DNA from: Streptomyces triticirhizae
GTDB lineage: Bacteria; Actinomycetota; Actinomycetes; Streptomycetales; Streptomycetaceae
DNA: 64,000 nt
Assembly (NCBI RefSeq): GCF_003696235.1
Contig: NZ_RFFJ01000008.1
Location: 1-64,000 of the forward strand
Direction of reading: 5' to 3'
Shown piece after piece: positions 1 through 64,000 of the stretch. The notes below the pieces were generated by a model. It did not search any database. It saw nothing but the letters and a program-made list of their open reading frames with translations, and had not been told where the DNA came from. Position numbers and translations under genes: made by a program. Each line of letters opens with the position of its first letter. The stretch's first letter is position 1.

Positions 1-300
1 GCCGCCGAGCTGCGGCTCGGCGGCGAACCGGCCGTGGCCTGGGGCCGGTTGGGCGAGTTGCCCGGGGCCGCCCGGCTGGCCAGGCGGCTGGAGTCGGCGG
101 GCAGCAACGGCGTACCGGTGGTGCGGGCGTTCGCGGTCGAGGCGGCGGAGGCGCGCGCCCGGCGGCGTCGGGCGGTCCAGGCCGGGGCGCGTCGGGCGGC
201 CGTGCTGGTCGCCGGGCCACTCGGGCTGTGCTTCCTGCCGGCCTTCCTGCTGATCGGGGTGGCCCCGGTGCTGCTCGCGCTGATCGGGGAGTTGATCTGA
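1..300 (+). CDS. TadC-like type II secretion F-family protein, 3' end only
   Basis: The frame is open from the first base of the window and stops at 298-300, so only the last 99 residues are present. The C terminus has a basic stretch (RARRRRAVQAGARRAA) followed by a long hydrophobic segment (FLPAFLLIGVAPVLLALIG), which is how T2SF/TadC inner-membrane proteins of Flp pilus machines end. The next genes (Flp-type pilin, TadE, TadE-like) support a Tad pilus assembly role. The 5' part lies outside the window, so the domain itself cannot be checked. Confidence 0.75.
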   Translation, partial: AAELRLGGEPAVAWGRLGELPGAARLARRLESAGSNGVPVVRAFAVEAAEARARRRRAVQAGARRAAVLVAGPLGLCFLPAFLLIGVAPVLLALIGELI

Positions 301-467
301 CCCATGGCCCACCAGCCCGGGACGCCGCGCGCCCCTCCTCGTCCGGCCCCGATGGCCCGGGCGGAGCCCGGCCCAGGCCGTCCGCCGTCACCGCGCGCCC
401 CCGTCCCCCGACCACCGATCAACCGTCACCAGGCGGGCCCCCAGACGGGCCCAGAGAGAGACCGCTC

Positions 468-803
468 ATGCGTTGCCTCAGCCAACGGACCGCCACGCGC
501 GCTCACCAGGCTCAACGTCCCCGATCCGTCCGCCGGTTCGTGCCCCTGCTCGGTCCACGGCTGGCTCCACGGCAGGTCCCACGGTTCGTTCCGGGGCGTG
601 CCGGATGGCTCGTTCCCCGGTCGGGCCCGTGGGGCGCGGTCTGTTCGGGCCGGCGAGAGGCCGGGATGAACACCACCGAGTACGCCATCGGCACCCTCGC
701 CGCCGCTGGCTTCGCCGCCACGCTGCTCACCCTTTCCGACTCCGAGCCTGTGAAGGGGGCGCTGCGTGACGTCATCCTGCGGGCGCTCGACACGCCGCTG
801 TGA
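468..803 (+). CDS. Flp-pilin-like DUF4244 protein
   Basis: Small predicted pilin of a Tad system, about 111 residues from ATG 468, which has a purine-rich GAGAGAGA stretch just upstream. The C-terminal 46 residues begin EAGMNTTEYAIGTLAAAGFA. A glycine followed by a residue run with Glu at +5 and then a hydrophobic helix is the class of processing site used by prepilin peptidases on Flp pilins. The preceding 65 residues are Arg/Pro-rich and low complexity, long for a pilin leader. A later start is possible, for example GTG/ATG near 666, which would leave no leader. The frame is also open further upstream, but that part looks like random GC-rich sequence. It overlaps the following TadE gene by 38 bases. 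Confidence 0.7.
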   Translation: MRCLSQRTATRAHQAQRPRSVRRFVPLLGPRLAPRQVPRFVPGRAGWLVPRSGPWGAVCSGRREAGMNTTEYAIGTLAAAGFAATLLTLSDSEPVKGALRDVILRALDTPL

Positions 804-1128
804 CCCGGGCGCCGTCACGGTCGAGAGCGCCCTGGTCATCCCCGCCCTGGTGCTCTTCTTCGGAGCGCTGCTCTGCGGGCTCGGTGCCTTCGCCGCCCAG
901 TCGCTGTGCCAGGACGCGGCGCGCGCGGGGGCACGGGCCGCCGCCAGGGGAGAGCCGGCGGAGGAGGTGTCGCGGGTGGCGCGCGACATCGCTCCGGGGA
1001 ACGCCCGGGTGGAGGTCGGCCGGGACGGCGCGTTCGTGCGGGTCGACGTCTCGGTGCCCTCGTGGGCGACGGGCGTGCTCGGCCTGGCCGTCGAGGGGCG
1101 GGCGGTGGCCCATGTCGAGCCCGACTGA
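766..1128 (+). CDS. TadE family pilus-associated protein
   Basis: 120 residues starting at GTG 766. The N-terminal sequence GAVTVESALVIPALVLFFGALL is the TadE pattern: small residues, then T-x-E-x-A at the start of a single transmembrane helix. The rest is a short extracytoplasmic domain ending AVAHVEPD. TadE-type pseudopilins are inserted in the membrane and help assemble or anchor Flp pili. It overlaps the pilin-like gene upstream by 38 bases and the next TadE-like gene downstream by 17 bases, so the three are probably co-translated. Confidence 0.8.
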   Translation: MTSSCGRSTRRCDPGAVTVESALVIPALVLFFGALLCGLGAFAAQSLCQDAARAGARAAARGEPAEEVSRVARDIAPGNARVEVGRDGAFVRVDVSVPSWATGVLGLAVEGRAVAHVEPD

Positions 1129-1570
1129 CCGCGCCGACCGGGGCAGCGCCACGGTCTGGGCGACGCTCATCCTGGTGCTGCTGTGCGCCGTCTTCGGCGC
1201 CGTGGTGACGCTCGACCAGGCACTGTCCGCCCGTCAGCGGGCCGCCTCGGCTGCCGACCTGGCGGCGCTCGCCGCCGCCGACCACGCGGCGGCCGGGCCG
1301 GACGTCGCCTGCGCCGTGGCGCGGCGGGTGGCCGAGGCGCAGCGCGCCCGGCTGGTCCGCTGTCACCTCGGTGGTGAGGTCGCCGACCTCACCACCGAGG
1401 CCACGGCCGGTCCGCACTCCGCCAGGGCCAGGGCCAGGGCGGCGCCCGCCGGCGTTCCCGACCCGGCCACGGACGGTCTCGCCGGCGCCACGGCAGGCGC
1501 CCGGGCCAGAGTCACCGCCGGCGCCTCGGGCGGCCTCGCCCGGCCGGGGGGCGGGGGCGTGCGGGGCGGG
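1112..1570 (+). CDS. Rv3654c-family TadE-like protein, 3' end undefined
   Basis: Starts at ATG 1112 inside the TadE gene. The N terminus reads DRGSATVWATLILVLLCAVF followed by TLDQALSARQRAASAADLAALAAADHAA, the usual Rv3654c/helicase-secretion-neighbourhood pattern: one membrane helix, then an Ala-rich helix. Homologues I know are about 130-150 residues, which would put the end near 1500-1560. No stop appears in this frame there: it stays open to 3658, antisense and codon-aligned to the helicase gene. The end given is the helicase stop boundary, not an observed stop. The gene may have lost its stop, or contain a frameshift. Confidence 0.6.
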
Positions 1571-3976
1571 TCAGGCCGTGGGCCGGCCACGGAGCAGTTG
1601 GGTCAGCACGCGGACGGCGCCCGCCTTGTGGAGGGGCTCGTTCCCGTTGCCGCACTTGGGGGACTGGATGCAGGACGGGCAGCCAGCCCGGCACTCGCAG
1701 GCGGCGATGGCGTCCCGGGTGGCGGCCAGCCAGCGGGCGGCGGCGTGGAAGGCGCGCTCGGCGAAGCCGGCGCCGCCCGGGTGGCCGTCGTGCACGAAGA
1801 CGGTCGGCAGCAGGGTGTCCGGGTGCAGCGCGGTGGAGACGCCGCCGATGTCCCAGCGGTCGCAGGTCGCGAAGAGCGGCAGCATCCCGATCGCCGCGTG
1901 CTCGGCCGCGTGCAGCGCCCCGGGCAGGATCTCCGGCGTGATCCGCGCGTCGGTCAGCTGGTCCTCCGCCATCGTCCACCACACGGCGCGGGTGCGGAGC
2001 GTTCTCGGCGGCAGGTCGAGCCGGGTCTCGCCCAACACCTCGCCGGTCAGCAGCCGCCGCCGCAGATAGGAGACCACCTGGGCGGTGACCTCCACCGACC
2101 CGAAACACAGCCGGGCGTCGCCCCACGGCACCTCGACGTCGGTCTCCAGCACCGACAGCTCGGTGACCTCCCTGGCCGAGGTGGACCAGGGCGGGTTGGA
2201 CTCCTCGACCAGCGCGACGGAGTCCGCCAGGTCCAGCTCCCGGACCACGAAGCTCTGCCCCCGGTGCAGATGGACGGCGCCCTCGTGCACGGTGGTGTGG
2301 GCCGCCGCCGAGTCCACGGTGCCCAGCAGCCGGCCCGTCGCGGCCTCCACCACCCGCACCGGCTCGCCGCCCTTCCCCCGGATGTCCACGAGGTCGGCCG
2401 CCCGCTCCCGGCGGGTCCAGTACCAGCTGCGGCCGCGTTGCCGCAGCAGGCCCCGGTCGGTCAGCTTGGGCAGCAGCTCGGCGGCCGTCGGGTCGAACAG
2501 GGGGGCCGGGCCTTCCGCGAAGTCGGCATCGGTGAGCGGGAGTTCAGCGGCGGCGGCGCACAGGTGCGGGGCCAGCACATAGGGGTTCCCCGGGTCCAGC
2601 ACGGTGCTCTCCACCGGCCGTTCGAACAGCGCCTCGGGGTGGTGCACCAGATAGGTGTCCAACGGGTCGTCACGGGCGATCAGCACGGCGAGCGCGCCCT
2701 GCCCGCGCCGCCCCGCGCGCCCGGCCTGCTGCCAGAGCGAGGCCCGGGTGCCGGGGTAGCCGGCCAGCAGCACGGCGTCCAGCCCCGCGATGTCCACGCC
2801 CAGCTCCAGCGCCGTGGTGGCGGCCAGCCCCAGCAGCTCGCCGCTGTGCAACGCCCGTTCCAACTCCCGCCGTTCCTCCGGCAGATAGCCGCCCCGATAG
2901 GCCGCGACCCGGCCGGCCAGCGTTCGGTCGAGGGCGGCCAGCCGGTCCTGGGCGATCAGCGAGATCAGCTCGGCGCCACGCCGGGAGCGGACGAAGGTCA
3001 CCGTGCGCACCCCCGCGCCGGCCAGGTCGGCGAGGAGGTCGGCGGCCTCGGCGGTGGCGGTCCGCCGTACGGGGGCGCCCCGTTCGCCCCTGCCCTCGAC
3101 CAGCGGAGGCTCCCACAGGGCGAAGACCAACTCGCCACGCGGCGAGGCGTCCTCGGTCACCTCGGCCACCGGCAGCCCGACGAGTCGACCCGCCGAGGCG
3201 CCGGGCTCGGCGGTGGTCGCCGAGGCCAACAGGAAGACCGGCTCCGCACCGTGGTGCGCGCAGACGCGGCGCAGCCGGCGCAGCACCTGCGCCACATGCG
3301 AGCCGAAGACCCCCCGGTAGACATGGCACTCGTCGATCACCACATAGCGCAGCGCCCGCAGGAAGGAGGACCAGCGCCGGTGGCCCGGCAGCAGGCCGGT
3401 GTGGAGCATGTCCGGGTTGGTGAGCAGCAGGTTGGCGTGCTCCCTGGCCCAGGCCCGCTCCTCCGGCGGGGTGTCCCCGTCGTAGACGGCGGGCCGGACG
3501 GCGGTGCCCAGCGGTTCGGCGAGCCGGCGTATCGCCCGCCACTGGTCGGCGGCCAGGGCCTTGGTCGGCGCCAGATAGAGCGCGGTCGCGCCCCGCCGGT
3601 TGGGGGCCGTCTGGCCCTCCAGCAGCACGCTGAGCACCGGCACCTGGTAGGTCAGTGACTTGCCCGAGGCCGTCCCCGTGGACACCACGACCGAGGACCC
3701 CCGCACGGCGTGCTCCACGGCCCTGGCCTGGTGCGCCCAGGGCCGGTCGATGCCGGCGGCGCGCACCGCGTCCAACACCTCGTCACGTATGCCTTCCGGC
3801 CAGTTGGCATGGACCTCGCCCCGGCCGGGCAGCTGCTCCGTATGAGTGATGCGGAGTGACCGGTCCCCCGGTTCGCTCAGCCGTGCCAGCACCGCCTGCG
3901 GAGACCGACGGCGGCCGTCCGCCTCGGTGGCGTTCGGGGGTGACTGGTAGGGGCGCACAAGGAACGAGTCTGTCAC
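1571..3976 (-). CDS. DEAD/DEAH-box superfamily 2 helicase with DUF1998-like C-terminal domain
   Basis: About 801 residues if translation starts at GTG 3976; another in-frame start (TTG a few codons earlier) is possible. The open frame continues much further upstream, antisense to bldG, and is ignored there. N-terminal helicase core: WAHQARAVEHA (Q-motif-like), STGTASGKSL (Walker A), DECHVYRG (motif II as DECH) and ASATT (motif III). The second lobe has ATTALELGVDIAGLDAVL and QQAGRAGRRGQGAL (motifs V-VI). The C terminus has a cysteine cluster, CECRAGCPSCIQSPKCGNGN, typical of the DUF1998/MrfA-type helicases. It is divergent from bldG, the arrangement I recall from S. coelicolor. Probably a DNA repair helicase; exact role unknown. 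Confidence 0.88.
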   Translation of the reverse strand: MTDSFLVRPYQSPPNATEADGRRRSPQAVLARLSEPGDRSLRITHTEQLPGRGEVHANWPEGIRDEVLDAVRAAGIDRPWAHQARAVEHAVRGSSVVVSTGTASGKSLTYQVPVLSVLLEGQTAPNRRGATALYLAPTKALAADQWRAIRRLAEPLGTAVRPAVYDGDTPPEERAWAREHANLLLTNPDMLHTGLLPGHRRWSSFLRALRYVVIDECHVYRGVFGSHVAQVLRRLRRVCAHHGAEPVFLLASATTAEPGASAGRLVGLPVAEVTEDASPRGELVFALWEPPLVEGRGERGAPVRRTATAEAADLLADLAGAGVRTVTFVRSRRGAELISLIAQDRLAALDRTLAGRVAAYRGGYLPEERRELERALHSGELLGLAATTALELGVDIAGLDAVLLAGYPGTRASLWQQAGRAGRRGQGALAVLIARDDPLDTYLVHHPEALFERPVESTVLDPGNPYVLAPHLCAAAAELPLTDADFAEGPAPLFDPTAAELLPKLTDRGLLRQRGRSWYWTRRERAADLVDIRGKGGEPVRVVEAATGRLLGTVDSAAAHTTVHEGAVHLHRGQSFVVRELDLADSVALVEESNPPWSTSAREVTELSVLETDVEVPWGDARLCFGSVEVTAQVVSYLRRRLLTGEVLGETRLDLPPRTLRTRAVWWTMAEDQLTDARITPEILPGALHAAEHAAIGMLPLFATCDRWDIGGVSTALHPDTLLPTVFVHDGHPGGAGFAERAFHAAARWLAATRDAIAACECRAGCPSCIQSPKCGNGNEPLHKAGAVRVLTQLLRGRPTA

Positions 3977-4096
3977 TGGTCCGACGGACAATGGCTGTAA
4001 GACGTCGTGCTGGGCATGAGGTAAGTGGTTGAATGCCCTGGCGGCTGCCGATCCAGGGGGGCGACCGCTCGTTAGCAAGGTGCTGGAGGACGATCC

Positions 4097-4438
4097 GTGG
4101 ACCTGTCCCTTTCGACCCGAACCGTGGGCGACCGTACGGTCGTCGAGGTCGGCGGCGAGATCGACGTATACACCGCGCCCAAGCTGCGCGAACAGCTGGT
4201 GGAGCTGGTCAACGACGGCAACCACCACCTCGTGGTGGACATGGAGCGCGTTGACTTCCTGGACTCCACGGGACTGGGTGTGCTGGTGGGTGGCCTGAAG
4301 CGCGTGCGGGCCCAGGAGGGCTCGCTGCGCCTGGTGTGCAACCAGGAGCGCATTCTCAAGATCTTCCGGATCACCGGACTGACCAAGGTGTTCCCGATCC
4401 ACGAGTCCGTGGACGAGGCCATCGCGGCCACCGACTGA
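4097..4438 (+). CDS. bldG: anti-sigma factor antagonist BldG (STAS domain)
   Basis: 113 residues, the length of BldG, starting at GTG 4097 with GGAGGA six bases upstream. It is a single STAS domain with the phosphorylatable serine in [16 protein letters not shown] at Ser57, the position reported for BldG. BldG is an anti-anti-sigma factor needed for aerial hyphae and antibiotic production; dephosphorylated BldG binds anti-sigma partners. The immediately downstream ATPase-fold protein is its neighbour in all streptomycetes I know. The divergent helicase begins about 120 bases away, so promoters of both lie in 3977-4096. Confidence 0.95.
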
Positions 4439-4564
4439 GGCGTGGCGACCGGTCGCCCGGCAGCCGTTCGAAAGATCACCAGCGACCCGCCCCGGCCGCG
4501 ACGGTCGACCCAGTGTCGACAGCACGGCCGGGGCGGTCTGTCCGCATCACCAAGGGGGATGGGT

Positions 4565-4984
4565 ATGGCCACCGTCGAACTCCGCTTCAGCGCGTCCCCG
4601 GAGCATGTGCGAACCGCCAGGTTGGTCGCCGCCGCGGTCGCCAGAAGGGCCGGGGTCGACGAGTCGGCGCTGGACGAGTTGCGCCTCGCCGTGGGCGAGG
4701 CGTGCAGTCGCGCCGTGGGTCTGCACGCCATCCACGGTCTGACGAGCCCGGTGCGGGTGGTGCTGACCGAGGGGGAGAAGTCCTTCTCGATCGAGGTCGG
4801 CGACGACGCGCCCAGCGCGGTGCCGGCGCCCCGTGACTCCTCCGCCGGCGAGGCCGCCGAGGACACCGACGAGTTGGGGCTGGCGGTGATCAGTGGCCTG
4901 GTGGACGACGTGGAGGTCATCTCCGCCGCCAACGGCGGTGCCATCCGCATGAGTTGGCCCGCGTCCACGCCGTCCTTCCCCTGA
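4565..4984 (+). CDS. anti-sigma factor, SpoIIAB/RsbW-like HATPase
   Basis: 139 residues from ATG 4565, preceded by AAGGGGGA. HATPase fold of the anti-sigma kind: LDELRLAVGEACSRAVGLHA (N-box region, with Ser where most have Asn-Ala), SIEVGDDAP (G1-like) and GLAVISGLVDDVEV. The N- and G-boxes are weaker than in active SpoIIAB kinases, so nucleotide binding or kinase activity could be reduced. Located 126 bases downstream of bldG on the same strand, this is the position of the BldG-interacting anti-sigma protein (SCO3548 in S. coelicolor, by memory). Likely target: a sigma factor of the SigB/SigH group. Confidence 0.88.
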   Translation: MATVELRFSASPEHVRTARLVAAAVARRAGVDESALDELRLAVGEACSRAVGLHAIHGLTSPVRVVLTEGEKSFSIEVGDDAPSAVPAPRDSSAGEAAEDTDELGLAVISGLVDDVEVISAANGGAIRMSWPASTPSFP

Positions 4985-5122
4985 GTCCCCGAGCCCCGGG
5001 CCCTTGAGGCTCTGGGTTCCTGGGTCCCGCGTTACCCGTCTCCTGGTCGGCGCCGTCCCGGCGGTGCTGGTCAGGAGATTTCTGTTCTCATGATCGCCAT
5101 TCGCGATCTCCTTTCATGATGG

Positions 5123-5187
5123 GTGAATACAAGATCGCATTCCCATGATCGATGTCCGCGATCATGGAAATGTGATCTTGCATTCAC
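5123..5187. repeat. 29-bp imperfect inverted repeat (large hairpin) upstream of hppA
   Basis: Left arm 5123-5151 begins GTGAATACAAGATCGCATTC; right arm 5159-5187 is its reverse complement with three mismatches; the loop is 7 bases. It is much richer in A/T than its surroundings. A second smaller dyad, GGAGAT (5074-5079) with ATCTCC (5106-5111), lies just upstream, and CATGATCG is shared by both. It lies between the anti-sigma gene and the pyrophosphatase gene, about 145 bases before the start codon. It could be a terminator of the bldG operon, a 5'-UTR structure of hppA, or a small non-autonomous repeat. Confidence 0.85.
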
Positions 5188-5332
5188 GGTCCGCGCTTTC
5201 CCGATGTTTACGCGTGGGCCCCCTGATGCGGTCATTCTGCTCCGCGTCCCCTGTGCCGATCCGCGATATCTCTCTACACTCCGGCGACGTCTGTCAGTTT
5301 TCCGTAGCACGCCTGAGCGTCGAGGAGGACGA

Positions 5333-7696
5333 ATGGCACACCCCCATGTCATACAGGCAGCCGAGGCCGTCGAACTCACCAGTGGGAACCGGGCGCTGGT
5401 CCTGCTGATCGCCGTGGTCGCGCTGGCGGCCCTGGGACTGGCGATCGTTCTGGTGCGACAGGTCCTGGCGGCCAGCGAGGGCACCGAGAACATGCGGAAG
5501 ATCGCCGCCGCGGTTCAGGAGGGCGCCAACGCCTATCTCGCCAGACAACTCCGTACCCTCGCCGGATTCGCCGTCGCCGTCGTCTTTCTCCTGCTGCTGC
5601 TCCCCGCCGACGACTGGAACGAACGAATCGGCAGGTCCGTGTTCTTCGTCGTGGGCGCCGCGTTCTCGGCCGGCACCGGCTATCTCGGAATGTGGCTCGC
5701 GGTGCGCAGCAATGTCCGGGTGGCGGCAGCGGCGCGTGAGGCGGGAGAAAAGGATCTGGTGTCGGTACGTCACCAGGCCATGCGCATCGCCTTTCGCACC
5801 GGCGGCGTGGTCGGCATGTTCACCGTGGGCCTCGGCCTGCTGGGCGCCGCGTGCGTGGTGTTGGTCTACACGGCCGACGCGCCCAAGGTGCTGGAGGGAT
5901 TCGGGCTCGGGGCCGCGTTGATCGCGATGTTCATGAGGGTGGGCGGCGGCATCTTCACCAAGGCCGCCGACGTCGGCGCCGACCTGGTCGGCAAGGTCGA
6001 GCAGGGCATCCCCGAGGACGACCCGCGCAACGCCGCGACCATCGCCGACAACGTGGGCGACAACGTCGGCGACTGCGCCGGCATGGCCGCCGACCTCTTC
6101 GAGTCCTACGCCGTGACCCTGGTCGCCGCGCTGATCCTGGGCACGGTCGCCTTCGGCGACGCCGGCCTGGCGTTCCCCCTGCTGGTGCCGGCGATCGGGG
6201 TGCTGACCGCGATGGCCGGGATCTTCCTGGTCGCGCCGCGCCGCGCCGACCGGACCAGCATGACCGCCATCAACCGGGGCTTCTTCCTCTCGGCCGGCAT
6301 CTCGCTGGCCCTGGTCGCCGTCGCCACCTATGTCTATCTCCCGGGCAGCTTCGCCGAGTTGGACGGCGTCACCGACGCGGCGATCGCGACCCACGACGCC
6401 GACCCCCGGCTGTTCGCGCTGACGGCCGTGGCCATCGGCATCGTGCTGGCGGCGTTGATCCAACAGCTCACCGGCTACTTCACCGAGCCGTCCCGGCGCC
6501 CGGTCCAGGACATCGGCCGGACCTCGCGGACCGGGCCGGCGACCGTGGTGCTGGCCGGCTTCTCGCTGGGCCTGGAGTCCGCCGTCTACACGGCGCTGCT
6601 GGTCGGCCTCAGCGTCTACGCGGCCTTCGCGCTCGCCGGCGGCACGGTGATGCTGGCGCTCTTCGCGGTGGCCCTGGCCGGCACCGGCCTGTTGACCACG
6701 GTGGGCGTGATCGTCGCCATGGACACCTTCGGCCCGGTGGCCGACAACGCGCAGGGCATCGCCGAGATGTCCGGCGACGTGGAGGGCGACGGCGCCCAGG
6801 TGCTGACCGACCTCGACGCGGTGGGTAACACCACCAAGGCCGTCACCAAGGGCATCGCCATCGCCACGGCGGTGCTGGCCGCCGCCGCGCTCTTCGGCTC
6901 CTACCGGGACGCGGTCGCCGACGCCGTCGGCGACGCCGGCCTGACGGCGGAACAGGTGCTCGCCGAGACCGCGCTCAGCCTCGACATATCCCAGCCCAAC
7001 AACCTGGTGGGCCTGATCATCGGGGCGGCCGTGGTCTTCCTCTTCTCGGGGCTCGCGATCAACGCGGTCTCCCGTTCGGCGGGTTCGGTGGTCTACGAGG
7101 TGCGCCGCCAGTTCCGGACCCGCCCCGGGATCATGGACGGCACCGAGCAGCCCGAGTACGGCAGGGTCGTGGACATCTGCACCAGGGACTCGCTGCGGGA
7201 GCTGGCCACGCCGGGGCTGTTGGCGGTGATGGCGCCGATCGCCGTCGGGTTCAGCCTCGGCATCGGCCCGTTGGGCGCCTATCTCGCGGGCGCCATCGGC
7301 ACCGGCATCCTGATGGCGGTCTTCCTGGCCAACTCTGGCGGCGCCTGGGACAACGCCAAGAAGCTGGTCGAGGACGGGCACCACGGGGGCAAGGGCAGCG
7401 AGGCCCATGCCGCCACGGTGATCGGCGACACGATCGGCGACCCGTTCAAGGACACGGCGGGTCCCGCCATCAACCCGCTGCTCAAGGTGATGAACCTGGT
7501 CGCGCTGCTGATCGCCCCCGCCGTGATCACCCTCAGCTACGGGGACGACGCCAACGCGGGGGCGCGCGCCGTGATCGCGGCCCTGGCGGTGGCGGTGATC
7601 GTGGCCGCCGTCCAGGCCTCGCGCCGGCGCGGCATCGCGGTGGACGACGCCGCCGACGCCGACGACGCCAGGGACGGGGCGACGGCGGGCGGCTGA
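5333..7696 (+). CDS. hppA: membrane-bound proton-pumping inorganic pyrophosphatase
   Basis: 787 residues from ATG 5333, with GAGGAGGA upstream; full length for the family, with about 16 hydrophobic segments. Signature stretches: DVGADLVGKVEQGIPEDDPR, NVGDNVGDCAGMAADLFESY, DTFGPVADNAQGIAEM and KKLVEDG. The residue deciding potassium dependence is in VGNTTKAVTKG: Lys at about residue 502, where K+-dependent enzymes have Ala, so this is a K+-independent H+ pump. It hydrolyses cytoplasmic PPi and exports protons. It is a monocistronic gene in this context, with a large hairpin upstream and a strong terminator downstream. Confidence 0.95.
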   Translation: MAHPHVIQAAEAVELTSGNRALVLLIAVVALAALGLAIVLVRQVLAASEGTENMRKIAAAVQEGANAYLARQLRTLAGFAVAVVFLLLLLPADDWNERIGRSVFFVVGAAFSAGTGYLGMWLAVRSNVRVAAAAREAGEKDLVSVRHQAMRIAFRTGGVVGMFTVGLGLLGAACVVLVYTADAPKVLEGFGLGAALIAMFMRVGGGIFTKAADVGADLVGKVEQGIPEDDPRNAATIADNVGDNVGDCAGMAADLFESYAVTLVAALILGTVAFGDAGLAFPLLVPAIGVLTAMAGIFLVAPRRADRTSMTAINRGFFLSAGISLALVAVATYVYLPGSFAELDGVTDAAIATHDADPRLFALTAVAIGIVLAALIQQLTGYFTEPSRRPVQDIGRTSRTGPATVVLAGFSLGLESAVYTALLVGLSVYAAFALAGGTVMLALFAVALAGTGLLTTVGVIVAMDTFGPVADNAQGIAEMSGDVEGDGAQVLTDLDAVGNTTKAVTKGIAIATAVLAAAALFGSYRDAVADAVGDAGLTAEQVLAETALSLDISQPNNLVGLIIGAAVVFLFSGLAINAVSRSAGSVVYEVRRQFRTRPGIMDGTEQPEYGRVVDICTRDSLRELATPGLLAVMAPIAVGFSLGIGPLGAYLAGAIGTGILMAVFLANSGGAWDNAKKLVEDGHHGGKGSEAHAATVIGDTIGDPFKDTAGPAINPLLKVMNLVALLIAPAVITLSYGDDANAGARAVIAALAVAVIVAAVQASRRRGIAVDDAADADDARDGATAGG

Positions 7697-7735
7697 GCCC
7701 CTCGGCGGGCCGGGTGCGACGGGGCCGGCGCCGCC

Positions 7736-7772
7736 CGCGCCCGCGATGGTCCGGGCCACCATCGCGGGCGCG
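7736..7772. terminator. bidirectional GC-rich hairpin between hppA and VOC gene
   Basis: Perfect 15-bp stem: CGCGCCCGCGATGGT (7736-7750) and ACCATCGCGGGCGCG (7758-7772), with a 7-base loop. It lies in the gap between two convergent genes and is followed by four repeats of a GGGCGCG-like unit. There is no T-tract, which is common for streptomycete terminators. Confidence 0.75.
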
Positions 7773-7831
7773 GGGCGCGGGGCGCGGGGCGCGAGGAACC
7801 GCCCCCTCGTCGGCTCGTCGCCGGCCGGCGA

Positions 7832-8242
7832 TCAGCGCGCCTGGTTGAAGCGCAGCATGTTGCCGGCCGGGTCGCGGAAGGCGCAGTCGCGCACGCCATA
7901 GGGCTGGTCGATCGGCTCCTGCACCACCTCGCCGCCGGCGGCGCGGATGCGTTCGAAGGTGGCGTCGACGTCGTCGGTCGAGAAGATCACGCCGCGCAGC
8001 ATCCCCTTGGCCAGCAGCTCCTCCATCGCCCGACGGTCGGCCGCCGATGCGGTGGGGTCGGCGAGCGGGGGTTCCAGGACGATCTCCACGCCCGGCTGCT
8101 CGGGGGAGCCGACTGTCAGCCAGCGCATCCCCTCGAACGACACGTCGTTGCGCACCTCAAGCCCGAGGACGTCGCGGTAGAAGGCCAGGGCCTTGTCGGG
8201 GTCGTCAACGGCGATGAAGCACTGTGAAAGCTTGATGTTCAT
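7832..8242 (-). CDS. VOC (glyoxalase/bleomycin-resistance fold) protein
   Basis: 136 residues from ATG 8242. Two beta-alpha-beta-beta-beta units of the vicinal oxygen chelate fold: KLSQCFIAVDDPDKALAFYRDVLGLEV at the N terminus and GVIFSTDDVDATFERIRAAGGEVVQEP in the second half, ending CAFRDPAGNMLRFNQAR. Substrate cannot be told from the sequence; this subfamily is mostly uncharacterised. It sits 10 bases downstream of an AraC-type regulator gene on the same strand, so the regulator probably controls this pair. Confidence 0.85.
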   Translation of the reverse strand: MNIKLSQCFIAVDDPDKALAFYRDVLGLEVRNDVSFEGMRWLTVGSPEQPGVEIVLEPPLADPTASAADRRAMEELLAKGMLRGVIFSTDDVDATFERIRAAGGEVVQEPIDQPYGVRDCAFRDPAGNMLRFNQAR

Positions 8243-8252
8243 GTCGACGACG

Positions 8253-8819
8253 CTACGAGCCGACGTCCGACTCCGCTTCTCCGATCCTGACCAATCGCCG
8301 TTCGCCCAGGGATCGGCCCTTGTCCAGGGATCGGCCCTTGTCCAGGGATCGGCCGTCGCCCAGGGATCGGCCTCTGTCCGGGGATCGGCTGTCGCCCACG
8401 GAACGACCGTCGCCGCCGCTCGCCCGCCTGTTCCTGGCCGGCCGGGTGAGGTCCTTGGCGACGCAGGCCGGGATCGCCGCGCCCGCCTCGTGGCGGCGCG
8501 CGCGGTAGGCGCTCGGGCTCACGCCGACCAGCTCGGTGAAGCGTGAGCTGAACGACCCCAGCGAGGTACAGCCCACCGCGAAGCAGACCTCCGTCACGCT
8601 CAGGTCCCCCCGGCGCAGCAGCGCCTTGGCCCGCTCGACCCGCCGCGTCATCAGGTAGGTGTACGGGGTCTCCCCGTAGGCGGCGCGGAAGCTGCGGGAG
8701 AAGTGGCCCGGCGACATGAGGGCGACCCGCGCCAGCGCGGGAACGTCCAGGGGCCGCGCGTACTCGCGGTCCATCGCGTCCTTGGCGCGGCGCAGCCGCC
8801 TCAGGTCCTCCAGGTTCAC
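8253..8819 (-). CDS. AraC-family transcriptional regulator with a repetitive tail
   Basis: 188 residues from GTG 8819, chosen because GGAGGAG lies six bases upstream; the longer open frame has no such site. It begins MNLEDLRRLRRAKDAMDREYARPLDV and carries the double helix-turn-helix: PALARVALMSPGHFSRSFRAAYGETPYTYL and DLSVTEVCFAVGCTSLGSFSSRFTELVGVSPSAYR. There is no N-terminal effector-binding domain, so it is the short AraC type. The last about 40 residues are an RSLGD/RSLDK repeat encoded by 18-bp tandem repeats, unusual for the family. It is followed directly by the VOC gene. Confidence 0.87.
   Translation of the reverse strand: MNLEDLRRLRRAKDAMDREYARPLDVPALARVALMSPGHFSRSFRAAYGETPYTYLMTRRVERAKALLRRGDLSVTEVCFAVGCTSLGSFSSRFTELVGVSPSAYRARRHEAGAAIPACVAKDLTRPARNRRASGGDGRSVGDSRSPDRGRSLGDGRSLDKGRSLDKGRSLGERRLVRIGEAESDVGS
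8304..8411. repeat. six 18-bp tandem repeats inside the AraC gene
   Basis: Six consecutive 18-bp units of the form CCAGGGATCGGCC plus five variable bases. The first three are nearly identical; the last two have drifted. They are in frame and encode a six-residue repeat (G-R-S-L-D/G-x) at the C terminus of the AraC regulator. The unit number could vary between strains. Confidence 0.9.
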
Positions 8820-8852
8820 GGCTCCTCCGGGTGCACCCCGCCAGCATCGCAC

Positions 8853-9156
8853 GGGGCACCGACAGCGGCCCGGCGCGGAAGGCGCGCGAGAGACGCGCGG
8901 GGAGCGGGGACGCTATCCTCACCCTTCGGCCAGAAGTTCACGCCATGTTCGTGGGCTGCGGCGACCCCGGTGCCGGTCGCCGTCTCCGCCAGGGGCGATC
9001 CGCCCCGGCCGCGCCCGACGAGGCGCGGCGATCCGGCGGTGGCCGTGCCATTCGACCGACCCCATCCCATCTGACCTGAACCGACCCGATCATGTTCGCG
9101 CACGCGGCCCTGCCGCGCGCGAGGAGCGCTTCGGGCCGCACTGAGGGAGAACCACC
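8853..9156. other. gap between AraC operon and UvrA-like gene
   Basis: About 300 bases without a convincing gene. It must hold the divergent promoters for the AraC/VOC pair and the UvrA-like gene. I see no clear operator dyad. Short frames here are GC-driven. Confidence 0.5.
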
Positions 9157-11550
9157 ATGAGCAACGGCACCGGCGGGGACGCCCGGACCTCCCAACCACC
9201 CGTCGCGGCGGACAGCCACGACCTGATCCGCGTGCGCGGCGCGCGGGAGAACAACCTGAAGGACGTCGACGTCGAGATCCCCAAGCGCCGGCTGACGGTC
9301 TTCACCGGCGTCTCGGGGTCCGGCAAGAGTTCGCTGGTCTTCGGCACCATCGCCGCCGAGTCGCAGCGCCTGATCAACGAGACCTACAGCGCGTTCCTCC
9401 AGGGCTTCATGCCCACGCTCTCCCGCCCCGAGGTGGACCTGCTGGAGGGGCTGACCACGGCGATCATCGTGGACCAGGAGCGGATGGGCGCCAACCCCCG
9501 TTCCACCGTGGGCACGGCCACCGACGCCAACGCGATGCTGCGGATCGTCTTCAGCCGGCTCGGCCAGCCGCACGTCGGCTCGCCCAACGCGTTCTCGTTC
9601 AACGTCCCCTCGGTCAGGGGCGCCGGCGCGATCACCGTCGAGGGGGCCGACGGCAAGCGGACCGAGAAGCGGACCTTCCAGGTCACCGGCGGGATGTGCC
9701 CGCGCTGCGAGGGCATGGGCTCGGTGACCGACATCGACATCACCCAGCTCTACGACGACAGCAGGTCGCTCAACGAGGGCCCGTTCACCATCCCCGGCTA
9801 CAACGCCGACGGGTGGAACGTGAAGATGTTCGTCGCGTCCGGCTTCTTCGATCCGGACAAGCCGATCCGCGACTACTCCGAGCGGGAGCTGCACGACCTG
9901 CTCCGCAAGGAGGCGACCAAGATCAGGTTGGCGGGCGCGAACATGACCTACGAGGGGCTGCTGCCCCGGGTCCAGAAGTCGTTCCTCTCCAAGGACCGGG
10001 AGGCGATGCAGCCGCACATCCGGGCGTTCGTGGACCGCGCGGTCACCTACACCGACTGCCCCGACTGCGGCGGCACCCGGCTCAACGAGGCGGCGCGGTC
10101 GTCCCGGATCAGCGGGATCAACATCGCCGAGGCCTGCGCGATGCAGATCAGCGACCTGGCCGCCTGGGTGCGGGACCTCGAAGCGCCCTCGGTGGCGCCG
10201 CTGCTCGCCGGGCTGCGCGGGACGCTCGACTCGTTCGTGGAGATCGGCCTCGGCTATCTCTCGCTCGACCGGCCCTCGGGCACCCTCTCCGGCGGCGAGG
10301 CGCAGCGCGTGAAGATGATCCGCCACCTCGGCTCCTCCCTCACCGACGCGACCTACGTCTTCGACGAGCCCACCGTCGGCCTGCACCCGCACGACATCCA
10401 GCGGATGAACGACCTGCTGCTGCGGCTGCGCGACAAGGGCAACACGGTCCTGGTCGTCGAGCACAAGCCGGAGACGATCGCGATCGCCGACCATGTCGTC
10501 GACCTCGGTCCGGGCGCGGGAACGAACGGCGGCACCGTCTGTTTCGAGGGCACCGTGGCGGGGCTGCGCGCCAGCGACACGCTCACCGGCCGCCACCTCG
10601 ACGACCGGGCCGCGCTCAAGGAGAAGGTGCGCACGCCCAGCGGCCGGCTGGCGATCCGGGGCGCGACGGCGCACAACCTGCGGAACGTCGATGTCGACAT
10701 TCCGCTCGGCGTGCTGGTCGTGGTCACCGGCGTGGCCGGCTCCGGCAAGAGTTCGCTGGTGCACGGTTCGATCCCGGCGGGCGAGAACGTGGTCTCCGTC
10801 GACCAGTCCGCGATCCGTGGCTCCCGGCGGAGCAACCCGGCGACCTACACCGGGCTGCTCGACCCGATCCGCAAGGCGTTCGCGAAGGCCAACGGCGTGA
10901 AGCCGGCGCTGTTCAGCGCCAACTCGGAGGGCGCCTGCCCGCACTGCAAGGGCGCCGGCGTCATCTACACCGACCTGGGGATGATGGCCGGGGTCGCCAC
11001 GGTCTGCGAGGAGTGCGAGGGGAAGCGGTTCCAGGCGGCCGTGTTGGACTACCACCTCGGCGGCCGCGACATCAGCGAGGTGCTCGCGATGTCGGTGACC
11101 GAGGCGGAGGCGTTCTTCGGCGCCGGCGAGGCGCGCATCCCGGCCGCGCACCGCATCCTGCGCCGGCTGGTGGACGTCGGCCTCGGCTACCTCAGCGTCG
11201 GCCAGCCGCTCACCACGCTCTCCGGCGGCGAGCGGCAGCGGCTCAAGCTGGCCACGCACATGGGCGAGAAGGGCGGCGTCTACGTTCTCGACGAGCCGAC
11301 GACCGGTCTCCATCTGGCCGATGTCGAACAACTGCTGGGCCTGCTCGATCGGTTGGTGGACTCCGGCAAGTCGGTGATTGTCATCGAGCATCACCAGGCG
11401 GTCATGGCCCATGCCGACTGGATCATCGACCTGGGCCCCGGCGCCGGCCACGAGGGCGGCCGGATCGTCTTCGAGGGCACCCCGGCCGACCTGGTCGCCG
11501 CCCGTTCCACCCTGACCGGCGAGCACCTGGCGGAGTACGTCGGCGCCTGA
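9157..11550 (+). CDS. UvrA-like ABC ATPase of the DrrC type
   Basis: 797 residues from ATG 9157 with GGGAG upstream; shorter than true UvrA (about 950) and close to DrrC, the daunorubicin-resistance UvrA paralogue (764). Two ABC modules: Walker A GVSGSGKSS (about residue 51) and GVAGSGKSS (about 525); signature SGGEAQRVKM (about 378) and SGGERQRLKL (about 689). Zinc-binding CXXC pairs occur in CPRCEGMG, CPDCGGTR, CPHCKGAG and CEECEGK. The UvrB-binding/insertion region is reduced. Such proteins are thought to remove or prevent DNA damage by intercalators; here the gene stands alone, with no obvious antibiotic cluster beside it. The NCBI-style name would be excinuclease ABC subunit UvrA. Confidence 0.88.
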   Translation: MSNGTGGDARTSQPPVAADSHDLIRVRGARENNLKDVDVEIPKRRLTVFTGVSGSGKSSLVFGTIAAESQRLINETYSAFLQGFMPTLSRPEVDLLEGLTTAIIVDQERMGANPRSTVGTATDANAMLRIVFSRLGQPHVGSPNAFSFNVPSVRGAGAITVEGADGKRTEKRTFQVTGGMCPRCEGMGSVTDIDITQLYDDSRSLNEGPFTIPGYNADGWNVKMFVASGFFDPDKPIRDYSERELHDLLRKEATKIRLAGANMTYEGLLPRVQKSFLSKDREAMQPHIRAFVDRAVTYTDCPDCGGTRLNEAARSSRISGINIAEACAMQISDLAAWVRDLEAPSVAPLLAGLRGTLDSFVEIGLGYLSLDRPSGTLSGGEAQRVKMIRHLGSSLTDATYVFDEPTVGLHPHDIQRMNDLLLRLRDKGNTVLVVEHKPETIAIADHVVDLGPGAGTNGGTVCFEGTVAGLRASDTLTGRHLDDRAALKEKVRTPSGRLAIRGATAHNLRNVDVDIPLGVLVVVTGVAGSGKSSLVHGSIPAGENVVSVDQSAIRGSRRSNPATYTGLLDPIRKAFAKANGVKPALFSANSEGACPHCKGAGVIYTDLGMMAGVATVCEECEGKRFQAAVLDYHLGGRDISEVLAMSVTEAEAFFGAGEARIPAAHRILRRLVDVGLGYLSVGQPLTTLSGGERQRLKLATHMGEKGGVYVLDEPTTGLHLADVEQLLGLLDRLVDSGKSVIVIEHHQAVMAHADWIIDLGPGAGHEGGRIVFEGTPADLVAARSTLTGEHLAEYVGA

Positions 11551-11574
11551 CCGGCCGTTCCCCCGGCGCGCGTT

Positions 11575-11608
11575 CGGCGGCTCCCCCCTGCGGACCGGGG
11601 AGCCGCCG
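11575..11608. terminator. hairpin terminator after the UvrA-like gene
   Basis: A perfect 12-bp stem, CGGCGGCTCCCC (11575-11586) with GGGGAGCCGCCG (11597-11608) and a 10-base loop, lies 24 bases after the stop codon. Confidence 0.65.
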
Positions 11609-11660
11609 GCACCCCTGGACGCGGCGCCGGCACCCCTGGATGCGGCGTCGGCACCCTGCG
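11605..11660. repeat. 21-bp tandem repeat, 2.7 units
   Basis: Unit GCCGGCACCCCTGGACGCGG plus C at 11605-11625, repeated with one change at 11626-11646 and partly from 11647. It sits between the terminator hairpin and the start of the HNH gene. Confidence 0.8.
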
Positions 11661-11663
11661 AGC

Positions 11664-12641
11664 ATGGCCGCCATGACCGTGTCGATCCCCATGCCCAGGG
11701 ACCAACTCCTGGACCGGCTGGCCGCGTTGCGCCGGGCGCGGGTGGCCGGCCGGCGCGCGCCGCACAAGGCGCTGCTGCTGCTGTGGCTGCTGGGCCGGTT
11801 CGCCGCCACCGGGCGCACCGAGGTCAGCTACGCGGAGGCCGAGGAGCCGGTCTCCGCGCTGATCAACGACTTCGGCCCGCCGGCCCGGGCGGCTACGGCC
11901 CGTCAGCGGGCGGCGATGCCGTTCGTCCATCTGGAGCGGGAACTCTGGGAGTTGACCGACGCCGAGGGCCGCCCGCTGCCACCCGAGACGCCCGAGCGCG
12001 GCACGCTCCTGCGCAGGACGGGCGCGCGCGGGCGGCTGCGCGCCGAGGTCGAGCTGGCGCTGGCCGAGCCCGGGGTGCTCGCCGACTGCGCCCGGCTGCT
12101 GCTGGACGAGCACTTCACCCCCGCCATCGACGGGCTGGTCGTCGAGGCGGCCGGGCTTGAGCTGACCGAGGTGGAGGGCGTGGCCCACCGCCTGGTGGCC
12201 GGCGGCCGGCGCCGGGCGCGGAGCGCCGGCTTCGCTCGGGCGGTGCTGGAGGCGTATGGCCACGCGTGCGCGATGTGCGGGTTCGACGGCGCGCTGGACC
12301 GGCGGCCGGTCGGCCTGGAGGCGGCGCACATCCGCTGGCACAGCCAGGACGGGCCGGACCGGCTGGCCAACGCGTTGGCGCTGTGCGCCCTGCACCACAC
12401 GCTCTTCGACCTGGGTGCGCTGGGCCTGACCACCGAGGGGCGCATCCGGGTCTCCGCGCGCTTCGAGGCGCGTTCGGCGAGCGGCCGGGAGACCCGGGCG
12501 CTGGCGGGTCGCCCGCTGGCCGCGCCGCGCGGCGGACACCCGGGGCCTGGGCGGGCGTTCGTCGCCTGGCACGGCGCCGAGGTGTTCAAGGAGGCGCCGA
12601 GCACCTCGGGGCGCGAGGCCGCGCCGGTGCCCGCAGGTTGA
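11664..12641 (+). CDS. putative phosphorothioated-DNA restriction endonuclease (SBD-HNH)
   Basis: 325 residues from ATG 11664; ATG 11673 is an alternative and neither has a strong ribosome site. The N terminus (APHKALLLLWLLGRF, then LINDFGPPARAA and MPFVHLERELWEL) matches the sulfur-binding domain of ScoMcrA-like enzymes. The C terminus is an HNH nuclease: CAMCGFDG, then GLEAAHIRWHSQDGPD, then NALALCALHHTLFDLGAL, with the two CXXC/CXXH zinc sites and EAHI catalytic block intact. Relatives bind phosphorothioate-modified DNA and cut nearby, so they protect against dnd-modified incoming DNA. No dnd genes are visible in the window, as expected for a type IV enzyme. Confidence 0.78.
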   Translation: MAAMTVSIPMPRDQLLDRLAALRRARVAGRRAPHKALLLLWLLGRFAATGRTEVSYAEAEEPVSALINDFGPPARAATARQRAAMPFVHLERELWELTDAEGRPLPPETPERGTLLRRTGARGRLRAEVELALAEPGVLADCARLLLDEHFTPAIDGLVVEAAGLELTEVEGVAHRLVAGGRRRARSAGFARAVLEAYGHACAMCGFDGALDRRPVGLEAAHIRWHSQDGPDRLANALALCALHHTLFDLGALGLTTEGRIRVSARFEARSASGRETRALAGRPLAAPRGGHPGPGRAFVAWHGAEVFKEAPSTSGREAAPVPAG

Positions 12642-12879
12642 AGATCGTGCTGGTCGCCCTCGGGGCCACCCGAGGGCGGCACGTTCCGACAGCAGCGCCA
12701 GCTGGTCTCCTCCGCCGCCTCCGCGTGCACCCGCCGTCGCAGGGGACCCACGCCAGCCGTCGTCGCGAAGGGAGGCATTCCAGACGATCTTCCGGCGTTC
12801 GCGCGCCAGTTCGTAGGGTGGACGCGACCAGGCGGCCGGGCGGGCCCCGGCCCGGCCCGACGTGTGAGGACCAACCACC

Positions 12880-13641
12880 GTGACAGCGCGCCCCGTTGAC
12901 CCCGTCGGCCCGGCCGAAGCCGTTGACCCGGCTGAGGCCGCTGAAGCCGCTGAAGCCGCTGAAGCCGTTGACCCGGCTGAGGCCGTTGAAGCCGATGACG
13001 CCGGAACCGTTCCCGAGGTCGGTCCTGGGCCCGTTCCCGAGGCCGTGCTGTGCGATCTGGACGGGGTGTTGCGGCACTGGGACCCCGCGCTGATGCCCGG
13101 GCTGGAGCGCGAGTACGGGCTGGCGCCCGGCTCGTTCACGCGGGCGGCGTTCCGCCCGGAGCGGCTGCTGCCGGCGGTGACCGGCGCGGTGACGGACGAG
13201 GAGTGGCGCGCGGCGGTCGCGGAGGATCTCGCGCCGGCGTGCGGGGCGCGAACGCGGGCGCGCGCCCTGGTGGCCGCCTGGACCGAGACGCCGGGAACGG
13301 TGGACGCCGAGGTGCTCGCGCTGTTGACGGCGGTCAGGCGCCGGGTCCCCGTGGTGCTTGTGACCAACGCCACCACCCGGCTCGACGCCGACCTCGCCGC
13401 GCTGGGCCTGACCGGGGCGGTGGACGCGGTGGTCAACTCAGCCCGGGAGGGCGTCGCCAAGCCGGAGCCGGAGATCTTCCGCATCGCGGCCGGCCGGGCC
13501 GGCGTTCCCGCTGGTCGTTGCCTGTTCGTCGACGACACGGCCGGCCATGTGACGGCCGCTCGGCGGCTGGGCATGACGGGCCTGCACCACTGTGAGAACG
13601 CCGCGCTGCGGCGAGCGTTGGGCGCGCTGCTCGGCCCCTGA
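12880..13641 (+). CDS. HAD-superfamily hydrolase
   Basis: 253 residues from GTG 12880, with a TGAGGA ribosome site. The first about 45 residues are a low-complexity AEAVDPAEAAEA-like repeat. The HAD core follows: motif I AVLCDLDGVLRHW (about residue 55), motif II VVLVTNATTRLD, motif III Lys in GVAKPEPEIF and motif IV CLFVDDTAGHVTAA. The first motif is DLDGVL, so it has the nucleophile and acid-base pair of HAD-IA phosphatases. Substrate unknown. The repetitive N terminus may mean translation really starts later, although no better start with a ribosome site is obvious. Confidence 0.85.
   Translation: MTARPVDPVGPAEAVDPAEAAEAAEAAEAVDPAEAVEADDAGTVPEVGPGPVPEAVLCDLDGVLRHWDPALMPGLEREYGLAPGSFTRAAFRPERLLPAVTGAVTDEEWRAAVAEDLAPACGARTRARALVAAWTETPGTVDAEVLALLTAVRRRVPVVLVTNATTRLDADLAALGLTGAVDAVVNSAREGVAKPEPEIFRIAAGRAGVPAGRCLFVDDTAGHVTAARRLGMTGLHHCENAALRRALGALLGP
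12919..12984. repeat. direct repeats coding for the Ala/Glu-rich HAD N terminus
   Basis: A 21-base unit GCCGTTGACCCGGCTGAGGC plus C occurs at 12919-12939 and again at 12964-12984; between them GCTGAAGCC is repeated three times. All is in frame, so the length can vary without breaking the gene. Confidence 0.85.
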
Positions 13642-13808
13642 CGCGGCGTCGGCGGCCCACCGACAACCCACCGACACCCCGCCGATGACGCACCGATGAC
13701 GCACTGATGCAAATGGCTGCACATCGGGACATCGCTGCCGACCGTCACTCGGAAGAGGGATGTTCGCCGTGTAAGTTCCCGCCCGAGCGGCACGAAGGGA
13801 CGAGGAAC

Positions 13809-14531
13809 GTGAAGAAGAAGCTCCCGGTGGCACTGTCGGTGGTGACGGGCTGCGCGGCGATGGCGTTCACGCTGACGGCCTGTGGCGGTGACGACAGCGA
13901 GAAGGCCGACGAGTGGGCCCAGAGCGTCTGCGACCAGGTGCAGCCGCAGGTCGAGGCGATCCAGCGGGCCAACACGGCCATCGCCGAGGCCAGCGACGGC
14001 AGCCGTTCCCCCGAGGAGGTGCAGGAGGCCGACGCGGAGGCGTTCCAGAACATCTCGGACGCCTACGGCGCGCTCGCCGACGCCGTGGACTCGGCCGGCG
14101 ACCCGCCGGTGGACGACGGCGCCCGGCTGCGCGAGGACGCGGTCACCGAGCTGCGCGGCATCTCCGAGGCGTATGGGCAGCTCAGGGAGACGATGGACGG
14201 CCTGGACACCTCCGACCAGGGCGCCTTCGCCGAGGGCCTCCAGGAGATCGCCGGCCAGCTGGAGGAGTTGGGCCAGAGCGGCGACGAGGCGCTCAACGAA
14301 CTCCAGTCCGGCGAGCTGGGCGACGCGATGGGGCGTCAGGAGGGCTGCCAGAGTCCGTCGGCGCCCAGCGAGACGGAGGGCGACCAGGGTGAGGGCGCCA
14401 CCGACGAGGGCGCGGACGCCGGCGCGGAGGAGGAAGCCGAGGAGGGCGCCGAGGAGGGCGCGGACGCCGACGAGGGGAGCGGCGAGGACCCGGAGGAGGC
14501 CGGGGAGGGCGAGGCGGAGTCGGGGGAGTAG
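13809..14531 (+). CDS. secreted lipoprotein, acidic tail
   Basis: 240 residues from GTG 13809. Lipoprotein signal: KKKLPVALSVVTGCAAMAFT then LTACGG, a lipobox with Cys at about residue 26. The mature part is helical and acidic (EEVQEADAEAFQNISDAYGALADAVD and similar), which suggests a coiled-coil extracytoplasmic domain. The last 60 residues are almost only Glu, Asp, Ala and Gly. A small lipoprotein at this place upstream of a methyltransferase and topA is common in streptomycetes; function unknown. Confidence 0.8.
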   Translation: MKKKLPVALSVVTGCAAMAFTLTACGGDDSEKADEWAQSVCDQVQPQVEAIQRANTAIAEASDGSRSPEEVQEADAEAFQNISDAYGALADAVDSAGDPPVDDGARLREDAVTELRGISEAYGQLRETMDGLDTSDQGAFAEGLQEIAGQLEELGQSGDEALNELQSGELGDAMGRQEGCQSPSAPSETEGDQGEGATDEGADAGAEEEAEEGAEEGADADEGSGEDPEEAGEGEAESGE

Positions 14532-14595
14532 CCCGGGCGGAACGCGTGACGGGCCGCGTGATCGCCGTGATCGCCGCCGTGGCCACAATGGTCGC

Positions 14596-16122
14596 GTGAG
14601 TATCCATGGTCTTCCCGCCCCCGGGCCCGGCGCCGCGCGCCTGCGCGAGGCCCTGCTGGCCGCCTCCTTCACCCCCGACGGCGTGCTCGACCTGCTGGGC
14701 GCCCCGGCGTACGCGGCGCTCGCGCGGGGCGAGACCGTGCCCGCGCTCCGCGCCACCCGCGAGGACGCCGGGCCGCTGGCCACGTTGACCCAGCTCTTCC
14801 TCCTCGGCCAGGCCCTGCCGGCCGCCCGGGTGGCCGCCGCGCTGCCCGCCCACCAGGCCCTGGCCGACGGCTGGTTGATGCCGGCCGAGACCGGCGAAGC
14901 CGAACTCCTGCGCGCCGCCGTCGACATCCGCCCCTACGCCGGCGACGCCGGGGAGAACTGGTGGATCGTCTCGGACACGGGGCGCGCGGTCGCCGGGGGC
15001 GCCGGGGCGCACGGCCAGGGGCGCGACGTGGTGCTGGGCGCCGGGGGCGCCTCGACCACGCTGGCGCAGCTCACCCTCCGCGAGCCGGTGGGCCGGGCCC
15101 TCGACCTCGGCACCGGCTCGGGCGTGCAGGCGCTCCATCTGACCCGCCACGCCCGGCAGGTCACCGCGACCGACCTCAACCCCCGCGCGCTCCGCGTCGC
15201 CGCGCTCACCCTCGCGCTCTCCGGCGCGCCCGAGATCGACCTGCGCCAGGGCTCGCTCTTCGACCCCGTGGAGAACGACGAGCCGTTCGACCTGATCGTC
15301 TCCAACCCGCCGTTCGTGATCTCCCCGGCCGCCCCGGGCGCCGGCCTGACCTACCGCGACGGCGGCCTGCCGGGCGACGCGCTCTGCCGCACCCTGGTGG
15401 GCTCGGCCGCCGAGCGGCTCGCCCCCGGCGGCTACTGTCAACTGCTCGCCAACTGGGAGCAGTTGGCCGACGAGGACTGGCGCGACCGGCTCGCGTCCTG
15501 GGTGCCGCCCGGCTGCGACGCCTGGATCGTGCGGCGCGAGGAGCAGGACGTCAACGAGTACGCCGAGCTGTGGCTGCGCGACGCCGGCGCGCACCGGGGC
15601 GACCCGGCCGACTACCAGCTCGCCTACCACGCCTGGCTCGACGAGTTCGCGGCGCGCGGGGTGCGTTCCGTCGGCTTCGGCTGGATCACCCTGCGCCGCT
15701 CGGACGCCGCCGATCCGGCCGTTCTGATCGAGGACTGGCCACACTCGGTCGAACAGCCGCTCGGCGCGATCGTTCCCGGGCACTTCGCGCGCCAGGACTT
15801 TCTCGGCGCCCACGACGACGAGGCGCTGCTCGCCGCCCGCTACACCCTCGCCGACGGCGTGGTGCAGGAGCAACTGGGCCAGCCGGGTGCCGAGGACCCG
15901 GAGCACGTGGTCCTGCGCCAGCGCCACGGGATGCTCAGGGCGACCGCGATGGACACGGTCAGCGCCGGTTTCGCCGGCAGCTGTGACGGAAGCCTCGCCG
16001 CCGGCGCGCTGTTGGACGCGATCGCCCAGCTGGTTGACGAGGACCCGGCAAGGCTGCGGGTGACCGCTCCGCAGTGGCTCCGTCCCCTCGTTGAGCAGGG
16101 CTTTCTGCTGCCCGCCGACTGA
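14596..16122 (+). CDS. SAM-dependent methyltransferase, HemK/PrmC-like core
   Basis: 508 residues from GTG 14596. An N-terminal helical domain (about 1-165) precedes a Rossmann methyltransferase domain: GRALDLGTGSGVQALHL (motif I), TATDLNPRALRVAALT, and FDLIVSNPPFVIS with the NPPF motif at about residue 237, the signature of amino-methylating enzymes (N5-Gln or N6-Ade). The C-terminal 200 residues are extra to PrmC. This long family lies just upstream of topA in actinomycetes; its substrate is not known to me. Confidence 0.85.
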   Translation: MSIHGLPAPGPGAARLREALLAASFTPDGVLDLLGAPAYAALARGETVPALRATREDAGPLATLTQLFLLGQALPAARVAAALPAHQALADGWLMPAETGEAELLRAAVDIRPYAGDAGENWWIVSDTGRAVAGGAGAHGQGRDVVLGAGGASTTLAQLTLREPVGRALDLGTGSGVQALHLTRHARQVTATDLNPRALRVAALTLALSGAPEIDLRQGSLFDPVENDEPFDLIVSNPPFVISPAAPGAGLTYRDGGLPGDALCRTLVGSAAERLAPGGYCQLLANWEQLADEDWRDRLASWVPPGCDAWIVRREEQDVNEYAELWLRDAGAHRGDPADYQLAYHAWLDEFAARGVRSVGFGWITLRRSDAADPAVLIEDWPHSVEQPLGAIVPGHFARQDFLGAHDDEALLAARYTLADGVVQEQLGQPGAEDPEHVVLRQRHGMLRATAMDTVSAGFAGSCDGSLAAGALLDAIAQLVDEDPARLRVTAPQWLRPLVEQGFLLPAD

Positions 16123-16320
16123 CCGCCGGCCCCGCCCCGGGCCCCGGGCCGGACCCCGGCGACGGGCGTTGGGGGTGTCACCGGGCGGCGGGATGGGCGG
16201 CTCTCGGGTTACCGTTCGAGATGCGTTGCGGGGTTTTCCCATTTGACACGCAGCAGGGATGTACCGTCACACTCCGCACCGTCAGAACTTTCCCCCCGGG
16301 CTGGAGAGAAGAGCGAGAAG

Positions 16321-19206
16321 TTGTCCCCGACCAGCGACACCGCCGATGGCGGACGCCGACTCGTCATTGTGGAGTCGCCCGCCAAGGCCAAAACGATCAA
16401 GGGCTACCTCGGCCCCGGATATGTGGTCGAGGCCAGCGTGGGGCACATCCGTGACCTCCCCAGCGGCGCCGCCGAGGTGCCGGCCGAGTACAAGGGCGAG
16501 CCCTGGGCTCGGCTCGGTGTCAACGTCGAGGAGAACTTCCAGCCGCTGTACGTCGTCAACAGCGACAAGCGCGACCAGGTCCGCAAGCTCAAGCAGCTGC
16601 TCGCCGAGTCCGACGAGCTGTACCTGGCCACGGACGAGGACCGCGAGGGCGAGGCGATCGCCTGGCACCTGCGGGAGGTGCTCAAGCCCAAGGTCCCGGT
16701 GCGCCGGATGGTCTTCCACGAGATCACCAGGGACGCCATCAGGGCGGCGGTCAACAACCCGCGCGAGCTGAACCAGCTGCTGGTCGACGCCCAGGAGACG
16801 CGCCGCATCCTGGACCGGCTCTACGGCTACGAGGTCTCCCCCGTCCTGTGGAAGAAGGTCATGCCCCGGCTGTCCGCCGGCCGGGTGCAGTCCGTGGCGA
16901 CCCGCCTGGTCGTGGAGCGGGAACGGGAGCGGATCGCGTTCCGCTCCGCCGAGTACTGGGACCTCACCGGCACCTTCGCGGCGCGCGGCGAGGCCGCCAC
17001 CTTCGACGCCAGGCTGACCGCCGTGGACGGCCGCCGGATCGCGCAGGGCCGGGACTTCGGCCCCGACGGCGAACTCCGCAACCCCGCGCAGGTCACCCAG
17101 CTCAGCGAGGAGAACGCCCGCGCGCTCGCCGCCGCCCTGGCCGACACGACGTTCGCGGTGCGCTCCGTCGAGTCCAAGCCGTACCGCCGTTCCCCGTACG
17201 CCCCGTTCCGCACCACCACGCTCCAGCAGGAGGCGTCCCGCAAGCTCGGCATGGGCGCCAAGGCCGCGATGCAGGTGGCGCAGCGGCTCTACGAGAACGG
17301 CTTCATCACCTATATGAGGACCGACTCGACGACCCTGTCGGAGACGGCGGTCGCCGCGGCCAGGTCCCAGGTCACCCAGCTCTACGGCGCGGACTACCTG
17401 CCCGACCGGCCCCGCGTCTACGCCAGCAAGGTGAAGAACGCCCAGGAGGCGCACGAGGCGATCCGCCCCTCCGGCGACCGCTTCCGCACCCCGGCCGAGA
17501 CCGGGCTGACGGGCGATCAGTACCGGCTCTACGAGCTGATCTGGAAGCGCACCGTCGCCTCCCAGATGAAGGACGCGGTCGGCCAGTCGGTCGCCGTCCG
17601 GGTCGCCGGGACCAGCGCGGACGGGCGGGACTGCGAGTTCAGCGCGACCGGCAAGGTGATCACCTTCCACGGCTTCCTCAAGGCCTACGTCGAGGGCGCC
17701 GACGACCCCAACGCCGAACTCGACGACCGGGAACGCCGGTTGCCGGCCGTCGCCGAGGGCGACCCGCTGGCCGCCCGCGCCATCACCCCCGACGGCCACG
17801 CCACCAAGCCGCCGGCCCGCTACACCGAGGCGACGCTGGTCAAGGAGCTGGAGGAACGGGAGATCGGCCGCCCGTCCACCTACGCCAGCATCATCGGCAC
17901 CATCCTGGACCGGCGCTACGTCTTCAAGAAGGGGACGGCGCTGGTGCCGTCGTTCCTCTCGTTCGCCGTGGTCAACCTGCTGGAACAGCACTTCGGGCGG
18001 CTGGTCGACTACGACTTCACCGCCAAGATGGAGGACGACCTCGACCGGATCGCCACCGGCGACGCCGAGGCCGTGCCGTGGCTGCGCCGCTTCTACTTCG
18101 GCGAGGGCGAGGGCCAGGGCACCGCCGCCGAGGCGGGCAACGGGGACGGCGACCACCTGGGCGGGCTCAAGGAGCTGGTCACCGACCTGGGCGCGATCGA
18201 CGCCCGGGAGATCTCCTCGTTCCCCGTCGGCGAGGGCATCGTGCTGCGGGTCGGCCGCTACGGGCCCTATGTCGAGGCGCCGCCCGAGCCCGGCCAGGAG
18301 GGCGAGCCGGGCAAGCGGGCCGACGTGCCGGACGACCTGCCGCCGGACGAGCTGTCCGTCGACCTGGCCAAGGAACTGCTGGCCAAGCCGAGCGGCGACT
18401 TCGAGCTGGGCGTCGACCCGGAGAGCGGCCGGCAGATCGTGGCGCGGGACGGCCGCTACGGGCCCTATGTCACCGAGGTGTTGCCCGAGGGCACGCCCAA
18501 GTCCGGCAAGAACGCGGTGAAGCCGCGCACCGCCTCGCTGCTGAAGTCGATGGCGCTGGACAGCGTCACGTTGGAGGACGCGCTCCGGCTGCTGTCGCTG
18601 CCCCGGGTGGTGGGCGTGGACCCCGAGTCCGGGCAGGAGATCACCGCGCAGAACGGGCGGTACGGGCCGTACCTCAAGAAGGGCACCGACTCCCGGTCGC
18701 TGGAGACCGAGGAGCAGATCTTCACCATCACCCTGGAGCAGGCCCTCGCCATCTACGCGCAGCCCAAGCAGCGCGGCCGGGCCGCCGCCAAGCCGCCGCT
18801 GAAGGAGCTGGGCGAGGACCCGACCAACGGGCGCCCCGTGGTGGTCAAGGACGGGCGTTTCGGTCCCTATGTCACGGATGGCGAAACCAACGCGACGCTG
18901 CGCAGGGACGACGACCCGGAGACCATCACCCCGGAGCGCGGCTTCGAGCTGCTCGCGGAGCGGCGGGCGAAGGGGCCGGCGAAGAAGACCGCCAAGAAGA
19001 CGGCGAAGAGCGCGGCCAAGAAGAGCACGACGAAGACGGCGGCGAAGAAGACCGCCGCGAAGAAGACGGCGACCAGAACCGCGACCAAGAAGACCGCGAC
19101 GAAGAAGGCCGCCGCCAAGAAGACCGCGACGAAGACCGCGACGAAGACCGCGACGAAGAAGGCGGCGGCGCGGGCGGGGGGCTCGGAGGACTCCGCCGAG
19201 GGGTGA
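16321..19206 (+). CDS. topA: DNA topoisomerase I
   Basis: 961 residues from TTG 16321, chosen because homologues begin SPTSDTADGGRRLVIVESPAKAKTIKGYLG; the open frame runs 78 bases further upstream, from GTG 16243. Type IA enzyme: Toprim domain with LVIVESPAKAK and the acidic ATDEDREGEAIAWHL block; active-site tyrosine about residue 331 in GFITYMRTDSTTLS. In place of zinc fingers the C terminus has several FGPYV-type repeats (GRYGPYVEAPPEP, GRYGPYVTEVLPE, GRYGPYLKKGT, GRFGPYVTDGE). A Lys/Ala/Thr-rich tail of about 70 residues follows, as in streptomycete TopA, where it promotes processivity. A TTGACA hexamer at 16243-16248 is a candidate -35 element. Relaxes negative supercoils; essential. Confidence 0.95.
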   Translation: MSPTSDTADGGRRLVIVESPAKAKTIKGYLGPGYVVEASVGHIRDLPSGAAEVPAEYKGEPWARLGVNVEENFQPLYVVNSDKRDQVRKLKQLLAESDELYLATDEDREGEAIAWHLREVLKPKVPVRRMVFHEITRDAIRAAVNNPRELNQLLVDAQETRRILDRLYGYEVSPVLWKKVMPRLSAGRVQSVATRLVVERERERIAFRSAEYWDLTGTFAARGEAATFDARLTAVDGRRIAQGRDFGPDGELRNPAQVTQLSEENARALAAALADTTFAVRSVESKPYRRSPYAPFRTTTLQQEASRKLGMGAKAAMQVAQRLYENGFITYMRTDSTTLSETAVAAARSQVTQLYGADYLPDRPRVYASKVKNAQEAHEAIRPSGDRFRTPAETGLTGDQYRLYELIWKRTVASQMKDAVGQSVAVRVAGTSADGRDCEFSATGKVITFHGFLKAYVEGADDPNAELDDRERRLPAVAEGDPLAARAITPDGHATKPPARYTEATLVKELEEREIGRPSTYASIIGTILDRRYVFKKGTALVPSFLSFAVVNLLEQHFGRLVDYDFTAKMEDDLDRIATGDAEAVPWLRRFYFGEGEGQGTAAEAGNGDGDHLGGLKELVTDLGAIDAREISSFPVGEGIVLRVGRYGPYVEAPPEPGQEGEPGKRADVPDDLPPDELSVDLAKELLAKPSGDFELGVDPESGRQIVARDGRYGPYVTEVLPEGTPKSGKNAVKPRTASLLKSMALDSVTLEDALRLLSLPRVVGVDPESGQEITAQNGRYGPYLKKGTDSRSLETEEQIFTITLEQALAIYAQPKQRGRAAAKPPLKELGEDPTNGRPVVVKDGRFGPYVTDGETNATLRRDDDPETITPERGFELLAERRAKGPAKKTAKKTAKSAAKKSTTKTAAKKTAAKKTATRTATKKTATKKAAAKKTATKTATKTATKKAAARAGGSEDSAEG

Positions 19207-19425
19207 GCCGCGCGGGGCCGGTGCGGGGCCGGCGGTTTCCGCTGGTCGGCGGCGGCCGGCTCCGCTGGTCGGCGGCCGACTCGGCCCCGGGGTCGGCGGC
19301 CCGTGGCCCTCCGCCCGGGCTTTTGTCAGTGGGGCGGAGTAACCTCTGTTCTCCCCAAGACCGTTGGCCGGGCAGGTGTGCGGGCGGGCGGTCCTCCTCA
19401 GATTCCGTAAGGTTACGCTGGCCGA

Positions 19426-22335
19426 ATGACGCGAGCAGAGCAACCCCGGGTTGTTGACCCCACCACGGGCGCCACCGACGAGGCGCTCGTCGCGGACTCC
19501 CGTGACCGTGCCCGAGGGGCACTGTTGCAGGTCCCAGCCCTCCGCCGGCTGTGGGAGGCGCACTTCACCAGCGGCATAGGCGACGCCCTGGCCCTGCTGG
19601 CGCTGGTGCTGCTCACCGTCCAGGCCGCCCTGCACGTGCCGGAGTCCGGCGAGCCGCTCTTCGGCGGCGAGTACCGGGGGCTCGCGCTGGCCGTCACCGC
19701 CGCCTTCGCGGTGCGGCTGCTGGGCACCGGCCTCGCCGGGGTGCTGCTGCTCGGCCCGGTGGCCGGACTGCTCGCGCCCGAGGGGCCGTTGGACCGCCGC
19801 TGGACGATGATCGGCGCCGACGCGCTGCGCGCCGCGCTGCTGATCGTCGCCCCGCTCTGGATCGACTGGGCGCCCGACGACGCCTATGTCTACGTGCTGG
19901 CGACGATCTTCGTGGCCAGCGTCGCCGAGCGGATCTGGGTCGCCTGCCGGGACAGCGTTGCCCCCGCGCTGCTGCCCCCGCCGCCGCCCGAGGGCGCCGC
20001 GATCCGGCCACTGCCCGACCACCACGACGCGCTGCGCCGCCTCTGGCTGCGCGGCGGCTATGTGGCGCTGCCGGTCGCGGCCCTCACCCTGGTCGGCGCC
20101 TCGCTGGTGAGCAACCTCCTGGCCACCGGGCTCGACTGGTTCGACACCCACCAGGCGGCGCTCGCGTCCTATGTGGCCGCCGGGTACTTCGCGGCCGCCA
20201 TCTCCGTCCTCTACTTCCTGCGGCTTCCGAGCGGCGAGGGGCGCCGGCCCGTCTCGCCGCTGGTCGGGCTGCGCCGCCCGGCCGCCGGCACCAAGCCGGA
20301 CAAGGGCCGCACCGGCGCCATCCCGGTGCTGGTCCTCGGTTGCGCGGCCGTCGCCGCCGGCATCGCGGCGGCCGGCGCGCTCGGCGTGCTCCGCGTCGCC
20401 GAACTGGGCGGCGGGCCCGTCTCCTACGGGCTGTTGACGCTCGGCCTCACCGGCGGCGTGGTCGCCGGCGTCCGGCTCGCGCCGAGCACCCTGCGAGCGC
20501 TCTCCCGGCGGCGGCTGTTCGCCCTGGCGATCGCCCTGACCGGGCTCGGCCTCTTCGGCGTCGGCCTGATCGCCGACCCGGCCACCGTGCTCTTCACCGC
20601 AGCCGCCACCGGCCTGCTCGCCGGCATCGCCGCCCAGACCGGGCACACCCTGCTCGACCAGGAGACCGAGGACTTCCGCCGCCCCCAGCTCACCCAGCAC
20701 CTGCACGCCGTGGTGCGGGTCGCCGTGGCGCTGGCCCTGCTCGCCGGCCCGCTGGCCGCCGCGCTGATCGGGCCGCACCGGGTGGTGCGCGGCGACTTCG
20801 TGCTGGACCACGGCGGCGCCGCCTACACGCTGACCATCGTCGGCGTGCTGCTGCTGCCCGTCGCGGCCGTCGTGCTCGGCCGCACGGACGACCGCAGGGG
20901 CGTCCCGCTGCGCAAGGACATCGGCGCCGCCGTGCGCGGAGGCACCGAGCCGGTCAGCGCCCCCGCCGAGAAGGGCTTCTTCATCGCCGTCGAGGGCGGG
21001 GACGGCGCCGGCAAGTCCACCCAGGTCGAGGCGCTCGCCGAGTGGATCAGGAGCAAGGGCCACGAGGTCGTCGTCACCAGGGAGCCGGGCGCCACGCCGA
21101 TCGGGCAGCGGCTGCGCGGCATCCTGCTCGACGTCGCCTCGGGCGGCCTCTCCCACCAGGCCGAGGCGCTGCTCTACGCGGCCGACCGCGCCGAGCACGT
21201 CCACTCCGTGATCAACCCGGCGCTGGAGCGCGGCGCGGTCGTCATCACCGACCGCTACGTCGACTCCTCCGTCGCCTACCAGGGCGCCGGCCGCGACCTC
21301 TCGGCCGTGGAGATCTCCCGCATCTCGCGCTGGGCGACCGAGGGTCTCGTCCCGCACCTCACGGTGCTGCTGGACGTCTCGCCCGAGACCGCCAGGGAAC
21401 GCTTCACCGAGGCGCCGGACCGGCTGGAGTCCGAGCCGAGCGAGTTCCACCAGCGGGTCCGCGCCGGCTTCCTGGCGCTGGCCGCCGCCGACCCCGCGCG
21501 CTACCTGGTGATCGACGCCGGCCAGGACCCGGAGTCGGTGACCATGGCCGCCCGGCACCGCCTCGACCAGATGCTGCCGCTCTCCGAGGCCGAGGTGCGG
21601 GCCCGCGAGGAGGCCCGGCGCAAGGCCGAGGAGGAGGCCCGCCGGCTCGCCGAGGAGGAGCGCAGGCGCAAGGAGGAGGAGGCCCGCCTGGAGCGAGAGC
21701 GCCAGGAGGAGGCCGCCCGGCAGGAGCGCGCCCGGCAGGAGGAGTTGGCCAGGCAGCGGGCCGAGGAGGCCGAGCGGCTGCGCCGCGAGGAGGAGGAGCG
21801 TCTCCGCGTCGAGGAGGCCCGTCGGGCCGAGGAGGCCAGGCTCCGCGCGGAGGAGGCCGCCAGGGCCGCCGAGGAGCAGCGCCGCCGCCGGGAGGCGGAG
21901 GAACGACTCCGCCGCGAGGAGGAGGAACGCCGCCTGCGGGAGGCCGAGGAGGAGGCCAGGCTCCGCGCCCAGGCCGAGGAGCTGCGCCGCGAGAAGCAGC
22001 GCCGCGCCGAGGAGGCGCTGCTGCGCGCCGAGGAGGCGCGGGCAGCGGCGGCGGACAACCAGACCACGGTGCAGATCCCGCACGCCTACCCGGGCGAGCA
22101 GGGCGCCCCTGGCGACAACGAGGAGACGGCCGTGCTGCCCCGGCCCGACGCGGGGGAGGCCGTCGACCAGACGCGCCCGCTGCCCCGGGTCGAGGAGGAG
22201 GCGGCGTCCCGCAGGGACCGGCGGCCGGAGTGGGCGGAGGAGACTCCGCTGGACGATGTGCCCACGCTGGCCGACGAGTTGCTCGGCCCCCGGCCGACCG
22301 ACGACGAGCCGGACGACGAGGACGGTCGCCGCTAG
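19426..22335 (+). CDS. tmk: fused membrane transporter-like domain and thymidylate kinase
   Basis: 969 residues from ATG 19426. Residues about 30-500 hold some 10-12 hydrophobic helices resembling MFS proteins. Residues about 515-715 are a dTMP kinase: P-loop AVEGGDGAGKST (about 523-532), TREPG, and DRYVDSSVAYQGAGR (about 609). Residues about 720-876 are an uninterrupted Arg/Glu-rich helix, then a Pro/Asp-rich tail. This fusion is usual in streptomycetes and is presumably their essential dTMP kinase (dTMP to dTDP). The stop codon TAG (22333-22335) is formed by chromosomal TA plus the first base of the downstream insertion element, so the original C terminus may have differed by a few residues. 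Confidence 0.93.
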   Translation: MTRAEQPRVVDPTTGATDEALVADSRDRARGALLQVPALRRLWEAHFTSGIGDALALLALVLLTVQAALHVPESGEPLFGGEYRGLALAVTAAFAVRLLGTGLAGVLLLGPVAGLLAPEGPLDRRWTMIGADALRAALLIVAPLWIDWAPDDAYVYVLATIFVASVAERIWVACRDSVAPALLPPPPPEGAAIRPLPDHHDALRRLWLRGGYVALPVAALTLVGASLVSNLLATGLDWFDTHQAALASYVAAGYFAAAISVLYFLRLPSGEGRRPVSPLVGLRRPAAGTKPDKGRTGAIPVLVLGCAAVAAGIAAAGALGVLRVAELGGGPVSYGLLTLGLTGGVVAGVRLAPSTLRALSRRRLFALAIALTGLGLFGVGLIADPATVLFTAAATGLLAGIAAQTGHTLLDQETEDFRRPQLTQHLHAVVRVAVALALLAGPLAAALIGPHRVVRGDFVLDHGGAAYTLTIVGVLLLPVAAVVLGRTDDRRGVPLRKDIGAAVRGGTEPVSAPAEKGFFIAVEGGDGAGKSTQVEALAEWIRSKGHEVVVTREPGATPIGQRLRGILLDVASGGLSHQAEALLYAADRAEHVHSVINPALERGAVVITDRYVDSSVAYQGAGRDLSAVEISRISRWATEGLVPHLTVLLDVSPETARERFTEAPDRLESEPSEFHQRVRAGFLALAAADPARYLVIDAGQDPESVTMAARHRLDQMLPLSEAEVRAREEARRKAEEEARRLAEEERRRKEEEARLERERQEEAARQERARQEELARQRAEEAERLRREEEERLRVEEARRAEEARLRAEEAARAAEEQRRRREAEERLRREEEERRLREAEEEARLRAQAEELRREKQRRAEEALLRAEEARAAAADNQTTVQIPHAYPGEQGAPGDNEETAVLPRPDAGEAVDQTRPLPRVEEEAASRRDRRPEWAEETPLDDVPTLADELLGPRPTDDEPDDEDGRR

Positions 22336-23570
22336 TGCTCTGACCGCATAGGTTCGCCGGGTTGGCGGTCATGACGGTTGGATGGGTGGTGACGTCCGAA
22401 CTGATCCTGGAGGCGCGGTGGCCGAGCCTGTCCGTGTGCGCAGACTGACCGACCAGGAGGGGCAGAAGCCGCAGCAGATCGTGCGCCGCGGTAGCAGCAG
22501 CTCGGTGCGCTACCGGCGCGCGATGATGTTGCTGGCGTCGGCCGGCGGGAACCGGGTGCCGGTGATCGCCCAGCTGGTGCAGGCCGACGAGGACACCGTG
22601 CGTGATGTGATCCACCGGTTCAACGAGATCGGCCTGGCCTGCCTGGACCCTCGGTGGGCGGGAGGCCGTCCCCGCCTGCTCAGTCGTGACGACGAGGACT
22701 TCGTCGTCCAGACGGCCACCACTCGCCCCACCAAGCTCGGCCAGCCCTTCACTCGCTGGTCGCTGCGCAAGCTGGTCGCCTACCTGCGGAAAGTCCACGG
22801 CCGGATGATCCTCATCGGCCGCGAGGCGTTACGCGGCCTGCTCGCCCGCCGCGGCATCACCTTCCAGCGCACCAAGACCTGGAAGGAATCCCCTGATCCC
22901 GATCGCGACGCCAAGCTCGACCGCATCGAGCATGTGCTGGACCGCTTCCCGGACCGGGTCTTCGCGTTCGACGAGTTCGGCCCGCTCGGGATCCGGCCCA
23001 CCGCCGGCTCGGGCTGGGCCGAACAGAAACACCCCGACCGACTGCCTGCCACCTACCACCGCACTCATGGAGTCCGGTACTTCCACGGCTGCTACTCGGT
23101 CGGCGACGACACCCTGTGGGGCATCAACCGCCGCAGGAAAGGCGCCGGGAACACTCTGGCAGCGCTGAAGTCGATCCGCGCCGCCCGGCCCGACGGCGCA
23201 CCGATCTACGTGATCCTGGACAACCTCTCCGCCCACAAAGGCACCGACATCCGCCGCTGGGCAAAGAAACACAAGGTCGAGCTGTGTTTCACCCCGACCT
23301 ACGCCTCGTGGGCGAACCCGATCGAGGCCCATTTCGGACCGCTGAGGTAGTTCACCATCGCCAACTCCCACCACCCCAACCACACCGTGCAGACCCGGGC
23401 CCTGCACGCCTACCTACGGTGGCGCAACGCCAACGCCCGCCATCGCGACATCCTGGCCGCCCAACGCAAGGAACGCGCCCGCGTCCGCAGCGAGAAGAGC
23501 ATCCGCTGGGGCGGACGCCCCCTCGCCACCGCACCCTGAACGACCCGGCGAACCTATGCGGTCAGAGCAC
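22335..23570. mobile_element. IS630-family insertion sequence, 1236 bp
   Basis: Bounded by perfect 27-bp inverted repeats: 22335-22361 (begins GTGCTCTGACCGCATAGG) and 23544-23570. It contains one transposase gene with an in-frame amber codon. IS630 elements insert at TA and duplicate it: TA precedes the left end (22333-22334), but the right end is followed by CAGCC, so no duplication remains. It lies exactly at the end of tmk. Confidence 0.93.
22418..23539 (+). pseudogene. IS630-family DDE transposase with an in-frame amber codon
   Basis: Starts at GTG 22418 (GGAG upstream). N-terminal helix-turn-helix region (RYRRAMMLLASAGGNRVPVIAQLV), then the DDE catalytic domain: FAFDEFGPLGIRP (first Asp), VILDNLSAHK (second Asp) and YASWANPIEAHFGPLR (Glu). 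Directly after GPLR is TAG (23348-23350), where related transposases have Gln. The frame then continues as FTIANSHHPNHTVQTRALHA to TGA 23537-23539, for 373 codons in all. A CAG-to-TAG change would explain it. The truncated product (310 residues) still has all three catalytic acids, so activity cannot be excluded. Confidence 0.9.
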
Positions 23571-24406
23571 CAGCCCCTGGCCGGGGCGGCTCTCCGAAGG
23601 CCCGGCCCCGGGGGGCCGGGCCCCTGTCTCGCCGGGCGGCGTTCGTTCCCGCCGACGTGGCCCGTTCCGCCTCCGGCGGCCGGGGCGTCGGGTACGCGCC
23701 TTGGCTGGCCCCGCCGTTGCCGTGCGGGCGCACCGTCAGGCGTGGGTGGTGCGTTGCTCAGGCGGCGGGTGGCTACCGTTCCGCCGTGGTCGGGAGGGCT
23801 CCTCGGGCCCGCGCGTTCGACTCGTGTCCCCTTTCCTCAGGCTTCGGTTGGTACGGGGCCCGCTTCGCCGCCCCGTCGTTGGCCGGGCGAGGTGCGGCCC
23901 CGCCCGGGGCCGCCGGTGCGGGTTCTGCTGACCGTCGGCTGTGCGGCGGCTCGGACCGCCGGCGGCGTGGTGCCTCGCCGGGGCGGCTGCTGTCGCGTGG
24001 CGTCGGCACTGGTGCCGTTCCGTCCCAGGGCCCGGGCCTCCGGTGTGGCCATGTCCGCCCGCCTTGGGCTCCGGCCGGGCCTGGGGCCGGCTTCGCTCCG
24101 CTGAGGCGGCGGCGTCCGTCGCTCACCTGCCGCGGCCGCCGGTTGTTGTGGCCCGGGAGCCATTCCACGCCCGGCTCGGGCCGAGCCTTCGTCTCCGCCG
24201 CGAACGGCCGTCGCCGTCGCCCCGCACCGGGGTCCCCGTTCGTCGTTCCCCGTCGCGGGTCGAGCGGGCCGGTCCGGCCGGGGGCCGGCTCCGGAGGCCA
24301 GGCGCCAGCCGTTGTCAGTGCCGTGCCGCACAATGGTCGACGGCGCGTTCGTCCGAGGCGGGGCGGGGTCGGGGCGCCAGCCCGAAGAACGTTGGAGGTG
24401 ACCGCG
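23571..24406. other. 836-bp gene-free stretch between the IS and holB
   Basis: No frame here looks coding: all six give Arg/Pro/Gly-rich sequence without recognisable motifs. It holds a hairpin at 23599-23622, which may be the displaced tmk terminator, and must hold the holB promoter. It is long for a gap between housekeeping genes. Confidence 0.55.
23599..23622. terminator. GC hairpin, probable former tmk terminator
   Basis: GGCCCGGCCCC (23599-23609) pairs with GGGGCCGGGCC (23612-23622), leaving only a 2-base loop on paper. It is now separated from tmk by the insertion element. Confidence 0.5.
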
Positions 24407-25609
24407 ATGCCCGTGTGGGACGACCTGGTTGGCCAGGAGCGGGTGGCGGGCCAGTTGGCCGCCGCCGCCCGGGACGCGGACGCCTATGTCACCGCCGTCG
24501 AGCGCGGCGACGAGCCCGAGCTGTCCGGTTCGTCGATGACGCACGCCTGGCTCTTCACCGGCCCGCCCGGGTCCGGCCGGTCCACGGCCGCCCGCGCCTT
24601 CGCCGCCGCGCTCCAGTGCGTCAGCCCGGACCGCGCGCTGGGCGGTCAGCCGGGCTGCGGGTTCTGCGACGGCTGCCACACCTCGTTGATCGGCACGCAC
24701 GCCGACGTCGAGGTCGTCCGCACCGACCTGCTCACCATCGGCGTCAGAGAGACCAGGGAGCTGGTCCGCCGCGCCCAGCTCTCGCCGGCCGGCGGGCGCT
24801 GGCAGGTGATCGTCCTGGAGGACGCCGACCGGCTGACCGAGGGCGCGGGGAACGTGCTGCTGAAGGCCGTCGAGGAGCCGGCCCCGCGCACGGTCTGGCT
24901 GCTGTGCGCGCCGTCCACCGAGGACGTGCTGCCCACCATCCGCTCCCGCTGTCGCCAACTGCCGTTGCGCACCCCGCCGGTGGCCGCCGTGGCGGATCTG
25001 CTGGTCCGGCGCGACGGCATCGAGCCCGAGGTCGCCGAGGCCGCCGCCCGCGCCACCCAGGGCCACATCGGCCGGGCCCGCAGGCTCGCCACCGACGAGC
25101 GGGCCAGGGCCCGCCGGCTGGCGGTGCTGCGGCTGCCGGAGCGGGCGGCGGACGTGGGCGGGGCGCTGCGCGCCGCCCAGGAGTTGGTGGACGCGGCGGC
25201 CGAGGACGCCAAGCAGCTCGCCGAGGAGCTGGACGGCAGGGAGACGGAGGAGCTGCGGACGGCCCTGGGCGCGGGCGAGGGCAAGCGGCTGCCCCGGGGC
25301 ACCGCCGGCGTGATGAAGGAGCTGGAGGACCGCCAGAAGCGCCGCGCCACCCGCACCCAACGGGACGCGCTGGACCTGGCGTTGACGGATCTCACCGCGT
25401 TCTACCGGGATGTGCTGGCGCACCAGCTGGGCTATGCCGGCGGGCTGGCCGGCGGGGAGAGCGAGGAGTCCGTCCGGCGCGTCGCCGCCGCCACCCGGCC
25501 GGAGCGGACGTTGCTGCGGATGGAGGCGGTGCTGGAGTGCCGCCGCGCCCTCGATCGGAACGTCGCCCCCCTGCTGGCCGTGGAGGCGATGACGATGGCC
25601 CTGCGCTGA
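24407..25609 (+). CDS. holB: DNA polymerase III delta' subunit (clamp loader)
   Basis: 400 residues from ATG 24407, with GGAGGTG upstream. AAA+ clamp-loader fold: WDDLVGQERVAGQL at the N terminus, a P-loop-like GPPGSGRST (about residue 52) with Arg in place of the catalytic Lys, and a zinc module CGFCDGC with the paired upstream Cys. The sequence then has EDADRLTEGAGNVLLKAVEEP and TIRSRCRQLPL, where clamp-loader subunits carry SRC. The C-terminal half is helical. Delta' subunits need not hydrolyse ATP, consistent with the Arg substitution. The position after tmk is the usual one in streptomycetes. Confidence 0.92.
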   Translation: MPVWDDLVGQERVAGQLAAAARDADAYVTAVERGDEPELSGSSMTHAWLFTGPPGSGRSTAARAFAAALQCVSPDRALGGQPGCGFCDGCHTSLIGTHADVEVVRTDLLTIGVRETRELVRRAQLSPAGGRWQVIVLEDADRLTEGAGNVLLKAVEEPAPRTVWLLCAPSTEDVLPTIRSRCRQLPLRTPPVAAVADLLVRRDGIEPEVAEAAARATQGHIGRARRLATDERARARRLAVLRLPERAADVGGALRAAQELVDAAAEDAKQLAEELDGRETEELRTALGAGEGKRLPRGTAGVMKELEDRQKRRATRTQRDALDLALTDLTAFYRDVLAHQLGYAGGLAGGESEESVRRVAAATRPERTLLRMEAVLECRRALDRNVAPLLAVEAMTMALR

Positions 25610-25654
25610 CAGGTACGCTCACCCGGAGTCCGTGCCAGCAACCACGGGGGACCC

Positions 25655-27247
25655 ATGCGCACCACCGGCCGCCTCGCCGTTTCCCTGATCACCGCCACCA
25701 CCCTGTTCGCCGCCGGCTGTTCGTCCGGGAACGACCGCCCGGAGGACCGCGCGCCCGACGCGGGCGCCTCCGACGGGTCCTCGACCACCGAGCCGCCGGA
25801 CGCGCCACCCCTCGAACCGCTGTCCGAGGAGATCCCGGACGAGCTACTGCCCTACTACGAGCAGCAGTTGAACTGGCGCGGCTGTCAGGCCGCCGAGTTC
25901 CAGTGCGCGTCCCTCACCGTGCCGCTCGACTACGAGAACCCGGACCCGGCCAAGGACCTCCAACTCACCGTCACCCGTTCCCGCGCCACCGACCAGGGGC
26001 AGCGGATCGGGGCGCTCCTGATGAACCCGGGCGGGCCCGGCGCCTCCGCCGTCGACTTCGCCCAGAGTGCCGCCGAGTACATCTACCCGGACGAGGTCCG
26101 CGCCCGCTACGACATGGTTGGCCTCGACGCGCGGGGCACCGGCCGGAGCGAGCCCGTCTCCTGCCTGGAGGGGCCGGAGATGGACGACTACACGCTGACC
26201 GACCGCACCCCGGACGACTCCGGCGAGGTCGACGAACTGGTCGCCGCGCACGAGGAGTTCGCCCAGGGCTGCCTGGAGCGCTCGGGTGAGCTGCTGGAGC
26301 ACATCTCCACCGTCGAGTCCGCCCGGGACATGGACGTGCTGCGACAGGTGCTGGGGGACGAGCGGCTGCACTACGTCGGGTTCTCCTACGGGACCAAGCT
26401 GGGCGCCGTCTACGCGGGGCTCTTCCCGCAGCGCGTCGGCCACCTGGTGCTGGACGCGGCGATGGACCCGAGGCTGGACACCCTGAGCACGGACCGCGAG
26501 CAGGCGGGCGGGTTCGAGACGGCGTTCCGTTCCTTCGCCGAGGACTGCGTCTCGGGGAGCGACTGCCCGCTGGGGCGGGAGAGCGCCGACGACGCGTCCG
26601 CGCGGCTGCTCGACTTCTTCGCCGCGGTCGACGCCGAGCCCCTGCCGACCGGCGAGGAGCGCCGGCTGACGGAGTCGCTGGCCACCACGGGCGTGGCCTA
26701 CGCGCTCTACTCCGAGGACCTGTGGCCCTCCCTGCGCCGCGCGCTGGCCGCCGCGATCGAGGACGGCGACGGTGGGCCCCTGCTGACCCTCGCGGACACG
26801 TACAACGGGCGTACGCCGGGCGGGGGTTACGCCACCGACATGTTCGCGTTCCCGGCGATCAGCTGCCTGGACAGCCCGGCGGGCAACGCGGACGCGGACG
26901 CGGTGCGCGAGCAGCTCCCCTCCTACGAGGAGGCGTCGCCGACGTTCGGCGCCGACTTCGCCTGGGCCACGCTGGTCTGCGCCGCCTGGCAGGTCGAGCC
27001 GTCCGGCGGGCCCGTCAGCATCGCCGCCGAGGGCGCCGACCCGATCCTGGTCGTCGGCACCACCCGTGACCCTGCCACCCCGTACGCCTGGTCGGAGGGC
27101 CTGGCCGACCAGCTCTCCTCCGGCGTGCTGCTCACCTACGACGGCGACGGCCACACGGCCTACGGCGGCGTCAGCGCCTGCGTCGACTCGGCCGTCAACG
27201 ACTACCTGTTGGCGAACACCGTGCCCGAGGAGGGCACCACCTGCTGA
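25655..27247 (+). CDS. secreted alpha/beta-hydrolase lipoprotein, SlpD/SlpE-like peptidase
   Basis: 530 residues from ATG 25655. Lipoprotein signal RTTGRLAVSLITATTLFAAG with Cys in FAAGC, followed by a Ser/Pro/Asp linker. Alpha/beta-hydrolase core: LMNPGGPGASAVDFA (oxyanion region), YDMVGLDARGTGRSEPVSC, nucleophile elbow VGFSYGTKLGAVYA with Ser about residue 244, and a C-terminal TAP-like domain with VVGTTRDPATPY (Asp) and YDGDGHTAYG (His). Relatives are tripeptidyl or mycelium-associated aminopeptidases. It likely acts outside the membrane on short peptides. Confidence 0.88.
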   Translation: MRTTGRLAVSLITATTLFAAGCSSGNDRPEDRAPDAGASDGSSTTEPPDAPPLEPLSEEIPDELLPYYEQQLNWRGCQAAEFQCASLTVPLDYENPDPAKDLQLTVTRSRATDQGQRIGALLMNPGGPGASAVDFAQSAAEYIYPDEVRARYDMVGLDARGTGRSEPVSCLEGPEMDDYTLTDRTPDDSGEVDELVAAHEEFAQGCLERSGELLEHISTVESARDMDVLRQVLGDERLHYVGFSYGTKLGAVYAGLFPQRVGHLVLDAAMDPRLDTLSTDREQAGGFETAFRSFAEDCVSGSDCPLGRESADDASARLLDFFAAVDAEPLPTGEERRLTESLATTGVAYALYSEDLWPSLRRALAAAIEDGDGGPLLTLADTYNGRTPGGGYATDMFAFPAISCLDSPAGNADADAVREQLPSYEEASPTFGADFAWATLVCAAWQVEPSGGPVSIAAEGADPILVVGTTRDPATPYAWSEGLADQLSSGVLLTYDGDGHTAYGGVSACVDSAVNDYLLANTVPEEGTTC

Positions 27248-27268
27248 CCACCTGGGATGATCATGACC

Positions 27269-27478
27269 ATGCCCTGTAACCACTACCGCGCCGCGATATC
27301 GGCCCGCGCCACGGGAACGCCCCTGCCCGTGGCCGTGACCGAGCAGGCGCTCGACCACCACCTCACCAGCTGCCTGAGCTGCGGCCGCTGGTCCAAACAC
27401 CTCACCACCCTCCGCGCGGCCACCGACGACCTCCTCCGCCGCAGGAGGCCCGCCGGAGCACCCCCCAAACCTGTGTAG
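27269..27478 (+). CDS. small ZAS/zf-HC2-like protein
   Basis: About 69 residues from ATG 27269; ATG 27257 and 27263 are equally possible starts. The pattern CNHYRAAISARATG, then ALDHHLTSCLSCGRW, gives Cys-x(n)-His-x3-Cys-x2-Cys, the zinc-binding arrangement of zinc-associated anti-sigma (ZAS) proteins, but without a membrane segment or sensor domain. It may be a stand-alone small zinc protein. No sigma factor gene is adjacent. It lies 34 bases before tRNA-Thr. Confidence 0.65.
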   Translation: MPCNHYRAAISARATGTPLPVAVTEQALDHHLTSCLSCGRWSKHLTTLRAATDDLLRRRRPAGAPPKPV

Positions 27479-27512
27479 ACTGGCCTCCGCCAAGCGCCCA
27501 ACGGGCGCACCC

Positions 27513-27586
27513 GCCGCCTTAGCTCAGTCGGCCAGAGCGACGCACTCGTAATGCGTAGGTCGAGGGTTCGATTCCCTCAGGCGGCT
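27513..27586 (+). tRNA. tRNA-Thr (anticodon CGU)
   Basis: 74 bases, full cloverleaf. The acceptor GCCGCCT pairs with AGGCGGC; the D-arm starts TAGCTCAGTCGGCC; the anticodon stem ACGCA/TGCGT encloses CTCGTAA, with CGT at 27547-27549; the T-arm is GAGGG-TTCGATT-CCCTC. The CCA end is not encoded. Its 3' 46 bases are repeated at 50896, making it the integration site of the island. Confidence 0.97.
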
Positions 27587-27587
27587 C
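27541..27587 (+). repeat. attL: left copy of 47-bp direct repeat
   Basis: The 3' part of tRNA-Thr from the anticodon arm to one base past the gene. Identical to 50896-50942. This is the classic target of tyrosine-recombinase elements, which restore the tRNA on insertion. Confidence 0.93.
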
Positions 27588-27590
27588 CGC

Positions 27591-27626
27591 AAGCCCCAGG
27601 CAGATAGCATCTGACCTGGGGCTTTT
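27591..27626 (+). terminator. intrinsic terminator after tRNA-Thr
   Basis: AAGCCCCAGG (27591-27600) pairs with CCTGGGGCTT (27615-27624), with a CAGAT/ATCTG inner pairing, followed by TTTT. Confidence 0.85.
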
Positions 27627-28084
27627 GCGTACCCACGACGTGCAGGCTTAGCGGATGCGACGTTGCGAAGCCGCAGGCGTGAGCGTGGCGTGAGCGGAGG
27701 TGCTTATGGGATGTGTATGGGCCTCGCTCTTCCGCTCCGCCGTACGCCGGAGCGGAACCAGCCTGGCGGCTGCCTCGGCCGCCTCCGCCTCGTGCTGCTT
27801 CTCGTCGAGCACTGAAGGCGATGCAGTACCGCACAGGGAGAGGTCGTCCTGGACCGCGGCATGGATGGCGTCGGCGAGTCGCCCGACGAACGTCTCGGCG
27901 CGCAGGGCGGCGCGGCGAGGCATGCGTGGCCAATGGGGCACTACTGAGTGCCGTCGCGTACAGGCTTTCAGCGGCCTGGAACTGATTGCTACGATCCCCT
28001 GACCGCGTGACGCTTGCGTACGCGCTGTGCACCCTGCCGGACTCACCTCCACCAGGGGTCGGCGGTCGCGTGGGGAACTGGAGA
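27627..28084. other. left end of the island, no clear gene
   Basis: Contains the 23-bp arm-like repeat at 27676-27698. A minus-strand frame reads PRRAALRAETFVGRLADAIHAAVQ and then an Ala/Glu-rich helix; it might be the remnant of a small helical protein but has no plausible start or known match. The promoter of the plus-strand operon should lie before 28085. Confidence 0.45.
27676..27698 (+). repeat. 23-bp direct repeat, possible arm-type site (left)
   Basis: GGCGTGAGCGTGGCGTGAGC plus GGA, itself two copies of GGCGTGAGCG. Identical to 50763-50785. Each copy lies about 90-110 bases inside its att repeat, where tyrosine integrases have arm-binding sites. Confidence 0.75.
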
Positions 28085-28642
28085 ATGGGGCTGGGACGCT
28101 GGATGGCACTGAACCGGGACGTCCGACAAGGCCGTTACGGCGAGATCTTCGTTCGGGCGATCTCCACCGCCGCCGGGCTGACCGTCCAGAAGATCGAAGA
28201 AGACGATCACATGGTCGATCTCCACATCGGTCACCCGGGTCCACGGGGAAGCTTGCTCAACCCCAAGATCGACGTTCAGGTGAAGAGCAGCCGGAGGGTA
28301 CGGTCGACATCCACCCATGTCAGCTACGGCCTGAAGAGCAAGTACTACAACGTCTTCGCGGAGCCGGCTGACAGGTTCTCTTTGCCGATCTTCCTCGTTG
28401 TCGTGGTCGTTCCCGAGGTAGCGGACGACTGGATGGGCGTCACGGAGGAGCAGTTGACCCTCCGCCGCGCGGCCTACTGGACGTGCTTGCATGGCCAGCC
28501 TCTCCGCCGAGAACTGGATAAGGACACCGAGGTCAAGGTGTCAGTGCCTCGTGAGAACCTGCTCACGAAGGATGCTCTCCTGCGGATGTTCGATGTCGCC
28601 GAGGATCTGCGGATGCAGGGAAGGGGGGTGCCGGTCCAATGA
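28085..28642 (+). CDS. DUF4365-like protein, first gene of operon A
   Basis: 185 residues from ATG 28085 (GGAGA close upstream; ATG 28103 is an alternative start). The pattern RQGRYGEIFVRAISTAAGLTV, then DHMVDLHIGHPG and PKIDVQVKSSRR, resembles DUF4365 proteins: an acidic residue in a V-D-L strand followed by D-V-Q-V-K. That is also the layout of PD-(D/E)XK nuclease-like folds, so DNA binding or cleavage is possible but unproven. The stop overlaps the start of the next gene (ATGA), indicating translational coupling within the helicase-methylase-ATPase operon. Confidence 0.72.
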   Translation: MGLGRWMALNRDVRQGRYGEIFVRAISTAAGLTVQKIEEDDHMVDLHIGHPGPRGSLLNPKIDVQVKSSRRVRSTSTHVSYGLKSKYYNVFAEPADRFSLPIFLVVVVVPEVADDWMGVTEEQLTLRRAAYWTCLHGQPLRRELDKDTEVKVSVPRENLLTKDALLRMFDVAEDLRMQGRGVPVQ

Positions 28643-29817
28643 AACACAAGCAGCTGCCTGGCCAGGCACTTGAGGCCCTCAGCCCTGAGATGATCCGCCG
28701 CTACCTCACGGCCCAGGGTTGGGGTCTGGTCCAGGAGGAGCCGCGGGCCGAGGTCTGGGGGCTTGAACTGCCTGAGGGGCGTGTCGAGGCGCTGTTGCCC
28801 ACAGACTCGCGCCTGATGGACTACGTCCAGCAACTGCAGATCCTCTTCAACACCGTGGCTGTTGTCGAAGACAAGGAGCCATTCGTTGTTCTGCGCGGCG
28901 TAGGGCTGGCTCAGACCGATGTGCATCAGGTTCGCCTGCTACCTGAGGGCACAGCTCCGGGCACCGTGTCGCTGGCTGAAGGCAGTCGTGCTGTGGGTAG
29001 TCTGCGTGACCTCTTCGTTAGCGCCGCGTACCGCGCAACGACCTGGCTCCAGAATCAGCAGCCGCGTCCCGTGGAGCCGATGCGCAAATCGAACCAAGTG
29101 TACGATTTCATCAGTCGTCGCGTGCTTCTCGGTCTGACACAACCGGGCAGCTACATCCTGACTGCAGAGGTTCCTCTGACGTCGCCAGTTCCTGAACAGC
29201 TGACGTTGGGCAGCGAGGGAAGGTTCGGTGGCCTGCCGCTCGCTCGACGTGTGTCGATGGCCTTCTTCGACGGCGCTGCTTCTGCTCACAAAGCAGCTGC
29301 TTACGCCACACGTAATTCGGGAGATCTAGCGCTCTTCGAAGAAGAGGCGCGACGTGGGTTGTCGGCCAATGTATGCGAGGCTCTATCAGAGCTCTCTTCA
29401 TACGGGAAAGTTCCCTTTGAGTTGCACCCATTGTGGGCGAACGATCTTCCGTTGGAAGAACCTGGCCGTATTCTTGCATTCGGGCGCGAGACGATTGAGT
29501 ACCTGCGCTCTGGGGCCGAGTATCTCCGTGAACGCTATGGCCGCCAGGGGGTATCCATTCGCGGCTTCATTACCAAGCTGGAGCGTGAACCAACCACAGG
29601 TCCTGGAACCGTCATTCTCCTTGGTCGTCCTGAGGATGAACCGACTAGCCGTGCCATGAGGGTGTACGTCGAGCTGGGAACCGAAGACTACCTCCGGGTG
29701 GGGCAAGCTCACCTCGACCGTCAGGAGATCGTGCTCCAAGGCGATCTTGAGCGCTCCGGGAATCGGTGGAACCTGGTGCGAGTGCATAGCCTGACAATCG
29801 AGGAGATCAGAGAGTGA
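28639..29817 (+). CDS. orphan protein, second gene of operon A
   Basis: 392 residues from ATG 28639, overlapping the previous stop by four bases. I do not recognise the family. The N terminus (EMIRRYLTAQGWGLVQEEPRAEVWGLEL) looks like a short alpha-beta domain, followed by LMDYVQQLQILFNTVAVVED. The middle has helical stretches (SAHKAAAYATRNSGDLALFEEEARRG). The C-terminal 100 residues are beta-rich (GFITKLERE, GTVILLG, RAMRVYVELGTEDYLRVGQA, LQGDLERSGNRWNLVRVHSL), possibly an OB-like or beta-barrel domain. No membrane segment or signal peptide. It is the candidate system-specific component of operon A; its GC is lower than the chromosome's. Confidence 0.7.
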   Translation: MKHKQLPGQALEALSPEMIRRYLTAQGWGLVQEEPRAEVWGLELPEGRVEALLPTDSRLMDYVQQLQILFNTVAVVEDKEPFVVLRGVGLAQTDVHQVRLLPEGTAPGTVSLAEGSRAVGSLRDLFVSAAYRATTWLQNQQPRPVEPMRKSNQVYDFISRRVLLGLTQPGSYILTAEVPLTSPVPEQLTLGSEGRFGGLPLARRVSMAFFDGAASAHKAAAYATRNSGDLALFEEEARRGLSANVCEALSELSSYGKVPFELHPLWANDLPLEEPGRILAFGRETIEYLRSGAEYLRERYGRQGVSIRGFITKLEREPTTGPGTVILLGRPEDEPTSRAMRVYVELGTEDYLRVGQAHLDRQEIVLQGDLERSGNRWNLVRVHSLTIEEIRE

Positions 29818-29906
29818 CGGATCCTTCGTGCCAAGGGCGGTAGCTCGATCGTCACCTTTGGTCATCAAGGCTAAAGTCGGTCATCAAGGCGCTGCTAGGG
29901 AGGCGC

Positions 29907-32900
29907 ATGGAGGTCGAGAACGCACGCGACAAGCCCCAGCCCATCGCGCCCGGCGACTACCCCGTCGGTGTGCGACTGGAGGAATTGACGCCGGGAGCGC
30001 AGGTCAGTGGTCTGACAGCCGCTGGCCCCGTGACAGTTGTGAGCGCCGACTGGCGGGGCAGCAGCGCGATCGAAGTCGTTTACCAGGACGACTCACACAC
30101 CTTCGGCAGCGTCTTCCTCTACAGGGAGCATGAGGCGAACCTCAAACTGTACGAGCCCGCCTCCCGCGCCGACTTCTCCGGTGACCCTGCCGCATTCCGG
30201 CTTGTTGCAGAGGCCCTGCGTCTCCGCATGGCAGGGCTGTTCGATCCGATGCTCGCCGTCACTACGTCGGACCTCGAGGCGCTTCCTCACCAAATCCGCG
30301 CTGTTTACGCTGAGCTCCTGCCCCGCACGCCGCTCCGCTTTCTGTTGGCCGATGACCCTGGCGCGGGCAAGACCATCATGGCGGGCTTGTACGTGAAGGA
30401 ACTGCTGCTCCGGGGCGATCTGGAGCGCTGCCTGATCGTTGTGCCCGGATCCCTGGTCGAGCAGTGGCAGGACGAACTTCTCGACAAGTTCGGTCTCCGC
30501 TTTGAGTTGCTCACTCGGTCCCTCGTCGATTCCATTCCTGACAGCAGCGTCTTCGAGCACCACTCTCGGCTTATTGCACGGATGGACCAGCTGTCCCGAT
30601 CAGAGGAGCTCATGCAGCAGCTCCGAGACACAGACTGGGACCTCGTCGTGGTCGATGAAGCCCACCGCATGTCGGCCCACTGGTTCGGCAGCAAACTGAA
30701 AACCACGCGTCGATACCAGCTCGGACAGCTCCTGGGTAATATCGCCCGTCACTTCCTCCTGATGACCGCCACCCCGCACGCTGGCAAGGAAGACGACTTC
30801 CAACTCTTCCTAGCTCTGCTCGACGCGGACCGATTCGAGGGAAAATACCGCGAAGGCGTCCACACTGTCGATGCCGGCGGGCTGATGCGCCGCATGGTTA
30901 AGGAGGATCTTCTTACCTTCGAGGGAAAGCCTCTCTTCCCCGAGCGACGGGCCTACACCGTGCCGTACGAGCTGTCGCCGGCCGAGCATGACCTCTACGA
31001 GGCCGTCACGGAGTACGTCCGCAACGAGATGAATCGTGCAGACCGACTGCGTGCGGCTGGTGATGGACGCCGAGGCAACACCGTCGGCTTCGCGCTCACA
31101 GTTCTCCAGCGCCGTCTCGCCTCCAGCCCGGAAGCGATCTTGCGTTCCCTGGAGCGGCGCCGTGAGCGGCTGGTCCGCCGCCATCGGGAGATGCTGGCTG
31201 CTCCGACCACATCCCACCGGATTGATGACGAACAGCTCGGTCGCCGCTACAACGGCGTGACCGTGGATGAGGACTGGCAGGGTCGGCTCGACGACCTGGA
31301 CAGCCACGAACGAGAAACGCTGGAAGAGGAAGTCCTCGACGCGGCGACCGCCGCCCGCACCGCCGCCGAGCTGTCCCTAGAGATCGATCAGCTCGGGAAC
31401 TTGATCGAGCTGGCCTCACACGTCCAGTTCTCGGGCGCTGACCGGAAGTGGACTGAACTCCGATCCCTGCTCCAGGACCACCACGAGATCCGCGACCGAG
31501 ACGGCAACCCTCGCAAGATCATCATCTTCACGGAACACCGAGACACTCTCAGCTACCTAGTCGGGCGCATCCGCAGCCTCCTCGGACAGCACGAGGCAGT
31601 TCAGATGATCCACGGCGGCATACGACGCGACGAGCGTCGCCGTATACAGGAGCTGTTCACCCAGGAGCGCGATGTCCGCGTCCTCATCGCCACTGACGCC
31701 GCTGGCGAGGGCCTCAACCTGCAGCGCGCTCATCTTATGGTCAACTACGACCTTCCCTGGAACCCCAACCGCCTCGAGCAGCGTTTCGGCCGCATCCACC
31801 GCATCGGCCAGACCGAGGTCTGCCACCTGTGGAATCTGGTCGCCACTGACACCCGCGAAGGCGCTGTCTATCACCGACTTCTGGACAAGATCGAGCAGCA
31901 GCGCATCGCCTACCGGGGCCAGGTCTTCGACGTCCTCGGCGAAGCTTTCGAGGAGCAGCCCTTGCATGAGCTGCTCATGGAGGCCGTCCGGTACGGCGAC
32001 CAGCCCGAGGTGCGAGCCCGGCTGGATCTGGTCATCGACCACACCGTCGGCGAGGGCCTCGACGAACTCCTCGCCGAGCGCGCCCTACACAGAGACCTGC
32101 AGACCGAAGCAGAAGTAACCGAAGCTCGCCTGCGCCTGGAGGAAGCCCGGGTACGGCGACTCCAACCCCACTATGTCGAAGCGTTCTTCCGCGCAGCCTT
32201 CAATGAACTGGGAGGGCGGCTGACGAGGCGCGAAGCTGGACGATTCGAGATCACCAATGTCCCCGCCACACTCCTGAACCGGTCCCCACGCCGTACCCTG
32301 GCCGCTCCTGTGCTACGCCGCTACGACCGCGTCGTCTTCGACCGAGACCTGATCCGCAGCCGAGGCCGGATAGAAGCAGCCCTGCTTGCCCCAGGACACC
32401 CGCTGATGGAGGCTGTCGTCGACGCCACCATTGAACGCCACGCGGCAGTGCTCAAGGCGGGCAGCATCCTCATCGACCGTACGGACCCGGGACAGACGCC
32501 CCGGCTCCTCGTGGCTCTCACACAAGAGATCAGCAACAGCCATCCGCAGCCGAACGTTGTCAGCAAGCGCTTCGACTTCGTCGAGCTCACACCTGACGGC
32601 CGGGCCAACCCCGCAGGCCCTGCCCCCTACCTCGACTACGACCCTCCAGCTGAGGACGAAGCCGAAGCCGTCACGCGGGAGGCTGCCCGTCTCGCCACAC
32701 AGCCCTGGCTGTCCGACGGCATGGAGGAGACCGCTGTTGTTTGGGCCGCCGACCACGCCGTACATGAGCACCTGCGCTCAGTGCGCGATCGGATAGTCCC
32801 TGAAGTACGGCGGATCCGTGAGCAGGTGCAAGAGCGCCTCAACCACGAGATTGACTTCTGGTATGCCCGCCACCTCGAGCTTCTCGACGCCCAGGAACAA

Positions 32901-33509
32901 GGACGAAAGCTGAAGCTGCGCCCGGAGACAGCACGGCGCCGGGCAAACAATCTGGAAGAACGGTTGGAGCGACGCCTGCACGAACTGGACCTTGATGAGA
33001 GGCTCCTGCCGCGCCCACCCCGCGTGGCCGGCGGAGCGCTGGTCCTACCGCAGGGGATGGTCGACCAGCTGCTAGGACGAAGCCCAGGCCAGGCCGACAT
33101 CACGGAGGCCGCACGCGATACCGCGGCAATCGAGCACCGAGCTGTTGCGGCTGTGATCGAGGCCGAGCGCGCCCTCGGGCGCAGCCCGGAGGAGATGCCG
33201 CCGAACAACAAGGGCTTCGACTTGAGGTCATGGTCAGAGGGCGGGGAGGATCTTCTTCACCTGGAGGTCAAGGGCCGCTTGGCTGGCTCGAAAGACTTCA
33301 CCGTGACCCGCAACGAAGTCCTCCATGCGAAGAACGTGGGCGATCACTACCGTTTGGCCCTTGTGTCCGTCTCGCCTGATGGTCCTAAACACGACAAGGT
33401 CCGGTACCTGAGCAACCCCTTCCGTACGACCAGCACGGATGACTTCAACGTGACGAAGTTCGTCTTCCACTGGAAGCGCATGTGGGAGCAGGGCGATGTA
33501 CCTCACTGA
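29907..33509 (+). CDS. SNF2-family helicase with C-terminal DUF3883 (operon A)
   Basis: 1200 residues from ATG 29907 with GGGAGG upstream. Superfamily 2: ALPHQIRAVYAELLPRTPLRFLLADDPGAGKT (Walker A about 148-156), VVPGSLVEQWQDEL, VVVDEAHRMS (DEAH at 250-253), LLMTATPHAGKEDD. The second lobe has IIIFTEHRDTLSYLVGRI, VLIATDAAGEGLNLQRAHLM and NRLEQRFGRIHRIGQ. The last 120 residues are DUF3883: NNKGFDLRSWS, LLHLEVKGRLAGS and VTRNEVLHAKNVGDHYRLALV, a nuclease-like fold with Asp and E-V-K. DNA translocase of the predicted defence operon; it is homologous along its full length to the minus-strand gene at 59222. Confidence 0.9.
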   Translation: MEVENARDKPQPIAPGDYPVGVRLEELTPGAQVSGLTAAGPVTVVSADWRGSSAIEVVYQDDSHTFGSVFLYREHEANLKLYEPASRADFSGDPAAFRLVAEALRLRMAGLFDPMLAVTTSDLEALPHQIRAVYAELLPRTPLRFLLADDPGAGKTIMAGLYVKELLLRGDLERCLIVVPGSLVEQWQDELLDKFGLRFELLTRSLVDSIPDSSVFEHHSRLIARMDQLSRSEELMQQLRDTDWDLVVVDEAHRMSAHWFGSKLKTTRRYQLGQLLGNIARHFLLMTATPHAGKEDDFQLFLALLDADRFEGKYREGVHTVDAGGLMRRMVKEDLLTFEGKPLFPERRAYTVPYELSPAEHDLYEAVTEYVRNEMNRADRLRAAGDGRRGNTVGFALTVLQRRLASSPEAILRSLERRRERLVRRHREMLAAPTTSHRIDDEQLGRRYNGVTVDEDWQGRLDDLDSHERETLEEEVLDAATAARTAAELSLEIDQLGNLIELASHVQFSGADRKWTELRSLLQDHHEIRDRDGNPRKIIIFTEHRDTLSYLVGRIRSLLGQHEAVQMIHGGIRRDERRRIQELFTQERDVRVLIATDAAGEGLNLQRAHLMVNYDLPWNPNRLEQRFGRIHRIGQTEVCHLWNLVATDTREGAVYHRLLDKIEQQRIAYRGQVFDVLGEAFEEQPLHELLMEAVRYGDQPEVRARLDLVIDHTVGEGLDELLAERALHRDLQTEAEVTEARLRLEEARVRRLQPHYVEAFFRAAFNELGGRLTRREAGRFEITNVPATLLNRSPRRTLAAPVLRRYDRVVFDRDLIRSRGRIEAALLAPGHPLMEAVVDATIERHAAVLKAGSILIDRTDPGQTPRLLVALTQEISNSHPQPNVVSKRFDFVELTPDGRANPAGPAPYLDYDPPAEDEAEAVTREAARLATQPWLSDGMEETAVVWAADHAVHEHLRSVRDRIVPEVRRIREQVQERLNHEIDFWYARHLELLDAQEQGRKLKLRPETARRRANNLEERLERRLHELDLDERLLPRPPRVAGGALVLPQGMVDQLLGRSPGQADITEAARDTAAIEHRAVAAVIEAERALGRSPEEMPPNNKGFDLRSWSEGGEDLLHLEVKGRLAGSKDFTVTRNEVLHAKNVGDHYRLALVSVSPDGPKHDKVRYLSNPFRTTSTDDFNVTKFVFHWKRMWEQGDVPH

Positions 33510-33653
33510 CTGCGGCTCTTGGTGTAGGAGCGGGGTGAGGTGAAGTTGGGGCGGTTGCCAGCGGATGAGGCCATACTGAGTGACTGGGCCGACCGGTCTG
33601 CCGAGCGGCCCACCATGCATCACCCGCCCAGCCTGGAGAGAAGAGCGTTCCTC

Positions 33654-36446
33654 ATGACGACGGTGCCCAAGCGCAAGCTAATCGAGGTTGCGCTACCGCT
33701 CGAAGCGATCAATCGCGAGTCGATCCGGGAGAACTATATCTACAAGGGCAACCCATCGGGGGTGCACAAGTGGTGGGCCCAGCGACCGCTAGCAGCAGCC
33801 CGCGCAGTCCTCTTCGCGCAGCTGGTGGATGACCCTACGTCTCGCCCGGACAAGTTCCCGACGGAGGAGGCGGTCGCCGCCGAGCGAAAGGAACTGTTCG
33901 AACTCATCGAGCGCCTGGTGGTCTGGGAGAACACCAAGGACGACGCTCTTCTGCATAAAGCTTATGAGAAGATCCTCGAGTCCACTGACGGGAATCCTCC
34001 TCCGATCCTCGATCCGTTCGCGGGCGGCGGCTCCATTCCTCTGGAGGCTCAGCGACTCGGTCTCGAGGCACATGCCTCGGACCTCAACCCGGTGCCAGTC
34101 CTGATCAACAAGGCGCTGATCGAGATCCCGCCAAAGTGGGCCGGGCGCCCCCCAGTCTTTCCCGGCGCCGCGGAAGAGCATGTGGCTGACACATGGCCGA
34201 AGGCTTCGGGCTTGGCCGAGGATGTTCGACGCTATGGCGCATGGATGCGCGACGAGGCCGAGAAGCGGATCGGCTACCTGTATCCGAAGGCCAAGCTTGA
34301 CGACGGCAGCCAGGCCAATGTCATCGCCTGGATTTGGGCGAGGACAGTTCGCTGCCCGAACCCGGCATGCGGTATTCAGATGCCTTTGGCCAGGTCATGG
34401 TGGCTTGGCAAGAAGAAGGGGAAGGAAGCATACGTAATCCCGAAAGTGCACGACGGCCACGTCACTTTCGGTATCGGCAGCGATCTGAAGGATGCGCCGA
34501 AGAATGATAACGACGGCACAGTGCGGCGCTCTGGGGCCGTGTGTATCGGATGTGGAGATACAGTACCGCTTTCCTATGTGCGAAAGGAAGGAAAATCTGG
34601 CCGCATCGATTGCAAGCTGATGGCCATCGCTGCGGAAGGGAAGCGGCGACGGGTTTACCTTCCCCCGAGCGACGAGCATGAGAAATGTGCGCGCGTCCCA
34701 CGGCCGGATAATTTTCCGGATACGGAGCTCCCAGAGGCGGCTTTGGGATTCCGTGTTCAGAGTTACGGGATGACCCGCCACGCTGACCTCTTCACTGATC
34801 GACAACTCACCGCTGCTGTAACGTTTAGCGATCTGGTGCGCGAGGTTCGGCAGACCGTAAAAAACGATGCAATAAATGCTGGTATGCCAGAAGGGGAAAA
34901 CCTGGAACAAGCTGGCGCGGGAGCTGAGGCTTACGCTGATTCGGTAGCCACCTATCTTGCTTTCGCGTTGAGTAAGTTCGTTGACTACAATTGCGCATTG
35001 GCTGTCTGGTATCCAAAGGAAGATCGACCAAAAAACCTGTTTGCGCGTCAGGCGATTCCTTTCGTTTGGGATTTTCCGGAAGTTGCACCCCTGGCGGACC
35101 TGGGAGGCTCTTGGAGTGGGAGCATCCGCGTCGTATCTGAGGCTCTTCTGGGGGCCCCCGCAGTCGAGCCTATTGGAGAAGTTCGACAGGCGAATGCTGC
35201 CGCGCGAAACTACCCTTCAGGTATGGTGATCTCCACAGATCCTCCGTACTATGACAACATTGGCTATGCGGATCTCTCGGACTTCTTTTACGTCTGGTTG
35301 CGGCGATCCCTGGGCGATGTCTACACAGAACTCCTCGGGGTAATGCTGACGCCGAAAGCGGAAGAACTTGTCGCTGATGAATTTCGGCACGGGGGAAAGA
35401 AGGGAGCCGAGAGATTTTTTGAGCGTGGATTCGAGAAGGTGTTTGAGAGTGCCAGGAAAGGCTACTCGGAGAACTTTCCGATCACTGTTTATTATGCCTT
35501 CAAGCAATCTGAATCCACTGATGAAGGGGAGGCGTCGACAGGCTGGGAAACCTTGCTCGCAGGAATGATTCGTGCCGGTTGGTCTGTGACAGGCACTTGG
35601 CCAATGCGTACCGAACGTGCTGGCCGGACACGTCACATCTCAAGTAATGCTCTAGCGTCGTCAATCGTTCTTGCTTGCCGACCCCGACCAGAAGATGCCC
35701 CAACAACCACTCGTCGGGCATTCCTCGCTGCGCTAAAAGACGAGATGCCCTTGAAGCTCAACGAGTTGCAGCAAGGCTCCATTGCCCCTGTTGACCTCGC
35801 ACAGGCTGCGATTGGCCCGGGAATGTCAGTTTTCTCCCGCTATGATCAGGTTCTAGAGGCCGACGGTAGCCCTATGTCCGTGCGTACTGCTCTTACGCTC
35901 ATCAACCAGATCCTCGACGAGGTGCTGTCCGAGCAGGAGGGGGACTTCGATGCCGATACTCGGTTTTGCGTGCAGTGGTTCAAACACTTCGGCTGGAACG
36001 ATGGAACGTTCGGTGACGCCGACAACATGGCTCGAGGCCGGAACACCTCGGTCGAGGGTGTGCAGCGGGGAGGGGTGTTCCGGGCTGTAGCCGGCAAGGC
36101 GCGCCTCATCCCATTCTCCGAGATGCCCTCTGACTGGCACCCTGAGGCAGACGAGCGCATCAGCCTCTGGGAAGTGGTCCTCCATCTCGCCAAGGCGCTC
36201 GACGAGGAAGGTGGGGAAGCCGCCGCCCGCCTCATGGCCGCAGCTCGCGCTCGGGTGGACATGGATGCGGCTCAGGAGCTCGCGTACCTGCTTTTCTCCA
36301 TCTGTGAGAAGCGTGGCCTCGCGCAGGAGGCGATCCTCTTCAACGGCCTCGGCCAGTCCTGGTCCGACCTGACAGCCGCGTCCCGCAAGCAGGCAGTCGC
36401 GAAGCCCAAGGCCGTTCAGGATGGGTTTGCATTCGGTGAGGAATAG
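33654..36446 (+). CDS. DUF1156 adenine-specific DNA methylase (operon A)
   Basis: 930 residues from ATG 33654, where KLIEVALPLEAINRESIREN begins the DUF1156 domain; the frame is open 114 bases further upstream without a better start. SAM motif I ILDPFAGGGSIPL (121-126 core) and catalytic TDPPYYDN (DPPY about 529-532), diagnostic of N6-adenine or N4-cytosine methylation. Two CXXC-like zinc-ribbon pieces lie between (CPNPACGI, CIGCGD). DUF1156/COG1743 enzymes associate with DUF499 ATPases and SNF2 helicases in predicted restriction systems. The gene is mosaic: roughly 34.4-35.7 kb is near 50% GC by eye, far below its ends. Confidence 0.9.
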   Translation: MTTVPKRKLIEVALPLEAINRESIRENYIYKGNPSGVHKWWAQRPLAAARAVLFAQLVDDPTSRPDKFPTEEAVAAERKELFELIERLVVWENTKDDALLHKAYEKILESTDGNPPPILDPFAGGGSIPLEAQRLGLEAHASDLNPVPVLINKALIEIPPKWAGRPPVFPGAAEEHVADTWPKASGLAEDVRRYGAWMRDEAEKRIGYLYPKAKLDDGSQANVIAWIWARTVRCPNPACGIQMPLARSWWLGKKKGKEAYVIPKVHDGHVTFGIGSDLKDAPKNDNDGTVRRSGAVCIGCGDTVPLSYVRKEGKSGRIDCKLMAIAAEGKRRRVYLPPSDEHEKCARVPRPDNFPDTELPEAALGFRVQSYGMTRHADLFTDRQLTAAVTFSDLVREVRQTVKNDAINAGMPEGENLEQAGAGAEAYADSVATYLAFALSKFVDYNCALAVWYPKEDRPKNLFARQAIPFVWDFPEVAPLADLGGSWSGSIRVVSEALLGAPAVEPIGEVRQANAAARNYPSGMVISTDPPYYDNIGYADLSDFFYVWLRRSLGDVYTELLGVMLTPKAEELVADEFRHGGKKGAERFFERGFEKVFESARKGYSENFPITVYYAFKQSESTDEGEASTGWETLLAGMIRAGWSVTGTWPMRTERAGRTRHISSNALASSIVLACRPRPEDAPTTTRRAFLAALKDEMPLKLNELQQGSIAPVDLAQAAIGPGMSVFSRYDQVLEADGSPMSVRTALTLINQILDEVLSEQEGDFDADTRFCVQWFKHFGWNDGTFGDADNMARGRNTSVEGVQRGGVFRAVAGKARLIPFSEMPSDWHPEADERISLWEVVLHLAKALDEEGGEAAARLMAAARARVDMDAAQELAYLLFSICEKRGLAQEAILFNGLGQSWSDLTAASRKQAVAKPKAVQDGFAFGEE

Positions 36447-36534
36447 TGGCTGAACCGGCCGCTCGATCGTCCAGCGGCGTAGCACGATAGATACCGGCAC
36501 AGCAACGACGGGAACACGAGGGCGAGGACAGGCG

Positions 36535-39500
36535 ATGGCGACGAGCAACCGCGAGCGTGTAGGCAACGGCTTCGAACTGTTGGCAGAGGGGCTGGGGCCC
36601 TTCGTCGACGAAGTCATGACAGCCGCAACACCCAACGGGCAGGACTGGGTCAAGGTGCTCGAAGCGCGCGACGCCCAGAAATTCGGCACGAACCGAACCT
36701 ACTCGAAGTCGGACCCGGCCGTGCAGCTCAAGGTCATCACCGAGGAGTGGCGGGCTGGGTTTAAGGACCGGCTCTCCCGAGGCGAGCAGTCCATCGCATC
36801 GCTTCTCCGGGACCATCGGAACAAATGGGCCCACAACGAGCGGTACAACCCCGATGACGCGTCCCATGTCCTAGACCTGATCGAGCGCCTGCTCACGGCT
36901 GTTGGTGACACCCACCGGGCTGCGGCCGTGCGCAAGGAGAAGAAAAACCTCCTGCGGGCCATGCATGACGCGGAGACCCGCGAGGCGGTCAGGGAGTCTG
37001 TTCGCACAGCAGTCGGAGTCCCCGGCATGGTTGGCAGGGGGCAGACCATCAAGCCATGGCGCGAGGTCATTCGTCCGCACCGAGATGTGGCGGCAGGCCG
37101 ATACGCCTCCGCTGAGTTCGCGGCCGACCTCGACGGAGTGAGCCGTAACGAGGGGGGCGAGGAGTACGTACATCCAGTCCGCTTCTTCGAACGTACCTAC
37201 CTCACTGCCGGCCTGCGGAACCTACTGTCTCTGGCCGCCCGACGACTATCCGGCGACGCTAGCGCGGACCCTGTCATCAACCTCCAGACTAACTTCGGTG
37301 GTGGCAAGACCCACTCGATGCTGGCTCTGTATCACTTGGCCTCCGGTACACCTCTCGCGGAATTCCCTCAGGACCTGTACGACGTAATCGCGGAGACTGA
37401 AGTCGTCTGGGATGGCATCGGCGAGATTAAACGTGTCACGCTTGTCGGGAACCGTATCAGCGCAGCTGACGGCGAAACCAAGGACGATGGGACGCACGTC
37501 AACACGCTGTGGGGCGAACTCGCCTGGCAGCTCGGCGGCCGAGAGGCCTACGAGAAGGTCGCGGCGGCAGATGAGGCTGGCACTAACCCGGGGCGCGCTC
37601 TCCAGGAACTCATCGCCGTGCACAGTCCATGCCTCATCCTCATCGACGAGTGGGTCGCCTACGCTCGCGAGCTGTACGCCAAGGACAACCTTCCCGCAGG
37701 CACCTTCGACAGTCAGTTCACGTTTGCTCAGACCCTCACCGAAGCTGTCAAGGCAGTGCCGGGTGCGCTGCTCGTCGTGTCCATCCCTGCCTCAGACAAG
37801 GCAGACGGCAGCGACGATGACGCCACCGGCGCCAGTGACCTCGAGATCGGCGGCCTCCACGGCAAGGCAGCACTCAAGCGGCTGCAGAATGTGGTTCGTC
37901 GCGTCGCCTATCCTTGGCAGCCTGCCACCGCACAGGAATCCTTCGAGATCGTCCGCCGACGGCTCTTCGAAGAGACTGATGCTGACGGCAGGGCTGAAAT
38001 CGGAGCCGTTGCTAGGCAGTTCATCGAGTTCTATCGTTCCAAGCACGGCGAGTTCCCGCGTGAATGCTCCGAATCCGCCTACGAGGACCGAATCAAGGCG
38101 GCTTACCCGATACACCCCGAGCTCTTCGACCGCCTGTACAAGGATTGGTCTACCCTCGAGCGCTTCCAGCGCACACGTGGTGTGCTGCGCATGATGAGCA
38201 CCGTCGTTCATGCACTCTGGGAAGCGAATGACCCGAGCCCGCTCATTATGCCTGGCTCGATTCCACTCCAAGATCCCAGGGTTGTCAGTGAGCTCAACCA
38301 GTATCTCGATGATGAGTGGAAGGTCATTATCTCAACGGATGTGGACGGCGAGGGCTCCATCCCGGTCCGCATCGACGAGGAACGCACCACCTTCGGCCAG
38401 CGACGCCTCACGCGTCGCCTTGCCCGGACGGTTTTCTTCGGCTCCGCGCCCACTCTCAACAGCGATCACAAGGGCATCGACCGGCAGTACGTATGGCTGG
38501 GAGTCGCCATCCCAGGTGACACCATCGGAAACTTCGGTTCCGCTCTGGACCTCCTCAGCCAGCGCACCACCTTCTTCTATCCGGAAAACGGCCGTTATTA
38601 CTACAGCACCCAGGCGTCCATCGCTCGCTACGTTCAGGACCGGGCTGAAGCGCTTCGGGGCCGTCCCGAAGAGGTATGGGCGGAGATCGCGGAGCGGCTG
38701 CGCCGGGACCAGATGAAGTCAACGGGCCACTTCGCCCGAGTACATCCCGCTCCTGAAGGAACTGACGGCGTACCCGACTACGAAGAGGCTCGCCTGGTCC
38801 TCCTCCACCCCAGATTCTTCCACAGTAAGTCACAGAAGGAGACCAAGGCACTCGATTTCGTTGCTAAGTGCCTCAAGCAACGCGGCTCGTCTCAGCGTAT
38901 CAACGTGAACCAGTTGGCGTTCCTTGCTCCTGATGAGCGGCGGCTCTTGGAATTGGAGGACGCCGTCCGTGACTACTTGGCGTGGAAGGAAGCGTACGCA
39001 GGTCGTGGTGAAACCGGTCTGAACCTTACTGCTCAGCAAGCCAGTCTTGCTGAGACCCGTTGCGCGCAGGCCGATGTAACAGTCAACCTGAGAATCTCGG
39101 GAACCTACACATGGCTTATTGTTCCCGAACAATTGCGTGGCGACCGCGAGTATGAGCTCAGGCCGTTGCGCTGTGAGGGCAGCGAGGACCGGCTCGCTGT
39201 GAGGGCTTCGAAGGTCCTCGTTGATGCAGGACTATTCACCGTCGAGTTCGGAACGCGCAACCTTCGCCGGGACCTGGACACTCACCTGCGTTCAGTCTGG
39301 GAAACTGGTGAAGTCTCGCTTGGTGCGCTGTGGGGCTATTACCGCAAGCACCCCTATCTGATGCGACTCAGGGACCGGTCGGTCTTGGAGCAGGCCATGC
39401 TTGCTGTGTTGTCGGATGGCATCACATGGGAGGCAGAAGGGTTCGCCCTTGCCGAGGGGCACGACGAGACGAGCGGTGCCTACGTCGGTCTCGCCCTCCC

Positions 39501-39990
39501 GATGCAGAACTCCTTCGGCCCGCTCACGGATGCAACGCTGCTTGTACGGCCGGAGCGGGCGAACGAACAGCGTCAGCGTGAGTTGGCTGCAGCTGCCCAA
39601 GCGGAAGCGGCACGACAGGAGGCCGAAGCACGCGCCGCATCAGCCGGGCCCCTGGCTTCACCGACAGTCGATCGTCCGACTGGTGACGGTGGCAGGCTCA
39701 GTGCCGACACTACGACGCCCGCACTTTCGGAGGCCACTGCGCCGGAGCCTGTACGCAACGTCAGGTTCTTCGGTTCGTATCCAGTAGACGCAGAGCGTAG
39801 CGGTCGTGACTTCGCCAAGTTCGTCGACGAAATCCTTCCCCACCTCCGGTCTGCATCGGGTGCTGAGGTCAAGATCCGGCTGGAAGTCGAGGCACGCTGT
39901 CAGGACGGCTACCCGAACGACAAGGTTCGCACGGTTACGGAGAACGCCCGGACTTTGAAGTTCGATCAGTATGGCTTCGAAGACGAGTAG
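36535..39990 (+). CDS. DUF499 ATPase with Swt1-like HEPN N terminus (operon A)
   Basis: 1151 residues from ATG 36535. Residues 1-110 form a helical domain ending with RNKWAH (Arg95-x4-His100), the catalytic motif layout of HEPN ribonucleases. The DUF499 ATPase follows: PVINLQTNFGGGKTHSMLALYHLA (Walker A about 253-261) and CLILIDEWVAYARELY (Walker B), then TLLVVSIPAS-like sensor strands (PGALLVVSIPASDK). The last 200 residues include a variable Ala/Gln linker and a conserved C-terminal domain (FFGSYPVDAERSGRDFAKFV to VRTVTENARTLKFDQYGF). Last gene of operon A, followed by a perfect hairpin terminator. Confidence 0.88.
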   Translation: MATSNRERVGNGFELLAEGLGPFVDEVMTAATPNGQDWVKVLEARDAQKFGTNRTYSKSDPAVQLKVITEEWRAGFKDRLSRGEQSIASLLRDHRNKWAHNERYNPDDASHVLDLIERLLTAVGDTHRAAAVRKEKKNLLRAMHDAETREAVRESVRTAVGVPGMVGRGQTIKPWREVIRPHRDVAAGRYASAEFAADLDGVSRNEGGEEYVHPVRFFERTYLTAGLRNLLSLAARRLSGDASADPVINLQTNFGGGKTHSMLALYHLASGTPLAEFPQDLYDVIAETEVVWDGIGEIKRVTLVGNRISAADGETKDDGTHVNTLWGELAWQLGGREAYEKVAAADEAGTNPGRALQELIAVHSPCLILIDEWVAYARELYAKDNLPAGTFDSQFTFAQTLTEAVKAVPGALLVVSIPASDKADGSDDDATGASDLEIGGLHGKAALKRLQNVVRRVAYPWQPATAQESFEIVRRRLFEETDADGRAEIGAVARQFIEFYRSKHGEFPRECSESAYEDRIKAAYPIHPELFDRLYKDWSTLERFQRTRGVLRMMSTVVHALWEANDPSPLIMPGSIPLQDPRVVSELNQYLDDEWKVIISTDVDGEGSIPVRIDEERTTFGQRRLTRRLARTVFFGSAPTLNSDHKGIDRQYVWLGVAIPGDTIGNFGSALDLLSQRTTFFYPENGRYYYSTQASIARYVQDRAEALRGRPEEVWAEIAERLRRDQMKSTGHFARVHPAPEGTDGVPDYEEARLVLLHPRFFHSKSQKETKALDFVAKCLKQRGSSQRINVNQLAFLAPDERRLLELEDAVRDYLAWKEAYAGRGETGLNLTAQQASLAETRCAQADVTVNLRISGTYTWLIVPEQLRGDREYELRPLRCEGSEDRLAVRASKVLVDAGLFTVEFGTRNLRRDLDTHLRSVWETGEVSLGALWGYYRKHPYLMRLRDRSVLEQAMLAVLSDGITWEAEGFALAEGHDETSGAYVGLALPMQNSFGPLTDATLLVRPERANEQRQRELAAAAQAEAARQEAEARAASAGPLASPTVDRPTGDGGRLSADTTTPALSEATAPEPVRNVRFFGSYPVDAERSGRDFAKFVDEILPHLRSASGAEVKIRLEVEARCQDGYPNDKVRTVTENARTLKFDQYGFEDE

Positions 39991-40027
39991 CTGATCAGGG
40001 GGGAGTCACCGACTCCCCCCTGATCAG
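39991..40027 (+). terminator. perfect hairpin terminator of operon A
   Basis: Seventeen-bp perfect stem: CTGATCAGGGGGGAGTC (39991-40007) and GACTCCCCCCTGATCAG (40011-40027), with a 3-base loop. It begins at the base after the ATPase stop codon and serves both strands. Confidence 0.92.
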
Positions 40028-40623
40028 CTGGGCTCGTCCCGTTGTGAGATCGGCTCCAGCCACGTGCGGGCGTGAAACGAGGGAGTCAGCGGCGGGTCAC
40101 TTGACGGCGACGATGTAGATGCTGCCTCGCCGCCTCATGCGCTCGCCGCGCTAGCGGCTAAGCGGATGGTGCCCCGCGGATTGGACTGCAGTCAGCATCT
40201 TCGCTGGCTCCGGGACGGTCTCACCGCTCCGAGAAGAGCAACGTTGGCTCGGCCCTCCCTGTCAGTCTGTGGTGATACACCCGGCATGCAGGTCAACCTT
40301 CCTGGGCGATACAGGAGCCTCACACCCCAGATGACCAGCACGAACGGCCCAGTAGCCGGGCCTGAGGATCCGGCTACCGAGACCGGCCCGGTCCCGCTTC
40401 CCGCCGGAGTGCAAGCTGCGCGTGGTCGTTGAGTATGACGCCGTCCCGGCCTGAGCGGCTCTACCACCCTGGCGGGCCGCACCGGATGCCGGGGGCCTGG
40501 CCGGCGCACCAGCCAGGCACGGCCGAAGATTGCCGCGGAAGCTGCGGAGCTGTAGCCGCTGCGGAAGGGGGTGGCCCGGACGGGAGCGCTTCTGCGCTGG
40601 CACCGAGCCAGGGCGCTGGGCGG
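40028..40623. other. gene-free stretch between operon A and the Mrr gene
   Basis: No convincing gene. The part from about 40480 to 40623 resembles 62860-62965 next to the Mrr relic (shared words such as GCACCAGCC and CACGGCCGAAG), so both are 3' flanks of an ancestral Mrr gene. Confidence 0.55.
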
Positions 40624-41340
40624 TCAGCTGGCGGGCCTCTTCCTACGGTCGCGCCTGGGATCGCCGTACGTCTTCTTCCAGGTTTTGAGGTGCTTCCGGT
40701 CGCCCTGGCCGCCGACGCCTGCCTGGAGGACGTAATCCAGACGGGAGCCCTTGAGCCACGAGGCGAAGAGGTTGCGGCCGATGACGATGATGTCGTTGTC
40801 GTTCGCGTACTTCTCGGCATCGGTGGTGAATCTGGTGTTCGTCACGAAGATCGCGACATCGGCCGCGAAACTGGTCCGAGCCCCCAACAGGTCTCGCATG
40901 TCATGGCTGACGACCGACCGGTGCGTGGCGAAGTGCTTGCACTGGACCACCATCGAGCGACCGTCCGGCAGCACGCCCGCCACGTCCCTGCCCAGGTCCC
41001 CCTTTCCGCCGACCCACTCGACCTCGGTGCAGCCGCCCTCGCGGAGCATTGCGGCCACCATCCGCTCGAAGTCCTGCCAGTGCAGCTTGTCCACCTTCTC
41101 CAGCGTGCGGTTGGCATCCAGCACCCGCTGCTCCGCCCGGAACACCGCGTCCTTGGCGCGTATCTCCCGGTGGGTGCGCCAGCCCCACCACACCAGGGCC
41201 CCGACGCCGGCCAGCCCCACCGCCGCGAGCACGAACGGCCAGATCCGCGACCAGAAGATCACCACCGCCGCCAGCAGTGCGATGCCGGCGGCCGTTAACC
41301 GTCGGTTCCGCCTGCGCCGCCGTCCACGCCGCCGAGCCAT
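40624..41340 (-). CDS. membrane-anchored Mrr-type restriction endonuclease
   Basis: 238 residues from ATG 41340, preferred because GGAGGGGG lies at the right distance; ATG 41349 abuts it. The N terminus is very basic (ARRRGRRRRRNRR), then two hydrophobic segments (LTAAGIALLAAVVIFW and FVLAAVGLAGVGALVWWGW). The C terminus is an Mrr_cat domain: LHWQDFERMVAAMLREGGCTEVEWVGGKGDLGRDVAGVL, with Asp and then MVVQCKHF (Q-x-K), and FVTNTRFTTDAEKYA. Mrr-like enzymes cut modified DNA; two membrane helices would hold it at the inner membrane. It is convergent with operon A and transcribed alone. A relic of the same gene is at 62966. Confidence 0.85.
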   Translation of the reverse strand: MARRRGRRRRRNRRLTAAGIALLAAVVIFWSRIWPFVLAAVGLAGVGALVWWGWRTHREIRAKDAVFRAEQRVLDANRTLEKVDKLHWQDFERMVAAMLREGGCTEVEWVGGKGDLGRDVAGVLPDGRSMVVQCKHFATHRSVVSHDMRDLLGARTSFAADVAIFVTNTRFTTDAEKYANDNDIIVIGRNLFASWLKGSRLDYVLQAGVGGQGDRKHLKTWKKTYGDPRRDRRKRPAS

Positions 41341-41413
41341 CAGCCTCATCCCCCTCCGATCCCGTCACCGACACCAAGCGTGGACGAGAAGCCACTCAGC
41401 GCGAAAGAGGCCC

Positions 41414-42394
41414 TCAATGCTGCACTCCCAGCTCCGCCTCAAGGACACGCGTTGCCTCGGGCCATGGCACCGGGAGGGCCGTGACAGCGCTCCAGAACTC
41501 GTGGTGCGCTCGGATGGCGGCGCTGAAGCCGAAAGGTGAGTGGTCTGCGGGGACCGTGGCCAGGACGCGGCGGGCGATGCTGCCGGCGCCGCGCGCCGTG
41601 GGGGTGATGCCGTTGCCGAGGAGGAGGGTGGCCGTGCGGAGTGCGTCGAGGACGTTGGGGGGCGCGGTGCGGGTCCATCGGCCGAAGATGAGGTCTCGCC
41701 ACGGCTGGCGAGAGCGGGCCCAGGCGAGGCGTTCGAGAGCGGTGCCGAGGTCTACGGCCATGAGCGCGGGGTTCGTGGCGTTCCAGAGGAGCACGATGTC
41801 GCCGAGGGGCAGGTCGGCGTGTCGGAACCGGAGAGTAATGCCCTCGACTTCGTGGCGGCGCCAGACGGTGAGGCGTCCGTGCACGCTGATGTGCCGGGCG
41901 TGCAGGCCGAGGCGGGACAGGACGGTCAGCCACTCGTCGAGGATCGTGGCGTACTCGGCGATGTCCTGGATGGGCTCGACGCGGGAGACGTTGACGAATG
42001 AGGTCAGGAAGCCGTCGCGGAGCACGCCGTCGGCGTCGCGTTGGCCCGTGAAGCGGACCACCGGTTGGGGCAGGAAGCCGCGGCGGTGGGTGACGGGGCG
42101 CCCGTCTTTGAGCAGAGGGTCGAGGGCTTGGACGGCTGAGATGGTGAGTTCGGTCTGTCGGCCCCAGCGCAGCGGCAGGCAGGGGGCGCGGGGGACTCCC
42201 TGCGCGGCGAATGCCTTCTCGATCATGGCCAGGAACTCGGGCCAGGTGGGTGCGCGTCGAGGTGGGTGGTAGGGGCTGCCGCGGTCGCGGTGGCGGATCT
42301 CCAGGTGGTCGCCGTCGGTCGTGTGCTCCCAGCGCGAGCCCAGGGCTTTGCGGAGCAGGGCGGGCAGGTGGGCGGGTACCGATGTCGTCAGCAC
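41414..42394 (-). CDS. unknown protein, last gene of the SerRS cluster
   Basis: 326 residues from GTG 42394, overlapping the glycosyltransferase stop by seven bases. Family not recognised. Visible blocks: LRWGRQTELTISAVQALDPLL, RRGFLPQPVVRFTGQRDADGVLRDGFLTSFVNVS, and HISVHGRLTVWRRHEVEGITLRFRH. The block with Phe-Leu-Thr-Ser-Phe-x-Asn is the kind seen in tRNA synthetase-like or editing domains, but that comparison is only suggestive. It is read as the 3' gene of the operon because of the overlap. No membrane segments. Confidence 0.7.
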   Translation of the reverse strand: MLTTSVPAHLPALLRKALGSRWEHTTDGDHLEIRHRDRGSPYHPPRRAPTWPEFLAMIEKAFAAQGVPRAPCLPLRWGRQTELTISAVQALDPLLKDGRPVTHRRGFLPQPVVRFTGQRDADGVLRDGFLTSFVNVSRVEPIQDIAEYATILDEWLTVLSRLGLHARHISVHGRLTVWRRHEVEGITLRFRHADLPLGDIVLLWNATNPALMAVDLGTALERLAWARSRQPWRDLIFGRWTRTAPPNVLDALRTATLLLGNGITPTARGAGSIARRVLATVPADHSPFGFSAAIRAHHEFWSAVTALPVPWPEATRVLEAELGVQH

Positions 42395-43410
42395 GGCTGT
42401 GAGGACAGGGTCTCGAAGTGGCGTTGGGCGTCGAATCGGTGCTGGCCGATGGCTTGGACCTCGGCGTGGTCCAGGTCGTCGGTGCGGGTGATGGCGGCGG
42501 CCAGGGCTCGTGCGGCGGTTTCGTCGTCTTCCTCGGGGGAGAGCACGGTGGTCGTGCCGGTGCGGTCGCAGAGGGCTGCCTCGGCGCAGGTGCCCTTTCG
42601 CCAAGTGAGGGCGGCTACCGGGGTGCCGGCGCGCAGGGACTCGCCGAAGACGGCGGCGCCTGCTTCGACGTAGGTACGGGCGTAGGTGTAGACGAAGACG
42701 GCGGCCTCGCGGAAGGCGGCCGTCTTGACGTGTCCGCCGACTTCGCCGACCCACTCGACGTGATCGGCGGTGAAGAGCTTCTCGTGTCGTTTGACGTAGT
42801 CGGCGTCGAAGACGGGGCCGACGAGGCGGATGCGGCGGCGGAGGAGCTGCGCGGCGCGGACCGCGAGGTGTGGGGCTTTCTGCTCGTCGATCCGGCCGAG
42901 CCAGACCAGGTCACGGCCCGGTGCGGACGGTGGCCCGGCTTCGTTCAGCCCGAGGTGGACGGCGAGTTCGGCGATCGGCCGGTGTGCGGCGTACCGCTCA
43001 ATCATTTCGGGTGAGTAGCAGTACAGCCGGGTGTGGGTGCCGTCGAAGGCGTCGGCGGCGTGCTGGAAGTCCGGGGCGTGCTGGAAGGTGGCGACGTCGC
43101 AGTCCAGTTTCTCGCGGGTGCGTCGCCATGCGGGGAGGGTGGGGTATTCGTGGCCGACGACCAGGAGGTCGTATCCGGCGGAGCGCAACTCGCGGGCCTC
43201 GGTCGATCGGGGAGCAGCATCCTCCAGGCGGATTGGCTTCCGTGTCCATTCCGGGCCAAGGTCTCGGCGCCAGCCTGGTCCGAGGAGGTGTACGTCGGCG
43301 CCTGCGGCTCGTGCCCCTACGGCGACTGTCCACAGCCATCGTTCGATTCCGCCGTAGCCGGCCGGGGGAAATGCGTAGCTGCCCGGGAAGTCGCAGACGC
43401 CGACTAACAC
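42388..43410 (-). CDS. GT4-like glycosyltransferase with a TTA second codon
   Basis: 340 residues from GTG 43410, which follows the SerRS stop TAA without a gap (TAAGTG). N-terminal Rossmann half with FPPAGYGGIERWLWTVAVGARAAGADVHLL, the usual GT4 start (P-x-x-GG-x-E). C-terminal half LVWLGRIDEQKAPHLAVRAA and VEWVGEVGGHVKTAAFREAAVFVY, then EAGAAVFGESLRAGTPVAAL, the nucleotide-sugar binding E-x7-E region. The second codon is TTA, very rare in streptomycetes and read only by the bldA tRNA, so synthesis should be developmentally controlled. Acceptor and sugar unknown. Confidence 0.87.
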   Translation of the reverse strand: MLVGVCDFPGSYAFPPAGYGGIERWLWTVAVGARAAGADVHLLGPGWRRDLGPEWTRKPIRLEDAAPRSTEARELRSAGYDLLVVGHEYPTLPAWRRTREKLDCDVATFQHAPDFQHAADAFDGTHTRLYCYSPEMIERYAAHRPIAELAVHLGLNEAGPPSAPGRDLVWLGRIDEQKAPHLAVRAAQLLRRRIRLVGPVFDADYVKRHEKLFTADHVEWVGEVGGHVKTAAFREAAVFVYTYARTYVEAGAAVFGESLRAGTPVAALTWRKGTCAEAALCDRTGTTTVLSPEEDDETAARALAAAITRTDDLDHAEVQAIGQHRFDAQRHFETLSSQPC

Positions 43411-44706
43411 TTATGCCTCCGATGGAGTTCCGTCCGCCTGGATACGGCGGAAGCCGAGGTAGGGAACGAGGGCTTTAGGCAGGGTCACGGAGCCGTCCTG
43501 CTGCTGGTGCTGTTCGAGCAACGCGGCCAGGGTGCGGCCGATGGGCAGGCCGGAGCCGTTCAGGGTAGCCACGGGCACGGTCTTGCCGTGCTCATCGCGC
43601 GTGCGGATGCCAGCCCGACGGGCCTGGAAGGTGCCGCAGTCCGAGACGGACGAGATCTCGCGGTAAGTGTTCTGGCTCGGCAGCCACACCTCGATGTCGT
43701 AGGTGAGCTGGGCGGAGAAGCCCATGTCGCCCGCGGCGAGCGTCACCACGCGGTAGGCAAGATCGAGCTCCTTCAGGCACGCCTCTGCGTGAGCGACCAT
43801 CTTCTCCTGCTCGGCCTGGGATTCCTCGGCCGCGCAGATGCGGACCATCTCGACCTTGGAGAACTGGTGCTGCCGCAGGATGCCGCGGGTGTCGCGGCCG
43901 TACGAACCCGCCTCGGAGCGGAAGCAGGGGGTGTGGGCCGTGAGCGCCAAGGGCAGTTCGGCCGGCGGGATGATCTCGTCGGCGTAGAGGTTCGTGAGCG
44001 GAACCTCGGCGGTCGGGATCAGGAACAGCTCCCGGTCGGCGACGCCGGTGGCGAAGAGGTCCTCTTCGAACTTCGGGAGCTGGCCGGTGCCGGTCATCGT
44101 CTTCCGGGTTACGAGGAACGGCACCGAGTGCTCGACGTAGCCGTGCCGACGGGTGTGGAGATCCAGGAACAGGGTCGCCAGCGCGCGCTCCAAGGCGGCC
44201 CCGACGCTGCGGGCGATGCTGAAGCGTGGACCCGAGAGCTTTGTGCCGCGGCCGAAGTCGAGGATGCCCATGGTCTCGCCGAGGGCAACGTGATCCCTGG
44301 GCTCGAATGCGAACGTCGGCGCGGTGCCGACCCGCCGCACCTCGACCGCGAACTCCTCGGAGTCTCCGTCGGGTGCGGAGTCGAGCGGCAGGTTGGGGAT
44401 GCTCAGCAGCAGCTCGCGCAGTTCGATCTGGATCTGTTCCTGCTCGGCTTCTGCCTCGCGAATCTGCTCCTTGATCTTGCGTGCCGACTCCTTGAGCGCC
44501 GAGACGTCCCCGCTGGCCTTCGCCGTCTTCTGCACCTCCTGGGCGACGCGCTTGGATTCGGCCCTCAGCTCGTCGGCGGTGCGGATGCTCTGGTTCCGTC
44601 GAGACTGGAGACTCTCCAGGGAGGAGAGGTCCAGGGTGTATCTGCGGCGCGCGAGCCGGCGGACGGCCTCGTCGCCCATGTCGATCAGAACGCGAGCATC
44701 ATGCAT
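43411..44706 (-). CDS. serS: second seryl-tRNA synthetase
   Basis: 431 residues from ATG 44706. N-terminal tRNA-binding coiled coil (RRNQSIRTADELRAESKRVA to EQEQIQIELRELLLSIPNLP), then a class II catalytic domain. Motif 2 is FRSEAGSYGRDTRGILRQHQF and motif 3 is NGSGLPIGRTLAALLEQHQ; the serine-binding TAEVPLTNLYADE is intact. All catalytic signatures look functional. It is inside an accessory island, so it is presumably additional to the housekeeping enzyme. Duplicate SerRS enzymes either confer resistance to seryl-adenylate mimics (as in albomycin producers) or supply Ser-tRNA for natural-product assembly (as in valanimycin). Confidence 0.93.
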   Translation of the reverse strand: MHDARVLIDMGDEAVRRLARRRYTLDLSSLESLQSRRNQSIRTADELRAESKRVAQEVQKTAKASGDVSALKESARKIKEQIREAEAEQEQIQIELRELLLSIPNLPLDSAPDGDSEEFAVEVRRVGTAPTFAFEPRDHVALGETMGILDFGRGTKLSGPRFSIARSVGAALERALATLFLDLHTRRHGYVEHSVPFLVTRKTMTGTGQLPKFEEDLFATGVADRELFLIPTAEVPLTNLYADEIIPPAELPLALTAHTPCFRSEAGSYGRDTRGILRQHQFSKVEMVRICAAEESQAEQEKMVAHAEACLKELDLAYRVVTLAAGDMGFSAQLTYDIEVWLPSQNTYREISSVSDCGTFQARRAGIRTRDEHGKTVPVATLNGSGLPIGRTLAALLEQHQQQDGSVTLPKALVPYLGFRRIQADGTPSEA

Positions 44707-44713
44707 GAGAGGG

Positions 44714-45415
44714 CTACTCCTCTAGCGGCTTCTGTGGTGAATCGACGTTAGCAAGGGTGGAGGCTGCGTCCGTCCCTGATATCGGTACGTGGCCTGGAGC
44801 CCAGCCATGGCGTCGATCCTGGTTGTCCAGCTCTTCGAGCAGGGCCGCGGCGTGCTTGGCCATCGGGCCGTCGTCGATGGCCAACGGAACCAGGTATGGC
44901 GCCTCGGGGAAGAACAGCGGCATCGCGCTCCCCGGCGTCCGGCTCAGGTGCCAGTCGAGTACCGACAGCAGTAGACCGTGAGCGACGACAACCCTGGGGC
45001 CCGGCTTCTCAAGCGTGGCCATCAGACCCAGCAGCATGCGGTGGATGCCCTCGCGCTGTGACTCACCGGCGCCGGGTGGCTTCACCCACGGGCCGTGGTG
45101 CCGGAGCCACGCCGCGTACTCCAGGAACGGTGCCCCCTCGAAGTAGCCATAGTCGAGTTCGTTGAGAAGCGGGATGACGACGGGAAGTCGTGCTTCCTCG
45201 CCGATGAGGAGTGCGGCGGTCTGCTGGGCGCGCGGGAACGCGCTGGCGATCCACGTCCGGGCCGACTCGATGGGGAGCGTCGGCCGGGCGGTGTGGCATG
45301 CGCGTACCCCTTCCTCGTCGAGCTGGAGCTGCACGGCCGGGTCGCCGTTGACCAGGTAGCGGGCGCTGTACTCGGTGCGGCCGTGTCGCAGTAGGTGTGT
45401 TGTCACCGCGATCAC
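44714..45415 (-). CDS. histidine phosphatase superfamily protein
   Basis: 233 residues from GTG 45415, overlapping the upstream kinase stop by four bases (GTGA). Catalytic THLLRHGRTEYSARYLVNGDP (RHG motif, His about residue 10), Arg in IASAFPRAQQTAALL, acid in LNELDYGYFEGAPF, and second histidine in RVVVAHGLLLSV. Phosphoglycerate-mutase-like fold. Dephosphorylates a small molecule or sugar phosphate. Its place between two kinases and SerRS suggests a phosphate put on by a kinase is later removed. Confidence 0.9.
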   Translation of the reverse strand: MIAVTTHLLRHGRTEYSARYLVNGDPAVQLQLDEEGVRACHTARPTLPIESARTWIASAFPRAQQTAALLIGEEARLPVVIPLLNELDYGYFEGAPFLEYAAWLRHHGPWVKPPGAGESQREGIHRMLLGLMATLEKPGPRVVVAHGLLLSVLDWHLSRTPGSAMPLFFPEAPYLVPLAIDDGPMAKHAAALLEELDNQDRRHGWAPGHVPISGTDAASTLANVDSPQKPLEE

Positions 45416-46323
45416 CTCGTCGCGGCGATCTTCAGCAGGGCATCCAGAACAGCCATCATCTGGAGCAGGCGCGGATCACCCGTCTCCTCGTAGTACAGGA
45501 GGCCGTCCGTGCTCAGCAGCAGGCACCAGGGGAGGATGTCATCGACGGGGATGCCCGATGTGCGGCTGGCGCGGCGGAGGCGGTAGGCGGTGCCGCCTTC
45601 TACCTGGTAGTAGATCGTCCAGAAGGCCCAGTCGAACGCGGCGTCCCCTGTCATGGGCAGCGGGTCGAGCAGCACTGGCTGCCCGTCCAGGGTGAACGGG
45701 ACGTTCTCCCGGTACAGGTCCGCGTGCAGCACCGTCTGGCGGTGCGACTCTTCCCGCAGGTCAGCCGTATGGAAGAGTGCCCGTTCCGCACGTTGTCGGT
45801 GTTCGGTGAGCTTCAGACGCCGGTCGATGCGGGGGCGAACCTCTTCGGCGATGAAGTTGCGCAAGGTGGGCAGCTCAACGTTGGCCTGGCCGTGGGCGCC
45901 CTCTTCGTGTGCTCGTTGAATCTCGGCGGCGACGAGACCTTCCTCATGTGGCGGACGTGCGGCGCCACCGGGGACACCTCCGACCGCGCGCAACGCCGCG
46001 ACCGCGCGACTGTTATCTGCCGCCTGCACGATGTCGTGCTTCTCGCGATGCCACAGGCGGAGGACCCGGAGCTCGCGGGAGTAGCGGTCGTGGTCCGGCC
46101 ACGCCTTGAGGAGCAGGTGCTTGCCCTGCCTGTCGACAGCGGTGACGAGGACTGAGGCGTGCCCGGCGTCGTGGTAGCCCTTGAGGGTGAGCGACCATCG
46201 CCCGGCCGTAGCCGTTAGAAGTTCCGGGGCCGCGTCGATCCAGGCGTCAAGGACCTGGCCGTAGTGGGCCGTCAGCCGTTGGCGGCACCCCGGTGGCACG
46301 GGCGGGAGTGTCGAGGCGTCCAT
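45412..46323 (-). CDS. aminoglycoside 6-phosphotransferase-like kinase
   Basis: 303 residues from ATG 46323, which overlaps the preceding TAA by one base (TAATG). APH(6)/hydroxyurea-kinase pattern: WSLTLKGYHDAGHASVLVTAV, LLLKAWPDHDRYSRELRVLRLW, catalytic TVLHADLYRENVPF (H-x-D-x4-N) and metal-binding LLDPLPMTGDAAFDWAFW. Family members phosphorylate streptomycin or related small molecules; embedded in this cluster it may be a biosynthetic or protective kinase. A longer open frame upstream, antisense-like, is ignored. Confidence 0.85.
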   Translation of the reverse strand: MDASTLPPVPPGCRQRLTAHYGQVLDAWIDAAPELLTATAGRWSLTLKGYHDAGHASVLVTAVDRQGKHLLLKAWPDHDRYSRELRVLRLWHREKHDIVQAADNSRAVAALRAVGGVPGGAARPPHEEGLVAAEIQRAHEEGAHGQANVELPTLRNFIAEEVRPRIDRRLKLTEHRQRAERALFHTADLREESHRQTVLHADLYRENVPFTLDGQPVLLDPLPMTGDAAFDWAFWTIYYQVEGGTAYRLRRASRTSGIPVDDILPWCLLLSTDGLLYYEETGDPRLLQMMAVLDALLKIAATR

Positions 46324-47573
46324 TAGCTGAGCAGCACTCCTTCGTGAACCAGCTCGTTGGTGAGCGCCGGGAAGTTGCTGAGGGTCTCCTCGATGAGGAC
46401 CTGGACCTTGTCGACCTGGGCCGTCGGCTCCGAGAGGCGCACGAGAACTCGCCAGGGCTGGTTGAGTCGTTCGCCCGTCGCGCTGACCAGGTGGACCTCG
46501 GCGTACCCACCGGTCTCCTCGTGCAGGGCGCGGGCGAGGCGCATGGCGGCGAGGTTGTAGAGCTTGCCGACGTGGTAGACGGGGTTCTTCCCGCTGGCGC
46601 CTTCCATGTTCATCGGGCGCAGCGGCGTGATGAGGCCGTTGACGCGGTTGCCGCGGCCGACGACCCCCTCGTCCCCCGACTCGATGGAGCTGCCGGTGTA
46701 GGTGAGGTAGAACTCGTCCTTCTCCGGGACGTCCCGCACGTTGAGCCGGAAGTCGACGGGCGTGCCCGGCAGCCGCAGGCCCGCGAGGCGTCGGCACTCG
46801 GCGAGGATCACCTGCTTGTTCTCCAGGTACGTGGCTCGGCTGCCGACGTACGGGGACATCTGCGGGACGCAGAGCACCACGGCGGCGCGGTCTCCCTCGT
46901 AGTAGCCCATGAGCTTCACGTCCGTGCCGCACCAGCGGTGCGCCTCCCTGAAAGGGCTTTCCCCGGAGAGATCGTCGACAAGCTCGCGGACGAAGGACTC
47001 AAACGGGCTCAGCGGCGCCCAGCCCGTACCGAGCGAGGTGTCGTTGGCCAGCAGCACCCGCCGCTCCCGCAGATCGTCGATCGTCCGTGGGGCGAACCAT
47101 CGGGTGCGCTCCGGCGTGTCTCCCTCGGTCAGGACGGCGCCAGGGCTGGAGTTGCTCGTGATGTGGAACCTGATGTCCAGGTGATCGGCGACGGCCGGCA
47201 GCCGCTCGGCGAAGAACGTCCGGACGGTTGTCTCAACGATGTCATCCACTGGTATTTGGTGGTCACCGCAGGCCGGAGCCGCGCGGCCGTTGACGAGCAC
47301 CCGCACCGGGGCCACCATGCGCCCGGCGCCGTACCGCACCTCGCTGGCGCCGCCCAGCAGCGCGAGCTTGTCGAAGTTGTGGTGTAACACGGCGCCGAAG
47401 TTCTCCAGGCAGTAGCGGCTGTACGCCTGGGACAGCCGTTCGGCGAGATGATCGGCGAGGGTGTCGGGATGGCCGAGGCCCTTGCGTTCCACGATGGTCG
47501 TCGCGTCGGGGTAGGGCGTGCCGGTCTCGATCACGACGCGGCTGCCGCCGTAGTTCCTGGCGACTCGGTTCAC
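46323..47573 (-). CDS. archaeal-type methionine adenosyltransferase
   Basis: 416 residues from GTG 47573, with AGGGAG seven bases upstream. It is not the bacterial MetK family but the archaeal one: VERKGLGHPDTLADHLAERL at the N terminus, HHNFDKLALLGGASEVRYGAG, DHQIPVDDIVETTV, LLANDTSLGTGWAPLSPFE and GDEGVVGRGNRVNGLITPLRPMNMEGASGKNPVYHVGKLYN. Makes S-adenosylmethionine from ATP and methionine. Chromosomal streptomycetes already have bacterial MetK, so this copy probably supplies SAM for the local pathway or resists a feedback inhibitor. It is unusual in bacteria outside such clusters and suggests transfer. Confidence 0.92.
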   Translation of the reverse strand: MNRVARNYGGSRVVIETGTPYPDATTIVERKGLGHPDTLADHLAERLSQAYSRYCLENFGAVLHHNFDKLALLGGASEVRYGAGRMVAPVRVLVNGRAAPACGDHQIPVDDIVETTVRTFFAERLPAVADHLDIRFHITSNSSPGAVLTEGDTPERTRWFAPRTIDDLRERRVLLANDTSLGTGWAPLSPFESFVRELVDDLSGESPFREAHRWCGTDVKLMGYYEGDRAAVVLCVPQMSPYVGSRATYLENKQVILAECRRLAGLRLPGTPVDFRLNVRDVPEKDEFYLTYTGSSIESGDEGVVGRGNRVNGLITPLRPMNMEGASGKNPVYHVGKLYNLAAMRLARALHEETGGYAEVHLVSATGERLNQPWRVLVRLSEPTAQVDKVQVLIEETLSNFPALTNELVHEGVLLS

Positions 47574-47645
47574 GGCGAGCTCCCTATCTGTGTGGCGTGG
47601 AGGTACGGAGTGGTCGGGTGCTGAAGGGGACGGACGAAGGCGGCG

Positions 47646-48680
47646 CTAACGGGGCACTCCGTTGCTGCGGAACTCGGCGATCAGGGCGCCGAGCTCTCGG
47701 GCCGCGTCCGCGGGGGTGGAAGTACGGGACAACCGGTGGATGTCGTGTGGCGTGAGGCTGTGAAGGTCATCCGGCCGGCGCCGGTCTAGCCACAGGGCCA
47801 GCCGCCATGCCACGACAGGGCCGAAGGCGGGGACCTGGCTCAGGGCGTCGAGCGGGAGGCGCTGCCGCGGGGCGCCGGCGTACACCACGTCGCGCACGAG
47901 GTGGAACAGCATGTCCGCGTAGTCGCAGACCGCGGGGCCTCGGGCGCTGGCCTCCCAGTCGACGACGTGGACTCGCGCGCCATCGATCAGCAGATGCTCG
48001 GGCTTGATGTCGCCCTGGAGGTACACCGTAGGCTCAGGGTCCAGGGCGGCGAGCATGGCGTGGAACTCCTGCCACCAGGGCTGACGACGGCAGCGAGGAG
48101 AAAGCTGCCCCGACAGAAACTCGCGGTGGGTGACCGTGCTGCCGCCGTCGCTCTCCTGTCGCCAGCCTGAGCCCGGGGTGAGGCCGAGCCAGCGGCCGTG
48201 GCTGTGCACTTGGGCTATGACGGAGAGGGCGCGACGGACGAAGTCGTCCACGCCGCTCGCGGTGGCGATGGAGCACGGTGTGCCGGGAACGAAGCTCAGC
48301 ACCGACCAGGCGTGATCCACGTGCTCGCCCGTGGCCAGCACAGATGGGGTGGAAACCCCCGACAGGCGAGCCATTCGCAAGGCATCGGCCTCGCGGTCAC
48401 GGCGAGCCAGAGGCTCGACCCCGCGATAGATCTTCAGCAGGGCGGATTGGTCAACGGCCGGGCGCGTGATCGAGAACGGTTTGACAGTGGCAGGACCGAA
48501 CGGGCCGAACCGCTCCCCGCCCTGGTCCGTCCGTCCTGCCGACAACGTTCCGACCTCGACGGCGATCTCAGCGGGCGAGCCCGGCTCGTTCCTCGGCGAG
48601 GGGCCGGTGGTGCTGGTCCCAGCGAGATAGAGGAAGTCGTCCGCTGCTGCGGCGTGCTGCCCGGCCGTGTTCTCCACCAT
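47646..48680 (-). CDS. APH-fold phosphotransferase
   Basis: 344 residues from ATG 48680. Kinase-like core: ALLKIYRGVEPLARRDREADALRMARLSGVSTPSVLA (Lys and Glu of the N lobe), catalytic VYLQGDIKPEHLLIDGARVHVVDWEASARGPAVCDYADMLFH (G-D-x-x-P-x-H/N, D-W-E). The HGD of typical APH enzymes is QGD, as in some homoserine or choline kinase-like members. The first 60 residues are a less conserved extension. It starts a tight run of genes: 72 bases before the SAM synthetase. Substrate unknown. Confidence 0.83.
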   Translation of the reverse strand: MVENTAGQHAAAADDFLYLAGTSTTGPSPRNEPGSPAEIAVEVGTLSAGRTDQGGERFGPFGPATVKPFSITRPAVDQSALLKIYRGVEPLARRDREADALRMARLSGVSTPSVLATGEHVDHAWSVLSFVPGTPCSIATASGVDDFVRRALSVIAQVHSHGRWLGLTPGSGWRQESDGGSTVTHREFLSGQLSPRCRRQPWWQEFHAMLAALDPEPTVYLQGDIKPEHLLIDGARVHVVDWEASARGPAVCDYADMLFHLVRDVVYAGAPRQRLPLDALSQVPAFGPVVAWRLALWLDRRRPDDLHSLTPHDIHRLSRTSTPADAARELGALIAEFRSNGVPR

Positions 48681-48772
48681 GAGACACAGCTTCGGGGCGT
48701 CATGAGGCGACGGCCCTGACAGTCTGTCCGGGTCGTCTCTGCCTTATGCCTCAGCCGAGTTGACGTCGGACG

Positions 48773-49339
48773 TCACTTCACGGCGTCATCGATCGCGTCG
48801 AGCACGGCCTGCCATGGCAGCTCCCGCCCGGAGGGTGCTTCGCGCGGCTCATACAGCGACCAGACGTCGGGACCGTAGACGAGCCGGACGTCGGCCTCTC
48901 GCAGAGCGGCGATGTTGCGCTTCCAGGCCGGATGACGGGCGTGGGCGGCGTTGACACGGGGGAAGACCACCACCGGCAGGTCAAGGGTGCCGATAGCCTC
49001 TCCCACCTGAGTGAGCACCTGGTTGTCTGCGATGCCGGCGGCGAGCTTGGCCACCGTGTTCGCACTGGCGGGAGCGACGACATAGCAATCCACCGGCGGA
49101 TGCGGTCTCGCCTCGCCCGGCAGCCGCGGCTCATCTCGTACCGGCAGGCCCGTCGCCTTCTCCAGGCGGTCAACCTCGCCGATCGCCCGCAACCAGCGCC
49201 CCGCCGTCGGCGTGAGGGTCACGGCAACCTGCCATCCGCGCGCCAGCGCCGGTTCCACGAGTCCGGTACGCAAGGCTTCCACCCCGCCAGCGCCCGTACC
49301 TACGACCCCGAGGACTCCCCGCCGTTTCTCCACGGTCAC
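48773..49339 (-). CDS. flavoprotein of the PPC decarboxylase/EpiD family
   Basis: 188 residues from GTG 49339, overlapping the regulator stop by four bases (GTGA). HFCD fold: LGVVGTGAGGVEAL (FMN site), ALARGWQVAVTLTPTAGRWL, DCYVVAPASANTVAKLAAGIADNQVL (the PASANT motif binding FMN) and VVVFPRVNAAHARHPAWKRNI. The catalytic His region of CoaC (often G-x-x-H near residue 75) is not obvious. Such proteins decarboxylate phosphopantothenoylcysteine or peptide cysteines oxidatively, or bind flavin in other reactions. In this cluster it could act on a cysteine- or amine-containing intermediate. Confidence 0.86.
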   Translation of the reverse strand: MTVEKRRGVLGVVGTGAGGVEALRTGLVEPALARGWQVAVTLTPTAGRWLRAIGEVDRLEKATGLPVRDEPRLPGEARPHPPVDCYVVAPASANTVAKLAAGIADNQVLTQVGEAIGTLDLPVVVFPRVNAAHARHPAWKRNIAALREADVRLVYGPDVWSLYEPREAPSGRELPWQAVLDAIDDAVK

Positions 49340-50571
49340 TGAACCGCCCTACACCGTTGAGCCATGATGAACACCTCCGAGGAGCGTGCACCGCTGGTGA
49401 CCGGGGACTGCTTGATCACGTCGCGGAGCGTGTCTCGCACCCTTGGATTGTTCCGCACGAGCTGCGGCGACGTGCGCTCGGCTGCTCGCAGCTCCACGAA
49501 GGCGTCATCTCCGCGGCCAGCGAGCGAGAGCGCGCGGGCGTAGTCGATCCGGTAGGACACAGCGCGCTCCGGAGGCATGTGGTCCACGTTGATCTGTCCT
49601 CGGGCCACGACGTACGAGATGTTGTCGAGGTCCAGCTCAGCGGACAGCCGGTGCAATACGACGTTCGTCGGCCCGAAGCTTGTTTGCCAGTAGTTCGCGT
49701 CGGATCCGAGCTGGTCTGCGAGTGCTTCGGCTCGGTTCAGCAGGCTGGTTGCCGTAGGCCGGTCCTGGTGCCGCGCCGCGGCGATGGCCGCCCGCAGGTG
49801 GGTCATGCCCAGCAGGCTCAGGGCGGCCGGGTCGCTGTCGTCCACCCGGGCCGACATCCACCCCGCCGTCGTCTCGCCCAACTCCATCGCGTCGTCGTAT
49901 CGGCCGTTCGCCAGCAGGGCATGCGTCCCAGAGCGAGCGGCGGAGGCCAAGACCAGCGGGTCACCGGATTCGTCAGCGGCCCGCATGGCGCGTTCGGCGG
50001 CAAGCCACGAGATGTCGGACTCGCCGATCTTGGCCAGGGTCGTGGCGGCGAGGTGGTGCACCCGGGCGGACACGGCCCAGCAGTCCCGGCGTTCCCCGGC
50101 AGACCGGGCGGCGCGGTCCTCAAGCTCCAGCGCGGTCTGAAGCAGGGCAGGAAGCATCGCGATGACCTTGCCGAGCCGACCGCCCTGGTAGTCGTTCCAC
50201 ACCTGCTCCGCGAGCTGAGCCGTCGGGCCGGGGGTCGGGAGCTGAGCTTCGGCCTCCGGCCCGAACAGCAGCCGGGAGAGACGTCGCGGACTCATCAGCG
50301 CGTCACGCACGGCCGGGACGTCATCCTGCTCTCGGTCGTCCTCCATCAGGACGGGCAGCCCGATCAGCTCCCCCAGCGGTACCCGAAGTACGCGAGCCAG
50401 CTCGGTCAGCATGTCGATGCGCGGAGGCTTGCGCCGACTGGTCTCCACCTTCGCCAGCCAGTCGGTACTGCGGCCAACGAGCCCGGCGAGTACCTGCTGG
50501 GTGTAGCCCCGACGCCTCCGATGGAAGGCGATCCGCTCGCCGATGGTCAGATGATCTCCGAGACCACGCAT
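49336..50571 (-). CDS. XRE-family regulator with long helical C terminus
   Basis: 411 residues from ATG 50571 (GGAGGCGG upstream). N-terminal helix-turn-helix: IGERIAFHRRRRGYTQQVLAGLVGRSTDWLAKVETSRRKPPRIDML. The remaining 330 residues are TPR-like helices (SDISWLAAERAMRAADESGDPLVLASAARSGTHALL, LGMTHLRAAIAAARHQDRPTATSLLNRAEALADQL), as in streptomycete regulators that sense small molecules or peptides. First gene of the minus-strand cluster and translationally coupled to the flavoprotein gene, so it probably regulates the cluster and itself. Confidence 0.9.
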   Translation of the reverse strand: MRGLGDHLTIGERIAFHRRRRGYTQQVLAGLVGRSTDWLAKVETSRRKPPRIDMLTELARVLRVPLGELIGLPVLMEDDREQDDVPAVRDALMSPRRLSRLLFGPEAEAQLPTPGPTAQLAEQVWNDYQGGRLGKVIAMLPALLQTALELEDRAARSAGERRDCWAVSARVHHLAATTLAKIGESDISWLAAERAMRAADESGDPLVLASAARSGTHALLANGRYDDAMELGETTAGWMSARVDDSDPAALSLLGMTHLRAAIAAARHQDRPTATSLLNRAEALADQLGSDANYWQTSFGPTNVVLHRLSAELDLDNISYVVARGQINVDHMPPERAVSYRIDYARALSLAGRGDDAFVELRAAERTSPQLVRNNPRVRDTLRDVIKQSPVTSGARSSEVFIMAQRCRAVQ

Positions 50572-50895
50572 CCGTGCCGCCTCCCTCAGTGAAGCGCCCT
50601 ACCCACGATAGTGACGCAGCACGTCAAGAGGTTGTCCTTAGCCGGCCACTCGTTGTTGAAGACCGCTTTGCCGGGCCGCTGCCTGCCTGGGCGGTGAGTT
50701 CCAGCGCGTCGCTGATCAGCCGGTCAGCGTGAACCGGGAGAGGAACCGAGCAGCGGCCGAATGGCGTGAGCGTGGCGTGAGCGGACGCCCCTGGACGGGC
50801 CTGTCTCAAGCTGCGCCTGCTGGACGTGATGGCACCTGGAGTTGGATGAAAAGCGGGCAAGCTGGATCGGGCTGCTCCTGCTGGACGGATACCCT
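50572..50895. other. right end of the island, no gene
   Basis: Carries the regulator's promoter region (a TTGACG hexamer on the minus strand near 50622) and the right arm-like repeat at 50763-50785. No coding frame is convincing. Confidence 0.5.
50763..50785 (+). repeat. 23-bp direct repeat, possible arm-type site (right)
   Basis: Same 23 bases and orientation as 27676-27698, built from two GGCGTGAGCG units. It lies 110 bases inside the right att repeat. Confidence 0.75.
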
Positions 50896-50942
50896 CGCAC
50901 TCGTAATGCGTAGGTCGAGGGTTCGATTCCCTCAGGCGGCTC
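50896..50942 (+). repeat. attR: right copy of 47-bp direct repeat
   Basis: Identical to the 3' part of tRNA-Thr plus one base; the bases before it do not complete a tRNA, so this is a tRNA fragment, not a gene. Marks the right end of the island. Confidence 0.93.
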
Positions 50943-50949
50943 GGCCAGA

Positions 50950-50981
50950 GGCCAGGTCACGCGCTGCGTGACCTGGCCTTT
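50950..50981 (+). terminator. hairpin terminator right of attR
   Basis: GGCCAGGTCACGC (50950-50962) and GCGTGACCTGGCC (50966-50978), 13-bp perfect stem, 3-base loop, then TTT. Probably the original terminator of tRNA-Thr before insertion. Confidence 0.8.
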
Positions 50982-51335
50982 CGTGTTGCTCCGGGGCATG
51001 ACGCGTCACACGGCCGGATTGCCGTGACACGGCCTGCGTGTGTACTGCGTGAGCGGAGCGGCTGGGCACCCCGCATCTCGGGCTTCCAAAGCGTGTCGGA
51101 CAACCTGACGTTCACGTCGGCGGCGGGGATGAGTGTGGAGGTGACACGACAGAGGTCTCGCAGCATGCGGAACACGTTTCCACCTTGGGAGCCAAAGCGT
51201 CCCGGGCCATAAGCCACCGACGAGGGTGCTGGATGACTGATTGCCCGACATCCCGATTCCACCGACATCTTGGGCACGTCGAGGACTCCACGCAACGGGG
51301 GTGTAGCTCACGACGAAGGAGGGGGGATGGGCCAT
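50982..51335. other. gap right of the island, no clear gene
   Basis: About 350 bases with no frame I trust. A minus-strand frame reads GPGRFGSQGGNVFRMLRDLC and then PAADVNVRLSDTLWKP, which looks more protein-like than the rest, but it has no recognisable family or convincing start. Confidence 0.4.
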
Positions 51336-51854
51336 TTAGTGAGGGGAATCTGCGAGGTCTCTGTCTGTCGCCTGGATCACAGCATTGAACAGCCACAGCA
51401 GGCGGTAGGCTCGGGCGGCGCCGAGGATCAGGACGCCTTCCACGGCCCAGTGAACGCCTCCAGGGTCGGTCTCAGTGGTGTCGAGGGCTGTTGCGAGCAG
51501 GCAGACCCCAGCGATGAGTAGGGTGGCTGATAGGACGCTCACCCAGTTCCGTCGGAACTGTGAGGCCAGGTGGGGCGCGGTGCGCAGGACCCGCATCCGG
51601 CGGCCGCTGGCGGAAGCGTACTGGGCGATAGCGGCAGTGACGAAGCTGCCAACCAGTGCTACGACTGTGGCGCCAGTGGTGTAGATCGTCAATCGTTGTC
51701 CGCGGTCTGGTGCACCGAGGATGTCGCCGCGTCCGGTCAGTGTTACCAGCAGACCATGCGCCCCGAGGATGAGCGCAGTGAGTGCCCAGTCCATTGCTGG
51801 CCGTGATCGCCACCGCTGCAGCAGTCCACGTGTTGTTCCCGCCAGACTCAGCAT
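51336..51854 (-). CDS. four-helix membrane protein, last gene of operon B
   Basis: 172 residues from ATG 51854, with GGAGGGG upstream. Four hydrophobic segments: WALTALILGAHGLLVTL, LTIYTTGATVVALVGSFVTA, VSVLSATLLIAGVCLLATAL and VHWAVEGVLILGAARAYRLLWLF, with basic loops (RRMRVLRTAPHLASQFRRN) between the second and third. No signal peptide or known motif. It follows the orphan gene by 58 bases on the same strand. Small four-helix proteins paired with a soluble partner are common effectors in anti-phage systems (for example KwaA in Kiwa), but no sequence link is visible. Confidence 0.78.
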   Translation of the reverse strand: MLSLAGTTRGLLQRWRSRPAMDWALTALILGAHGLLVTLTGRGDILGAPDRGQRLTIYTTGATVVALVGSFVTAAIAQYASASGRRMRVLRTAPHLASQFRRNWVSVLSATLLIAGVCLLATALDTTETDPGGVHWAVEGVLILGAARAYRLLWLFNAVIQATDRDLADSPH

Positions 51855-51912
51855 TCCCGCCCCTCCCCCCGTACCTCCTCCGCCGGGGCTTTCGCCCTAG
51901 CTGCCTTCCAGG

Positions 51913-52884
51913 CTAAAGGTCGGCACTGACAGCGGCCCGCAGTACTCGTTCGTGCTCGTGGGAGACCCGCTCAAGCTTGTTCAGGGCCACCTGGAGGTCG
52001 ATGGCGTGGCCGTCGCTGGAGGAGAACGGCACAACACATTTCGCGGTGATGCGCTCGCTGACGAAGTCGATCTTCTCGTCATCGGCCTCGCTGTGCCACG
52101 CCTCCATTCGGGCGCGGGCGGCGGCGGCGTCGACGATGTCGGAGTTGTCCAGCCAGTCCTCGACGTCGTTGGCGAACACCCGGGTGGAGTCGAGGAGCCG
52201 CTTGTGCCCGCGGGCGCGGCGGCGAGGTGTGAGGGTGCGGGATTTCTTCGGCACTTCCAGAGTCAGGGTGATCACCATGTCCGGGTTGTCCTCGTGCAGG
52301 CGGCTGAGGGCGGTGCCAAGGTCGGAGCTGGCTCGTAGGGCGGTGGGACTGTCGTACGGCTCAGGTGCGATTCGTACGTTGAGTCTCTCGATGGCCACGG
52401 CGTGCTGGAGCTTCTCCCGGGAACGGGCGTTGACCACCGGTCGCAGTTCGATGTTGCGCACATCGGGGGCGGCACGCACCTCGTGGAGCCAGCGCCTGAT
52501 GGCTTGGGCTCGGGGGGCGGAGATGCCGCCGGCCATGGTGGCGATGACGTTGCCGAAGGGGAGGAAGTAGACCGTGGTAACGTCCACCAGCTCTTGGTCG
52601 GCGGCGAGTTGGAGACGGCTGAGCGTGCCGTCGACGTGGTCGATGAGCTGCGGCACATCCTGGCGGCTCTTGGCGAGGAGCAGGTGCGGGGTGGTCTGGT
52701 GGGGGTCGACGGCGCCGACCAGGATGTCGTCGCCTGAACGTGCGGTGCGCTGGGGAAGCGGCTGGCTGCACAACGCGCGGATCCGCTGGGCCCAGTCGCG
52801 GTGCGGGAGACGGGAATGCGCGGGGGCGTCGGCGTCGGCGATCTCGTAGAAGTGGACGATTCTGTCCCGGTTGCGCGCGGCCAT
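51913..52884 (-). CDS. orphan soluble protein of operon B
   Basis: 323 residues from ATG 52884, with GGGGGAG nine bases upstream. Not recognised. Its N terminus RIVHFYEIADADAPAHSRLP and strands such as VDVTTVYFLPFGNVIATMAGGI, NIELRPVVNARSREKLQHAVAIERLNVRI and PDMVITLTLEVPKKSRTL suggest an alpha-beta domain with a two-part layout. That is the general look of phage-defence sensor proteins that begin with a short F-Y-E strand (DUF4747/DUF6731-like); this is a guess from pattern only. It lies 124 bases after the operon B ATPase. Confidence 0.72.
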   Translation of the reverse strand: MAARNRDRIVHFYEIADADAPAHSRLPHRDWAQRIRALCSQPLPQRTARSGDDILVGAVDPHQTTPHLLLAKSRQDVPQLIDHVDGTLSRLQLAADQELVDVTTVYFLPFGNVIATMAGGISAPRAQAIRRWLHEVRAAPDVRNIELRPVVNARSREKLQHAVAIERLNVRIAPEPYDSPTALRASSDLGTALSRLHEDNPDMVITLTLEVPKKSRTLTPRRRARGHKRLLDSTRVFANDVEDWLDNSDIVDAAAARARMEAWHSEADDEKIDFVSERITAKCVVPFSSSDGHAIDLQVALNKLERVSHEHERVLRAAVSADL

Positions 52885-53008
52885 TGCCTGAACTCCCCCG
52901 TACGCTCTCGAACTACATAGGTCAACCAGCGTACAGAGAGAACCAGTGGGTGCCGAGACAATCAGGCCCGGGCCGGGCGAGCACCCACACCGGCCCGGCC
53001 CGTCAGCG

Positions 53009-56000
53009 CTATTCCTCCTCGAAGTGGGCTCGCAGCTTCAAGGTATTGGCGTTCTCGGTGAGGGTGCGCACCTTGTCCGCGGGGAAGCCGCCAGGCGCGG
53101 TCGCCTGGATCTCGACCGTGACCTCGACCTCGGCACCGACGGCTTCGAGATGCTGGAGGATTTCGAAGGCGTACTTGGTGGCCTGCTTGCTGTACTGCTC
53201 GGTGTCGAGACGGGCGTGGGCGTAGAAGCGGGTCGGGACTCGGGGCAGCGGGGTCGGCGCCGGAGCCGGGGCACCCGGTGTGGGGCGCGTCGGCGTCGCC
53301 GTACCGCCGCCGGTGTCTTGACCGGTGTCGCCGTCGTCGGCCCCGTGGGGATCGCCCGGTTCCGGCCGCCGGGCCGCGGCTGCGGCGATGTCGGCCGCCT
53401 CCTGGGCGAGGGCGATGTCGGCCCGCACCAGGAGGGTGTCGTCGGTGATCTGGCCGAACGAAACTCCCCGGCAGGGGAGGACGAGGCCCTGGTAGCGACC
53501 GGTGGCGAGGTCATGACCGGTGGCGAGGGCGAAGCCGTCGTTCTCCCAGGTGATGTGGTTCAGGACGTCCTCGATGCCCTGTTCGAGGACGTTGCGGTCG
53601 CGGAGCCGGTTCATGTAGGGGTACTTGGTGTGCAGTTCCCACAGGCGGCCGACGGAGATGTGGCCGTCGCGGTTCCAGTCCTGGGCCAGCGCTTCCGTAA
53701 TGCGCTGGTGGAGGACGGCGGGGGCCTGCTGAAGGTAGAGCATGCCCTCGCGCCTGAGGCGGTCACCGACGTGGGGGGCGGCATCGTCGATGGTGGACAG
53801 GTCGGCCTTGATGTCGACCCACTCGATCTTGGCTCCGGGCGTCTGCTCGGGGACGAGGATCCACCGGTAGGCCTTGGCGAGTCGGAGGCCCACCGTTTCG
53901 TCGGCCCTCTCCATGCGGGTTCTGGCCTGCGCTTTCTGGCTGTCCGTCAGGTCAAGCTGGACATGTCGCTGGAGGACCTCCTTCCAGCCCAGGTACTCAC
54001 GGACGGCCTCGGCGACTTCCTCGATCTCCTTGTGGTCGGGTGCGAGGAAGACGAGTGCGTTGCGGTGCTGGCGGGTCCCCGAGCGGTACTGGTCGAGGGC
54101 CTCCTGCGCGAAGTGCAGGGCGTCGGTGTCGGGTACGCCCTTGGCGCTGCGGTGGGTGAAGCGTGGGTGCAACAGGACCAAGCGGGCGGTGTCGTTGTCC
54201 GCGATCTCGCTGGCAGGCAAGGGGGCGACGTGAACGCCGTTGAAGTTGCCCCGCACGCTTTGCAGAGGGCTGAGCCGGCGCACCACGTCCGCCCACACCT
54301 TGTCGGGGTCGTCGAGTAGCTTCTCGGCTTCGTCCTTGGCTGTGCGGGTGATATTGGCGTGGGTGTCGTACCAGTGGCGTTCGCCATCGCCGTAGAGGTA
54401 GGTGGAGCGGTCGGCGAGGGCGTTGAGCGCGGTGCGGAAGTTGCCCAGGGGCTCGCCGGGAATGGCCATGCCGAGACGGATGTGTGCCTCGGACAGGCCC
54501 TTGCGGGCGGCGTGCACGCGGGGCGCGGAGCCCATGAAGACGGTACGGGCGACACGGCGGCTCATGCCGCGCTGGCCTAGGATCGTCTTCTCGGCGTCAA
54601 CTGCGGCCGGGGTGGAGTCAGGACCGTCGACGTCGGCGTCGATGATCGGCTTCCAGTGGTCCTCCAGGTAGTACGTCAGTTCCTGGTTGACACGGGTGTC
54701 GTGTATGGGCACGTCACCGGGCATGATCATGGGGCTCTGGTTCTGGTCCCTCCACAGGGCGTGGATGACGGTGCTCATCAGCCGCAGCACGCCCCGGGTC
54801 CGCTGGAACTTCGGAAGCGTGGACCAGTCCTCGTAGAGCCGGGCGAACAGCTCCGGGTGGATCGGGTACGTCGACTTGATCCGCCGCTCGTAGTCCATGG
54901 TGTCGCAGCCGGCCGGGAACTCGCGCTTCTCGGCGCCGTAAAACTGCACATATAGCCTCGCCACCTTGTTGATCTCGGCCTGGACCTCGCTGGTGGGGGT
55001 CTGGAAGAGACGGCGACGCACGATCTCGAAGGACTCGTCGGAGCTGGCGGGCCGCCACGCGTCGGCCTTGCGGTGGACGACGTTCTGCAGGCGCTCCAGC
55101 GCGATCCGGTTGTTCTCTCCGCCGATGTCGTACTGGTCGGCGGCGCTGATCTCACCGGTCGCGGAGGCCGGGATGGACACCAGCAGCTGGGCCCCGTCCA
55201 CGGAGGCGACGGCCTCGGTCAGGGACTGGGCGAAGGAGAAGTGCGTCTCGAAGGAACCGGCGGTCAGGTTGTCGTTGCCGAGGAGCGGGCCCGCGTACTG
55301 CACCCATTCGTCGATGAGGATGACGCAGGGCGCGTAGGCGGCGAGCAGGTCTTGGAGCAGGGCGGTGCCCGGGCTGGTGCTGGTGCGGTCGGCTTCGGCG
55401 ATGATGTCGTACGCCTGCCTTCCGCCGAGTCCCCATGCGAGTTGGCCCCACATGGTGTTGACCGTGGTGCCGTCGGGCTTGACGTCGGCCTGTCCGATGC
55501 CCAGTTCGTTGCCGACCAGCACGGCGCGGTGCACGGGGCCGCCGGGGAGTCCGCCGCCGGGCGTGGCTGCGATCAGTTCCTGCAGGTCCTGCGGCAGCCG
55601 ACTCACGTTCAGACCGGGCGCATACAAGTGGTACAGCGCCATCATCGAGTGGGTCTTGCCGCCACCGAAGTTGGTCTGGAGGTTGATGACGGGCGCGGCG
55701 TTCGAGTCGCCGCTGATTCGGCGCAGCGACTTGGTGAGCAGCTCTTCGAGGCCCTCGGTGAGATACGTCCGGTGGAAGAACTCCTCCGGCTCGGTGTACT
55801 CGGCGGCGCCTTCGCCGCGCGCCACCCGCCACAGGTCCGCAGCGAACTCGGAGGCGTTGAAGTCACCGCGCGCCACGTCCCGGTGAGGGGTGAGCACATC
55901 GCGCCAGGGCCGCAGCCCCTCGGCGGCCACGCTCGGTACGGCACGCGCCCGGCGGGCCGCCTTCTTGGTCTCCTCCTCGGTCACCTGGCGTTGCAGCGTC

Positions 56001-56398
56001 TGCCGGGACTGCCGGATCTCGTCGACGAGGTTGGGGTCCGCGTGCGCTGCCTGGAGCAACCGCTCGGCCGTATCCAGCGCGCGCAGTGTGTCGTCCGTGG
56101 AGAACGGCGCCTTGTGCGCCCATCGGTTACGTACGTCGTTCAGCTCGCTGGCGAACCCGCGCGCGCTGCCCGGCAGCAGATGCCGGAAGTAGCTACTCCA
56201 GTAGCGTTGGAGCAGGTTCAGCAGGAACTGCGGGTCCTGCTTGCCGATCTGCCTGCCCTGGCTCCTGGCCTCGCTCTCCGCATCTTCGAACCAGGTCTCC
56301 CCCTGCCGCTTGACCATCTCCCGTTCCAGGAAGGGCAGCAGCCCCTCCCCGAGGGTGTCGATCATGCGGCTGACACGGTCTCGGTTGTTCACCGCCAT
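53009..56398 (-). CDS. DUF499 ATPase with Swt1-like HEPN N terminus (operon B)
   Basis: 1129 residues from ATG 56398; the frame is open 264 bases further upstream, over the end of the methylase gene, without a better start. Same order as the operon A protein: N-terminal HEPN with RNRWAH (Arg90-x4-His95), Walker A NFGGGKTHSM (about 243-251) and Walker B CVILIDEWVQYAG. The helical middle and conserved C terminus follow (RFYAHARLDTEQYSKQATKYAFEIL to VRTLTENANTLKLRAHFEEE). The variable linker here is Pro/Gly/Thr-rich. It follows the methylase gene by 46 bases. Confidence 0.88.
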   Translation of the reverse strand: MAVNNRDRVSRMIDTLGEGLLPFLEREMVKRQGETWFEDAESEARSQGRQIGKQDPQFLLNLLQRYWSSYFRHLLPGSARGFASELNDVRNRWAHKAPFSTDDTLRALDTAERLLQAAHADPNLVDEIRQSRQTLQRQVTEEETKKAARRARAVPSVAAEGLRPWRDVLTPHRDVARGDFNASEFAADLWRVARGEGAAEYTEPEEFFHRTYLTEGLEELLTKSLRRISGDSNAAPVINLQTNFGGGKTHSMMALYHLYAPGLNVSRLPQDLQELIAATPGGGLPGGPVHRAVLVGNELGIGQADVKPDGTTVNTMWGQLAWGLGGRQAYDIIAEADRTSTSPGTALLQDLLAAYAPCVILIDEWVQYAGPLLGNDNLTAGSFETHFSFAQSLTEAVASVDGAQLLVSIPASATGEISAADQYDIGGENNRIALERLQNVVHRKADAWRPASSDESFEIVRRRLFQTPTSEVQAEINKVARLYVQFYGAEKREFPAGCDTMDYERRIKSTYPIHPELFARLYEDWSTLPKFQRTRGVLRLMSTVIHALWRDQNQSPMIMPGDVPIHDTRVNQELTYYLEDHWKPIIDADVDGPDSTPAAVDAEKTILGQRGMSRRVARTVFMGSAPRVHAARKGLSEAHIRLGMAIPGEPLGNFRTALNALADRSTYLYGDGERHWYDTHANITRTAKDEAEKLLDDPDKVWADVVRRLSPLQSVRGNFNGVHVAPLPASEIADNDTARLVLLHPRFTHRSAKGVPDTDALHFAQEALDQYRSGTRQHRNALVFLAPDHKEIEEVAEAVREYLGWKEVLQRHVQLDLTDSQKAQARTRMERADETVGLRLAKAYRWILVPEQTPGAKIEWVDIKADLSTIDDAAPHVGDRLRREGMLYLQQAPAVLHQRITEALAQDWNRDGHISVGRLWELHTKYPYMNRLRDRNVLEQGIEDVLNHITWENDGFALATGHDLATGRYQGLVLPCRGVSFGQITDDTLLVRADIALAQEAADIAAAAARRPEPGDPHGADDGDTGQDTGGGTATPTRPTPGAPAPAPTPLPRVPTRFYAHARLDTEQYSKQATKYAFEILQHLEAVGAEVEVTVEIQATAPGGFPADKVRTLTENANTLKLRAHFEEE

Positions 56399-56444
56399 GG
56401 TGCGAGTGTCCTGCCTTTCCGGCCGTCGGATGTGGTGCGGTCGT

Positions 56445-59225
56445 TCAGAAGAGAGGCTGGTGCGTGGGCTTGCTCGGGCCGCGCTTCTCGGCCGTGCGGG
56501 CCTCTGTCTGGAGATCGGACCAGGCGCTGGCCAGGTTGTTGAACCGCTGCCCACTCTCCGACCAGCGGCGCCGGTCGCAGATGCTGTACAGCAGGTGGGC
56601 CAGGTCGCGGATGGTGTCCTCGTCGAACTCCCCGCGCCGCCGGATCCCGGCGAGCAGCTCACCGGCCGGCCCCAGGCCGGACCCGGAGCCCTTGCCCTCC
56701 AGCAGCCGGGACAGATGCATGGCCGCCTCCCACACGGAGATCCGCGTATCGGTCTCCGGATCGTACGACTCCGGCAGCTCGCCCGGGACGACGAGCCACA
56801 CCTTGCTGTCCCCGGACCTGGTGATGTGGGCGTCCTGGAGCCCCTTGACCGACACGTTGTACGCCTTTGCCAAGGTCTCGGCTTCCCCGAAGGTGCCCTT
56901 TCCCCACTGGAACTGCTCGAACCAGCGGATCGCCCACCGGGTGCCCTGGTCGAACTCGCCTTCCTGTTCGTTCAGTACGTCGGCCAGCACGTCGTTGATG
57001 AGCCCGAGCGCGGTGCGTACGCGCATCGCTGAGCCGTCCGGCTCGGTGACCTTGGCATACCGGGAGAATACGGCGATGCCGGGGCCGATCGCGGACTGGG
57101 GGAGGTCGACGGGGGCGAGGTTGCCCTCCTGCAACTTCCTGAGCTTGTCCGGGAGTTCGCTACGAAGGGCGCGGAGGAAGCCACGGCGGTCGGTAGTGCT
57201 GGCAGTGATGTGGCGGGGGCGGCAGGCGAGGACTACGGAGGAGGCGAGCGCGTTGGTGCCGATGCTGATGGAACGGCCGGTACGCTCGGTACGGACCGGC
57301 CAGGTGGCTGTGACCGTCCAGCCGGCCTGGATCAGACCGTTCAACATGGTCTCCCAGCCGGTCGAGGCAATACCGCTCTCGTCGTCGGTCTCTGACTGCT
57401 TGAACGCGTAGTACACGACGAGCGGATAATCCGCGTGGTGCCCCGCACGCATGTGCGTGAACGTCTTGACGAACCCACGCTCGAAGTGGTCTTCGGCCTT
57501 CTCCCGGTTCCCATGCCGGTACGAGGAGGCAATGAGCTCGAGCTCCTTCGGGGTGAGGATCGTGCTCATGACCTCGGGGTAGATGCCGCCAAGCGAGCGG
57601 CGGAGCCAGACGTAGAAAAAGTCGGAGAGATCGGCGTAGCCGATGTTGTCGTAGTAGGGGGGATCGGTATTGATGACGTGTTTGTCATAGGTGCGAGTGG
57701 TGGCGTCGGCCTGAGCGACATGCCCCGGAACATCGGTCGTCGGCAGTACGTCCAGCACTCGTCCAGCGGTTGCAACCGAAACCTGCAGGTCACCAGCAGC
57801 GTTTGCGAACGGACTGACTTCCACGAAGTCCCATGCCATAGGGATGGCTTGGCGAGCAAAGAGGTTCCGAGCCTGGTCACGGCTGTTAGACCAAGTAACG
57901 ATGGAGTTGTTTAGATCTGCTGTCCTGCTGAACGCCAGCCCCAGGTACAGCGCCACCGCCTTCGCATACTCAGCCGCTTCAGCCTCGCACATGTTGGCGT
58001 TCCCCGCATCCCGTTCGGCCTTCTCGCGGGCCTCGGCGACAAGGTCACTGAACGTGGTCAGTGCAAGCAACTGCCGGTTCGTGAACAGGTCGGCATGCTT
58101 CCGCATCCCGTACCCCTGAACCCGGAAGCCCAGCGCCTGCTCGGGCAACTCGGATTCCGGTACATCCACCGGCTGCAGCACATTTGCCGCCTCCACGTGC
58201 TCCGATGTAGGCGGCAGATACAGCCGTTGCCGTTTCCCTTCCGCGACCACCGCCATCATCACCGTGCCCATCCGCTTGGCCACGCCTTCGTCGCGGACGT
58301 ACTTCAACGGAGCCCGGTCACCGCACACCAGGCACTCGGCGCCCTTGCCGTCCACCGTCCCCTCGCGCGGCTGTCCCTTGGGCCCGCCGATCGTGAAGGT
58401 CACCTTCCCATCCGCGATCTCGGGGACGACGTACGCGGGCCGGTCCCTCTTCTTGCTCAGCCAGAACGAGCGCACCAACGGCATCTCCACCCCACAGGCC
58501 GGGTTGGGACATGCCACCGTCCGCGCCCATAGCCAGGCGATGACTGTGGCCTTGCTGCCGTCTTCTAGCTTCGCCGTCGGGTAATGAGCGCCAATGCGGG
58601 CGTGCGCCTGCTCCCGCATCCACTGTCCGTACTGACGCACATCCTCGGCCAGCCCGCTCGCCCCAGGCCAGTCGTCGGTACGCAGCTCGGCGTTCGGGGA
58701 GACGGGCTTACGGCCCGCCCACCTCGGCGGAATCTCGATCAGCGCCTTGTTGATGATGACCGGCACGGGATTCAGGTCACTGGCATGCGCCTCAAGGCCG
58801 AGCCGATGCGCTTCCAGCGGAATCGTGCCGCCGCCGGCGAAGGGGTCGAGGACAGGAGGAACCGAACCGCCGTTGGACTCGGCGATCTTCTCGCGGACCT
58901 TGCGCATGATCCGTTCGTCGCGAGTGGCCTCCCAGGGGACCATCTCCTCGATGAGATCGAACAGCTCCTGTCGCGCGGCCTTCTGCTCCTCCTCGCTGGG
59001 GTACAGGTCCGGCCGGGCGGACGGATCGTCGACGAGCTGGGCGAACAGCATCGCGCGGGCGGCGGCCAAGGGACGCCGGGCCCACCACAGGTGGAGCGTG
59101 GACGGATGTCCATGGCGGATGGACTTCTCGCGCGCAGACTCCCGGTTGATCGCCTCCAGCGGGAGGGAGACCTCGATGAGCTTCGTGCGGCGCTCCGTGG
59201 CCGTCTCTTCGGTTGCACCGCTCAC
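56445..59225 (-). CDS. DUF1156 adenine-specific DNA methylase (operon B)
   Basis: 926 residues from GTG 59225, overlapping the helicase stop by four bases (GTGA). DUF1156 start KLIEVSLPLEAINRESAREK; motif I LDPFAGGGTIPLEAHRLG (127-133 core), catalytic TDPPYYDN (about 521-527), and zinc-ribbon pieces CPNPACGVEMPL and CLVCGD. It aligns end to end with the operon A enzyme but differs throughout, so this is an old paralogue or separate acquisition, not a recent duplication. GC is closer to the chromosome than in copy A. Confidence 0.9.
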   Translation of the reverse strand: MSGATEETATERRTKLIEVSLPLEAINRESAREKSIRHGHPSTLHLWWARRPLAAARAMLFAQLVDDPSARPDLYPSEEEQKAARQELFDLIEEMVPWEATRDERIMRKVREKIAESNGGSVPPVLDPFAGGGTIPLEAHRLGLEAHASDLNPVPVIINKALIEIPPRWAGRKPVSPNAELRTDDWPGASGLAEDVRQYGQWMREQAHARIGAHYPTAKLEDGSKATVIAWLWARTVACPNPACGVEMPLVRSFWLSKKRDRPAYVVPEIADGKVTFTIGGPKGQPREGTVDGKGAECLVCGDRAPLKYVRDEGVAKRMGTVMMAVVAEGKRQRLYLPPTSEHVEAANVLQPVDVPESELPEQALGFRVQGYGMRKHADLFTNRQLLALTTFSDLVAEAREKAERDAGNANMCEAEAAEYAKAVALYLGLAFSRTADLNNSIVTWSNSRDQARNLFARQAIPMAWDFVEVSPFANAAGDLQVSVATAGRVLDVLPTTDVPGHVAQADATTRTYDKHVINTDPPYYDNIGYADLSDFFYVWLRRSLGGIYPEVMSTILTPKELELIASSYRHGNREKAEDHFERGFVKTFTHMRAGHHADYPLVVYYAFKQSETDDESGIASTGWETMLNGLIQAGWTVTATWPVRTERTGRSISIGTNALASSVVLACRPRHITASTTDRRGFLRALRSELPDKLRKLQEGNLAPVDLPQSAIGPGIAVFSRYAKVTEPDGSAMRVRTALGLINDVLADVLNEQEGEFDQGTRWAIRWFEQFQWGKGTFGEAETLAKAYNVSVKGLQDAHITRSGDSKVWLVVPGELPESYDPETDTRISVWEAAMHLSRLLEGKGSGSGLGPAGELLAGIRRRGEFDEDTIRDLAHLLYSICDRRRWSESGQRFNNLASAWSDLQTEARTAEKRGPSKPTHQPLF

Positions 59226-62200
59226 TGCGGGTTTTCTCCCTTGTTCCAGGCGTCCTGCCACGACAGCAGGAGGCCCTCGGTCTTCAGATCGCCGAAGTCG
59301 GTGTCGGCGAAGGCGTCGGTGAGATAGCGAACCTCGTCGTGTGTCGGGCCGTGCGGGCTGACTGAGACCAGGGCGAGACGGTGGTGTCCGCCCCGGTTCT
59401 TTGCGACGAGGACCTCGTTGCGGCTGACGTAGAAGTGCTCCGCGCCCTCCCTGCGGCCCTTGACCTCGATGTGCACGAGGTGACCGTCAATCGTAAGGGA
59501 GCGGATGTCGTAGCCAGGGTTGTTGTGCGCCATTTCCTCGGGGACGCGGCCCAAGTCGCGCTCGGCGCTGAGGACGGCGGCGACGGCGCGGTGGTCAGTC
59601 TCGTAGCTGTCGGCGGCGTGCAGGGCGTCAAGCGCGGCCTTCTCCGCCGGGGTCACAGTGGGGCCGATGTGCCGCGCGAGCCAGCCGACGGGGACAACGA
59701 GCGCGCAGCCAGCGACGACGGGTGGCCGGGCTTGGAGCGCCTGGTCCTTGTCGAGCGCGGCGAGGCGCTGCTCGCGGCGCCGTTCGAGGTCCTCGGCCCA
59801 GGCACGGGCGGTCTCGGGGCGGTGGCGGACCTTCTTGCCCTCGGCAAGGTCGAGTTCGAGTTTCCCGGCCTGGGCGTACCAGAAGCTGATCTCTTGGCGG
59901 AGGCGCTGCTCTACCTGGGCGCGCGTGCGGTCGATAATGGGCAGGAGGCGTTCCCGCGTCCGGTTCAGGTGCTGGGGTACCGCCTCGCGCACTGCCCAGT
60001 CCATCGCGCGGGCAGGGCCGCCGTCCCGCAGCCAGTCCTCCTTGAGTAGGACCGCCATCGCCTCGGCCTCCCGGGGAGTGGGCGGGCGGTAGTCGAGGTA
60101 AGGGGCGGGTCCGGCGTCGTGGGCCGTGCCGTCCGGGTGGAGTTCGACGAAGGCGAAGGAGCGGTCAACCGAGCGACGGTGCCCGTCGACGACATCCTGG
60201 ACCAGCGCGGACAGCAGCCGAGGGCGGGTGCCTGCGCCGGAGGCATCGACGAGGACCGTGCCCCGGGTGAGCAGGTCGCCGTGGCAACGGATTGTCTCTT
60301 CCAGCACGGCCTCGAAGAGAGGATGCCCGGGGGCGATCAGGTCGGCACGAGCGGCGCCAGGCACCGTAACGCGCTCGCTGTCGAAGCACACCCGCTCATA
60401 CCGGCGCTGCACAACCCCGCCGAGGCCCCGCCCGAAGCGGCCCGCGTCACGCAGTACGGCCGGGATGTGGGTGATCTCGTACCGGCCGCTCTCCCGGGCC
60501 CTGAGGTGGCCGCCCAGGCGGGCGAAGGCGTCGCGGAAGAAGGCCCGTACGTAGTGCGGGTGCAGTCGCTTGGCCTGGGCCTCCTCCATCCGTAGCCTTA
60601 CCGCCTGGACGTCTTCCAGACCCATCACATGGGCGTCGAGTGCCAGGCCCTTGATCAGGTCGACGGCGCGTTCACCCACCCGGGCGTCGATGACTTGATC
60701 AAGCCGGCTCTTGACCTCGGGTTGGTCGCCGTAACGGATGGCCTGGAGAAGGAGGCCACGCAGTGGTTCGCCTTCGAACAGCTCGCCCAGGACGTTGTAG
60801 ACCTTGCCCTCGTAGGCCTTCGACTGCTGTTCGATCTTGTCGAGGAGCCGTTGGAAGACCTGGCCCTCGCGGGTGTCGGCGGCGACCAGGTTCCACAGGT
60901 GGCAGACCTCGGTCTGGCCGATGCGGTGGATGCGGCCAAAGCGCTGCTCGATGCGGTTCGGGTTCCACGGCAGGTCGTAGTTGACCATGAGGTGGGCGCG
61001 CTGCAGGTTCAGGCCCTCGCCGGCGGCGTCGGTGGCGATGAGGACGCGGACCTCGGGGTCCTGGTTGAAGGCGTCGCGGACGTCACGGCGGTGTGGGCGC
61101 GGAGTGCCACCATGGATGGCGACGACCGCCTCCGCGCGGCCTATCAGGTTCCTGATACGGCGGCACAGGTAGTCGAGGGTGTCGCGGTGCTCGGTGAAGA
61201 CGATCAGCTTGCGCGGCACACCCTGCTCGTCCCGCATCAGTGGATCGTCCTCCAGCAGCCCCGACAGCTCCCGCCACTTGCGGTCGTCGCCGGAGGCCAA
61301 GACCCGTCCCGCCAGACCTTCCAGCTCGTGTAGAGCGGCGATCTCCAGCTCCAGCTCCTGGAGTGTGCGGGCTGCGGTCGCGGCGTCGACTACCTGCTCC
61401 TCCAGCTCCTCCAACTCACCGCCGGTCAGGTCGTCCAGCTCGTCGTCGGCCGGCACAGACGGGATGGAAGCGGTGCCGGCGGGGGGCAGCGGACGATCCG
61501 ACAGCATCTCCTGGCGCCGGGCCTCCAGTCGCAGCCGCCGACGCTCCAAGGAACGGTGGATCGCCGCCGGACTGGAGGCGAGGCGGCGCTGGAGGATGGT
61601 GAGCGCGAAACCGACTTGGTTGCCGCGCCGCCCGTCCAGCCGCTCCGCCCGGTTCATCTCCCGGCGGACATACTCCGTGACCTGTTCGTACAGCTGCTGT
61701 TCGGCGGGCGAGAGGTCGTAGGGCACGGTGTAGGCACGACGCTCGGGGAAGAGCCTGCGGCCGTCGAAGGTGAGCAGGTCCTCCTTGATCATGCGGCGCA
61801 TCAGCCCGGAGACGTCGTGCCGGTGGATGCCAGCCCGGAACCGGCCGCTGAAGCGGTCACTGTCCAGCAGGGTCATAAACAGCTGGAAGTCCTCCTCCTT
61901 GCCCGCGTGAGGGGTGGCGGTCATCAGTAGTAGGTGTCGGGTGAGCCGGCCGAGGAGACGGCCGAGCTCGTAGCGCTTGGTGGTCTTCAGCTCCGTACCG
62001 AAGTAGCTGGCGCTCATTCGGTGCGCCTCGTCGACGACGACCAGGTCCCAGCCGCTCTCCCCGAGTAGCCGCTTCAGGTCGTCGGAGCGGGCCAGCCCGT
62101 CCATACGCGCGATAAGTCGCGGGTGCCGGTCGAAGACGTTGCCGTCGATCGTTGTGTCGATCAGCTGTCGGGTGAGCAGGGCGAAGTCGAGGCCGAACTT

Positions 62201-62737
62201 TTCCAGCAGCTCGTCCTGCCACTGCTCGACCAGCCCACCCGGCGCGACGATCAGGCAGCGCTCCAAGTCACCGCGCAATGCCAGCTCCTTGATGTAGAGC
62301 CCGGCCATGATTGTCTTGCCGGCGCCCGGGTCGTCGGCGAGGAGGAAACGCAGCGGGGTGCGCGGCAGCAGCTCGTTGTAGACGGCCTGGATCTGATGGG
62401 GCAGCGGGTCGAGAAGGCTGGTGGACACGGCGAGCATGGCGTCACCGCGTGCCGCCATGCGGATGCGCAGCGCTTCCGCCGCCAGCCGGAACAGCCCGGG
62501 GTCAGCGTCGAAGCCACCGACCGCCGTCCCTGAGGCCACCTCGGCCAGCCGGTCGGCATCGTCCTCGTAGAGGATCCTCTCCTCCACGGTGCCGTCAGGG
62601 CGGCGGTACGTCACCTGCGCCGCTGTCGGCCCGAACATCCGCACCGCGACAACCGTGACGTCACTTTCGGTGACGATGCCTGACACGGTACGGCCTGCGG
62701 CTAGATCGCCGAGGCGAAACTTGCGCTGCTCAGGCAT
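59222..62737 (-). CDS. SNF2-family helicase with C-terminal DUF3883 (operon B)
   Basis: 1171 residues from ATG 62737. Walker A LLADDPGAGKTIMAG (about 133-147), VAPGGLVEQWQDEL, DEAH at 236-239 in VVVDEAHRMS, LLMTATPHAGKEED, VLIATDAAGEGLNLQRAHLM and NRIEQRFGRIHRIGQTEV. C-terminal DUF3883 with NNPGYDIRSLTIDG and LVHIEVKGRREGAEHFYVSRNEV. First gene of operon B. Helicase, methylase and ATPase are in the same order as in operon A, with tighter spacing. Confidence 0.9.
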   Translation of the reverse strand: MPEQRKFRLGDLAAGRTVSGIVTESDVTVVAVRMFGPTAAQVTYRRPDGTVEERILYEDDADRLAEVASGTAVGGFDADPGLFRLAAEALRIRMAARGDAMLAVSTSLLDPLPHQIQAVYNELLPRTPLRFLLADDPGAGKTIMAGLYIKELALRGDLERCLIVAPGGLVEQWQDELLEKFGLDFALLTRQLIDTTIDGNVFDRHPRLIARMDGLARSDDLKRLLGESGWDLVVVDEAHRMSASYFGTELKTTKRYELGRLLGRLTRHLLLMTATPHAGKEEDFQLFMTLLDSDRFSGRFRAGIHRHDVSGLMRRMIKEDLLTFDGRRLFPERRAYTVPYDLSPAEQQLYEQVTEYVRREMNRAERLDGRRGNQVGFALTILQRRLASSPAAIHRSLERRRLRLEARRQEMLSDRPLPPAGTASIPSVPADDELDDLTGGELEELEEQVVDAATAARTLQELELEIAALHELEGLAGRVLASGDDRKWRELSGLLEDDPLMRDEQGVPRKLIVFTEHRDTLDYLCRRIRNLIGRAEAVVAIHGGTPRPHRRDVRDAFNQDPEVRVLIATDAAGEGLNLQRAHLMVNYDLPWNPNRIEQRFGRIHRIGQTEVCHLWNLVAADTREGQVFQRLLDKIEQQSKAYEGKVYNVLGELFEGEPLRGLLLQAIRYGDQPEVKSRLDQVIDARVGERAVDLIKGLALDAHVMGLEDVQAVRLRMEEAQAKRLHPHYVRAFFRDAFARLGGHLRARESGRYEITHIPAVLRDAGRFGRGLGGVVQRRYERVCFDSERVTVPGAARADLIAPGHPLFEAVLEETIRCHGDLLTRGTVLVDASGAGTRPRLLSALVQDVVDGHRRSVDRSFAFVELHPDGTAHDAGPAPYLDYRPPTPREAEAMAVLLKEDWLRDGGPARAMDWAVREAVPQHLNRTRERLLPIIDRTRAQVEQRLRQEISFWYAQAGKLELDLAEGKKVRHRPETARAWAEDLERRREQRLAALDKDQALQARPPVVAGCALVVPVGWLARHIGPTVTPAEKAALDALHAADSYETDHRAVAAVLSAERDLGRVPEEMAHNNPGYDIRSLTIDGHLVHIEVKGRREGAEHFYVSRNEVLVAKNRGGHHRLALVSVSPHGPTHDEVRYLTDAFADTDFGDLKTEGLLLSWQDAWNKGENPQ

Positions 62738-62965
62738 CTTTACTGTCCCCTTGGTCCCGCCGGTGAAGGTGTCCCACTCTTCGACATCGATGATGCCGTA
62801 CCGAAAGAGAGGGGCTCAGGGCATTCACGGAGTGACAGGTGCATCAGACGGGGGACCGTCTACATGCGATCACTGCCGCCCGGGAGGCCGAGGGCCTGCC
62901 CGACGCACCAGCCCGACACGGCCGAAGTGCTTCCGCGCTGACGCCGCCCACAGAGCGCTGGACGG
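62738..62965. other. upstream region of operon B
   Basis: No gene. Must contain the operon B promoter; the far part resembles the flank of the intact Mrr gene (40480-40623). Confidence 0.5.
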
Positions 62966-63108
62966 TCAGCTGACGGGCTTCTTCTTGCGGCCGCTCCTGG
63001 GCTTGGCGTACGTCTTCTTCCAGGTCTTCAGGTGCCGACAGTCGCCCCAGCTGCCGAAGCGTGCCTGGAGGATGTACTCCAGACGGGAGCCCTTGAGCCA
63101 CGAGGCGT
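62966..63108 (-). pseudogene. relic of the Mrr-type endonuclease C terminus
   Basis: The minus strand encodes DASWLKGSRLEYILQARFGS, then WGDCRHLKTWKKTYAKPRSG and RKKKPVS before TGA, matching the last about 47 residues of the intact nuclease (FASWLKGSRLDYVLQAG, then HLKTWKKTYGDPRRDRRKRPAS). Everything upstream of this point (the catalytic core and membrane part) is missing. Shows that an Mrr gene once stood beside operon B too. Confidence 0.85.
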
Positions 63109-63275
63109 CAGGGTGGCCAACGCCGCGGTCCACAGCAGGTGCCCCGGCGCCGCGAGTTTCATGACCCGTATCCGGGGCGGGATGATGTAACGCCTGGTCA
63201 GCGGTATGCCGACGGTGCCGATCGGTGGGTTCAGGACGAAAACGCTCTGTCAGTCGAAGGCGAATCTAGCGGCAC

Positions 63276-63440
63276 ACCGACTACGCGGCGCTGCGGATCT
63301 ACGCCACCGGGACGCCGACCGATCCGACGTTGCACACGCTGGCTCACGACGCCCAGTACCGCGTCGCCCTGGCATGGCAGAACACCGCCTACCACCAGCC
63401 GCCCCACCTGAGTCACCTCCTCGGGCAGAGCATGAACCGG
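63276..63440 (+). pseudogene. relic of a PL11 rhamnogalacturonan lyase C terminus
   Basis: Reads TDYAALRIYATGTPTDPTLH, TLAHDAQYRVALAWQNTAYH and QPPHLSHLLG, the characteristic last stretch of family 11 polysaccharide lyases (T-L-x-HD-x-YR-x-x-x-AWQN-x-x-YNQPPH). Only about 50 residues remain and there is no start; upstream (63109-63275) I see no continuation. A deletion or insertion scar at the right edge of the accessory region. Confidence 0.65.
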
Positions 63441-63523
63441 CCACCGGGCGGACCGGGACTCGACAGGGGCGTCGGCCCGCCCCGCGCGGGATGTGGGGGC
63501 GGCGCGCGGGGCATCATGGCGGG

Positions 63524-64000
63524 GTGCGGGGGAGACGGTGGGCGCGTGCGGTGGTCGGGCCGTGGGGGCGGCTGGCGGTGTTGGCGTCGCTGCTCGGCGG
63601 GCTGGCGGCGGCCGGGTTGGCCGTGGGGCCGAGGGAGCTGGTGGCGGACGCGTCCCGCCCGTGGGCCTGGCCGGTGTTCCTGCTGCTGTACGCGCTGGGG
63701 ACGGTGGCGTTCTTGCCCAAGCCGGCGCTCAGCGCCGCCGCCGGGGCGCTCTTCGGGCTCGGCCACGGGCTGTTGCTCACCACGCTTGGCACGGTGGCCG
63801 GCGCGCTGCTCGGCTTCGCCGCCGGGCGGCTGCTCGGCCGGGAGGCGCTGCTTCCGCTGCTGCGTTCCCGGCCCGTCGCCGGGCTCGAACGGCGGCTGTC
63901 CGAGCGGGCGTTCGGCAGCGTGCTGCTGGCGCGGCTGGTGCCGGCGGTCCCGTTCGCCGTGGTGAACCTGGGCTCGGGCGTCTCCCGGATGGGCTGGGCG
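63524..64000 (+). CDS. TVP38/VTT-domain (DedA-like) membrane protein, 5' part
   Basis: Open from GTG 63524 to the window end, 159 residues seen, no stop. Hydrophobic segments LAVLASLLGGLAAAGLAV and WPVFLLLYALGTVAFLPKPA, then the VTT core: ALSAAAGALFGLGHGLLLTT, GTVAGALLGFAAGRLLGREA and FGSVLLARLVPAVPFAVVNL, followed by GSGVSRMGWA, with the F-x-R/L-x-P-x-x-P-F pattern. These are inner-membrane proteins that may scramble or flip lipids. The start is uncertain because no ribosome site is clear. Normal chromosomal GC and codon use resume here. Confidence 0.8.
   Translation, partial: MRGRRWARAVVGPWGRLAVLASLLGGLAAAGLAVGPRELVADASRPWAWPVFLLLYALGTVAFLPKPALSAAAGALFGLGHGLLLTTLGTVAGALLGFAAGRLLGREALLPLLRSRPVAGLERRLSERAFGSVLLARLVPAVPFAVVNLGSGVSRMGWA

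Follow-up and report, generated by a model that had tools for sequence, protein, structure and literature searches.

The HmaC ATPases encoded twice in the window, the whole 64,000-nucleotide stretch of Streptomyces triticirhizae DNA analysed here, probably carry an RNase arm in the form of an N-terminal HEPN domain, which would be added to DNA restriction in Hma, a restriction-like defence related to Type-1 BREX. We put the probability of this reading, drawn from sequence comparison and predicted models, at roughly two in three. The observations behind it are the HEPN family assignment and predicted fold, the intact Arg/His pair, the intact DNase and methylase motifs, and their co-occurrence.

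Two Hma systems in the window

The two DUF499 ATPases of the window, A and B, are the HmaC components of two complete, separately acquired Hma systems, with HmaA, HmaB and HmaC adjacent in that order in both copies according to the PADLOC models. Copy A lies on the forward strand and comprises HmaA (29907..33509; PADLOC HmaA E=0), a SNF2 helicase with a C-terminal NOV_C PD-(D/E)XK nuclease (FDLRS...LEVKG; NOV_C 1.4e-15), the DUF1156 adenine methylase HmaB (33540..36446 as the longest frame, of which the true start may be later; PADLOC HmaB E=0; DUF1156 8.2e-24; DPPY and DPFAGGG motifs), and HmaC (36535..39990, 1151 aa; PADLOC HmaC 2.9e-273 from residue 171; Pfam DUF499 2e-26), in which the AAA+ ATPase is preceded by the HEPN domain. 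Copy B lies on the reverse strand, with HmaA at 59222..62737 (PADLOC HmaA E=0; SNF2 helicase and NOV_C nuclease, YDIRS...IEVKG; NOV_C 1.1e-16), the DUF1156 adenine methylase HmaB at 56445..59261 (PADLOC HmaB E=0; DUF1156 9.6e-30) and HmaC, likewise HEPN plus DUF499 ATPase, at 53009..56398 (1129 aa, ATG at 56398; PADLOC HmaC 1.4e-260). HmaA of both copies contains the D...ExK nuclease motif together with the NOV_C profile match. The two HmaC proteins are 45% identical overall, yet each is closer to systems of other species, A to that of S. xylophagus (81% over the ATPase portion) and B to those of three other members of the genus (87-88%), so that a recent in-place duplication was rejected.

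Downstream of HmaC in copy B, two candidate accessory genes on the reverse strand, encoding 323 aa (51913..52884) and 172 aa (51336..51854), have the same conserved placement in the four close B-type relatives (L113, L114, L115 and L079), with 84-85% and 77-92% identity, respectively; profile scans gave no family match for the former and no significant one for the latter. Directly upstream of HmaA copy A, a candidate defence pair, PDC-M02A/PDC-M02B, occupies 27986..29817 of the forward strand (PADLOC 1e-79 and 4.2e-103), and the pair is also found upstream of the A-type Hma system in S. xylophagus (L003). General family scans gave no match to PglZ, the hallmark (PglZ/BrxZ) of BREX proper, among the window proteins scanned.

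A Swt1-like HEPN domain at the N-terminus of HmaC

The preliminary description had pointed to an R-N-x-W-A-H motif in a helical N-terminal domain of both ATPases, and the motif could be located in both translations, as RNKWAH in HmaC A (Arg95 at 36817-36819 and His100 at 36832-36834, forward strand) and as RNRWAH in HmaC B (Arg90 at 56131-56129 and His95 at 56116-56114, reverse strand), which lies beyond the range 36535-39990 given in that description. Both have the x4 spacing of the HEPN pattern Rx4-6H, with Asn directly after the Arg, and only three occurrences of R[NDH]x[WYF]xH exist in the six frames of the window, two of them being those of ATPases A and B. As had also been claimed, the surroundings have diverged: A and B are 35-37% identical over residues 1-120 and 51-63% identical over residues 181-600, indicating that the Arg/His motif was kept within a fast-changing region.

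Judged from profile matches and predicted folds, the N-terminal domain of both HmaC ATPases is a HEPN domain of the Swt1-like kind. Pfam PF18731 (HEPN_Swt1) spans residues 12-124 of HmaC A (36568..36906, forward strand; 4.9e-29, 101 bits), where the profile search of the genome matches as well, and the equivalent part of HmaC B (56048..56368, reverse strand, with coordinates from the genome profile search; 2.4e-28, 99 bits), at a cut-off of 27.5 bits. AlphaFold2 models of residues 1-172 of HmaC A and 1-122 of HmaC B reached a mean pLDDT of 91.5 and 95.8, respectively. Every VIA-align Z value obtained with them falls in the range where the tool warns of a common helical arrangement; with the B core the top 14 rows had Z 6.3-8.2 and rmsd 3.0-4.0, all of them known members of the HEPN superfamily, including 2hsb, sacsin (3o10), Swt1 (4pqz), Csm6 (8pe3) and MntA-HepT (7bxo). 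With A, the best row was the yeast Swt1 domain 4pqz (Z 7.3, 125 aligned residues, rmsd 3.7), with which the non-HEPN rows 9hdd (6.8), 2hld (6.5) and 1r0d (6.4) were counted as tied, since they lie less than 1 Z below it. A non-HEPN fold had been named in advance as speaking against the HEPN assignment, and the comparison of the predicted models ranks HEPN proteins instead.

Asp46 of HmaC A is situated in helix 38-50, and Asp occurs there in 55 of 59 alignment rows and in 84 of 116 rows of a wider alignment that wavers at this position; many HEPN families, though not all, carry an acidic residue close to the site in their second helix. The motif itself sits in the third main helix of both models, with Arg95 near the end of helix 82-99 and His100 just beyond it in A, and Arg90 near the end of helix 78-94 and His95 just beyond it in B. 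PMC3710099 places the HEPN motif in this position, at the end of helix 3 and the beginning of the loop that leads to helix 4.

By itself, R-x4-H is a weak pattern. Foldseek alone found no match in the PDB at E <= 0.001 for either model; a sequence search of solved structures with the whole HmaC A also gave an insignificant best hit (E 0.42). Nevertheless, profile E-values of about 1e-28 on two proteins that are 45% identical, and the ranking of HEPN structures by VIA-align, make it extremely improbable that the motif arose by chance or that the helical domain is something other than HEPN.

Conservation of the Arg/His pair

An alignment of 59 N-terminal domains was made from the two window proteins together with 57 of the 80 homologous loci, near-copies and HEPN-less rows having been removed beforehand, and Arg95 and His100 are two of its only eight invariant columns, while the neighbouring positions 97 and 98 vary. 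In a broader comparison, for which loci per genome search were drawn from among the matches listed (at most 30 each) plus G679:C7, 115 of the 123 distinct HmaC proteins with a fused HEPN domain retain both residues, spanning at least five phyla, and the pair is broken in the other eight. The residue after the Arg is polar among 122 distinct proteins (N 105, D 7, H 6, K 4), as in other HEPN RNases. The counts leave out L067 and L156 (contig edge within the ATPase), L092 (frame starting near the core start), the window's own duplicates and the repeat loci L137-L144, with nine near-identical proteins collapsed; L180, a fragment with an intact motif, and L184/L187, whose available stretch contains no HmaC core, are uncounted as well. 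The HEPN-DUF499 fusion is also present in homologues carried on plasmids in Thermus, Meiothermus, Tolypothrix, Chlorohelix and Bradyrhizobium. HEPN is absent from two of the ten plasmid homologues examined, which indicates that the core Hma system can do without it.

The DNase arm across homologous loci

Among the 80 homologous loci, the HmaA nuclease motif is intact in all 62 with a readable nuclease region, suggesting that HEPN is normally an addition to the DNase arm; a general substitution of HEPN for a lost DNase was rejected on the same count. The remaining 18 comprise L055, which ends before the motif, 13 loci with at most 5.3 kb upstream of HmaC, and four (L025, L046, L066 and L077) with more than 9 kb upstream of HmaC and no helicase match there. 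Genome profile searches found a full-length HmaA elsewhere in the genomes of L025 and L066 (1370 and 1193 bits) and none in those of L046 and L077, with best scores of 50 and 97 bits, which mean little because the HmaA profile matches in 14 of 14 control genomes. L046 and L077 have Mza-type genes beside HmaBC in place of HmaA, and their HmaC proteins retain both Arg and His, so HEPN could be the main effector in these two loci. An experimental paper on HmaA by Liu et al. (2024) is cited in PMC12839542.

An Arg-less lineage that retains the domain

Seven of the eight exceptions form one clade from three actinobacterial families, in which Ala or Gly replaces the Arg and the His is retained; the eighth, L164, has Arg in place of the His. 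The ATPase Walker motifs and the methylase DPPY motif are intact in all seven Arg-less systems, and so is the nuclease motif in the six whose helicase sequence was covered. Among the five Arg-less members from the window's genus, the dN/dS of HEPN (0.108; 0.057-0.178) is similar to that of the ATPase (0.096), suggesting that catalysis by the Arg is not needed for retention of the domain, and conserved positions outside the catalytic strip are mostly retained in the six Arg-less proteins aligned. Searches among relatives other than near kin yielded one extra Arg-less protein, L181, the complete gene of which is contained in L196, and 17 genomes searched from the family of G857 contained none besides G857 itself. 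Genome G679 encodes one Arg-less and one Arg-bearing HmaC, and L010, from Nocardia, has cleanly lost the whole HEPN domain.

A shifted active site, R92-x6-H99, is possible in the five Arg-less proteins from the window's genus; it was rejected as a property of the clade, because position 99 is Tyr or Ala in L145 and L196, neither of which has an R-x4-6-H at the site. A second, independent loss of the Arg in L145 was likewise rejected, as trees join L145 to the others (SH-aLRT 87, or 97 with L196).

The HEPN domain may therefore have a job beyond Arg-dependent catalysis, and such an additional, non-catalytic role in HmaC is probable given that the domain is under selection in relatives lacking the Arg. 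We tentatively propose, at slightly below even odds, a pseudo-HEPN lineage, in which a single ancient change from Arg to Ala or Gly preceded the divergence of the copies present in three actinobacterial families, and selection maintains the domain for a second, non-catalytic function of HmaC, for instance dimerisation, RNA sensing or ATPase gating. If so, a single complex would have two outputs that can be separated, DNA restriction and RNA-based suicide.

The Arg-less clade, with its intact His, Walker, DPPY and nuclease motifs, its ATPase-like dN/dS in HEPN and its retained positions beyond the catalytic strip, could also be taken to mean that HEPN is in general mainly non-catalytic, a dimerisation or RNA-binding module controlling the assembly or gating of HmaC in which Arg and His are leftovers or serve binding; HEPN domains without the motif probably act as RNA-binding domains (PMC3710099). 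However, the pair is invariant in the 59 rows beside variable neighbours and kept in most of the proteins compared across phyla, and a purely structural role leaves unexplained why invariance falls on just the two residues published as catalytic, so that we regard this alternative as unlikely, at around one-third of the weight given to the RNase arm. The suggestion in the preliminary description that an RNase arm may exist besides DNA restriction holds as an inference, in line with the intact DNase motif, and the seven Arg-less proteins speak against a strictly catalytic reading.

Proposed mechanism and significance

Under the RNase-arm reading, HmaB would mark host DNA, HmaC, through its AAA+ ATPase, would build a scanning or control complex, and HmaA, combining helicase and PD-(D/E)XK nuclease, would destroy unmarked DNA. 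The HEPN domain of HmaC would act as an RNase, without metal as expected of the superfamily and possibly as a dimer by analogy with other HEPN RNases, which dimerise, and its activity may be gated by ATP or target binding, with a potentially abortive outcome.

The HEPN RNase might instead cut a dedicated RNA, such as a transcript of the Hma system itself or a tRNA, and work as a regulator or a toxin-antitoxin-like guard that fires on inhibition of restriction and not directly on phage DNA. The HEPN proteins PrrC, RloC and RNase LS defend against phage by cleaving tRNA or mRNA (PMC3710099), and HEPN is fused to the controlling ATPase, not to the nuclease, both of which would suit such a guard. 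Against it, a single tRNA was the only RNA family above the Rfam threshold in the 27-64 kb part of the window; we consider it improbable, although the present results do not clearly separate it from the RNase-arm reading.

If HEPN is an RNase, one small complex would couple DNA restriction with cell suicide, and HEPN-fused DUF499 ATPases are common, being recorded as part of "Type-1 BREX-related" systems in 1370 taxa (PMC12839542, 2026). A natural mutant series for distinguishing catalysis from fold is provided by the Arg-less clade, by L164 with its His replaced by Arg, and by the Nocardia protein that has no HEPN domain.

Comparison with known systems

The idea of an RNase arm on these ATPases is sound and not new, since the HEPN-DUF499 fusion was described and predicted to be active in 2013 (PMC3710099) and appeared again in 2026 (PMC12839542); no assay of the HEPN arm on DUF499 ATPases was found in the available parts of this literature. 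The HEPN-fused, DUF499-centred variant of the Type-1 BREX-related (BR) systems (PMC12839542) has the composition found in the window, an ATPase, a DUF1156 adenine methylase and a Swi2/Snf2 helicase with a C-terminal PD-(D/E)XK nuclease, without any basic difference. A further trait of Type-1 BR systems is an RRM-fold domain at the C-terminus of the ATPase. The Hma models of PADLOC (PMC8565338, 2021) match in order in both window copies; the HmaC profile begins at residue 171 of copy A and leaves the HEPN domain outside, so that surveys based on that model alone will miss HEPN.

The Ava_2192-type HEPN-AAA+ (DUF499) proteins of the Abi2/Swt1 family have the same fusion, in the same operon type with a SNF2 helicase-DUF3883 and R-M components, and a DNA-looping accessory role was proposed for their ATPase (PMC3710099). 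RloC, PrrC and other HEPN RNases named in PMC3710099 also serve phage defence, several of them tied to restriction systems; their partner domains differ from those of HmaC, and cutting of the tRNA anticodon loop was shown in that group, whereas RNase activity of HmaC is a prediction. PMC3710099 states that Rx4-6H is partly conserved in Swt1-like domains as a whole, and an Arg-less DUF499-fused clade was not found in its available text, nor an Arg-less HEPN lineage in that of PMC12839542, the main text of which lacks the term "inactive HEPN". What the present comparison adds to these systems is the retention of the pair in 115 of 123 proteins and a clade that has lost the Arg and keeps the HEPN domain under selection.

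Two Hma systems with HEPN-bearing ATPases

The window holds two complete Hma systems of three genes each, and its two DUF499 ATPases are their HmaC proteins. The helicase-nuclease HmaA (29907-33509), the methylase HmaB (33540-36446) and HmaC (36535-39990) of copy A lie on the forward strand, and HmaC (53009-56398), HmaB (56445-59261) and HmaA (59222-62737) of copy B on the reverse strand, all six genes matching the PADLOC HmaA, HmaB and HmaC models (E-values from 1e-260 to 0). The range quoted in the preliminary description, 36535-39990, is that of HmaC copy A, and copy B is located outside it. The two copies are 57% (HmaA), 56% (HmaB) and 45% (HmaC) identical. A recent duplication could be ruled out, since the nearest system to A among the best 80 of 214 loci, that of Streptomyces xylophagus, is 81% identical in the ATPase part and B has counterparts at 87-88% identity in three members of the window's genus, so that each is closer to outside relatives than to the other.

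The motif R-N-K/R-W-A-H occurs in both ATPases as had been claimed, as RNKWAH in A (Arg95/His100) and RNRWAH in B (Arg90/His95). Its assignment to HEPN is borne out by Pfam HEPN_Swt1, matching residues 12-124 of A (4.9e-29) and the corresponding part of B (2.4e-28), the only two matches in a profile search of the genome assembly. This domain belongs to the more variable parts of HmaC, with 35-37% identity between A and B versus 51-63% over residues 181-600, and the pair was rightly described as kept amid diverged sequence: Arg and His are two of the eight invariant columns in 59 aligned domains.

Several neighbouring genes could be recorded. A tRNA gene (27513-27586, forward strand) lies just ahead of the defence cluster, tRNA genes being usual landing sites for mobile islands. 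The PADLOC candidate pair PDC-M02A/B (27986-29817, forward) is immediately upstream of Hma copy A, and the A-type Hma of S. xylophagus has such a pair ahead of it too (61% and 69% identity). A stand-alone Mrr-type restriction endonuclease (40624-41349, reverse; Mrr_cat 2.4e-20) follows HmaC A on the opposite strand. Between the Hma copies (43411-47573, reverse) are a seryl-tRNA synthetase homologue, a PF01941 AdoMet synthetase and a histidine phosphatase; HmaB methylases require AdoMet. Two genes of unknown family (51336-52884, reverse) directly downstream of HmaC B are kept beside its close B-type relatives L113-L115 and L079 (84-85% identity for the first, 77-92% for the second), the first being distantly related (28-31% identity) to genes on five Streptomyces-type plasmids, and could possibly represent a B-type accessory pair.

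Predicted fold

AlphaFold2 models of A residues 1-172 (mean pLDDT 91.5, pTM 0.84) and B residues 1-122 (95.8, 0.87) both show the third main helix ending shortly after Arg and just before His, the same placement as given for HEPN in the available text of PMC3710099. Foldseek alone returned no significant match for either model, and VIA-align was used as a second look at its list. For A, 4pqz, the Swt1 domain of yeast, came out on top (Z 7.3 and rmsd 3.7 over 125 residues), but it counts as tied with the unrelated helical proteins 9hdd (6.8), 2hld (6.5) and 1r0d (6.4), none of which is more than one Z unit below it. VIA-align warns that a Z under about 13 may reflect an arrangement of helices common to many proteins. 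The list for the shorter B core was cleaner: 2q00, 2hsb (HEPN), 8pe3 (Csm6), 3o10 (sacsin HEPN), 4pqz and nine more outrank 6yx5 (rank 15), the first row that we ourselves did not recognise as HEPN. HEPN stands in the structure titles of 2hsb, 3o10, 8xdj and 8xeh, and we take 2q00, Csm6, 1ufb, 1wty and 1jog to be HEPN-type. In the available text of PMC3710099, 1wwp and 2hsb are named HEPN and Swt1 is called HEPN, and a published abstract terms MntA-HepT a HEPN system. That HEPN entries cluster at the top of the list for B, together with the profile match, supports a HEPN fold; a sequence search of solved structures gave no HmaC homologue.

Conservation of the Arg/His pair

A search with only the ATPase part matched 214 actinobacterial loci, of which the best 80 were taken, and 79 of these (L067, cut by its contig, was left out) were aligned with A and B. 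Arg and His are each present in 80 of these 81 proteins. The sole exception is L010 from Nocardia sp. CNY236, from which the domain has been lost: from 3388, after the methylase stop, the frame encodes linker and ATPase alone, so that HmaC begins in the linker, and its nearest Mycobacteriaceae relatives (core 83% identical) retain HEPN.

Wider, overlapping samples of the phylum (296 genomes), genus (392) and class (394), with at most 30 loci taken from each, raised the number of loci with an HmaC-type core to 156. HEPN was found in 121 of the 125 strong cores and none of the 31 weak ones, the four strong cores without it being L010, L092 and two contig-edge fragments. After near-copies were collapsed and A and B added, 114 distinct HEPN-fused proteins remained, with both residues in 107, Ala for Arg in six and Arg for His in one. 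Of 130 plasmid records 60 were listed, and ten loci were picked from these to cover a range of taxa; the motif is intact in eight (Thermus oshimai, T. thermophilus, Meiothermus, Tolypothrix, Chlorohelix, Bradyrhizobium, Kitasatospora papulosa and Microbacterium) and HEPN is absent in two (Aeromonas and Acidovorax). With these eight, 115 of 122 proteins are intact, six Arg-less and one His-less; the final set of 123, including L196, has 115, seven and one, respectively.

Some individual loci deserve description. In L092 the N-terminal part of the HmaC gene including HEPN is missing and other reading frames stand in its place, one of which resembles, by eye, a PIN-type protein. The His-to-Arg change of L164 (RNRWARN) lies in an otherwise open 1193-aa frame. 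In L173 and L171, genes are annotated between methylase and HmaC, namely small toxin-antitoxin genes in Thermus thermophilus JL-18 and XisH/XisI and Uma2 genes in Tolypothrix. L184 (genome G038) and L187 (G008) carry HEPN_Swt1 with intact R-N-x-W-A-H in frames of 2106 and 2167 aa, the HmaC core being absent from the stretch examined, and are probably another HEPN fusion.

A clade without the motif Arg

The Arg-less proteins carry Ala or Gly at position 95 (numbering of A) and retain Asn96 and His100, the motif being ETANAAHH or ETANAVHH in L101 and L116-L119, all five from the window's genus, DAANRLYHH in L145 and DVGNRLAH in L196 and its fragment L181. Because all seven form one clade (SH-aLRT 97; quick tree, no bootstrap) within a mostly Arg-bearing tree, Arg loss would most simply be a single old event. 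Among the at most 30 loci taken from the genus sample there are ten HEPN-HmaC genes, and five are of this type; none of these five genomes has a second HmaC match, whereas genome G679 carries an Arg-bearing copy besides its Arg-less one.

The Pfam HEPN scores of L101 and L145, the two Arg-less domains scored (102 and 107 bits), are as high as those of A and B. Compared with positions at least 85% conserved in 116 relatives, six aligned Arg-less domains retain most other conserved positions, with replacements in the active-site strip (95, 98 and 99) and the first helix (Lys at position 8 in 6/6, Asn at position 6 in 5/6, Leu20 to Met in 5/6). Walker A/B and the methylase DPPY are intact in 7/7, DPFxGGG in the 6/6 systems with the methylase N-terminal part covered, and PD-(D/E)XK in the 6/6 with the helicase covered; the Hma-type helicase is absent from the stretch examined of L145.

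By Nei-Gojobori counting with codon bootstrap, dN/dS in the five Arg-less genes of the genus is 0.108 (0.057-0.178) for the HEPN part and 0.096 (0.068-0.130) for the ATPase part; four Arg-bearing B-type genes gave 0.187 (0.105-0.313) and 0.064 (0.040-0.093), and the pair L145/L196 0.230 and 0.129 at dS near 0.8 to 1.0. These ratios argue that the HEPN domain without Arg is not decaying. Either it can function without Arg, whether by its fold, by binding RNA or with an altered site, or catalysis was never its only role, both kinds of case being known elsewhere in the HEPN superfamily according to the available text of PMC3710099.

Proposed mechanism and loci without HmaA

The reading with the best support is that of two effectors in one restriction-like system, the DNase of HmaA and the predicted HEPN RNase on the ATPase, whose position would let it react to what the ATPase senses; we infer that RNA is cleaved, as well as the trigger and the outcome of such cleavage. 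The DNase motif is intact in all 62 loci with the region covered, of the best 80 of 214, and HEPN is as a rule an addition to the DNase. Two exceptions, Blastococcus sp. TF02-8 (L046, 6697-19099) and Actinomyces denticolens (L077, 6670-18421), carry HmaB and HEPN-HmaC with Arg/His intact beside Mza-type genes, and searches of both genomes gave no HmaA match above 97 bits. MzaC (Z1 domain) matches adjoin HmaBC in both, joined by MzaB and MzaD (DUF4420, putative PD-(D/E)XK family) in L046 and by a HATPase protein in L077; both have a C-5 cytosine methylase, and L046 also a Vsr endonuclease. Another machine thus seems to stand in HmaA's place with the HEPN-ATPase retained, possibly as an Hma-Mza hybrid.

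Comparison with published systems

Publications located on DUF499 with HEPN, on Hma and on inactive or pseudoenzyme forms mention no Arg-less DUF499-fused HEPN lineage in their available text, and the terms 'inactive HEPN' and 'Mza' are absent from the main text of PMC12839542. The HEPN-DUF499 fusion and the RNase proposal are already in print, and many such plasmid proteins bear the NCBI name 'Swt1 family HEPN domain-containing protein'. As far as their available texts go, PMC3710099 (2013) listed as active Ava_2192, which joins HEPN to an AAA+ ATPase that overlaps DUF499 and shares its operon with an SNF2 helicase-DUF3883, and PMC12839542 (2026) defined Type-1 BR systems, recorded 1370 taxa in which they have HEPN, and proposed HEPN as their last-resort suicide effector.
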